Assembly: GCA_903865705.1 (NCBI GenBank)
Contig: CAIPKT010000140.1
Location: 1 to 36,254, forward strand
Source of the DNA: an uncultured Chlorobiaceae bacterium
GTDB taxonomy: Bacteria; Bacteroidota; Chlorobiia; Chlorobiales; Chlorobiaceae
Length of the DNA: 36,254 nt
Direction of reading: 5' to 3'
The translations under genes and the position numbers were made by a program. Below, piece by piece: positions 1 to 36,254 of this stretch (positions are counted from its first letter, which is position 1; each line of letters starts with the position of its first letter). Below the pieces are notes generated by a model. It did not search any database. It was not told the origin of the DNA and saw only the letters and a list, made by a program, of their open reading frames with translations.

Positions 1-60
1 GCTCTGATGTCTGCAATGAAGGCAAGAAAGAAAAAGTCCGCTGAAAAATCAATAGTATAA
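1..60 (+). CDS. 3' end of an unidentified gene (partial at left edge)
   Basis: Frame 1 is open from the window edge and ends in TAA at 58-60, giving 19 residues. The tail is short and strongly basic (an ARKKK run). That would suit the cytoplasmic tail of a membrane protein such as a chain-length determinant, which often sits beside exosortase genes, but 19 residues cannot identify a family. It lies 17 bp upstream of the EpsD-like gene on the same strand, so it is probably in the same operon. Confidence 0.5.
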   Translation, partial: ALMSAMKARKKKSAEKSIV

Positions 61-77
61 AAATCTATCGCATAACA

Positions 78-1448
78 ATGAGATCATTATTAGTTCTTCT
101 CTTTCTTGCGTTTACCGTTGCCGGGTGCTCATCGCACACCGGCAACGGCATTGATAGCCGCGTCGCTGCGACGGTCAATGGCGTAGAGATTACACAGCGT
201 GAAGTCAATTTTTTGTATCAGCGTTCAGCCCCTCCTGGTGGCGATGCCACCGTAGCGCGCAATCAGCGCCGAACCATTCTGGCCGGTCTGGTCCGTGGTG
301 AACTCCTTGCCCAACAAGCAACAAAAATGAAGCTCGACAAATCGCCCGACTTCCTTCTTGCCATGCACGATGCCCGTCGCAGGGTGCTTGCCGGCTTTGC
401 CGAACAGGAGATTGCCTCAACCGCCAAAACAGTTTCGCCCGAAATTGTCCAACAAGTTATTACAAATAATCCCAACCTCTTTGCACAAAGAAAGCTTCTG
501 GTGTACGACGAGGTTCTTATGCAAAGCGTTAATGTGCCGTTTCTCCAGTCATTGAATGCTTCCGCTGCCAGTGGCGCTTCCTTATCGGCATTGCTTGATC
601 TGGTTAAAGCACAGAAAGTTCCGTTTCGACAGGCAACGCGAACCCTCACGACCGATCAGATGGAACCTGCCATTTTTACGGTTTTGAGCAATTCAAAAGC
701 AAATAGAGCGGTTGTTGCACGAGTGGCAGACAAGTTTTCGATGATCTTGGTGCTGCACAGCATTGTGCCTGTTCCGCTGGAAGGCCAAGCGGCAATGCAG
801 ACTGCGGCCAATCAGATCAATAACCAACAGCGATCCGTCGCATTCTCAAACAAAATGAGAACAGTGGTTGATGCATCCAAAATCACCTATTTTGGCGAAT
901 ACAAGCCCGATGCACCGGGAAATAAAGGCCAACAGGCGGTTGCATTGCCTATGGCTGATCCAACAAGAGTACAAAGCCAAATTCGTCATCAAATTGCCGG
1001 GTCTGGATCGGTCGCTGTCTCATTTACGGCCGCCATACTTCTGCTCTTTGCGTCGAAGTCGTTCCTTTCGGGGACGCTCTGGCTTCCAAAACTTTGGCCG
1101 GCTCGTAAAAAGAAGGCATCTGCCGACAATGCCGGAGCCTATAAGTACCATGAGCACAAAGTGCCGATTCTCATTAAACTGCCTCTTTTCCTTGTTGCCG
1201 GATTGGGTGTGGTGGTAATTGCCTATGATCTGCTCCTGCTTCGTGATCTGCTTGCTTTATGGATGATCGGCGGCTCAATTATAGCCGGACTTCTTATCGG
1301 CACAGGAACAAGCCGCCTCTATGTCCGCACAGGTTTACACCGCCTGACAGAAAAGATGCGCAAGTTTCGCTGGGTGCCGGTCATGCTTTTTGCCGTCCTG
1401 TTATTATCTGCAGGCCTGGTTGTAACTATGCGAATTGTTAACTCATGA
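78..1448 (+). CDS. EpsD-like SurA/peptidyl-prolyl isomerase lipoprotein with a C-terminal four-helix membrane extension
   Basis: The 456-residue product starts with a lipoprotein signal peptide; the lipobox VAGC puts the lipidated cysteine at residue 17. Residues about 28-120 resemble the N-terminal chaperone part of SurA/PpiD/EpsD proteins (an ATVNG..IT start followed by charged helices), and the sequence to about 275 is soluble. EpsD-family lipoproteins are known from exosortase/exopolysaccharide loci, and the two next genes are exosortase and EpsI. Unusually, residues 311-330, 364-386, 389-408 and 431-450 look like membrane helices, with a basic loop (ARKKK) at 342-346; an ordinary EpsD lacks these. 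The frame stays open throughout and overlaps the next start by ATGA, so the extension looks genuine rather than a sequencing error. The ATG at 78 was chosen because it begins the signal peptide; no strong ribosome site is visible. Isomerase activity is not shown. Confidence 0.72.
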   Translation: MRSLLVLLFLAFTVAGCSSHTGNGIDSRVAATVNGVEITQREVNFLYQRSAPPGGDATVARNQRRTILAGLVRGELLAQQATKMKLDKSPDFLLAMHDARRRVLAGFAEQEIASTAKTVSPEIVQQVITNNPNLFAQRKLLVYDEVLMQSVNVPFLQSLNASAASGASLSALLDLVKAQKVPFRQATRTLTTDQMEPAIFTVLSNSKANRAVVARVADKFSMILVLHSIVPVPLEGQAAMQTAANQINNQQRSVAFSNKMRTVVDASKITYFGEYKPDAPGNKGQQAVALPMADPTRVQSQIRHQIAGSGSVAVSFTAAILLLFASKSFLSGTLWLPKLWPARKKKASADNAGAYKYHEHKVPILIKLPLFLVAGLGVVVIAYDLLLLRDLLALWMIGGSIIAGLLIGTGTSRLYVRTGLHRLTEKMRKFRWVPVMLFAVLLLSAGLVVTMRIVNS

Positions 1449-2320
1449 GTATTCGACCACACGCCTCATGGTTTCCGTGGCTGCTGTTTGCCCTGATCAC
1501 CCTGCATGCAGCAGCACGCTATACCATCCTGGACCCCTCGTTTGGCAACAACGATTCATCATTGTTGTTTGTTATTATTGCTCTGGTCTTATGGATCGAA
1601 CGCAACAGCATCATTTCCTCCCTTCGCGGGGAGGGAACAGGTGACCTGCTGACCGGTTCAGCTTTTTTGATTGCCGGGTGGATGCTCTATATCACAGGCC
1701 GTCTTTACCCGGTGATGATTCTTGAAATCTGGGGCCTGTTTTTCATGGCTGCCGGTCTAGTTGCGGCACTCGCTCCCCGTGAATACCGGAAATCAGCGTT
1801 TTTTATGGTGGTTGCCGGAACCGTTATAGTCGTTATCGGCTGGGTCGCCCCTGACCTGTTCTCCTCTCAATTGGCGCTGGCCATTGCGGCAACATCAGCA
1901 AAAGTAATCAGCGCGACGCTCTTTCCGGTTATCTCTGACGGCGTTATCCTCTATTTTGGTCCCTACAGCGCCGAAGTAACCAAAGCCTGTTCCGGCATGA
2001 ACTCGATTTTTTCATTGACCGCGCTCTCAGTCCTCTATCTGCGTCAAGGCGTCAAGCGCGAACCCTGGCATATCGCCGTGCTGGTTGCCTGCGTTCTGCC
2101 TGTAGCCCTGCTCACCAACCTGTTCCGGGTAATCACACTGGTACTGGCAACGCAATATGTTGGCGACGCCTTTTCACAAGGGCTCTTCCATAATGCGACA
2201 GGTATCTTTGTCTTCATTGTCGCACTCGCCGCCCTTGCCCTGATCGATTATCTTTTATTCAATGCCTATTCAGGCAAAAAGCAAACAGAAATTATTGCAC
2301 ATGCGCCTAACCAAGTATAA
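1445..2320 (+). CDS. Exosortase (membrane cysteine transpeptidase-like protease)
   Basis: A 291-residue polytopic membrane protein carrying the exosortase catalytic set: Cys182 in KACSGMNS, Arg228 in NLFRVI and His249 in LFHNATG, each at the edge of a hydrophobic segment. Exosortases are thought to process and sort proteins with a C-terminal PEP-CTERM-like signal during export to the cell surface, and their genes often lie beside exopolysaccharide genes. The start overlaps the upstream stop as ATGA, and the end overlaps the EpsI gene, so the three genes are translationally coupled. No substrate with a PEP-CTERM tail is encoded in this window. The subtype (XrtA or another) cannot be decided by eye. 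Confidence 0.9.
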   Translation: MSIRPHASWFPWLLFALITLHAAARYTILDPSFGNNDSSLLFVIIALVLWIERNSIISSLRGEGTGDLLTGSAFLIAGWMLYITGRLYPVMILEIWGLFFMAAGLVAALAPREYRKSAFFMVVAGTVIVVIGWVAPDLFSSQLALAIAATSAKVISATLFPVISDGVILYFGPYSAEVTKACSGMNSIFSLTALSVLYLRQGVKREPWHIAVLVACVLPVALLTNLFRVITLVLATQYVGDAFSQGLFHNATGIFVFIVALAALALIDYLLFNAYSGKKQTEIIAHAPNQV

Positions 2321-2990
2321 CGCTCTCGCCATTATAATAGGGCTCCTGCTTGGCTCAGCACTGCTCTTGGTCGAAGTAAGGGAAAATCAGAGCGCTAAAG
2401 TATCGCAACCCGATCTTCAAAGGTTAGTCAACGTGCATCCAGAAGGCTGGACGCCAATAGAAACTAATTTTGTCGATCCCCGTTGGAAAGAATCAATGAA
2501 AGGAGACTACGATCTTGTTGCAGCACAAGGTTTTCAGCGTGGTGATGGAAAAAATGTAGTAGTGGTGATGACCTGGAGCCGTGACGGTGTCCGTCGTGCC
2601 GGTCATTCACAGCAAATGTGCTATGAGGCGGGAGGGGCTACCGTAACGCCACCAGAGTTTGCAACAATCGCAACTAAGGCAGGAAAACAGGATATGATTA
2701 CTTTTACGGCGAATCACGGTAACCAGATCGAAGATGTGATGTACTGGAGGATAACAGGAGGGAAAACTGATATTTCTACGGGGCAGTCAAGGCTTGTCGC
2801 ATTACGTTTCGACAGGTTAAATCGTTTGGCACAACATATCCTGGGTGACATGCCCGACAATCTGATGGTCAGGGTATCCAGTCAGCGCTCAGCTCCAGAC
2901 CAGCCGGCAACAGCGCAGATTGACTTCATCAAGGGATTTATCGAGACGGTTTCCCCAAGCGACCGCAAGCTTGTTATGGGGACGAAGTAG
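2301..2990 (+). CDS. EpsI / DUF3485 exosortase-associated protein
   Basis: About 229 residues: one N-terminal membrane anchor (residues about 8-24) followed by an extracytoplasmic domain. The stretch GHSQQMCYEAGG matches the histidine/Cys-Tyr signature of EpsI (DUF3485) proteins, which occur next to exosortase or fused to its C-terminus. Its biochemical role is not established; it is presumed to work with exosortase in the periplasm. The frame is open from an upstream ATG at 2262. The ATG at 2301 is preferred because it begins just before the hydrophobic anchor and overlaps the exosortase stop by only 20 bp. The gene ends 4 bp before the convergent radical SAM gene, and no terminator lies between them. 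Confidence 0.82.
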   Translation: MRLTKYNALAIIIGLLLGSALLLVEVRENQSAKVSQPDLQRLVNVHPEGWTPIETNFVDPRWKESMKGDYDLVAAQGFQRGDGKNVVVVMTWSRDGVRRAGHSQQMCYEAGGATVTPPEFATIATKAGKQDMITFTANHGNQIEDVMYWRITGGKTDISTGQSRLVALRFDRLNRLAQHILGDMPDNLMVRVSSQRSAPDQPATAQIDFIKGFIETVSPSDRKLVMGTK

Positions 2991-2994
2991 TCAA

Positions 2995-3918
2995 CTACTC
3001 TCGGCACTTATTGCACCCGATTCTATGCATTATTTGCTCCGGATCACGCACACGGGCAATTTCAGCCCCATTCCATATCTCAGCAAAAGAATGATGTGAA
3101 AGACTGCCTATATGCATATCATGATGATATATCTTATAACATAACCGAACCTCATTCTTCGCTGTAACAAAAAACAGGATATAAGGGAGCACACAATTTC
3201 GCTTCCTTGTTGCATCATCATTATCCTGACACTTTCGAGGTTGAGTAGCTTCCGCAATAATTCTAAAATTATTGCACCCAAACTCATAAGCCTTTTTTTC
3301 AGCCGCATTTTGCTCTGAACGATTCCACTCAAAATCAACCATCTGCCATTCTATAAATATCTTTGATTTCGTTGATTTTTTGAGCTCAAGAATTTTCTTG
3401 AGATTAAAGATCACAAGATCAAATTTACCATTCCGCCGATATTCATTGTATGTCTTAGAGGTAATCCCATCAATAGCCACAATCAAGACATCCAAACCTG
3501 ATGTTACCAGTTCATCCCAAAACGCATCATTTTTATTGATTGACAATGACGTTGAAATAACCGTTCCCATCTTATTCGTATGAGCATATCGAATACACTC
3601 AATTACATCAGGATGATGCAAGGGCTCCCCAATATCATACAAAGACACCAAAAACACATAGTCTTTGAATTGATCAATCAGTTTCTTGTAATCTTGCAAT
3701 GGGTACATAATTTTTGCCTTATCGACAAAACAGAACTTACAATTCACATCACAAAAACGAGATATCTCAATCTTAAGAAATGAAGGCAGAGAAGATATTT
3801 TTGCCTTGCCCTTCAAATAGAAATAATATGATTTTATGAAGTTTATATACTTACGAAACGTCCCATATCGGATAATACTATGTACATGACGTTGCCAGTA
3901 GCTAACACGTTTAAACAT
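2995..3918 (-). CDS. Radical SAM/SPASM-type protein of unknown substrate
   Basis: The 307-residue product carries the radical SAM cluster motif CxxxCxxC at Cys56, Cys60 and Cys63, the GEP motif at 97-99 and an AID/G strand near 148-151. The C-terminus has four further cysteines (242, 260, 302, 305; the last pair is CNKC) in a SPASM-like arrangement that would hold an extra Fe-S cluster. Such enzymes modify peptides or sugars, so the substrate is open. It is cut off from the main array by a terminator and a 398-bp gap, and converges on the exosortase module. The gene is visibly AT-richer than the exosortase genes beside it, which suggests separate acquisition. ATG at 3918 is the first start in frame. 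Confidence 0.8.
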   Translation of the reverse strand: MFKRVSYWQRHVHSIIRYGTFRKYINFIKSYYFYLKGKAKISSLPSFLKIEISRFCDVNCKFCFVDKAKIMYPLQDYKKLIDQFKDYVFLVSLYDIGEPLHHPDVIECIRYAHTNKMGTVISTSLSINKNDAFWDELVTSGLDVLIVAIDGITSKTYNEYRRNGKFDLVIFNLKKILELKKSTKSKIFIEWQMVDFEWNRSEQNAAEKKAYEFGCNNFRIIAEATQPRKCQDNDDATRKRNCVLPYILFFVTAKNEVRLCYKIYHHDMHIGSLSHHSFAEIWNGAEIARVRDPEQIMHRIGCNKCRE

Positions 3919-4224
3919 AGGGTATTATCAAATTTTTTTAAAATACCTTAGTCTTTAAACAACAAATCAACCGGCAATCCTTAACAAAACATGCCAGTCT
4001 TTGGCTGGCAGTTATTTCCTGTCTGGAGCTTTATACTACTGTACGACGTTATCAATCAGGGTTATGATGACCTATTTTTCAAAATAAACATTTTAAAGTG
4101 AAATACTTGTAGTTCAGGGCGCGGTAACCTATAAAAATACAGCATTTTGACTGTTCTGGAGTGTTGACTTCGCTTTCTGCAGCATTGAGAAGCACTTTGC
4201 TTCAAGCATGCACCCGCTACAAAT
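3919..4224. other. Intergenic spacer with no recognisable gene
   Basis: About 300 bp between the radical SAM gene and the array terminator. It should hold the promoter of the radical SAM gene, read leftwards; the last 60 bp before that start are very AT-rich, but no convincing -35/-10 pair stands out. A small imperfect palindrome (TGCCAG at 3992-3997, CTGGCA at 4005-4010) has no T-run. The segment 4054-4069 nearly repeats a sequence at 29211-29226. No coding frame longer than about 26 codons looks meaningful. Confidence 0.5.
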
Positions 4225-4262
4225 AAAAAAAGCTGCGTGACACATTCACGCAGCTTTTTTTT
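4225..4262 (-). terminator. Rho-independent terminator at the end of the minus-strand array
   Basis: A perfect 10-bp stem (AGCTGCGTGA at 4231-4240 with TCACGCAGCT at 4246-4255) closes a 5-nt loop. It is flanked by seven A on the left and eight T on the right, so it can act on both strands. It lies about 55 bp past the stop of the aminotransferase gene and is the natural end of the long leftward polysaccharide transcript. Confidence 0.9.
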
Positions 4263-4316
4263 ACCCGTTCATAAAACAAGGTCATTCGATGAGGTTTCTT
4301 ATCGTTTAATCGCTTT

Positions 4317-5510
4317 TCATAAACAAGCCAATTCACTGCGAACAACCTCTTTCATTACCTCTTGAAGAACCTTGCAGGTTTTCTTGATATGCTCTTCCTC
4401 AAGCGTAGGATGCACAAGAAACATCAAAGCTGTCTCGCCAAGCTCTCTGGCTACAGGCAACCGTTCGGCAGGTCGCCATCCGGAATTGTCAAATGCCTTT
4501 TCGAGATAGATCTCCGGGCAGACCCCGCTGTAACAAGGAACTCCCCTACCCGTGATGGCGCCCATGATTTTATTCCGGTTCCAACCACATTTCAGCGCAG
4601 CCGGGTCAACAAAAACGTAACATTTATAGGCCGCATGTTCCGCCCAATCCTGAATCTCCGGAACCCGTAATCCCTGAATTGAGCGCGCAGCATTCCAGAT
4701 GGCGGTAGCGTTCGCCCGGCGCTTGGCCGTCCACTCCTCCATCCGCTGCAACTGTATCCGCCCGATAACTCCCTGCATCTCCGTCATCCGACAATTTGTG
4801 CCAAAAGAATCGTGGAGCCAACGGAACCCCGGCTGGTGCTCACGCTCATAGACCGCCTTCCAGCTTTTGCCATGATCTTTATATGACCACATGCTCGACC
4901 ACAAGGCCGAATCATTGGTAGTGACCATGCCACCCTCTCCGCCCGTCGTCATGATCTTGTCCTGCGCAAAGCTCCATGCGCCAATATGCCCTATCGAACC
5001 CACTGATCGTCCTTTATACCGTGCACCATGAGCCTGCGCACAATCCTCAATAACCTTTAAATTATGCTTCTCAGCCAGCTCCATAATAGGATCCATATCG
5101 CAAGGATAGCCAACCAGGTGAACCGCAATAACACCTTTCGTTCTTGATGTCAACCTGGCAGCTATGCTTTCCGCCGTCAGTGTCATAGAATTAGCATCCA
5201 CATCCGCCATCACCGGAACAGCTCCCCTCATCACAACCGCACTGGCAGAAGCAATAAAGGTATAGCTTGGAACAATAACCTCATCACCATACCCAATACC
5301 AAGAGCCTCCAGCGCCAATTCAAGCGCCACTGTTCCGTTCGCCAACGCTATAGCATATCGGCACCCTGCCCAAGCAGCAAACTCATGTTCAAATTCACGA
5401 CACTCCTGCCCAGTCCAGTAATTAACTTTGTTTGACAAAAGAACACGAGAGACAGCATCAGCCTCATCCTGGGTGTACGAAGGCCAAGGGGGAAATGGGG
5501 GCTTATGCAT
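4317..5510 (-). CDS. DegT/DnrJ/EryC1/StrS-family PLP-dependent sugar aminotransferase
   Basis: A 397-residue enzyme of the sugar aminotransferase family, which converts a nucleotide-linked 4-keto (sometimes 3-keto) sugar to the amino sugar using glutamate and PLP. Visible features are YWTGQECREFEHEFA near residue 31, the PLP phosphate region ALANGT near 55-60, the aspartate in VIEDCAQAHGA (Asp156) and the Schiff-base lysine Lys185 in SFAQDKIMTTGGEGG. A frame extension to a TTG at 5540 adds ten residues, but the ATG at 5510 starts the conserved HKPPFPPWP segment and is preferred. It is the last gene of the acyl-carrier module, next to a hexapeptide acyltransferase, so the likely product is a 4-amino-4,6-dideoxy sugar that is then N-acylated. 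The 4-keto substrate could come from the CapD/WbpM-type dehydratase at the right edge. It is a less likely partner for the Leg module 20 kb away. Confidence 0.88.
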   Translation of the reverse strand: MHKPPFPPWPSYTQDEADAVSRVLLSNKVNYWTGQECREFEHEFAAWAGCRYAIALANGTVALELALEALGIGYGDEVIVPSYTFIASASAVVMRGAVPVMADVDANSMTLTAESIAARLTSRTKGVIAVHLVGYPCDMDPIMELAEKHNLKVIEDCAQAHGARYKGRSVGSIGHIGAWSFAQDKIMTTGGEGGMVTTNDSALWSSMWSYKDHGKSWKAVYEREHQPGFRWLHDSFGTNCRMTEMQGVIGRIQLQRMEEWTAKRRANATAIWNAARSIQGLRVPEIQDWAEHAAYKCYVFVDPAALKCGWNRNKIMGAITGRGVPCYSGVCPEIYLEKAFDNSGWRPAERLPVARELGETALMFLVHPTLEEEHIKKTCKVLQEVMKEVVRSELACL

Positions 5511-5569
5511 TAATACAAAATAAATGATGTTATCAAACAAAACTACAGATATACTTTATTTCTTTGTTT

Positions 5570-6220
5570 TTACCGATTAGTTCCTATCGGTTCCTCTAAA
5601 AATTTCCGTTCCAATTCCAATAAATTCTTGGATCGAGCCTTGATTCGTTTCGCAGGAATGCCAAAATAAACCCCCCATTCCTTCAGCGAAATATTAACCA
5701 AAGAAAGGGCTCCAACCGATGAACCAATACCAATTTGAACTCCCGGCAAAATCACACAGCCTGACCCAATGAGAACATGCTTTCCAAAAAATACCGGTGC
5801 TATTTTAACATTCTTGAATTTTTCCGGAACGGTAGCATTCGTTAATGAAAAGCCTGTATAATCATCCGTAGCAGAATATATCCTGACACCTTGCGATAAG
5901 CCGCAAAAATCCGAGAGCGTTATTCCACCTGCACAACTCAAATGGCTTCCTCCCCCAATATGAACGTAATCTCCCACATTCAGTGGGCCAACATTAGCCG
6001 CTATAAAAACGTTCTCATCAATTTGAATATTGTTGCCTAACGAAATCTTGTCAAGCCCAACAATTGTGCAATTTTTGGCGATTTTTACATTTTCGCCAAC
6101 CGATTTGAAACCCATTCCCAGCAGTTCTTCACTCTTAAAATACCCTTTATAAAAGGGGTTGGCAGTTTTTTGCTTTTGATCAGGCAAAATAATTATTTTA
6201 TCAGGCGGAACATCCTGCAT
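5570..6220 (-). CDS. Left-handed beta-helix (hexapeptide) acyltransferase
   Basis: 216 residues, with repeated hexapeptide turns such as VGENVKIAKNC, LGNNIQIDENV, VGDYVHIGGG and, near the C-terminus, FGKHVLIGSGCVILPGVQIGIG, typical of WbbJ/galactoside-acetyltransferase-like trimers. These enzymes move an acyl group from CoA or an acyl carrier protein to a sugar hydroxyl or amine. The neighbours suggest a specific job: it overlaps the reductase gene by 20 bp and is the only acyltransferase in the module with the acid ligase and acyl carrier protein, so it may take its acyl group from that carrier and place it on the amine made by the adjacent aminotransferase. This donor assignment is inferred. 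ATG at 6220. Confidence 0.82.
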   Translation of the reverse strand: MQDVPPDKIIILPDQKQKTANPFYKGYFKSEELLGMGFKSVGENVKIAKNCTIVGLDKISLGNNIQIDENVFIAANVGPLNVGDYVHIGGGSHLSCAGGITLSDFCGLSQGVRIYSATDDYTGFSLTNATVPEKFKNVKIAPVFFGKHVLIGSGCVILPGVQIGIGSSVGALSLVNISLKEWGVYFGIPAKRIKARSKNLLELERKFLEEPIGTNR

Positions 6221-6923
6221 CCACCGTAATGGTTGTTCCTGTTACACTCGAAGATTTTTCACTTAAAAGATAACTTACGGCAAAGGCAGCGTCCTCAACT
6301 TTAGCTAAATACCCTAAAGGAGAGCGACGCTTGATGGATTCGAACTTATCTCCCTGAAGAGCTGATGTCATGCCGGTTTCCATAAACCCGGGTGCCAGAG
6401 TATTAACGGTAATGCCGGCTTTACCGACTTCACGAGCCAGTGATTTCGTGAACCCGGCCAAGGCCGCTTTTGTAGCAGCATAAACCGACAGACCATTGAA
6501 TCCAGTCGTTGCTATAATAGAAGAGACATTGATAATCCGGCCACCCCTGTTAATAAGCATGGAACGCAAAATATACTTGGTCAATAAAATAGGTGCTTCG
6601 ATATTTATTTTTATCAAGTCAGCAATATCTCGCTCATGCAACGTAGCGAGCACTCCATCACGGCCAATAGCCGCATTATTCACCAAACCCCACGGACGCC
6701 CATATTTTTTCGTGATCTGTGTAGCAAACAAGTGAATGCCTGCCGTATCAGAAAAATCATATCGCTCAAAGAAGATGCACTCAGGATTTTGCTGCATTAA
6801 AAGGGCCAGCTCTTCTGACATGGTGCGGCCAACAGCAACGACTTTAAACCCGTCCGAAATACATTGACGAGCAACAGCAAGCCCCAAGCCACGAGTTGCG
6901 CCAGTTACAACTACTATTTTCAT
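6201..6923 (-). CDS. FabG-like short-chain dehydrogenase/reductase
   Basis: 240 residues of the classical SDR fold: NAD(P)-binding TGATRGLG at 7-14, NNAA at 82-85, and catalytic Ser135, Tyr148 and Lys152 with the usual 13- and 4-residue spacing. It is closest in appearance to 3-oxoacyl-ACP reductase. The ATG at 6923 is chosen over the TTG one codon upstream because it forms a TGATG junction with the stop of the ligase gene. Placed between an acyltransferase and an acid ligase/acyl-carrier pair, it could reduce a 3-keto group on the carrier-bound acyl chain to 3-hydroxy. Reduction of a keto sugar is the alternative. Confidence 0.85.
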   Translation of the reverse strand: MKIVVVTGATRGLGLAVARQCISDGFKVVAVGRTMSEELALLMQQNPECIFFERYDFSDTAGIHLFATQITKKYGRPWGLVNNAAIGRDGVLATLHERDIADLIKINIEAPILLTKYILRSMLINRGGRIINVSSIIATTGFNGLSVYAATKAALAGFTKSLAREVGKAGITVNTLAPGFMETGMTSALQGDKFESIKRRSPLGYLAKVEDAAFAVSYLLSEKSSSVTGTTITVDAGCSA

Positions 6924-8266
6924 CAAGTCAGCCGTTCAAGTTTTCCTGCCGAGTTTTCCTTAAGCTCATCAACGAAAGTAATGATGCCTGGAATTTGCCA
7001 GCTCTCCATGTTTAATTTGCAATAATGAAGAATTTCACTCCGCAACCGTTTCGCCTCCAATCCTTGATAAGGCACAATTTCGGCCGCAACAATCTGCCCG
7101 ATCATGCTACTTTTCTTCCCAAAAACACGGACATCATGCACTCCATTGACTTCACGAATACAGCCTTCAATATACTCAGGAGTAACCTTGTTGCCGCCAA
7201 CATTTATTGCACCCGAAGCACGACCAAGAAAAATAACCCGATCGCCCTCAACACGTACCATATCCTCCGTGTCCAGATAGCCATCTGAATCAAGCCGTTG
7301 CACTATTTCATGGCCTTCAGGAAGTAACAAGGGCCTGACCAGCAAATGCCCATCATCACGAATACGCAACGGAAGCGGTGCGCTTATGTTTTGAATCCAG
7401 ATAGCTGGAAATCCAGCTCTACCATCATAAACAGAAAATGCCGTTCCTGCTTCTGTAGAAGCGTAAATGTGAACAATTCTTGCCCCATTGAACTGGCGTT
7501 TTAAACCATCCAGAATATGCTGATCTGCAATTTCGCCGCCAAGAGTAATCTGTTGTAATCGGCATACCTTAATTCTGCCATCCATTAACAATTTCCGCCA
7601 CAGTGAAGGCGTTGCAGACAATGCGTTAACTTTATTCTGCAGTAACCCCTCTATCTGCGATTCAAAATCAACCGACTCCGAAACAAGCAGCAGCGAGCCT
7701 GACAATAGAGCTTGAAGAACAACCTGAATACCGGCAAAACGGCTTGGGTCATACAGTAATCCCCAAACAAAACAGCGCCCTTTTTCAAGATCTCTTTTAA
7801 CCGAACGGGACAAAGAGGCCAACGTATGCCCTATCAACTTCGGCCTGCCAGTTGTTCCTGATGTCGCGAGCAACCATTGCGTTGCTTCTGATTCTGATTC
7901 TACTTTTGCTTCTGAAAAGCGGCACTCTTCCTGCTCTCTTGAAACTTCGACTATGTTTTCAGCATCCATATAATGCGTACAACCGGCAGACTCAACCAAC
8001 CGTAAGGTCGCGGCCTCATCCAGAGATACCGGAAGAAGCAGCATCGCCTCAACCTTACCATCAAACGCCACAAGAGACGTTATAAAATCAATAGCAGGCA
8101 AACCATAGAGAGCTATCCGACTCCTGGAGGTAGCCGATGATCTTCTGTACAAATCTTCTGCATCTTTAAGCAGTTGATTAACAGAAAGTATTCCTGACAG
8201 AGTTAATAAAACCTGGTGATCACCCGAAAACCTCCTCAATATCTCTGCTAAGGCCTCACCTCTCAT
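6923..8266 (-). CDS. AMP-forming acid:carrier-protein ligase (ANL superfamily)
   Basis: 447 residues. The adenylation signature TSGTTGRPK is at 135-143, followed by YASTEAG, GYLDTEDMV, the hinge region GRASGAINVGGNKV and a C-terminal SAGKLERL with the catalytic lysine, so all main ANL motifs are intact. At 447 residues it is shorter than the usual 500-550, and the N-terminal part is reduced. These enzymes activate a carboxylic acid with ATP and load it on CoA or a phosphopantetheine carrier. The acyl carrier protein gene immediately upstream overlaps it as ATGA, which points to that protein as acceptor, much as in DltA/DltC. The acid cannot be read from the sequence. Confidence 0.87.
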   Translation of the reverse strand: MRGEALAEILRRFSGDHQVLLTLSGILSVNQLLKDAEDLYRRSSATSRSRIALYGLPAIDFITSLVAFDGKVEAMLLLPVSLDEAATLRLVESAGCTHYMDAENIVEVSREQEECRFSEAKVESESEATQWLLATSGTTGRPKLIGHTLASLSRSVKRDLEKGRCFVWGLLYDPSRFAGIQVVLQALLSGSLLLVSESVDFESQIEGLLQNKVNALSATPSLWRKLLMDGRIKVCRLQQITLGGEIADQHILDGLKRQFNGARIVHIYASTEAGTAFSVYDGRAGFPAIWIQNISAPLPLRIRDDGHLLVRPLLLPEGHEIVQRLDSDGYLDTEDMVRVEGDRVIFLGRASGAINVGGNKVTPEYIEGCIREVNGVHDVRVFGKKSSMIGQIVAAEIVPYQGLEAKRLRSEILHYCKLNMESWQIPGIITFVDELKENSAGKLERLT

Positions 8267-8508
8267 GAGGAATAGCGTTCATATATCCTGACAAATTCTC
8301 CCAACGTCCTCGGATAAACAGGCTCATCCATCATCGAAAAGGGGTCATACAGCAACTCCTCTTCTAAACGGGCCACAAGAATAGCAAATCCCAACGAATC
8401 CAACCCACTCTCAAGCAAAACCGTATCGTCATTGAGGTTGGCAACAATTTCCCAGCCTGAATCTGATGCAATTTCAGTGATAATGTCGATAATTTTTTCT
8501 CTCATCAT
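8263..8508 (-). CDS. Dedicated acyl carrier protein
   Basis: An 81-residue acidic helical protein with the phosphopantetheine site GLDSLG; Ser38 is the attachment residue. It is not the housekeeping fatty-acid carrier: there are no fab genes around it, and it sits between a phosphoglycosyl transferase and an AMP-forming ligase with ATGA overlaps on both sides. It most likely carries the acyl group that is later transferred to an amino sugar. Two consecutive ATG codons (8508 and 8505) could start it; the first gives the ATGA overlap. Confidence 0.88.
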   Translation of the reverse strand: MMREKIIDIITEIASDSGWEIVANLNDDTVLLESGLDSLGFAILVARLEEELLYDPFSMMDEPVYPRTLGEFVRIYERYSS

Positions 8509-9128
8509 CTAATTTTGGATTTATAAACATCAACATCCACTGGCCCGGTAAAAAACGGCATGCTCTCCGTTGCATTGTGGTTTATACCTTTACGCAAAAA
8601 GACATGCTGGACGGTCATCGCAAGTATTTGGACATCAAGCCACAAAGACTGATGATTAACATACCACGCATCCAGCCTGAATTTCTCCTCCCAACTTATA
8701 GCATTGCGTCCATTTACCTGAGCCCAACCGGTCATACCAGGCTTTACCTCATGACGCCGATTCTGCTCCGGAGAGTAGAGCGGCAAATACTCCATCAAGA
8801 GGGGGCGCGGACCCACTAAACTCATATCGCCCTTGAGGACATTCAAAAGCGAAGGAAATTCATCAAGACTGGTAGAGCGAAGAAATCTTCCAAAAGAGGT
8901 AAGTCGTTCATTGTCCGGCAAAAGATTTCCATCAGCATCCCGTGCATTAGTCATCGACCTGAACTTCAACATACGAAAAGGGGTGGCATTCAAACCCGGG
9001 CGGAATTGAGCGAACAAAACCGGACTACCATGAAATAATCTGACCAAAAGAGAGAGAAACAGTAAAAATGGCAGGATCAAAAGAAAACCGGGAATGGTAA
9101 GAACAAGATCAAAAAATCGTTTTGCCAT
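8505..9128 (-). CDS. Phosphoglycosyl transferase (bacterial sugar transferase, PglC/WcaJ catalytic type)
   Basis: 207 residues consisting of one N-terminal membrane segment (about 8-30) and the PF02397-type catalytic domain only. The conserved pieces are MLKFRSM, the [26 protein letters not shown] region with the Asp-Glu pair, and [14 protein letters not shown]. Such enzymes start repeat-unit assembly by moving a sugar phosphate from a UDP-sugar to undecaprenyl phosphate. Its place at the head of the amino-sugar module suggests the N-acylated amino sugar is its substrate, as with PglC and UDP-diNAc-bacillosamine. A second paralogue lies at 10416-10976. ATG at 9128. Confidence 0.88.
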
Positions 9129-9149
9129 AATGTCTAAGCCGATAACTCT

Positions 9150-10364
9150 TTATTTGACAAGCTTTTTAAATATTTCAGCAAAACGACTCACCCCAACTTT
9201 TAATGACAAATGCGATTGATAGTATTTCCGGCCACTCATAGCCATTACATCTCTTTCCGAAGCACTCATTGTATATAATTTAAGCGCCGCGTCAGCGATA
9301 GCCTCAGGATTTCCCGATTCAGCAAGAACACCACAACCGGCAACATTGACAAGCTCACCCGCATCTCCATCAACGGCCATCAAGATTGGTTTTCCTGCAG
9401 CCATATAGGCCTGGGTTTTGGAAGGAATCGTGATCATAAACAATGGATCTTTTCTCAGATGAACCAAAAGAGCATCTGCCTTATGGAGAACACCTCCTAT
9501 TTTGGCCATGGGTACTGCCTGAAGAAATTCCACATTTTTTAACCTCATCTCTTTAGCCAAACTTTTCAGCCGATCTACCTCAACACCCCCACCGATAAAT
9601 ACAAAGCAGATCCGGTCCATTTTGTTCTGAACAATTTTTGCAGCATCAAGAACAGCATCCAATGCTTGGGCTTTCCCCATATTACCGGCAAAAACAATAG
9701 TAAACCTTTCTGAACCGGGAAAATCCTCCGGTAATTCACCGTGTTGATGAACCATTGATGCTTCATCGCACCAGTTATAAATCACATCCATCTTTCGCTC
9801 AGGTACATCTCGATCAATAAGCAACTGCTTAAAGCCTGGAGAAAGTACCACGATGTGATCAACAGCACGATAGACTGCATTACAGACTTTACTGACAATG
9901 CTAATTACACAGGAATTTGATATTATTTTCGTAGCGCGCAGTGAGTCAGGCCACATATCCTGAATGTCGTATACCACAGGGACTCGACGAAACAGGCGAA
10001 GAAGAGAAGCTGCTATACCAACAGTAATGGGGGGATGGTAGGCATAGATAACATCAGGTCTTTTAGCACCGAACAATCCATAGGCAAGTGCGGCTCCTGC
10101 GAAACTGATATAATTCATCACCCTGCCAACACCACTCTGGCTATGGCTTGGATAGAGAGGAACCCGCGTTACCCGCACACCATCAATATTCTCACGCTGA
10201 ATCAGCCTGATTTTATAACCGGGATAAAGCTTACCACCTGGGTAGTTTGGAAAACCCGTAACGACCTCTACTTCAAAACCCTGCCGGACAAGTTCCCGAG
10301 CAAAAACCAATCCCTTAAATGTCGGTTCAGGATCAAACCACTGGGTCAATAATAAAACACGCAA
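9150..10364 (-). CDS. WbuB-like family 4 glycosyltransferase
   Basis: 404 residues of GT-B fold. The N-terminal half has the WbuB-type pattern LLTQWFDPEP, GFPNYPGGKLYPGY and YDIQDMWPDS; the C-terminal half has FVFIGGGVE, PSKTQAYMAAGKPI and a nucleotide-binding glutamate region. WbuB in E. coli O26 is thought to transfer L-FucNAc, and this locus makes UDP-L-FucNAc (14952-18298), so the same sugar is a reasonable donor guess here. The start codon is TTG at 10364: the upstream frame reaches a TAG two codons earlier and no ATG is available. It is separated by 21 bp from the phosphoglycosyl transferase downstream. Confidence 0.86.
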   Translation of the reverse strand: MRVLLLTQWFDPEPTFKGLVFARELVRQGFEVEVVTGFPNYPGGKLYPGYKIRLIQRENIDGVRVTRVPLYPSHSQSGVGRVMNYISFAGAALAYGLFGAKRPDVIYAYHPPITVGIAASLLRLFRRVPVVYDIQDMWPDSLRATKIISNSCVISIVSKVCNAVYRAVDHIVVLSPGFKQLLIDRDVPERKMDVIYNWCDEASMVHQHGELPEDFPGSERFTIVFAGNMGKAQALDAVLDAAKIVQNKMDRICFVFIGGGVEVDRLKSLAKEMRLKNVEFLQAVPMAKIGGVLHKADALLVHLRKDPLFMITIPSKTQAYMAAGKPILMAVDGDAGELVNVAGCGVLAESGNPEAIADAALKLYTMSASERDVMAMSGRKYYQSHLSLKVGVSRFAEIFKKLVK

Positions 10365-10415
10365 ATGCTATCTTTTATACTTTTTTCACGCAAACAAAAG
10401 TCAAGATAACAAGAT

Positions 10416-10976
10416 CTAATGGGAAACCCCATCACCCTTTGCCGCTTTGAAAAGAGTTTGAAATATTATTTTAAGATCGAACAAGAATGATTGATTCATG
10501 AGATAGTATTCATCAAATTCAACTTTGACAGGGATAGGCAACTCATCACGGCCATTGATCTGGGCGGAGCCTGTCAAACCTGGAGTCAATACATGCACGC
10601 CCTTTTTTGTCCTTAATGCTATCAAATCATCTTGATTGAACAGTGCCGGGCGAGGTCCGACGATGCTCATATCCCCCTTCAGAATACTCCAGAGCTGGGG
10701 CAGCTCATCGATGCTCACCCTGCGCAAAAACTTGCCTATGGGGATCAAATAACTGTCAGGATCAGACATAAGATGCGTTGCAACAGCCGGAGTATCAGTC
10801 CGCATGGTGCGGAACTTTGGCATGCTGAAAATCGCGTTATCTCTTCCAACACGGTTCGACCAATAAAGCACTGGGCCTTTCGAAGTTAATTTTATTAACA
10901 ATGCCACCATCAGCATAGGTAATCCAAGAACAATGAAAGCCAGCAGCGACATGGTAATATCAAAAAGCCGCTTCAT
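10416..10976 (-). CDS. Second phosphoglycosyl transferase (bacterial sugar transferase family)
   Basis: About 186 residues: N-terminal MKRLFDI, one membrane helix, then the PF02397-type signatures MPKFRTMRTD, RRVSIDELPQLWSILKGDMSIVGPRPALF and TPGLTGSAQINGRDELP. The frame extends 17 codons further upstream, but the ATG at 10976 gives the standard K-R-x-F-D start of this family. It differs clearly from the paralogue at 8505-9128, so it probably uses a different UDP-sugar. With a complete UDP-L-FucNAc pathway nearby, a FucNAc-, QuiNAc- or GlcNAc-type sugar is possible. It may start a second glycan. Confidence 0.86.
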   Translation of the reverse strand: MKRLFDITMSLLAFIVLGLPMLMVALLIKLTSKGPVLYWSNRVGRDNAIFSMPKFRTMRTDTPAVATHLMSDPDSYLIPIGKFLRRVSIDELPQLWSILKGDMSIVGPRPALFNQDDLIALRTKKGVHVLTPGLTGSAQINGRDELPIPVKVEFDEYYLMNQSFLFDLKIIFQTLFKAAKGDGVSH

Positions 10977-11097
10977 CAATATATTTTTATGAGATGTTAA
11001 GCCATTATACGCTTGTCTATTGAGCATATAAGCACATGTTGAGTACTAAACAGTCAGCCATTCCAATTACAAATAATAATTTTCTGGCACTACTAAG

Positions 11098-11970
11098 TTA
11101 TTTTAATATTTGTCGAAGATCAGAAAATGTAGTAAAACAAAAATCTTCCTTTTTAAGAAGACTTATAACTTTACGCAATTTAATTTCAGTTGTTGAGCGC
11201 CCAAGTGAAAAACGCATTCGCGTTGGAAAAGATACGGTATTATCTAAATATGGGGCAGCACGATGCGATAGCTCAAACGGATGTATAAAAAGAACATAAA
11301 AAGAAGCGTCTTTAAGGTAACGGGTAATCAGATTACTTGTTAACCACCACGGTAATATTCGAAGGTAACCGCCACCAGAAACTGGAATATTTTTATCAGC
11401 TATCTTTAAAGTACTTACCTCGAACTCAAAAAAATTTTCTGCCCGATAAATATTTGGCACAACTTTATCAAATCCACTGATATCAATGCAACCATATAAG
11501 GGATGATCACTAAACGCATTTTTACTGGAATCATATAAAAAACCCGCTTTTCTTATCATATCAAGACGTTCTCGATCAAGACTAAATGAGGGTGCACGAT
11601 ATCCTGCTACTGAGAGCCCTGTTAAGTCTTCTATTTTTTTCTTAGCCGCAACTGTTCGTATATAAAAGTCTTTGCTTGGAATTAGAAGTGGGCGTGTGTG
11701 ATCATCGCCATGACATGCTAATTCATATCCACAAGATGATAATTCGAGCATTTTGCTTTGTAGACTTTTAGCAAGATCCGATAAAACAAAAAAAGATGAT
11801 GGTATCTGGAGGTCCTGAAGCATCCCTACGTATCGATCAAGTCCATCAAGCATCGAATAAGAGCGATCTAATTTCTTGTCGATAAAATAATCCGAATGAT
11901 ACCAATCCTCAACATCCATAGATAAAATGGCATATTTTTTTGGCGCTGTTTGAGCTAACAATTCAGTCAT
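11098..11970 (-). CDS. Polysaccharide deacetylase, exosortase-locus type
   Basis: 290 residues with the NodB deacetylase motifs: metal-site LSMDVEDWYH (Asp19, Asp22), HGDDH (His87, His91) and GYRAPSFS with Arg125, then a C-terminal FIHPFELSHR segment with a further histidine. The DVEDWYH form rather than TFDDG is what I associate with the deacetylase subfamily found in exosortase/exopolysaccharide loci, which fits the exosortase module 9 kb away. It would remove acetyl groups from GlcNAc-like residues. There is no signal peptide, so it should act in the cytoplasm or on lipid-linked intermediates. The ATG at 11970 is preferred over a TTG directly before it. Confidence 0.83.
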   Translation of the reverse strand: MTELLAQTAPKKYAILSMDVEDWYHSDYFIDKKLDRSYSMLDGLDRYVGMLQDLQIPSSFFVLSDLAKSLQSKMLELSSCGYELACHGDDHTRPLLIPSKDFYIRTVAAKKKIEDLTGLSVAGYRAPSFSLDRERLDMIRKAGFLYDSSKNAFSDHPLYGCIDISGFDKVVPNIYRAENFFEFEVSTLKIADKNIPVSGGGYLRILPWWLTSNLITRYLKDASFYVLFIHPFELSHRAAPYLDNTVSFPTRMRFSLGRSTTEIKLRKVISLLKKEDFCFTTFSDLRQILK

Positions 11971-12003
11971 CAAATTTATTTAATTTTCAAATATTCTAAA
12001 GAA

Positions 12004-12576
12004 TCAATTTCGATATTTGATGAGTTTAGCTGGCACACCCCCATAAATCGCATTTTCAGGAACATTTTTGGTCACTACTGACCCAGCCGCAACAATTGCG
12101 CCGTTATGTATATTCACTCCAGACAAAATAACACTATTTGCCCCAATCCATACGTCACTGCCAATTACAATATCATTCTCTATCCTGTCTTGAAAAACCA
12201 TTGGAATTCCACTAAGTTCGGTCCCATGGTTACTGCAAAATAGTTTTACACCCGGCCCTATCAGAACATTGTCTCCTATGATAATTTTCGATTTTGTTTC
12301 TGCCCAAACACAACAATCCATTGTAATCCGAACATTATTTCCCAAATAAACATTTTGAGCATTACGAATTGATGTTCTTGCATGAATTCTTGCAATACTA
12401 GCTATATTAATTTTTTTTCTCCAAAGAACATGTTCATGCAAATAATAAAATAAACTGGAAAAAATTGCCTTAAAAAAAGACAATGAGAACAAGGTAAAAA
12501 CAACTTCTAACAATAGCCCAACTATTTTTCCCTTATACCAAATCTTATCCTTACCTAAATTCAGATTTTTGTTCAT
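12004..12576 (-). CDS. Hexapeptide-repeat O-acetyltransferase (WcaF/CysE-like)
   Basis: 190 residues. A hydrophobic N-terminal stretch (about 17-45) is followed by hexapeptide turns ([24 protein letters not shown]) and the conserved end [25 protein letters not shown]...[16 protein letters not shown]. His in CSNHGTEL is the likely catalytic base. It acetylates a sugar hydroxyl or amine with acetyl-CoA. It sits between the deacetylase and the beta-propeller gene. The AT-rich 5' end lacks a clear ribosome site; ATG at 12576. Confidence 0.82.
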
Positions 12577-12627
12577 AAAAAAATTTTAGTCGCAAATAAA
12601 TATGATCATGACGGGTAAATACAATTT

Positions 12628-13674
12628 TTAAATATCAAGCATTCCGTTGAACCATGTCTCGGCTGCGCCTCTTAAGGCAAGAGCAGTAAAATGCAGAGTC
12701 TCTGAAGTTTCTGTACCAGGTGGTATTCGCATAACACCATACTGAATAATATGTGGCCACATTTTTTTTGATCGGGCATAACATTCATGCCATTTTTCAC
12801 CATCTCTGCTCGCCCAAAGATGCGCTGCTGTGTCAACCTCATTCCCCCCCCCTTCAACGCCGGTACTTATAAACAGTGTTCCGTCACATAAAGCTCCTGC
12901 ACCATGGCAGGGCCCTTGAATTCGTTGAACGAGAGAAATAGCTTGAGTCACCCGATTTAAACGAACAATAAAATTAGGAGTACGGCCAGCATCCGATCCG
13001 GCATCCGTACCCCAAAACAACGATTCTTCTGTAAAAATAACACTCACAGCCCGCCAATCCTGCGTTCCTCCACCGATTCGAGTCCAACTATTGCCGATAT
13101 CAGTACTTTTAAACAACTGACATTCCGCATTAGCATCCCCGGTACCCATCCATAAACATGATTCAAATGGATCCCACTGCACAAAATGAATATGACGAAT
13201 CTCCCCTGCAGGAAATTCAAAGATTTTTTTAAACCCTGAAATCGGGTTTTCTGTGCGATAAAGTGCAACAGGTATCTGACGATCCTTGTTGAGAAGGTAT
13301 TCCCCATAAAGAATCGATCCATCGGGAACCTGGCAAATCGCACGGGATGCCGGCTTGTTCCCTCGATGTATTCTATCAACCACGCGGGATGAACCGTCTT
13401 GATCTACCAAAACAAACCGCCGCTTAAGAACAACAAGAATCCGACCATCACCAATCGGCTGGGCCGCATGAATTCCAAGTCGTAAACCTAATCGGGTAAA
13501 GGTAAACAGAGAAAAAATCTGTTCTGTGAAAGATACTGGGAGAGTAGCTATAACTCTTTCACGCTTACCATTTTGGTAAAAAAAAAGCCTGTGCCCTTGA
13601 GCTACAATAGTACGATTTCCTTGCACATAGAGGATACGGGCACAACGTAAATAATGCGCTATAACAAACCTCAC
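12628..13674 (-). CDS. BNR/Asp-box beta-propeller protein of unknown function
   Basis: About 348 residues without signal peptide or membrane segment. It has repeated blade-like strands and at least two Asp-box (BNR) motifs, STDIGNSWT and SRDGEKWHE, as in sialidases and other beta-propellers. The rest does not reveal sialidase catalytic residues, so an enzyme function is not claimed. The frame extends to a GTG at 13704, but an AAGGAG ribosome site at 13684-13689, nine bases before a GTG at 13674, makes the latter the better start. The gene follows a glycosyltransferase and precedes an acetyltransferase, so it probably recognises or modifies the glycan. Confidence 0.65.
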   Translation of the reverse strand: MRFVIAHYLRCARILYVQGNRTIVAQGHRLFFYQNGKRERVIATLPVSFTEQIFSLFTFTRLGLRLGIHAAQPIGDGRILVVLKRRFVLVDQDGSSRVVDRIHRGNKPASRAICQVPDGSILYGEYLLNKDRQIPVALYRTENPISGFKKIFEFPAGEIRHIHFVQWDPFESCLWMGTGDANAECQLFKSTDIGNSWTRIGGGTQDWRAVSVIFTEESLFWGTDAGSDAGRTPNFIVRLNRVTQAISLVQRIQGPCHGAGALCDGTLFISTGVEGGGNEVDTAAHLWASRDGEKWHECYARSKKMWPHIIQYGVMRIPPGTETSETLHFTALALRGAAETWFNGMLDI

Positions 13675-13688
13675 CGATACTCGCTCCT

Positions 13689-14936
13689 TTATTTTGATGG
13701 GCACAGCTCATGGATCAATTGGTCATATTGAGCGCTGATTGCCTCTTTGGAATAATTTATGACCACATACTCACGTGCTTTTATACCTTCAGCAACCAGC
13801 TCCTCCCGCTCTTCAAAAGCTTTTCGTACTTCGATGACAAATGCATCTGCATCACCAACCGGAACCACTCTTCCACACCCTGACTCACGTGCTACCCGCG
13901 TAAGATCTGAACCGCTATCCGCCGTGATAATTGCTGTGCGTCCGGAGGCCATGATCGAAAATATCTTTGAAGGAAAGCCGTCACCCTGAATATGGGGACT
14001 CAGAAGCACCAGGCAAATGTCGCTACTTGCATTTGCCCAAGGAGTAACATCACGGGGGATGTACCCTAAGACACTGATATTCTTGAGGTTATGTTCAAGA
14101 ATTTGTTGTTCCAGACTTGGGCGCATAATACCATCACCAACAAACACAAACTTTATTGGCAAATCCTGCAATGCTTTAGCCGCCTGTACTACTGGACTGA
14201 AATCCTGCGCATTTCCAATATTACCCACATACGACACAACAAAACAATCATCTAAACCATGCTTTCCAGAAAAATCATTATGCCTCGAAAGCGGCTGATA
14301 AAACTCTGTATCAACAAAGTTTTCAATAAGGCGCAGGTTTTCTGTTTTTCTGACACGCGGTTTTAATGTTGTCATAAATGATTGCGCAATAACAACAACC
14401 GCATTGTTATTATTATACACAAGCTTTTCAAGTTTGCGCAAAAAAGCAACAAGCATCTTTGACTGTATTTTACCTTGCCGCACCAAACCGTCAGGAAAAA
14501 CATCCTGAACAATATAGACAGATGGAGCGCCCCGAATCCACGCCATAAAACGTCCTATGATACCGCTAGAAAGCGGAGGAGATGATGCAATAACAATATC
14601 TTGGCGACCCGATACGAAAGCTCCTATAAATAATGCCGCTATATGAAACCATATAGCTGATATTATTCTGATAACATGTTTTGGTGATTTTTTAAACATT
14701 GGAATGTGAATCACCTTGACAGGCCCTAAACAACTGGTTGCATACAAACCACCCCATCTTTTAGTAAGCGGTTGCTTGGCAAGTTCCTGTTGCAAGACAT
14801 TATAATGCGGTGTAGTCGTAAGAACAGTAACCTTGTGACCTCTTCGCTGCAATTCAGCAGCAAGATCGCGATATAAATACGCGTTAGAAACCCCGTCAGG
14901 AGTAAAAACCAGGGAATAAATCAGAACTTTTGCCAA
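13689..14936 (-). CDS. WbuB-like family 4 glycosyltransferase
   Basis: 415 residues of GT-B fold, with GVSNAYLYRDLAAELQRRGH near the start, ASSPPLSSG, YIVQDVFPDG (the WbuB-type acidic motif), FVFVGDG and a C-terminal PSKIFSIMASGRTAI donor-site region. It is related to the gene at 9150-10364 and, like it, starts with TTG. Here the TTG at 14936 has an AAAGG ribosome site six bases upstream, and a TAA closes the frame just before it. It sits directly after the UDP-L-FucNAc 2-epimerase gene, so L-FucNAc transfer is a plausible role. Acceptor unknown. Confidence 0.85.
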   Translation of the reverse strand: MAKVLIYSLVFTPDGVSNAYLYRDLAAELQRRGHKVTVLTTTPHYNVLQQELAKQPLTKRWGGLYATSCLGPVKVIHIPMFKKSPKHVIRIISAIWFHIAALFIGAFVSGRQDIVIASSPPLSSGIIGRFMAWIRGAPSVYIVQDVFPDGLVRQGKIQSKMLVAFLRKLEKLVYNNNNAVVVIAQSFMTTLKPRVRKTENLRLIENFVDTEFYQPLSRHNDFSGKHGLDDCFVVSYVGNIGNAQDFSPVVQAAKALQDLPIKFVFVGDGIMRPSLEQQILEHNLKNISVLGYIPRDVTPWANASSDICLVLLSPHIQGDGFPSKIFSIMASGRTAIITADSGSDLTRVARESGCGRVVPVGDADAFVIEVRKAFEEREELVAEGIKAREYVVINYSKEAISAQYDQLIHELCPSK

Positions 14937-14951
14937 AATGAACCTTTACAT

Positions 14952-16085
14952 TTAATACTTTTTCCATACAACCCTATTCACATAATCGGTATAACTGAGT
15001 ATTAACCGAACCACCTTATCAGATACATTCGGCATCGAATAATCCGCTACCTGCCGCAAACTCCGATGCACACCACGGGCCTGAGTGTCGAGAATCGCCA
15101 GCGCCTGCGTGACACGATCAACTTCAAGACCAACCATCATCACTGAAGCTTCTTCCATACCTTCAGGCCGCTCATGAGCCTCGCGGATATTAATAGCAGG
15201 GAAATTCAGAATTGAAGATTCTTCGGTAATAGTGCCGCTGTCGGAGAGCACTGCCTTGGAATGCATCTGCAGATTGACATAATCGCTAAACCCGAGAGGT
15301 TTAAGCAGTTCAACAAGCGGATTAAACGCAACACCGCTTGCGTCAATCCGCTTGCGAGTTCGTGGATGGGTTGAGACTATCACCCGTTTTCCATACTCTT
15401 CTGCAAGCCTGTTCAGTATCTCAACAAGCTTCAAAAAATTCCTGTCTGATTCGATGTTCTCCTCACGGTGAGCACTGACCACAAAGTAATCACCCTCAAT
15501 AAGACTCAGGCGATCGAGCACATGTGAACGGTCAATCTTTTCACGGTAATGCGTCAGCACCTCAAACATTGGACTTCCGGTCTTGATAATCCGGTCGGGA
15601 GGCAACCCTTCACGAAGTAGATATTCCCGTGCAATATCGCTGTAGGTCAGGTTGATATCGGCCGAATGATCAACTATCTTGCGATTGATCTCTTCCGGTA
15701 CCCGCTGGTCAAAACAACGATTACCGGCCTCCATGTGAAAAACAGGAATCTTCCTGCGCTTGGCCGGATAAACGGTAAGGCATGAGTTGGTATCGCCAAG
15801 AATCAAAAGTGCATCTGGCTTTTCAGTGGCCATAACCGCATCCGCTTTCGCAATGATCAACCCTACGGTTTCAGCCGCCGATGAACCCGCGGCCTCAAGA
15901 AAATGGTCAGGCTTACGAATAGCAAGATCATCAAAAAATATCTGGTTCAGTTCATAATCGTAATTCTGCCCTGTATGCACCAGCACATGTTCCGTATGCT
16001 CATCCAGTTTCGCCAGCACCCGCGAAAGACGGATAATCTCCGGCCTGGTACCAACAATGGTCATCACCTTTAATTTTTTTACCAC
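14952..16085 (-). CDS. fnlC: UDP-N-acetyl sugar 2-epimerase of the L-FucNAc pathway (CapG/FnlC/WbjD)
   Basis: 377 residues of the non-hydrolysing UDP-GlcNAc 2-epimerase family: GTRPEIIRL at the start, VSAHREEN in the middle and [11 protein letters not shown] near the UDP site. In the FucNAc pathway this enzyme carries out the last step, C2 epimerisation of UDP-N-acetyl-L-pneumosamine to UDP-N-acetyl-L-fucosamine. It stands right after CapF- and CapE-type genes, which fixes the assignment over general WecB. The frame starts with GTG at 16085; an ATG seven codons in is possible but would leave a very short ribosome-site spacing. Confidence 0.88.
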
Positions 16086-16140
16086 TCTCTGTATAAATTT
16101 ATTATTTAACGTATTAATGTTTAATCCATCATAATCAACA

Positions 16141-17259
16141 TTAGACGTTCAGAAAATAAGTATCAATCTTTTCAGGATTAAAAATCTCACTTGCCCAAAA
16201 AAGGGTTACCAGTTCGCCTTCACCTATGTTCGTAATATGGTGTGTATATCCTGGCGGAATATCTACAACCTTGAACTCTTTGCCTGCAACCCGATGCTCT
16301 ATGACCTCAGTTCCGTCAACACGGCGGAATCGAATCACGGCATCGCCTTCAACAACCATAAACTTTTCTGTCTTTGTATGGTGATAATGGTTGCCTCTGG
16401 TAATTCCTGGTTTGGTACGTGAAACAAAAATCTGCCCGAATGTCTTGCTTTTCATCATTTCGGCAAGGCTCCCCCGTTCATCGGTTCTGATATTGAGCGA
16501 ATAGGCAAAATCCTCCCCCTCAAGATATGAGAGGTAGGTGGCATAGAGCGCTCTGACCAATGGACTGTCAAATTCTGGCATAAGCAAGGTTTGACGCGAC
16601 TCACGAAATGACATAATCAACTCCGCAAGCTCAACAAGCGTAATAGGATAAGCCGTTAAATCCGGACCGTAAGCAAAGCCAGATTCCTTTTTTTCATCAG
16701 GAGAGGGTATTTCACCAATCAAAGCCGCAACAACATCATCAATATAGGTCAGTTCAATCAAACGAACAGGATCAGAAATCGTGACCGGCTGACCATGGGC
16801 TATACTGTAGCAAAATGTAGCCGTGACGGAATTGTAGTTCGGGCGGCACCATTTGCCAAAAAGGTTCTTGAACCGGTAAACAACCGTTAGCGCTCCGGCA
16901 GTTTCAGCAAAATCCCTAAGCACCTGCTCAGCCTGAAGCTTGCTGAGTCCATAGGGGTTGTCAAGCTCAGCCTGAATGGATGAGGCAAGAATGATCTTTG
17001 GAGTCCTTTTTAAACGCTTTAGTATGGCACAAATCTCATCAGTCAGCCCTGCATTTCCGGTTCTGAATTCCTCATCGTTCTTGGGCCGATTAACCCCCGC
17101 AAGATGAAAAATAACCTCAGCCTCACCAAGCATTGCCTCTAGTTCCGCTGGAACATTATCACAATCAAATTCCAGAAGCCTGACACTCTCCATCGTTCGC
17201 AAAACAGAGCAAAGATTTCTCCCAACAAACCCTTTCGATCCAGTTACAAGAATGTTCAT
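16141..17259 (-). CDS. fnlB: CapF/FnlB/WbjC reductase: SDR domain with C-terminal cupin
   Basis: 372 residues. The N-terminal SDR domain has the nucleotide-binding [17 protein letters not shown] and the Tyr-x3-Lys pair in [13 protein letters not shown]. The C-terminal domain from about residue 250 is a cupin, with the metal-site cluster [17 protein letters not shown] and further histidines. This two-domain arrangement is diagnostic of CapF, which takes the CapE product to UDP-N-acetyl-L-pneumosamine: epimerisation by the cupin, NADPH reduction by the SDR part. The ATG at 17259 directly starts the Rossmann strand, so the nine codons upstream were excluded. CapE lies immediately upstream. Confidence 0.92.
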
Positions 17260-17275
17260 TTTATTTCTAAGAATA

Positions 17276-18298
17276 TTAAACGTCAACCCTCTCTCCTCTT
17301 ATTGCAGCATTCACACAATCAAGCTTCAAAAGCAACGCACACATACTGTCCACGTCCTCTCTGGTAGTATTATGCGAATTATAATCCTCCTTCAACGATA
17401 CCTCTTCACGCCCTTCGCTGAAAAATGCCGCATAGTTCAAGTCCCTATTATCTGCAGGAACGCGGTAATACCCTCCCAAATCTTGAGCTACGCTCATCTC
17501 TTCACGGGTCAGAAGACTTTCATAAAGTTTTTCTCCATGCCGTGTACCGATAATGGTAACAGGAACGTCGGTCTTAAGCAACTTCTTGAGCGCCAGCGCC
17601 AAGGTCTCAATGGTTGCACTTGGAGCCTTCTGCACAAAGGTGTCTCCAGGCTGGCCATGCGTAAATGCATAAAGCACCAGATCAACCGCATCGTCAATAG
17701 TCATCATGAAACGGGTCATGTTTGGATCAGTGATAGTCATGGGCTTGCCCTCCTGAATATGCTTCAGAAACAAAGGAATTACCGAGCCCCTGCTTGCCAT
17801 CACGTTACCATAGCGAGTCACATTAATCACCGTTCGGCTTCCGGAAACGCGAGACTGTGCAACAGCAATCTTCTCCATCATGGCTTTTGAAATACCCATA
17901 GCGTTGATAGGATAAACTGCCTTGTCTGTGCTAAGGACTACCACCCGCTTAACACCTACGGCAGTTGCCTGAGTCAACACGTTATGTGTACCCATAGCAT
18001 TAGTTCGAAGCGCTTCAACGGGGAAAAACTCACATGAGGGAACCTGTTTCAGAGCTGCTGCATGAAAGATGAAATCCACCCCCTCCATCGCATCACGCAC
18101 GCTATCCGCATTACGCACATCCCCTATATAAAACTTAAGCTTTGAATTTGCATACAACTTACGCATATCGTCCTGCTTCTTCTCGTCACGACTAAAAATA
18201 CGAATTTCAGCGATTTCAGTCTGAAGAAAGCGGCGCAGTACGGCATTGCCAAAGGTGCCTGTGCCACCTGTTATGAGAAGTGTTTTACCTCTGAACAT
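17276..18298 (-). CDS. fnlA: UDP-GlcNAc 4,6-dehydratase/5-epimerase (CapE/FnlA/WbjB)
   Basis: 340 residues of the CapE type: TGGTGTFGNAVLRRF at the start, HAAALKQVP, then LSTDKAVYPINAMGISK, in which methionine replaces the usual SDR tyrosine, as in inverting 4,6-dehydratases. It performs the first step of UDP-L-FucNAc synthesis, removing the 6-hydroxyl and epimerising C5 of UDP-GlcNAc. The gene order CapE, CapF, CapG on the transcript follows the biochemical order. The second dehydratase in the window (34845-36254) is the membrane-bound CapD/WbpM type and serves another branch. Confidence 0.92.
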   Translation of the reverse strand: MFRGKTLLITGGTGTFGNAVLRRFLQTEIAEIRIFSRDEKKQDDMRKLYANSKLKFYIGDVRNADSVRDAMEGVDFIFHAAALKQVPSCEFFPVEALRTNAMGTHNVLTQATAVGVKRVVVLSTDKAVYPINAMGISKAMMEKIAVAQSRVSGSRTVINVTRYGNVMASRGSVIPLFLKHIQEGKPMTITDPNMTRFMMTIDDAVDLVLYAFTHGQPGDTFVQKAPSATIETLALALKKLLKTDVPVTIIGTRHGEKLYESLLTREEMSVAQDLGGYYRVPADNRDLNYAAFFSEGREEVSLKEDYNSHNTTREDVDSMCALLLKLDCVNAAIRGERVDV

Positions 18299-18373
18299 CA
18301 GTCATCTTTTATTTGTGATTAATTAAACATCTATAATTTTCCGCTAAACCTTAAACAACAAAAGTCTTTCGAT

Positions 18374-19477
18374 TTAGGATTTCTCAGAAACTTCAATCCA
18401 AAACGACTTTAGTTGTTCTATAACCTTATCCATTGAATACTCGGTATGCGACTTATAATATGCACGCCTACCCATAGTAAGCCGTAATTCTTCATCAGAA
18501 CAAACATTATAAAGCGCCATACTGAGCGCGTTCACATCATGAGGAGGGACAGTAACACCACATCCATCGGAAAGCATTTCTGGGATAGCTCCTACGTTAG
18601 TTGAAACTATGGATTTACCCAATGCCATCGCTTCTATAATCACATTTGGAAATCCCTCGGTATAACTTGGCAATACAAATACATCTGACCCTGCCAACAA
18701 TAGCATAGCATCTTCGTGCGACTGCTCAGTAATAAATTCAAGATTATCCGAATGATAAAGATCACGTAGTTCTTGACGGTATAACTCTGAACCAGGCCCA
18801 ACTATAAGACATCGCCATTCCGGAAGTGACAATTCTGACCAAGCCTGACACAATTCAGCCATTCCTTTTGTTGGAATGGTCCACCCTAAATAAATAAGCG
18901 TTTTGATATGATAAACTGGTAAGGCCGAAGGCAATAGATTTAAGTCGATACCATTAGGTATTCGCTTTAGTAGAACATTTGGAAATATTCTAGCAATTGT
19001 ATCAGAAGTTACAGGGTCAATAGCAATTACAGCCGACGCCATACGGATGGCTAAAGAAAGTAGTTTCCACTCGTTAGTATTGTTTAATACAATCTCGGGT
19101 ATTCGTCCAAAATGTATATGATAAACTGTGGGAACTCCTATAAATCGAGATGTAGCTAGAATAGCAATATCTCGTAACGTAGCTAATTGTCCGGAAGTCG
19201 TTAAATGAATGACATCCGGTCGTTTCCATAGCATGAGCACAAACCTAAAATAGTCACGTACCAATTGCACCCCACCACCTATGACCCGCTTCCATATTGC
19301 CATATCATCAATAGCTCGCCAAGAAGGCGAAGTGTTGATGGTATCAATATCAATATCGTTACGCATTTTAGCATAACGCCGGACCAATACAACCCACTGC
19401 GCAATACCACCTTTTGGAGGTGGGACTGGAGCAATAAGGCATATATGCAAAGGAAATCCCCTCACAATACGCTTCAT
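18374..19477 (-). CDS. Family 4 glycosyltransferase
   Basis: 367 residues of GT-B fold, with [16 protein letters not shown] near the start (glycine-rich loop), HIHFGRIPE in the middle and the family 4 retaining signature [22 protein letters not shown] with its E-x7-E pair, followed by [11 protein letters not shown]. It probably transfers one sugar of the repeat unit. The ATG at 19477 forms an ATGA overlap with the stop of the upstream acetyltransferase gene and is preferred to an ATG ten codons further out. The donor cannot be read. It is the first gene of this block to be clearly AT-richer than the FucNAc genes. Confidence 0.85.
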
Positions 19478-20097
19478 CTTGTTATCATAATTTTTTCCTT
19501 TTGCCATCGTTCAAGATCAATCATTGCAAATCGTTTTTCAATTGGATAAAGCGTAACCTCATGAGTAAGTATTTCCTCAACACTCCATCGATATTTTATG
19601 ACTCGAGCTGGATTTCCTGCAACAACAGCATAAGGAGGCACAGACTTTGTCACTACAGATCCAGCTCCAACAATCGAACCGCGACCTATTGTAACGCCAT
19701 GTAAAATGACCGCACGAGTTCCGACCCAGACATCATCCTCAATACATACTCCTAAATCGTCTTCAGACCGTTTATCCTTTTCATGGACATCAACCATGAA
19801 ACGCCCAATATAGGTAGTCGTATGGTTTCCACCCTGAATATTCACCTCAGGACCAAACATAACATTATTGCCAATAAGAATATTAGAACGGGTCGCACTG
19901 AGCCTTGGTTTATTACCAAGAGAAACATTGTGACCAACATAAATGTTTGTAAAACTATAATCACCATTTGGATCAAACAAAAAATTCATACCATAACTGC
20001 CAAACAATGGCCGCAATAGCATCATCTTAAGGCGGCGCCAACACCGCGAAAATAAAACCAAAGTTTGACCCGGAATTTTGATTAAACTTAAATTCAT
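19474..20097 (-). CDS. Hexapeptide-repeat acetyltransferase
   Basis: 207 residues. Beta-helix turns run from about residue 50 ([24 protein letters not shown]), followed by the loop GGNHTT with the likely catalytic histidine and the end pattern [27 protein letters not shown]...[17 protein letters not shown]. This is the maltose/galactoside O-acetyltransferase pattern. It overlaps the following glycosyltransferase by 4 bp, so the acetyl group may be put on the sugar which that enzyme adds. ATG at 20097; the gap to the upstream gene is 5 bp. Confidence 0.84.
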
Positions 20098-20102
20098 CGA
20101 TT

Positions 20103-21335
20103 TTAGGCTGAATGACGCTTTTTAACTTGATACATGAATTCACTAAGAGGTCTACTCCAGTTTCGATAATCGAAGCTAATTTCTGCTCTTCGACAGGCAT
20201 TAAATCTCATATCCTCTCGCTGCTCGAAGGAAAGAGCCATTGCTCGGCGCAAACCATTAGCAAATGCTTCAGGTGAACAATCTGATACAACTAACCCTTC
20301 CTGACCATCTCGAACATACATACCAACGTCACTTGTCAAGTTACAAATTACAGGTACACCCATAGACAAACTCTCGACCAACTTGGTTGGAAACCCCGCA
20401 TGCGCAAAACGAAGATCCGGACGCAATAAAATAGAAAAATCCGCCCTTTTAACATAAGCCATTGCTACTTCATGAGTTACCTTGCCAACAAAGCGCAACG
20501 TATCATTCAACCAATCAAGTATCTGTGCATCCCTACCGAGACTCTCTGCCAGTTCACCACGAGAAGGTCCAACGATAACCAATTCACACGACCTTGCTTC
20601 ATTACCAAGAAGCATGAGACCTCGAATAGCATTCACCAACAAATCTTTTTTTCCGGCATTACCAACAAAAGACAATTGCAAAGTCGATTTAAAGATATTT
20701 GGAAGCGTCATCCATTTGTTGATATTAGTCTGATAATCAATAAGAACTGGAACACGAACTGTAGGTTTGCCGTTACGACTATAATAGTTTTCCAAATAAC
20801 TACTGATAGCCAAAACCCCATCTGCATAACCTCCCTGCATATATCGCATGCTGAATGCAGAATCCAAAGCGAGAGGTCCAAACCTACCCAATAATACGTG
20901 AGAACTATCATACCACTCTACAACATCTGTTACCAATACAATGTTGTGCATTGTACAAAACCTTCTTAATTGAGCTAAAAGCAAAGTCCCCACCTGATAT
21001 GCGAACACGGCTACAAATTGTTCTGTCCATAAAGCATCAAGACGTTTCATCACACTTTGACCAGTAAAATATGTAGACCACAATCTTATGCCCCGTCTTA
21101 TCAGAGAACTACCGACATCAGAGGATGGATAGTATAAAAAACTATCATATTTATACACATCTTCCGATAGAGCATCTTGAGGTCGACCGAAACTTTCAGC
21201 GCCTAGATAAACAACCTCATAACCTGATTCTCTTAGTGCTTTTCCAATTCCATATACTCGGTGCGAACCAGCATCGCTATCAGGAAAAAGAAAGTTTCCT
21301 ACGTAAAATATTTTAGGCGAACTAGTTAATGACAT
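20103..21335 (-). CDS. Family 4-like glycosyltransferase
   Basis: 410 residues of GT-B type: an N-terminal [25 protein letters not shown] motif region with a glycine-rich loop, a [13 protein letters not shown] middle part, a [13 protein letters not shown] strand opening the second domain and a donor site of the form [19 protein letters not shown]. The GFPTKLVE form differs from the usual GFPxVIxEAM, so it belongs to a divergent branch. Sugar specificity is unknown. It is co-directional with, and close to, an acetyltransferase on each side. Confidence 0.75.
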
Positions 21336-21355
21336 TGAAATAATTACTCATTAAC

Positions 21356-21919
21356 TTATTTTAGGATGCTTGCCTTCGAGGTTATTCCAAAGATTTTTTT
21401 CAACACAACTTCTTTTTCCAAACCATTTAGATGTCCGCACTTCAAACTTTTTTTCTTCATTTGTACTAAATATTCATCTACACTCTTGATAACCCGAGCT
21501 GGAACTCCAACAGCAACGCTATTATCAGGAATATCGTGTGTAACAATTGACCCAGCACCTACAATTACTCTATTTCCAATATTAACCCCTGGCATAATTA
21601 GAGATTTAATACCTATATACACATCGTTTCCAATACTTATTGGCGCAGTCCATTCCAAATCAGCCACCTCTTTTCGCAATATTAATGTACCTCCATCGTG
21701 GGTTACAAATGTGCACCCAGAAGTAATATGGACATTGTCACCAATTTTAATTAACCAAGGCTCAGTTCCAAACATGCCCGAAGGCATGCCGTAAAAATAT
21801 ACGTTTTTACCAATTGTGACTCCAATTGATCGAGCATAACCAAGGGGATTAAGTTTAGCATGTATTTCGCGTATCATGAATTTAAATACAGATACTAGCC
21901 TATAAAATGAAATTACCAT
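21356..21919 (-). CDS. Hexapeptide-repeat acetyltransferase
   Basis: About 187 residues. The beta-helix starts near IGVTIGKNVYFYG and includes IGDNVHITSGCTFVTHDGG (likely catalytic histidine), IGNDVYIGIKSLIMPGVNIGN and VGAGSIVTHDIPDNSVAVGVPARVIKS, the WcaB/CysE-like acetyltransferase pattern. The start is uncertain: the frame runs to a TTG at 21955, with ATG codons at 21919 and 21877 and no clear ribosome site at any. The middle choice is used. It is one of three acetyltransferase genes within 3.3 kb. Confidence 0.78.
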   Translation of the reverse strand: MVISFYRLVSVFKFMIREIHAKLNPLGYARSIGVTIGKNVYFYGMPSGMFGTEPWLIKIGDNVHITSGCTFVTHDGGTLILRKEVADLEWTAPISIGNDVYIGIKSLIMPGVNIGNRVIVGAGSIVTHDIPDNSVAVGVPARVIKSVDEYLVQMKKKSLKCGHLNGLEKEVVLKKIFGITSKASILK

Positions 21920-21958
21920 ACTGTAAATATATAATGAGTTAATCTTTATAAACAATTA

Positions 21959-22708
21959 TTAAATAGCAATATTTGCAAAGGACATAATATTTTTAAAATC
22001 ACAACAATTCCGCAGTAACAAATGAGGGCTTTTAAAATCATCTGCTCTATCTTGAATCAACTCATCAGTCCAGTTCCACCACTTTAGGTCACACAATTTT
22101 TTAATGATATCTTCACTGAATCGAAAACGAATTAAACGGGCTGGAATGCCACCAACAATTGCATAAGGAGGAACATCTTTACTAACTACCGCACCTGCAC
22201 CAATAATAGCCCCATCGCCAATGGTAACACCATCCAAAATCGTCGCATGATGACCAATCCATACATCGTTTCCTATAGTAATAGGGCGATATTCGATCAA
22301 ACATGGATTTGAAATAAAATTAACAGTATGTTTAATCGCAGAATAGAATCCAGGGAAAGTAGAGACATTATCTGTTGGGTGTGTCCCTGTACCAATCACC
22401 ACACCTGGACCTATCGAACAAAATCTTCCAATAGAGCATTGGCTGATTCGACAATTGATACCGCAGTATGTATGTCGACCCATGTAAACATAGCTTAGTA
22501 CTGAACCATTCCAAATACGGTTTAACCCTTCAAATTGGCAAAATGAATCTGCATTTGAACCAGGAGCAAACTGTACACCATCATATCTAAAGCGCGATAA
22601 ATATGTGCGTGAATGATGACGTATCGCCTCTTTTATGGCAGAAAAAGCACCCAACAATACACTCATCATTAACAACCTCGTGGATTTTAGGTTTGATCTA
22701 ATAGTCAT
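21959..22708 (-). CDS. CatB/xenobiotic-type hexapeptide acetyltransferase
   Basis: 249 residues. The beta-helix carries SIGRFCSIGPGVVIGTGTHPTDN, in which the histidine is the expected catalytic base, a long loop (about residues 118-143), then IGNDVWIGHHATILDGVTIGDGAIIGAG and PPYAIVGGIPARLIRFRF. The C-terminal LKWWNW patch is typical of the CatB/VatD branch. In a glycan locus the acceptor is presumably a sugar. ATG at 22708; it stands 26 bp from the polymerase gene. Confidence 0.84.
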   Translation of the reverse strand: MTIRSNLKSTRLLMMSVLLGAFSAIKEAIRHHSRTYLSRFRYDGVQFAPGSNADSFCQFEGLNRIWNGSVLSYVYMGRHTYCGINCRISQCSIGRFCSIGPGVVIGTGTHPTDNVSTFPGFYSAIKHTVNFISNPCLIEYRPITIGNDVWIGHHATILDGVTIGDGAIIGAGAVVSKDVPPYAIVGGIPARLIRFRFSEDIIKKLCDLKWWNWTDELIQDRADDFKSPHLLLRNCCDFKNIMSFANIAI

Positions 22709-22734
22709 ATATATTTATTTTATAAGTTTTAAGA

Positions 22735-23883
22735 TTAGGTACATATTGACTTTCTTTTAAATGGGAGCACAATATTTATTATTTTATTATTATTTTTACC
22801 ATTAGCCAGATAAATAAAAATAAAATAAAACGGCACGAAATCATATTGAGTAAAGAAATTTGATGTATCCGTACTCATTCTTATTAAAGCAGCAGCAAAC
22901 AAAATAAATAAAATCCGGTTTCTTCTATATAAATATGTTGATGATAACAAAATTAATACTATATAAACAAAACTGAACAAGCCAACAAATGAATGAAGTC
23001 TAATATATGAATTATGATAATTATAGTACCAATCCTGCATATATGAGTCTGCCCTAACATCTGAACCAAAAACTATTGTATATAAATTTAAATTATTGAA
23101 ATAGTGACCCCATATCTGATCTCGCCCCGTTTCGAGCCCATCTGTTGCAAATTTATTAATAGCGTTATCAGGAATAATATAATTGACAAAAGATGCAAAT
23201 ACCTGATCCACAATCAAATACCCAAATATCGAGACCACAATAATTAGAAAATAATATTTTTTATTTTTATGACCCATAAAAGCCAAAAGCCCGACTAACA
23301 TTACTGAAGATGCGATTATCCCTGAACGACCTACGGCCCAAATTGAAATAATTAATGCAATAAGCGCAGGGAATATATCTATTTTTTTATCGTTGGTTAT
23401 AGAAACAACATACAAAGCAATACAAGAAAAAATAACAACAATAGAAATTGAATTACGACTACTGTAATCATTTCCAATAATCTCAGAATAAGTAAATATC
23501 CGCCATAAAAAATACAAAACAAGGGAATAAAAAGGGATATATCCTACAACTTTGCTTATCTTCCTTCGGATTAAAAGCAAAGCTATTCCAGAGTTAGCCA
23601 TTATATTAATAACTAAAACAAATACCCCTTCTTTTCTATTTACAATAAGAGCTGAAGCAAGAAGAAATAACAAGGTAATCCCTACAAATAAATATATGTA
23701 TGAATTATCTTTACTTTTATTCATAAATTCCATTAGCAACGCGGCAAGACCTATTAAACTACTAAATATAAATATGAACTTATTATCCATAAAATAATTA
23801 GCCAAAACAGATATCATATAACAAAAAAACAAATATGAAGAAGCCATATCTGCAATAAAATTATCATTAAATTTTTGCTTCAT
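22735..23883 (-). CDS. O-antigen polymerase (Wzy)-like membrane protein
   Basis: 382 residues with about ten hydrophobic helices and one large periplasmic-type loop after the GRSGI segment. The loop ends in the NYHNSYIRLHSFVGL motif, similar to the His-Asn-x-x motif before a late helix in Wzy/WaaL proteins. Wzy joins lipid-linked repeat units at the periplasmic face. The gene is very AT-rich and lysine/isoleucine-rich, unlike the FucNAc genes, as is common for the variable centre of such loci. Sequence conservation in this family is low, so the call rests on topology, motif and context. Confidence 0.72.
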   Translation of the reverse strand: MKQKFNDNFIADMASSYLFFCYMISVLANYFMDNKFIFIFSSLIGLAALLMEFMNKSKDNSYIYLFVGITLLFLLASALIVNRKEGVFVLVINIMANSGIALLLIRRKISKVVGYIPFYSLVLYFLWRIFTYSEIIGNDYSSRNSISIVVIFSCIALYVVSITNDKKIDIFPALIALIISIWAVGRSGIIASSVMLVGLLAFMGHKNKKYYFLIIVVSIFGYLIVDQVFASFVNYIIPDNAINKFATDGLETGRDQIWGHYFNNLNLYTIVFGSDVRADSYMQDWYYNYHNSYIRLHSFVGLFSFVYIVLILLSSTYLYRRNRILFILFAAALIRMSTDTSNFFTQYDFVPFYFIFIYLANGKNNNKIINIVLPFKRKSICT

Positions 23884-23903
23884 TCAGAACACCTTATTTA
23901 TTA

Positions 23904-24074
23904 TTATTCAATTAATAACTTCTGGCGGCGACGATGACTTTCAAAAAAAGCCAATATATAAAAATTATTATTTTCCATAAACATCATATATAAACAACGT
24001 TCATTTATTACAGAATAAACGACACGATATTTAGGAGTATTTAAATGAGCTTGTTTTTTATTCTTATAGCGTAA
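23904..24074 (-). pseudogene. Possible remnant of a RelE/ParE-like toxin gene (C-terminal half)
   Basis: A frame opens after a TGA at 24075-24077 and runs 56 codons to TAA at 23904-23906, without any ATG, GTG or TTG near its beginning. Its translation contains PKYRVVYSVINE, FYILAFFESHRRRQ and ends LLIE, which resembles the final strands of RelE/ParE toxins (Y-R-V-x-Y, then a hydrophobic strand, then His-Arg). The first half of the gene and an antitoxin are missing. The likeness is by eye only and could be chance in AT-rich DNA. Confidence 0.35.
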
Positions 24075-24083
24075 TCATATACT

Positions 24084-24944
24084 TTACAGCTTATTATTGC
24101 CAAATAGTGTATCATAATCCACTTTAGGAAAAACGTCTAAATATGTTTGATTATTAGAGTTGGCATTATAAATATTATTTTTTAGCGAACCCAGATATTT
24201 ATATTTTTTAAATATCTCGGAATGTCTTCTCATTTGATATTCACTATCAATATGATTTATACTTTTTATATCTGCTTGCATAACATGATCTTTGCTTTGA
24301 TCATAAAAGTATATAAAAAGGCCATTAAACCAGTCATGATCAATACCAATGAGGTAGATTTTTTCAAACCCAAGATACATCGCCACACTTATTGCAACTT
24401 CTGATACTGACCCTATATCTGGAATTCTACATAAATCAATTGGTGTATTAAAATTGCCATCCCATAAAGAATATTCAACCCAATGAATAATTCTATTTTT
24501 AAAAATACAATTCTCCTCAATTAATACCCTATCCCCAATATGAATAAACATTTCTGCGTCTCCAGTTGCAGATTCCATCACTTTGAGCCATTGTATAAAA
24601 TCATTAATTTCAAATGTACCCAGATGACTCTTTAAAAGAGGAGGAATTACATGAAATTTAGATTTTATTATTTTGAAATCAGGGTGCGCAAATGTATTGC
24701 TTACACTAATAACAAACTCACCCTCAAGCTTTTTCATGTCTTGACTTTTTACTGATGAACCAGCTCCCATTATAAAACATCGAGAACTACTATATTTATT
24801 TTTTATCTTTAAGTTTTCCTTAAGCAGTTGTTTATCCTCCAAACTCATTAACGATAATTTAATATTTCCATTTACTTTATTAAGGGTGTGCAAAATACCA
24901 GGTGATATAAACCATTTTTTTATAAATTGTATCATACTAAACAT
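24084..24944 (-). CDS. DUF115/Maf-like protein, candidate nonulosonic-acid transferase
   Basis: 286 residues. A Rossmann-like half begins with CFIMGAGSSV (nucleotide-binding type loop, 60-65) and VISVSNTFAH; the later stretch SEVAISVAMYLGFEKIYLIGIDHDW (181-205) and the end YLDVFPKVDYDTLF are the pattern of the DUF115 (MptE-like) family. That domain also forms the core of Maf proteins, which attach pseudaminic or legionaminic acid to flagellin, and a similar pattern occurs in GT42 sialyltransferases. With genes for a CMP-activated nine-carbon acid directly upstream, transfer of that acid to the glycan is the best-supported role. A flagellin target is not supported, since no flagellar gene is here. 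Confidence 0.68.
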   Translation of the reverse strand: MFSMIQFIKKWFISPGILHTLNKVNGNIKLSLMSLEDKQLLKENLKIKNKYSSSRCFIMGAGSSVKSQDMKKLEGEFVISVSNTFAHPDFKIIKSKFHVIPPLLKSHLGTFEINDFIQWLKVMESATGDAEMFIHIGDRVLIEENCIFKNRIIHWVEYSLWDGNFNTPIDLCRIPDIGSVSEVAISVAMYLGFEKIYLIGIDHDWFNGLFIYFYDQSKDHVMQADIKSINHIDSEYQMRRHSEIFKKYKYLGSLKNNIYNANSNNQTYLDVFPKVDYDTLFGNNKL

Positions 24945-25008
24945 ATCTTATAAGCCGTAATAATATATTTTTAATTAATATTCATCTAACCGTACTGATT
25001 TAAAGACT

Positions 25009-25641
25009 TTATGTCTCTAACCATTTCACCACTTCGAACACTTCTGCATACTTTACACCTATTCGCTGGCCAGCATTTTCTGCTTCATTTTTAAAGAAAT
25101 GTACCCATTTTTCCCCAGTCCTTTGCATTTCTGATTCATGAGCTGCTATAGCCTGAGCTTTAAGGCTCCAAGTATTAGTAATATCTATATAAAAATTTCC
25201 CTTAAAATCTAATGGTGAGTGGTACCAATTGCTTCGGTACATTAAAAGCCGAGGAACATGACGGCAACTGTGCAAAGATGCTTTCGCAACTGCATGATGA
25301 TCGTGGTGAATATCACCGGACCAATGTGCATAAACAAGATCAATCTTTTTATCTTCAACAACTTTTAAAATCTCAATGTTTAAAGTATCATTAAATTCAA
25401 TTTCAAGAGTTTTGAACTTTCCGCAAATTAGTCCTGTAACTCCTAATATCTTCATAGCTTTTTCAGCTTCCTCAAGGGCTATTTCATTCGATCGGACTTC
25501 GTGGTTGTATTGATTTGCAAAACCTGAGACTGTTGCAACAAACACATAAACATTATCACCTTGCTGCGCATGCTTGCCCAGAGTACCTCCGCAGCCCAAT
25601 TCCACATCATCGAAATGTGCTCCAATTGCTAATATATTCAT
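25009..25641 (-). CDS. PIG-L/LmbE-family N-deacetylase
   Basis: 210 residues, with the zinc-site motif AHFDDVELGCGG (His9, Asp11, Asp12) and the second motif HHDHH at 111-115. These enzymes hydrolyse the N-acetyl group of GlcNAc-type sugars or sugar conjugates. The start overlaps the WbqC-family stop as ATGA, so it belongs to the five-gene chain that begins with the NeuB-like synthase. It could free an amino group on the nonulosonic acid or its precursor, for another acyl group to be added; the substrate is unproven. Confidence 0.85.
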   Translation of the reverse strand: MNILAIGAHFDDVELGCGGTLGKHAQQGDNVYVFVATVSGFANQYNHEVRSNEIALEEAEKAMKILGVTGLICGKFKTLEIEFNDTLNIEILKVVEDKKIDLVYAHWSGDIHHDHHAVAKASLHSCRHVPRLLMYRSNWYHSPLDFKGNFYIDITNTWSLKAQAIAAHESEMQRTGEKWVHFFKNEAENAGQRIGVKYAEVFEVVKWLET

Positions 25642-26339
25642 TTACTCATCCTTAATAATTCTCGTGAGGTCTTTATACCATGATTAAAAAGCACGTCCAA
25701 TACACTCAAAAAGGGAACAAACCCACCGAATTGCTGTGTATAGACCGGATGGGTAAAATCTTGCCATATCACATCAATACCTGCCCTAGCAAATGGTTCA
25801 ACTATAAAATAATCCCGCGCTCCCACGCCAGAAAGATAGTGTGTCGCTGAAACTTTCTGGAGTAAATTCACTAACAACTCATTTTTTGTCCCAACCGGGT
25901 CGAGGTCGCTTGACCAAACCCAAGGTATTCGTACATCAAGCATATCCATCAACATTGCAATAAATGCCATATTGAAATCACGCAGTAGTTGAAACGGCTT
26001 TGCATACAATTGTGAGACTTCTTGCATCATCTCACTGTAAAAGGGTGCTTTGCGGTAGTTGTGCTCGATAAGTCGCAAATTATCTTTACGCCAATCAATA
26101 ATTGTGGATAGTTCAATTTGGCTGATGGCGGTATTGAGTGGCGCTTTGTTGACACTTACTGAAAGCCATTTTTCGCCTTGAGCTGTCTTTATTTTATCCC
26201 GGTTTGTCCAGCCTCTACCTTTACTAACATATTGCACATGATCCAATGCGATATACATATCTGCATAAAGGAAACGATGAAAAAATCCCAGGTAAGGTGC
26301 AAAGTCTGGCTGGTGAATAACAACGATTTTTTTTTTCAT
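25638..26339 (-). CDS. WbqC-family protein
   Basis: 233 residues. It begins with the family signature VVIHQPDFAPYLGFFHRFLYADMYI (His9, Gln10, Pro11, Pro15, Gly18), followed by DHVQYVSKGRGWTNRDKIKT and a conserved LSVSV strand. WbqC-like proteins occur in many O-antigen and nonulosonic-acid loci; their exact reaction is not established, though links to amino-sugar modification have been suggested. ATGA overlaps on both sides tie it to the PseG-like hydrolase and the PIG-L deacetylase. Confidence 0.85.
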   Translation of the reverse strand: MKKKIVVIHQPDFAPYLGFFHRFLYADMYIALDHVQYVSKGRGWTNRDKIKTAQGEKWLSVSVNKAPLNTAISQIELSTIIDWRKDNLRLIEHNYRKAPFYSEMMQEVSQLYAKPFQLLRDFNMAFIAMLMDMLDVRIPWVWSSDLDPVGTKNELLVNLLQKVSATHYLSGVGARDYFIVEPFARAGIDVIWQDFTHPVYTQQFGGFVPFLSVLDVLFNHGIKTSRELLRMSK

Positions 26340-27289
26340 TTAATTAGATTCATTAGTGCTCCAATAACATGCTGAGTACCCTGCAATCCAATATTTCGCA
26401 GACCAGCCTGACTCATTTTTTCCAGCGGCAAATCTGTGCTGAACAAGGGCCGCGATAATGATTCGTGGTACCCTGCAAAAACAGAACCGCCCAGCCGCTG
26501 AAGCTCATTACCGACAGGTATCTCAAACAGCTCATTTGCAATCACCACGCAGGGCAAACCGGATGCATTGGCCTCAAACGGTGTGATCCCACCGCCGGTG
26601 ATTGCAAGTTCGTGATAAGAGTACTCCTCAATCATTGAAGGTACACCACATTTTAAAGTAAAACTATCGGTCAAAACCTCATGCAGTGTTGCGGTATGCA
26701 TAAACGCCGCCCCAATAACAACGGTGGCTGTCAAACCCATCTCTTTAAGTAACTTCACCACTTTAACCGTCACACCATAGGTGTCACTTCCGCCAAGTGT
26801 CACAAGAATACTTCCCGACTGTTTACGTTCTCGTGTGTAGAGCTGAATTTCCGGATTAAGTATCAGATACTCTGCACCTCGCAATACTTTTGCTCCTTGA
26901 AGTGGTTCATCGTCATCAAAGGCTAGTGCAGCGATGTGCAGGTCAGCCAGTGCAGCTCCCGAGCCTCGATCGTCGAAGGTCACAAGCGCAATCTTCGCTT
27001 TCTTGATGTTTTCTGCATGATGGATATCAGTATCAAGACGGTCATTTATCCACAAGGTGATACCATCTTTCATGATCAGCGAAGCTTCCCAATTACTGGT
27101 GTAATTAAGCAGATTCACTACCCTGTGTCGTACACCTCGTTCAACAAGATTTTGGAGTGATGGGGTATGATCGTTCAGATATATGATATATGGCCGACCT
27201 GCCTGTTGCAGGGCTTCTGCCAGATTCAGTGCACGGTAATAATGACCCATACCACGGTGATGAGAACTTTCTATACAGATTGCGTACAT
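26336..27289 (-). CDS. PseG/SpsG-like UDP-sugar hydrolase
   Basis: 317 residues of GT-B-like fold. The start ICIESSHHRGMGHYYRALNLAEAL carries the G-x-G-H-x-x-R loop (His16, Arg19) of PseG; later come SILVTLGGSDTYG and AITGGGITPFEANASGLPCVV, the nucleotide-site pattern shared with MurG. PseG removes the nucleotide from a UDP-linked 2,4-diacetamido sugar so the synthase can use the free sugar. Its place next to SpsF- and NeuB-like genes mirrors the spsE-spsF-spsG order known from Bacillus. It overlaps the cytidylyltransferase gene by 19 bp. Confidence 0.85.
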   Translation of the reverse strand: MYAICIESSHHRGMGHYYRALNLAEALQQAGRPYIIYLNDHTPSLQNLVERGVRHRVVNLLNYTSNWEASLIMKDGITLWINDRLDTDIHHAENIKKAKIALVTFDDRGSGAALADLHIAALAFDDDEPLQGAKVLRGAEYLILNPEIQLYTRERKQSGSILVTLGGSDTYGVTVKVVKLLKEMGLTATVVIGAAFMHTATLHEVLTDSFTLKCGVPSMIEEYSYHELAITGGGITPFEANASGLPCVVIANELFEIPVGNELQRLGGSVFAGYHESLSRPLFSTDLPLEKMSQAGLRNIGLQGTQHVIGALMNLIK

Positions 27290-27948
27290 ATTCCAATAGC
27301 CTCTTCTGTTCCTATCCAGCGATCAGGTGCATGAGTTGCTATTGCACAAGCTCGATTGTAGTCCTCTTCGGTATCAACAGTCAATCGTAAATCTGGACGG
27401 TGTTTGGATGTTGAAACCTCCAACAGGCCTGTTTTGAAAAGCTCCGGATGCTCCTGAATATATTCATTCACATGCTCCCTGTGATTTGGTGCATGACCCT
27501 CATGTGCACTTCTCTCCAAAGCTGCAATAGTAAATATCTCAGCTCCAACTCCCAAAGGCATTATGCCAAATGAGTGTGTATAGTCATTTTGCTCTGAAAG
27601 ATGCCGCTCAATCAGTCGCGTCAACTCCTCAATATCGGTAAACGGGTTATCCGCTGTTAGCCTCACTATATGCTCAAAACTGTTTTCGAGGGCACACTGG
27701 TAATAGCGATCCAGCACATCAGTTTCGCTGCCACGAAATACAGAAACACCTTCATCCAAACAATGTTCAGCAATTATATCATCCTGCGGCAAATTGCTTG
27801 TTGCAACCACTATCTTAAAAGGAAAGTCGACAAGCAAGACTCTGCCAAGCACATGATCCAGAAGTATCTTACCTGCAACAGGTTTCAGTACTTTACCCGG
27901 CAGGCGGGTCGATCCTGTTCTGGCTTGAATAATGATACCAATACTCAT
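27271..27948 (-). CDS. SpsF-type cytidylyltransferase (CMP-nonulosonate synthetase candidate)
   Basis: 225 residues. The nucleotide-binding start IIIQARTGSTRLPGKVLKPVAGK and the later RLTADNPFTD are characteristic of SpsF, a branch of the NeuA/KdsB family. It should activate the nine-carbon acid with CTP. The ATG at 27948 is chosen because it makes an ATGA overlap with the synthase stop; five more codons upstream are open but would lie deep in that gene. No separate NeuA/LegF-type gene is present, so this is the only CMP-transferase candidate in the window. Confidence 0.83.
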   Translation of the reverse strand: MSIGIIIQARTGSTRLPGKVLKPVAGKILLDHVLGRVLLVDFPFKIVVATSNLPQDDIIAEHCLDEGVSVFRGSETDVLDRYYQCALENSFEHIVRLTADNPFTDIEELTRLIERHLSEQNDYTHSFGIMPLGVGAEIFTIAALERSAHEGHAPNHREHVNEYIQEHPELFKTGLLEVSTSKHRPDLRLTVDTEEDYNRACAIATHAPDRWIGTEEAIGICTQSV

Positions 27949-28961
27949 GCCAAATCGCTCCAATTGAGCACACTATCTTTCTCTATATCTTTGGCCACCC
28001 TTCGTCCAGCAATTTGCTCAATATATTTCGGGTCAATGCCATAACCAGGCCGTTTTACAGCTATATCCTCCTCAGTCAAGCGCGTTCCATCCTTAACGCT
28101 GCGATTGAGCACCACACTTTTTCGGTTATTTCGACGAGTAATTTTTTCGCTATTAGCAGGACGCTTGATTCCGGATCCTCGCATTTCCTCAAAATTACGT
28201 ACCGCATCAACCAGCCATTTCATTTCTGCCGGATCAGCAGAAAGCATATGGTCTGGTCCATCTGCACTTTTGTCATAGGTAAAATGCTTTTCGATTACCC
28301 GGGCACCCATAGCCACTGCACACAGGCAGGCGACAGGAGACTGTGTGTGATCAGAGTAGCCTATATCTAGTTGCGGAAAGGCCTGCATCATGGTCTGCAT
28401 GGCGGCAAGATTGACATTCTCGGCATGAGTTGGATAACTTGTAATGGCATGTAACAAAATCAGTTTTTCATTTCCTTCCGCAAGAATTGCGGCCACCGAC
28501 TCACGCACCTCATCCATTGTACACATACCAGTTGAGAGCAGAAGCGGCTTTCCAGTTCGGGCAACATAACGCAGAAAAGGGATATTTACTGCATCATCTG
28601 AGCCGATCTTGTGTGCGCCGACACCACACTTTTCCAGCAAGTCTGCATCAGTTGCATGTGAAGGTGTTGAGAACCAGTCGAGACCTTTAGATTCAGCATA
28701 TTTGAATACATCATGATGCAAGGCCTCGTTCACCTCATATTTCAGGAACAGCTCATGCTGCGAGACCACACCGGTATTTTCCATATTAAAAATAGCTTTG
28801 GTGCTCGCTATGGTGTCGGCTCTATAGGTTTGTAACTTGACAGCATCGACACCGCAGGCATGCGCCTCATCAATCAAACGCTTCGCCTCGGCAAAAGTTG
28901 TAAAATTGCCACCAATCTCTGCAATGATATAGCAACGGTCTGAACGATAATTGTTAAACAT
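27945..28961 (-). CDS. NeuB/LegI/SpsE-type nonulosonic acid synthase
   Basis: 338 residues. The TIM-barrel part shows YIIAEIGGN, VDAVKLQTY, KIGSDD, LLSTGM, LHAITSYPT, IGYSDHTQS and IEKHFTYD with metal-site histidines; residues about 285-338 form the C-terminal SAF (antifreeze-like) domain. The family condenses phosphoenolpyruvate with a free N-acetylmannosamine-type sugar to make a nine-carbon 2-keto acid (Neu5Ac, legionaminic or pseudaminic acid, or a relative). The GGN in place of the usual GVNH-x-N motif suggests a non-standard substrate. It is the first gene of the ATGA-linked chain down to 25009. Confidence 0.92.
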   Translation of the reverse strand: MFNNYRSDRCYIIAEIGGNFTTFAEAKRLIDEAHACGVDAVKLQTYRADTIASTKAIFNMENTGVVSQHELFLKYEVNEALHHDVFKYAESKGLDWFSTPSHATDADLLEKCGVGAHKIGSDDAVNIPFLRYVARTGKPLLLSTGMCTMDEVRESVAAILAEGNEKLILLHAITSYPTHAENVNLAAMQTMMQAFPQLDIGYSDHTQSPVACLCAVAMGARVIEKHFTYDKSADGPDHMLSADPAEMKWLVDAVRNFEEMRGSGIKRPANSEKITRRNNRKSVVLNRSVKDGTRLTEEDIAVKRPGYGIDPKYIEQIAGRRVAKDIEKDSVLNWSDLA

Positions 28962-29075
28962 GAAATACTTCTTTCTGTTGAAAAGTAATTATTAAGGTTT
29001 ATCAGTTTTTTATGAAGATTTTTCTATCAAAATAAACGAAAATAAAATTGATACCAGCATAATCTTATCAAATCA

Positions 29076-29207
29076 TTACTTGAATGACACGCGTTTATGG
29101 CAAATATAGCTTGTAAATATAGGTGCGGTTAATCCAACTGCATGAGCTATTTCGGGCACAAACTGCTTAATACCAACGTAAGGAAGAACGAAATAGGGAC
29201 GCCCCAT
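29076..29207 (-). other. Small open reading frame of 43 codons, unidentified, possibly a gene remnant
   Basis: The gap between the radical SAM gene and the NeuB-like gene contains an ATG-started frame that ends in TAA at 29076-29078; the frame is open without ATG back to 29240. Its translation includes MGRPYFVLPYVGI and AVGLTAPIF and reads like real protein, not random AT-rich sequence. No ribosome site precedes it. It could be the tail of a lost gene or a small protein. I do not recognise a family. Confidence 0.3.
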
Positions 29208-29210
29208 GCT

Positions 29211-29234
29211 AATCAGGGTTCTGATGCCCTGATT
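29211..29234. other. Perfect 8-bp inverted repeat (hairpin) after the radical SAM gene
   Basis: AATCAGGG at 29211-29218 pairs with CCCTGATT at 29227-29234 around an 8-nt loop, 14 bp past the stop of the radical SAM gene. No T-run follows on the minus strand, so it is not a standard terminator; it may protect an RNA 3' end or be part of a repeat. A near copy of its left half lies at 4054-4069. Confidence 0.5.
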
Positions 29235-29247
29235 TCTTTAAATAATA

Positions 29248-30321
29248 TTATTTCCCGATTAATTGACTTCTATTAATATAGTTACGCACTATGAACGACC
29301 GATCACCTACCTGAGCAGGCTGATCCTCGGTTTTCCTTGGCAAATAGCATTTCCGACAAACCTCACTTTGTAAAAATCCATGATGCGACAACTGTGTTTG
29401 ACGCACTGCCTGCATCTTTTCGCCATGCCAGACATCATGAACAGTTTCATGATGAATGTTACCGATAACATCCTGGTTCTCTTCATCATTTGAGCACTTC
29501 ATCACCAGACCGTCAGCCCCGATCACCAGACGCTGATACTGCTGCGGACAGGTAAATTCTTCCAGATACTCAATGTCTGTATCGTTGAAAAGATAGTCGA
29601 TCAGGGGATTGAATGCCACTAAATCCACAAGTGGCTCAAATGTGCTGTAGTAGGCATCAATACCGCTCTCCACAATTGAAGGCCAAATGCCCTGAACTTT
29701 AATAACCGGTCGCTTGAGATTATGCTCTTTTTTATAATTGTATATCTCTTTTATTTTTCCAAGCAGATCATCAAATTTCAGCGGTTTTCGTACACTTTCA
29801 TAAGTTTTTCCTGTGCCGTCAATTGAGATGGTTATCCAGTCAACGCCAGCTTCAACCATCTGTATAAAAAAGGGTAAGCCCAGTTTACTGCCATTCGTCA
29901 ACATCGATACCTCTTTAATGCCATGTGCCTTGGCATAATGTATCGATTCAATAAATTTCGGATGCAATGTCGCTTCGCCTCTTAAACTTAGGCGTATTGC
30001 TGGAACCTTTCCCTCTATTTCATCAATAATTTTTTTATATAACTCCCAGTCCATCTTCGTGACATGTACTTTCTTCCTAAATTCCTCTGTAATAGTATAG
30101 CACATTGGACACTTGAGATTGCAAACTGACGAGAGTTCAATATCCACAAGCAAAGGATAATCTGAAATTATCTGATTTTGCGGATATGTCGACCAATTAA
30201 GGCGATACTGATGATACTCTTTTTCCCAACCCCCACCTCGATACTGTTCAAAAAGATCTTCTCTTTCATTTGTATCCAAGGAATAATTTCCCTTGTTGAT
30301 CGGTACGTTAAGCATGGTCAT
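29248..30321 (-). CDS. Radical SAM/SPASM enzyme of the nonulosonate module
   Basis: 357 residues. The cluster motif CNLKCPMC places Cys67, Cys71 and Cys74; RGEATLHP takes the GGEP position near 114-121. The C-terminal SPASM region has Cys258, Cys276, Cys322 and Cys325 (CRKC). Radical SAM/SPASM proteins cleave or rearrange unreactive C-H bonds in peptides and in some sugars (for example the aminoglycoside enzyme BtrN). The gene lies 4 bp after the epimerase gene in a transcript with LegB and a nucleotidyltransferase, so a sugar or activated precursor is a more likely substrate than a peptide. It is not a member of the textbook legionaminic pathway. Confidence 0.82.
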   Translation of the reverse strand: MTMLNVPINKGNYSLDTNEREDLFEQYRGGGWEKEYHQYRLNWSTYPQNQIISDYPLLVDIELSSVCNLKCPMCYTITEEFRKKVHVTKMDWELYKKIIDEIEGKVPAIRLSLRGEATLHPKFIESIHYAKAHGIKEVSMLTNGSKLGLPFFIQMVEAGVDWITISIDGTGKTYESVRKPLKFDDLLGKIKEIYNYKKEHNLKRPVIKVQGIWPSIVESGIDAYYSTFEPLVDLVAFNPLIDYLFNDTDIEYLEEFTCPQQYQRLVIGADGLVMKCSNDEENQDVIGNIHHETVHDVWHGEKMQAVRQTQLSHHGFLQSEVCRKCYLPRKTEDQPAQVGDRSFIVRNYINRSQLIGK

Positions 30322-30325
30322 ATTA

Positions 30326-31189
30326 TCAATTTTTATAATTGCTACTCAGGATTTTCTCTACTCCCTGCTGAAAGGAGTATTTTGGCTTCCACCCGATAAT
30401 ATTTTCGGCTTTTGATATATCCGCTACGACATCCATCAATTCGTTAGACCGAATAACGTTATCACAGATAATTTTTTTTTCTGTACCTGCAACATTTTGA
30501 ATGATATTAATAACTTCCTGTACACTTAAAGAAGTACCTGAACCTACGTTGTAAACGTTGTAACCAAGCTGTTTATTCAATGTAGCAAGCAATGCGGCCA
30601 ACACATCTTCTATATATATATAATCCCTTTTTGGAATTAAATCCTTTACAATAATAGTTTTTCCGCCATCAAGAACCTGACTGATGATCAAGGGAATTAT
30701 AAAGTTTTCGGCTTGACCGATTCCGTACACATTAAAAAGGCGTAATGTCGTGACCGGCAAATCGTAGGTGTTTGCATAAAAATTACATACTTGTTCAGCA
30801 AGCCACTTTGTCATCGCGTAGGGATTGCTCGGTCGAACTGCACTATCCTCTCTGATTGGCAAACTATCGGGATGACCATAAACATAAGCACTAACATATG
30901 TCAAGGGAATGTTGCTGGCTCTACAAAATTCAAGAACATTGACCGTACCTATAACATTGGTCTGATAAAACGCTTGTGAATTAACCCAGCTATCTGGAAC
31001 AAATGTCTTGGCTGCCAAATGGTATACATGAACTATATCCTGCTTTAAGAACTTTGCCAAAGTTACCCTATCGGCTATGTTGCCATCTACAGAGCTCAGT
31101 GGCACTACATTCCTGCCAAGATTATTTAAATGGGATACAAGTGTCTTACCAATAAATCCATTCGCGCCCGTAACGAGTATTTTATTCAC
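30326..31189 (-). CDS. NAD-dependent epimerase/dehydratase (extended SDR)
   Basis: 287 residues. The Rossmann motif TGANGFIG is at 7-14, the catalytic set is Ser100 with Tyr124 and Lys128 in NPYAMTK, and RLFNVYG and PKRDYIYIEDV follow as in sugar-nucleotide epimerases and reductases. It probably reduces or epimerises the 4-keto sugar made by the LegB-type enzyme. That would offer a hydroxyl instead of the amine LegC would give, which may explain the missing LegC. The start is GTG at 31189, 8 bp inside the end of the nucleotidyltransferase gene. Confidence 0.82.
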   Translation of the reverse strand: MNKILVTGANGFIGKTLVSHLNNLGRNVVPLSSVDGNIADRVTLAKFLKQDIVHVYHLAAKTFVPDSWVNSQAFYQTNVIGTVNVLEFCRASNIPLTYVSAYVYGHPDSLPIREDSAVRPSNPYAMTKWLAEQVCNFYANTYDLPVTTLRLFNVYGIGQAENFIIPLIISQVLDGGKTIIVKDLIPKRDYIYIEDVLAALLATLNKQLGYNVYNVGSGTSLSVQEVINIIQNVAGTEKKIICDNVIRSNELMDVVADISKAENIIGWKPKYSFQQGVEKILSSNYKN

Positions 31190-31895
31190 AAAGAAAAGTC
31201 GATTTTAATTTTTCAAATTCTTCTATAGCCTGCATATAATCATCCGGCCGACCGATATCCAACCAATATCCAGAAAAATTTCGGACACCTACAGACTGTT
31301 TTGATTCAAGCAAATCTAACATCAAATTATCGAAACCATAACTTTTTTCATTTGGAATATAATTCATAATACTACGATTAACCATATATATCCCCATGCT
31401 AACGATATGCTGACTACTTGGTTTTTCTTTAAATGCAGAAAGATTTCCATAAGAATTAACTTCAAGTACTCCATAATCAATTTTTTGCTCACGCATATAT
31501 GAAGAAATAGTAAATATCTTACGACTATTTAAATGTTCTTCATAAAAATCTGAAAAATTAAGGTCGGTTAAAATATCACCATTCATCACTAAAAAGCTAT
31601 CTGGCAAATCAGATATTATTCGCAAAGGAGCCATAGTGCTCAGAGGTTTTTTTTCTAATGAATAATCAATGTTAATATCCCATTTCTCTCCGTTCTGAAA
31701 AAACGCCTTAATAATCTCTGCTTGATGGTTTACTGCCAGAGTGACATGATCAAATCCATGTTGGGCGAGTTGACGAATGATCACTTCCAATATTGGAAAT
31801 TCACCAATAGGCATTAGCGGTTTTGGTAAAACAACAGTATATGGATATAATCGGGTTCCTCTACCTCCTGCAAGAATAACTGCTCGTTTAGACAT
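31182..31895 (-). CDS. Sugar-1-phosphate nucleotidyltransferase (PtmE/GMP-type)
   Basis: 237 residues. The pyrophosphorylase signature LAGGRGTRLYPYT is at 9-20, followed by PKPLMPIGEFPILE, MNGDILTD (metal aspartate) and FKEKPS. It makes an NDP-sugar from a sugar 1-phosphate. Next to LegB, the analogue is PtmE, which makes GDP-glucosamine for legionaminic acid in Campylobacter; PtmE has CBS domains that this shorter protein lacks. The nucleotide (GDP, UDP or CDP) cannot be told by eye. It overlaps the LegB stop by 8 bp. Confidence 0.83.
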   Translation of the reverse strand: MSKRAVILAGGRGTRLYPYTVVLPKPLMPIGEFPILEVIIRQLAQHGFDHVTLAVNHQAEIIKAFFQNGEKWDINIDYSLEKKPLSTMAPLRIISDLPDSFLVMNGDILTDLNFSDFYEEHLNSRKIFTISSYMREQKIDYGVLEVNSYGNLSAFKEKPSSQHIVSMGIYMVNRSIMNYIPNEKSYGFDNLMLDLLESKQSVGVRNFSGYWLDIGRPDDYMQAIEEFEKLKSTFLCE

Positions 31896-32895
31896 TGTAT
31901 ATACCTGCCTTGTATTTTAAGAGGTTAGTAGGTATCATGAACCATTCGGCAGTCTCAGCAAGACCACGTTTAAAACCTTCTCTATTACCATAAGAAGGTT
32001 GAAAGCCAAAAAGTTTTTTAGCTTTAGAATTATCAGCCCATAATCTTTCAACTTCTGAATTTTCAGGACGCAAACGAAGATCATCCGTGATAATATCAAT
32101 TTCAGTTTTCATAACTTCAGCAATCAATAAGGCTGTTTCACCGATAGAAATTTCAAAATTGCTGCCTAAGTTAACTACCTCACCCAACCCATGATCTGAG
32201 TTCATCGCAGCAATAAATCCCGCTACAGTGTCCTGCACAAAATTGAAATCGCGCGTAGGTGAGACTGCGCCAAGTTTTATTTGACGCTTTCCGTTTGCAA
32301 TCTGCGTAATAATGGTGGGAATCACAGCTCTTGCAGACTGCCGCGGGCCGTAGGTGTTGAACGGTCTAGCAATAACCACTGGCAGTCCAAATGAAGCATA
32401 AAAGGAATAGGCCAACTGATCTGCTGCAATTTTAGTAGCAGAATACGGTGATTGCCCCTGCAAGGGATGCTCTTCGGTAATCGGCACAAATCGCGCCGTG
32501 CCATACACTTCGCTCGTGGAGGTGTGAACGATTTTCTTAACACCAAGTTCCCGCGCAGCCTGCAAGACATTGAGCGTACCTTTAACATTGGTATCAACAT
32601 AGGTATCGGGCGAGTGATACGAGTAGGGTATCGCAATAAGTGCCGCCAGATGCAGTACCACGTCGCAACCTTTCATTGCCTCCTTTACCCCGTGCGGGTC
32701 ACGGATATCACCGGCAAATACTTCAAACTTCCCTTTAATCTCTGGTGCGCAATGGTCGAGCCAACCCCATGAGTTGAAAGAGTTGTAGAGTACGAAGGCA
32801 CGGACATTGTAACCTTGGTGAACCAGGGCTTCGGTGAGGTGTGATCCGATGAAGCCGTCAGCTCCAGTAATAAGGACATTTTTATTGTTCAACAT
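31888..32895 (-). CDS. legB: LegB-type NAD-dependent 4,6-dehydratase
   Basis: 335 residues of extended SDR: GADGFIG at 11-17, YNSFNSWGWLDH, HLAALIAIPYSY, HTSTSEVYGTA (124-133) and Tyr151/Lys155 in SPYSATKIAAD, then ARPFNTYGPRQSARAVIPTII and LRPENSEVERL. From memory of Campylobacter LegB these blocks match closely. LegB removes water from GDP-GlcNAc to give the 4-keto-6-deoxy sugar, the first committed step toward legionaminic acid. It is the first gene of the module's transcript, after a 120-bp gap, and a promoter is expected there. Confidence 0.88.
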   Translation of the reverse strand: MLNNKNVLITGADGFIGSHLTEALVHQGYNVRAFVLYNSFNSWGWLDHCAPEIKGKFEVFAGDIRDPHGVKEAMKGCDVVLHLAALIAIPYSYHSPDTYVDTNVKGTLNVLQAARELGVKKIVHTSTSEVYGTARFVPITEEHPLQGQSPYSATKIAADQLAYSFYASFGLPVVIARPFNTYGPRQSARAVIPTIITQIANGKRQIKLGAVSPTRDFNFVQDTVAGFIAAMNSDHGLGEVVNLGSNFEISIGETALLIAEVMKTEIDIITDDLRLRPENSEVERLWADNSKAKKLFGFQPSYGNREGFKRGLAETAEWFMIPTNLLKYKAGIYNV

Positions 32896-32937
32896 AGATG
32901 AAGTTTATTGACGAATTGCACTGATTTTCACTAGATG

Positions 32938-33003
32938 TTAAAAGATGTGAGTTGCCTTGAGGGGATGAGTGCTGAGTTTGCCTGCGAGGACGACGGCTTT
33001 CAT
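32938..33003 (-). pseudogene. Remnant of an RmlA-type nucleotidyltransferase start
   Basis: A 21-codon frame from ATG (33003) to TAA (32938-32940), placed 13 bp after the ABC transporter stop. It begins MKAVVLAG and continues with LSTHPLKATH, which reads as a decayed version of the MKAVVLAGGLGTRLxPLTKATH start of sugar nucleotidyltransferases, with the second glycine, the arginine and other residues lost. Nothing after the stop continues the family. It appears to be what is left of a gene replaced by the LegB module. Confidence 0.45.
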
Positions 33004-33016
33004 ATTTTTTAAGGGC

Positions 33017-34852
33017 TCAGTGGACTTTGCTGATTGGGAATGCATGGCCGTTTGCTTTTTCTTTTGAGACTATTTCGGTGTAGGTGCCAATTCTTTTGAT
33101 CTCACCGTCAGCAAGTTCCACGATCTGTGTGCAGTTTTTGAGTGTGGTTAAACGATGCGCTATTATCATCACTGTGAGATCATCGCCGAGTCTTTCTATG
33201 GCTTGCATGACGGCCTGTTCTGTTTCGTTGTCGAGGGCGCTGGTGGCTTCGTCGAAGATGATGACATCGGCTTGTTTATACAGTGCCCGGGCGATGCCGA
33301 TGCGCTGGCGCTGGCCACCGGAGAGGCGGATACCGCGTTCGCCCACGTAGGTTTGATATTTTTTTGGCCAGCTTTCGATGATGTCGGCAATCTGTGCCTG
33401 AAGGGCGGCTTGCTTGACCCTGGTTTGGTCTATTTTGCCTTTAGCAACTCCAAAGGCTATGTTCTCTTCGATAGTGCTGTCTGCGAGGAATATGGCTTGA
33501 GGCACGTGTGCAATATGCGCTTGCCAGGCGCGGTTGTTGCTTGTACTTATGGGCTGATCGTCAATCTCAAGTGCTCCCTCAGTTGGAGTCAGAAGACCCA
33601 TTACAAGATCAAGCAGCGTACTTTTTCCGCTGCCGGTAACACCAATGAAGCCTATACGACTGCCTTTCTTTATGGTAAAGTTGAGGTTGTTGAGTACCAG
33701 AGAAGTTTGCGCTGTATAACGGAAAGAGAGATCTTTCAGGTTAATGTGTTGCGTAAATGGTAACGGCTTGTCTAACGGCTTATCAATATAGTCTGGAAGA
33801 GGCTGGTCGAGCAGTTCGAGCGTATCGTGCAGCGAGACCTGCCCACCCTGTATGCTTGACCATGATGAATATGCCGCCTGGAGTACTGGTAGCAGACGCT
33901 GGGCTCCCAGCGCAAGTGCTCCGAGAACAGGAATTGCTTTGGCAATACCATCTGGTTGCCTTGCGAGTGCATAGGCCAATAGGGCGATAAGCATCATGCC
34001 TAGTGCTTCAATGCCAAATCGCGGACTTGCACCTATAAAAGTGTTGTTTCCCTGAGCCTTACGTAAGGGGTGATCGGCATTGCGATAGATTTGACAGTAG
34101 GCGGCCTGACTGCCGTCGATCAGGACATCGCGTATGCCGCCCAACCCTTCCTGTAGGGACTTGATAACTTGAGTTGATTCTCGGGCAATGCACTTGCTGT
34201 TTATCAACTGCTGGTTTTGAGTGAGCTTGAGAATAAATACGTAAATCATTCCAAAGCCACCAATAGCTGCCAGCGCAATAACTGGATTGATCGTTAAGAG
34301 GGCCATGAGAATGGTGATCAGCATAATACTTGAGCTGATGAGGGTCAAAGCCGGCACAATGACGCTGTAGATAACCGTGTTTGCTTTTGACGAAATGCCG
34401 TTGATGACTTCACTGCTGTTTCGGGAAACGTGTACCGCATACGGCTGGTAGAGAGTGCGGCGATAAATGCTGATGCTGAGGTCAGCCCCTGTTGCGAAGG
34501 AGAGGCGCGTACTGACCCAGAGAAGCAAAAGGCGCATGGCACCGGATAAGATGGCAGCAATGCCAAATGTGATAGTCAGGGGGAGCAGGAGTTGGCTGGC
34601 ATTGGCAATACCTGCTGCTCTTATGAATGGCTGGGCTGCGGGGAGTTGAAAGATTCTTTCTGGAGCAGTCAATACGGCGAGGAATGGTAGTACAGCGCCT
34701 ATGCTTAGAATTTCGGCAAATGACGCACTGATCATCAAGATGAGTAGCAAACCGAATTGTCCACGTCGTCGAGGGCTGATGTGTTGCCAAAGGCGCGAGA
34801 GAAGTGTTGTAATTGACTGGGTCGCTGGCACTTCTCGTATCGTTTTATACAT
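33017..34852 (-). CDS. ABC transporter, fused permease and ATPase (PglK/MsbA-like flippase candidate)
   Basis: 611 residues. The first half has about six membrane helices (ABC exporter type). The ATPase half has Walker A GVTGSGKST at about 404-412, signature LSGGQRQR at 510-517, Walker B VIIFDEATSALD at 530-541 and the switch histidine in IAHRL. The N-terminal part, SPRRRGQFG followed by LPFLAVLTAPERIF, resembles the PglK group that flips lipid-linked oligosaccharides. No Wzx flippase is encoded in the window, so this is the best candidate for moving the repeat unit across the inner membrane. The ATG at 34852 overlaps the upstream stop by 8 bp; 19 further codons upstream are open but lie in that gene. 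Confidence 0.87.
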   Translation of the reverse strand: MYKTIREVPATQSITTLLSRLWQHISPRRRGQFGLLLILMISASFAEILSIGAVLPFLAVLTAPERIFQLPAAQPFIRAAGIANASQLLLPLTITFGIAAILSGAMRLLLLWVSTRLSFATGADLSISIYRRTLYQPYAVHVSRNSSEVINGISSKANTVIYSVIVPALTLISSSIMLITILMALLTINPVIALAAIGGFGMIYVFILKLTQNQQLINSKCIARESTQVIKSLQEGLGGIRDVLIDGSQAAYCQIYRNADHPLRKAQGNNTFIGASPRFGIEALGMMLIALLAYALARQPDGIAKAIPVLGALALGAQRLLPVLQAAYSSWSSIQGGQVSLHDTLELLDQPLPDYIDKPLDKPLPFTQHINLKDLSFRYTAQTSLVLNNLNFTIKKGSRIGFIGVTGSGKSTLLDLVMGLLTPTEGALEIDDQPISTSNNRAWQAHIAHVPQAIFLADSTIEENIAFGVAKGKIDQTRVKQAALQAQIADIIESWPKKYQTYVGERGIRLSGGQRQRIGIARALYKQADVIIFDEATSALDNETEQAVMQAIERLGDDLTVMIIAHRLTTLKNCTQIVELADGEIKRIGTYTEIVSKEKANGHAFPISKVH

Positions 34853-36254
34853 AAGCAAAAAGTGATTGAGGAACTGCTTGAGCTTTAGAAACACCGTTAT
34901 GCTTCTCACTTGGGGCTACAACGGTAGTCTCTGCTTGAGGCGTAAAGCCTTTGACGATAAGCTGCAGACACACTTTGATTGCCGCTATATCGTGATTTAT
35001 CATGCGGTACTGGAGTTCGAGAAGCATGGGCATAAGCTCTTGCATGGTGAAAAAGTATTCATGAGCCTTGAAAATCAGGGGATGGTCTGTTGGCTTGGGA
35101 TTGCCTGCAATAAGGAGTTCTTCGTAAAGCTTCTCTCCTGGCCGAAGAGCGGTTTCAAGTATTTCAATGTCTCCGTCTGGATGGAGGTGGTCTCGAACGG
35201 TAAGGCCTGAAAGCTCTATCATGCGACTGGCAAGATCATAGATTTTTACCGGATCCCCCATATCGAGCAGAAAAACATCTCCCCCTTTTGCCATTGCGCC
35301 TGCCTGGATAACAAGCTGGGCAGCCTCTGGGATGGTCATGAAATAGCGGGTGATATCCTTATGGGTAATGGTTATGGGACCGCCTGCTTTTATTTGACGA
35401 CGAAAATGAGGTACTACTGAACCACTTGAACCAAGCACATTGCCGAAGCGAACCATGGAAAAACAGGTCTTGCTCTTTTCGCTGGCGAATGCCTGCAGTA
35501 CCAGTTCGCAAAGGCGTTTGCTCGCACCCATGATGTTGGTTGGGCGGACTGCCTTGTCTGTGCTGATGAGAACAAAGTGGCTCACTCCGTTTTTAACAGC
35601 GGCTCGCGCCATGCTCAAGGTTCCAAAAACATTGTTCCTGAGCCCTTCTACCGGGTTTTGCTCAACCATCGGAACGTGCTTGTATGCTGCTGCATGATAG
35701 ATGGTTGCCGGTTTATAAATACGGCAGATCTTCTCCATAATCTTTTGGTCGGTGACGTTACCGAGCAGTGGGATTATCTTGGTTCTGTTCTTCTCGTGAA
35801 GCGCCTTGTTCTCAAACTCCTGATGAATGGTGAAGAGATTGAATTCTGAATGGTCGAGAAGGATAAGGGTTGAGGGATGCGATAAATATATTTGGCGGCA
35901 GAGTTCACTGCCGATGCTGCCTCCTGCACCGGTAACCATCACCACCTTTCTCTTGATGCATTGCCCTAACAGTTCAATAACCGGCGGAACAGTGTTGCGG
36001 CCAAGCAGGTCTTCGATATCGAACTCTTTGATATCTGAAACAGAGATCATTCCTTCGGCTAGCTCTTCAATGCCAGGCAAGGTCAGAATATGCACCCCAA
36101 AGGGATGAAGAAAGTCAAAAATTTCTTGCCGGCGACGACGGCTTGCTGAGGGCAGAGCAAAAAGGACATCGGTAATAGCTTGACTTTTGATAATTTCTTC
36201 AGCATCAATGGAGCTGTATACCTTTATACCGTTAATGGTATGCCCGAGCAGAGC
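34845..36254 (-). CDS. CapD/WbpM/PglF-type UDP-GlcNAc 4,6-dehydratase (5' end beyond the right edge)
   Basis: The frame is open up to the edge, giving 469 visible residues; the apparent GTG start at 36095 is internal. Visible are VMVTGAGGSIGSELCRQIY (Rossmann), HAAAYKHVPMVE, LISTDKAVRPTNIMGASK (Met in place of the SDR tyrosine, plus Lys) and RFGNVLGSSGSVVP. Sequence before the GTG includes DVLFALPSASRRRR, the usual region before the catalytic domain in full-length proteins (about 600-650 residues with four N-terminal membrane helices). The enzyme makes UDP-4-keto-6-deoxy-GlcNAc at the inner membrane, a suitable substrate for the aminotransferase at 4317-5510. Confidence 0.9.
   Translation of the reverse strand, partial: ALLGHTINGIKVYSSIDAEEIIKSQAITDVLFALPSASRRRRQEIFDFLHPFGVHILTLPGIEELAEGMISVSDIKEFDIEDLLGRNTVPPVIELLGQCIKRKVVMVTGAGGSIGSELCRQIYLSHPSTLILLDHSEFNLFTIHQEFENKALHEKNRTKIIPLLGNVTDQKIMEKICRIYKPATIYHAAAYKHVPMVEQNPVEGLRNNVFGTLSMARAAVKNGVSHFVLISTDKAVRPTNIMGASKRLCELVLQAFASEKSKTCFSMVRFGNVLGSSGSVVPHFRRQIKAGGPITITHKDITRYFMTIPEAAQLVIQAGAMAKGGDVFLLDMGDPVKIYDLASRMIELSGLTVRDHLHPDGDIEILETALRPGEKLYEELLIAGNPKPTDHPLIFKAHEYFFTMQELMPMLLELQYRMINHDIAAIKVCLQLIVKGFTPQAETTVVAPSEKHNGVSKAQAVPQSLFAYV

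Follow-up and report, generated by a model that had tools for sequence, protein, structure and literature searches.

A locus predicted to make a CMP-activated nonulosonic acid, an unusual sugar that resembles sialic acid, raises the question of which protein transfers that sugar, and to what acceptor. This question is posed by the window, a 36,254-nucleotide stretch of DNA from an uncultured Chlorobiaceae bacterium, in which such a cassette is followed by a gene for a 286-residue DUF115 (PF01973) protein. A passage in a 2018 paper describes a legionaminic acid transferase as yet to be identified where this sugar is used in protein glycosylation (PMC6137143), and part of a 2019 review describes predictions for legionaminic acid transferases as lacking (PMC6388019). 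Among the titles and opening lines of abstracts listed by searches of open-licence papers, no free-standing DUF115 protein was found to be assigned as a nonulosonate transferase. By combining gene context, comparative genomics, profile searches and a structure model, we conclude that the 286-residue protein is likely to be a free-standing CMP-ulosonate transferase built on a Maf/GT42 core and acting on the repeat unit of a Wzy-type polysaccharide.

The DUF115 gene and its neighbourhood

The candidate transferase gene (24084-24944, minus strand, GC 0.29) is a real open reading frame, and the plus strand over this interval is full of stops. The three motifs which had led the initial annotation to DUF115 are present in its product (GAGSSV at G60-V65, GIDHDW at G200-W205 and LDVFP at L269-P273), and in an alignment of 30 relatives G62, S64 and G200 are invariant (30/30), with D202 (28/30), N262 and F272 (24/30 each) and L269 (22/30) mostly kept. 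Searched alone, the protein matches PF01973 over residues 178-205 with 29.8 bits (E 6.3e-7), below the curated cut-off of 34.6, which makes it a divergent DUF115 member, and matches nothing in NCBIfam; the single sequence likewise finds nothing in the PDB. All 10 sequences of its alignment (A1) match PF01973 at E <= 1, the best at 2e-17. By tblastn its relatives with 54-56% identity occur in metagenome-assembled genomes of Nitrospira, a gammaproteobacterium and Elusimicrobiales, and plasmid records (2 matches) include one from Neorhizobium with 54% identity; phage records gave no match. As a separate observation, the viral contigs L027 and L028 (3947-5446) encode a DUF115 protein followed in frame by an apparent GT2 domain, and the viral contig L033 (3983-5341) apparently has two DUF115 copies within one frame.

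The gene was also correctly placed next to a module for a CMP-activated acid, as it starts 64 bases downstream of the last gene of the cassette. All cassette genes lie on the minus strand and encode, in order of reading, a LegB-type NAD-dependent 4,6-dehydratase (31888-32895; TIGR04180, 530.5 bits, cut-off 475), a sugar-1-phosphate nucleotidyltransferase (31182-31895; PF00483, 142.1 bits), an SDR epimerase/dehydratase (30326-31189; PF01370, PF16363), a radical SAM/SPASM enzyme (29248-30321; PF04055, PF13186), a NeuB-family nonulosonate synthase (27945-28961; PF03102, 271.3 bits), an SpsF-like cytidylyltransferase for CMP activation (27271-27963; PF02348, 107.3 bits), an SpsG/PseG-like NDP-sugar hydrolase (26336-27289; TIGR03590, 76 bits, below its cut-off), a WbqC family protein (25638-26339; PF08889, 220.9 bits) and a PIG-L family deacetylase (25009-25641; PF02585, 69.9 bits), which would de-N-acylate the sugar or a precursor. 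The presence of a radical SAM/SPASM enzyme in a LegB-NeuB cassette lacking an aminotransferase is an observation in its own right; this gene is 68-90% identical to those of the Nitrospira, Rhizobium, Neorhizobium and same-genus loci described below (L002, L011, L034, L087) and 61% identical to that of Elusimicrobiales (L004), and its product may form an unusual nonulosonate precursor.

The genes around the cassette point to a polysaccharide locus. Upstream lies a minus-strand ABC transporter gene (33017-34909; PF00005, 112.6 bits) whose product is flippase-like by position. On the other side of the DUF115 gene, on the same strand, are a gene for a 382-residue membrane protein (22735-23883) that contains nine hydrophobic segments, matches no Pfam family and is Wzy-like by position and length, and a hexapeptide acetyltransferase gene (21959-22708; PF00132), a homologue of which also adjoins the DUF115 gene in L002, L004 and the Neorhizobium locus L010. 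Low GC is usual for genes that fix a polysaccharide repeat unit; the DUF115 gene (0.29) and the Wzy-like gene (0.28) fall below the cassette genes (0.33-0.46). Among those open reading frames of the window that were scanned with Pfam, the remaining glycosyltransferases found were four of GT4 type and two initiating sugar transferases, which lie beyond the Wzy-like gene. Elsewhere in the window (16141-18298 and 14952-16085) are genes for a CapD-like dehydratase, for an epimerase that ends in a polysaccharide-biosynthesis domain and for a UDP-GlcNAc 2-epimerase; together their products may provide a sugar of the L-FucNAc type.

The cassette and DUF115 genes in other genomes

Comparison with other genomes revealed the whole cassette, in the same order and with the DUF115 gene last, in Rhizobium (L011) and Neorhizobium (L034). 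In Nitrospira (L002) and Elusimicrobiales (L004) the cassette is found from the SDR or the radical SAM gene onward and also ends in DUF115, with one gene between PIG-L and DUF115 in each. A gammaproteobacterial locus (L003) carries a variant cassette in which the radical SAM gene is absent and a DegT aminotransferase gene is found instead; its NeuB is 40% identical to that of the window, and its PIG-L and DUF115 proteins, encoded at the cassette end, are 75% and 54% identical. The association of DUF115 with the cassette thus extends across phyla, even though the genes in between vary.

Some loci count against the transferase reading. A genome of the same genus (L087) has a cassette with eight genes matched to those of the window (identities: LegB 86%, SDR 75%, radical SAM 90%, NeuB 93%, SpsF 86%, SpsG 88%, WbqC 91%, PIG-L 77%) and no DUF115 gene, and in Neorhizobium L010 (11240-12750) a DUF115 relative (54%) and an acetyltransferase are encoded with no cassette around them. 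The L010 replicon holds the whole cassette elsewhere, with its own DUF115 copy, which is 29% identical. Three further genomes of the genus encode, in another arrangement, a protein related to the radical SAM enzyme at 55-56% identity, and these too have no DUF115 match.

It could be that another enzyme transfers the nonulosonate and that the DUF115 protein adds a different sugar, CMP-activated or not, or is an accessory. The cassette in L087 that lacks DUF115 is in line with this, as is the low GC of the DUF115/Wzy-like pair, which sets it apart from the cassette and may mean a separate history. However, no sialyltransferase-type family was matched by the Pfam-scanned open reading frames of the window, and the slot after PIG-L in L087 is filled by a gene for a 402-residue protein (10631-11839) with a weak match to the LA_1612 O-antigen family, as interchangeable transferases would predict. 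We therefore regard this alternative as unlikely, and propose that the slot behind PIG-L is a place for interchangeable transferases. The L087 locus also contains, together with a second nonulosonate gene set, a gene for a LIC12162 family transferase (793-2571; 398.9 bits, cut-off 225); this family and the LA_1612 family, both beside the same cassette there, differ from DUF115 in length and in family models.

The association of DUF115 genes with CMP activation was also analyzed across the phylum of the window. A search for PF01973 in 296 genomes found matches at E <= 1e-4 in 20 and above the cut-off in 12, and 14 genomes were scanned for cytidylyltransferases (PF02348) and flippases (PF01943). 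Of the 16 free-standing DUF115 genes, 13 had a cytidylyltransferase gene no more than 10 kb away, whereas this was true for 0 of 52 flippase genes located more than 20 kb from DUF115. The corresponding Fisher P of 1.8e-11 is overstated, because the relatives are not independent and PF01943 also takes in flippases outside polysaccharide loci, but the contrast is still large. To arrive at these counts, 8 of 24 PF01973 matches were excluded as below the cut-off and 2 for length (G179, 434 residues; G197:C12, 1073 residues), neither of which has a cytidylyltransferase within 10 kb (13/18 if both are included), and the proteins of G000 and G057 were added (11/14 if both are left out). One of 55 flippase matches was a second piece of an open reading frame already counted and was removed; of the other 54, 2 have a DUF115 gene within 20 kb. 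With the profile built in this analysis, no DUF115 protein was detected at L069 (the 434-residue case), L079 or L080. Three free-standing DUF115 genes have no cytidylyltransferase within 10 kb. Two of them belong to G127; the third, in G037, adjoins genes for an SDR and a 2-hydroxyacid dehydrogenase that elsewhere accompany a cytidylyltransferase.

The sugar modules next to these relatives differ. In L036, which also holds a flippase and a Wzy-like gene, DUF115 lies two genes from PseI, with PseB and PseC in the locus, all above curated cut-offs, and L035 and L037 encode NeuB and a PseF-like cytidylyltransferase. By comparison, L070, L072 and L074 have no NeuB, and encode beside DUF115 an HpcH/HpaI aldolase, a 2-hydroxyacid dehydrogenase, a GAPDH-like enzyme, a HAD protein (in L072 assigned from its 34% identity to the L070 protein, with no Pfam match) and a cytidylyltransferase; L078, also without NeuB, encodes an HMGL-like aldolase, a HAD protein and a cytidylyltransferase. 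These aldolase modules are possible NeuB-independent routes to CMP-ulosonates. As many DUF115 relatives lie near a cytidylyltransferase and not near NeuB, a nine-carbon donor is not general among them, which suggests that the relatives use several kinds of CMP-activated ulosonic acids.

Fold and profile comparisons

An AlphaFold2 model of the 286-residue protein, built from 10 aligned sequences, has a mean pLDDT of 73.8 and a pTM of 0.76; its residues 204-225 are poorly defined and may, by their position, correspond to the lid of CstII. A Foldseek search of the PDB with this model listed unrelated folds and gave no match with an E-value of 0.001 or less. All Z-scores given here come from a rerun with VIA-align 2, which covered the structures ranked highest by Foldseek. 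As the initial annotation had anticipated, the top structure was a Maf flagellin glycosyltransferase (5mu5, Magnetospirillum magneticum; Z 14.3, rmsd 3.7, 204 residues aligned), and the predicted model aligns to residues 253-512 of this 666-residue protein, consistent with the proposal that only the core is present.

According to part of one published account, Maf enzymes attach nonulosonic acids (PMC11339370). The central PF01973 fold is common to Maf and the DUF115 protein, whereas the N-terminal degenerate Rossmann domain and the C-terminal helical domain of Maf are both absent from the latter. Maf acts on flagellin, while no flagellin gene is found near the DUF115 gene, as had been noted from the start, or in the whole genome of the window (Flagellin_N search; control matches in 4 of 14 genomes). 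With two Maf domains and flagellin missing, the 286-residue protein is not a Maf. It might still be Maf-like and O-glycosylate a protein other than flagellin, with no polysaccharide involved, since Maf is its best fold match and surface proteins may exist in this organism: the gene at 1445-2320 is one we take to be exosortase-like, and 1445-2990 presumably encodes, by look, an exosortase and an EpsI-type partner beside the polysaccharide locus. We find this explanation improbable, however, given the absence of the Maf N- and C-terminal domains, the position of the gene in a polysaccharide locus that also encodes a Wzy-like membrane protein, and the glycosyltransferase-like or flippase-like genes that accompany the relatives in L035-L037 and in most of L070-L078 (mostly read from the starts of sequences).

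Sequence profiles favour a relationship to the sialyltransferases of family GT42, although E-values are modest. The A1 profile (10 sequences) matched, among PDB entries, CstII (E 2e-4), CstI (0.0086), Maf (0.19) and MptE (0.23). Profile A3, made from six close-family sequences, matched CstII (0.0015-0.0023) and CstI (0.0081); up to E 10, Maf and MptE are both absent from its matches. Profile A5, made from 13 broader relatives that include no close-family member, matched CstII (3.8e-4), CstI (4e-4), Maf (0.0034) and a Pasteurella sialyltransferase (0.0077), with MptE at 0.02 over 33 positions. A3 and A5 thus agree while having no sequence in common, and they are homologous by hhalign (probability 99.7), with most A5 sequences coming from loci above the PF01973 cut-off. 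The sialyltransferase fold matches include CstII (Z 10.0, 184 residues aligned), human ST8SiaIII (9.9) and other mammalian enzymes at about 8 to 9.4; SteA, a different kind of protein, also scored 9.9.

CstII and CstI of Campylobacter resemble the DUF115 protein in being small and single-domain, and the profile match extends over the donor half. The donors would differ, being Neu5Ac for CstII and CstI and the predicted product of a LegB-type route for the DUF115 protein. Excerpts on CstII assign the role of general base to H188 and acceptor binding to Arg129, Asn51 and Tyr81 (PMC4202792). In two MAFFT alignments, which disagree in the lid, H188 falls opposite a gap or R239, and none of the acceptor residues could be matched in the 286-residue protein, with no clear counterpart for Arg129 and Asn51; as the alignments did not place the catalytic residues, GT42 membership is not established. 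H241 is a candidate base that is kept in close members, with a Tyr nearby instead in L034. Published excerpts describe ulosonate transferases from capsule or O-antigen loci that are either free-standing or modular, namely the pseudaminyltransferase KpsS1 (GT118) and bacterial retaining Kdo transferases (GT99 and GT107) (PMC12887879). No structure of these enzymes appeared as a match to the DUF115 protein in the PDB sequence or profile searches or among the fold matches listed, where none of GT38, GT52, GT99, GT107 or GT118 was recognised, a result that excludes nothing.

The initial annotation had named a structural match to MptE-type pterin kinases, with their active-site residues, as evidence against a transferase. 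The result is mixed, as the archaeal 6-hydroxymethyl-7,8-dihydropterin pyrophosphokinase MptE of M. jannaschii (8sd5) is the second-best fold (Z 11.0, 165 residues aligned), thiamin pyrophosphokinases score 7.7, and PF01973 itself carries the MptE name. Because Maf, GT42, GT29 and MptE have this fold in common, fold cannot choose between a transferase and a kinase. In contrast, sequence and context argue against an MptE function: MptE does not appear up to E 10 in the A3 search, A1 and A5 match its glycine loop only, the DUF115 protein is bacterial and encoded in a polysaccharide locus, its gene follows a sugar-nucleotide cassette in several phyla, and with a canonical FolK in the genome (PF01288, E 4.3e-40; G000:C59) there is no need for an MptE. 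It is therefore very unlikely that the protein is a pyrophosphokinase of the MptE type or a different small-molecule kinase of this fold.

Proposed role and what it would mean

The best-supported reading is that the 286-residue protein acts in the manner of a GT42 or Maf-core transferase. This predicted activity is consistent with the GT42 profile matches, the conserved cassette and the cytidylyltransferase link, and the suggestion of a polysaccharide as the putative acceptor agrees with its context, namely the Wzy-like protein, the four GT4 genes, the two initiating transferases and the lack of flagellin. In the proposed pathway, LegB would make an NDP-4-keto sugar that the cassette subsequently modifies, NeuB would condense the modified sugar with phosphoenolpyruvate, SpsF would activate the resulting nonulosonate with CTP, and PIG-L would trim an acyl group. 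With a CMP-nonulosonate as its presumed donor, the DUF115 protein would then add the sugar to the repeat unit as this grows on its lipid carrier, and the Wzy-like protein would polymerise such units into a surface polysaccharide. By analogy to GT42, the anomeric centre may be inverted in this reaction, and the conserved N-terminal ~50 residues of the DUF115 protein may contact the membrane.

What is new in this system is the occurrence of the known Maf/GT42 core in a free-standing form, and, if this reading is true, the Maf core would function without the flagellin-specific domains. A small DUF115 protein encoded beside its donor pathway is also a direct biochemical test case. In the sampled phylum, four types of acid-sugar module precede free-standing DUF115 genes: one with NeuB, HpcH/HpaI and HMGL-like types that each include a HAD protein and a cytidylyltransferase, and an SDR type composed of an SDR, a 2-hydroxyacid dehydrogenase and a cytidylyltransferase. 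A more tentative proposal, to which we assign somewhat less than even weight, is that free-standing bacterial DUF115 proteins as a whole form a glycosyltransferase family that has gone unrecognised, with CMP-ulosonic acids in general and not nonulosonates alone as donors. If so, the aldolase modules would point to CMP-ulosonates which have not yet been described. The PF01973 family name probably points wrongly to vitamin metabolism for these proteins and, if the proposal is true, those now named after MptE would be re-read as CMP-ulosonate transferases, each marking a locus for a polysaccharide that contains such a sugar.
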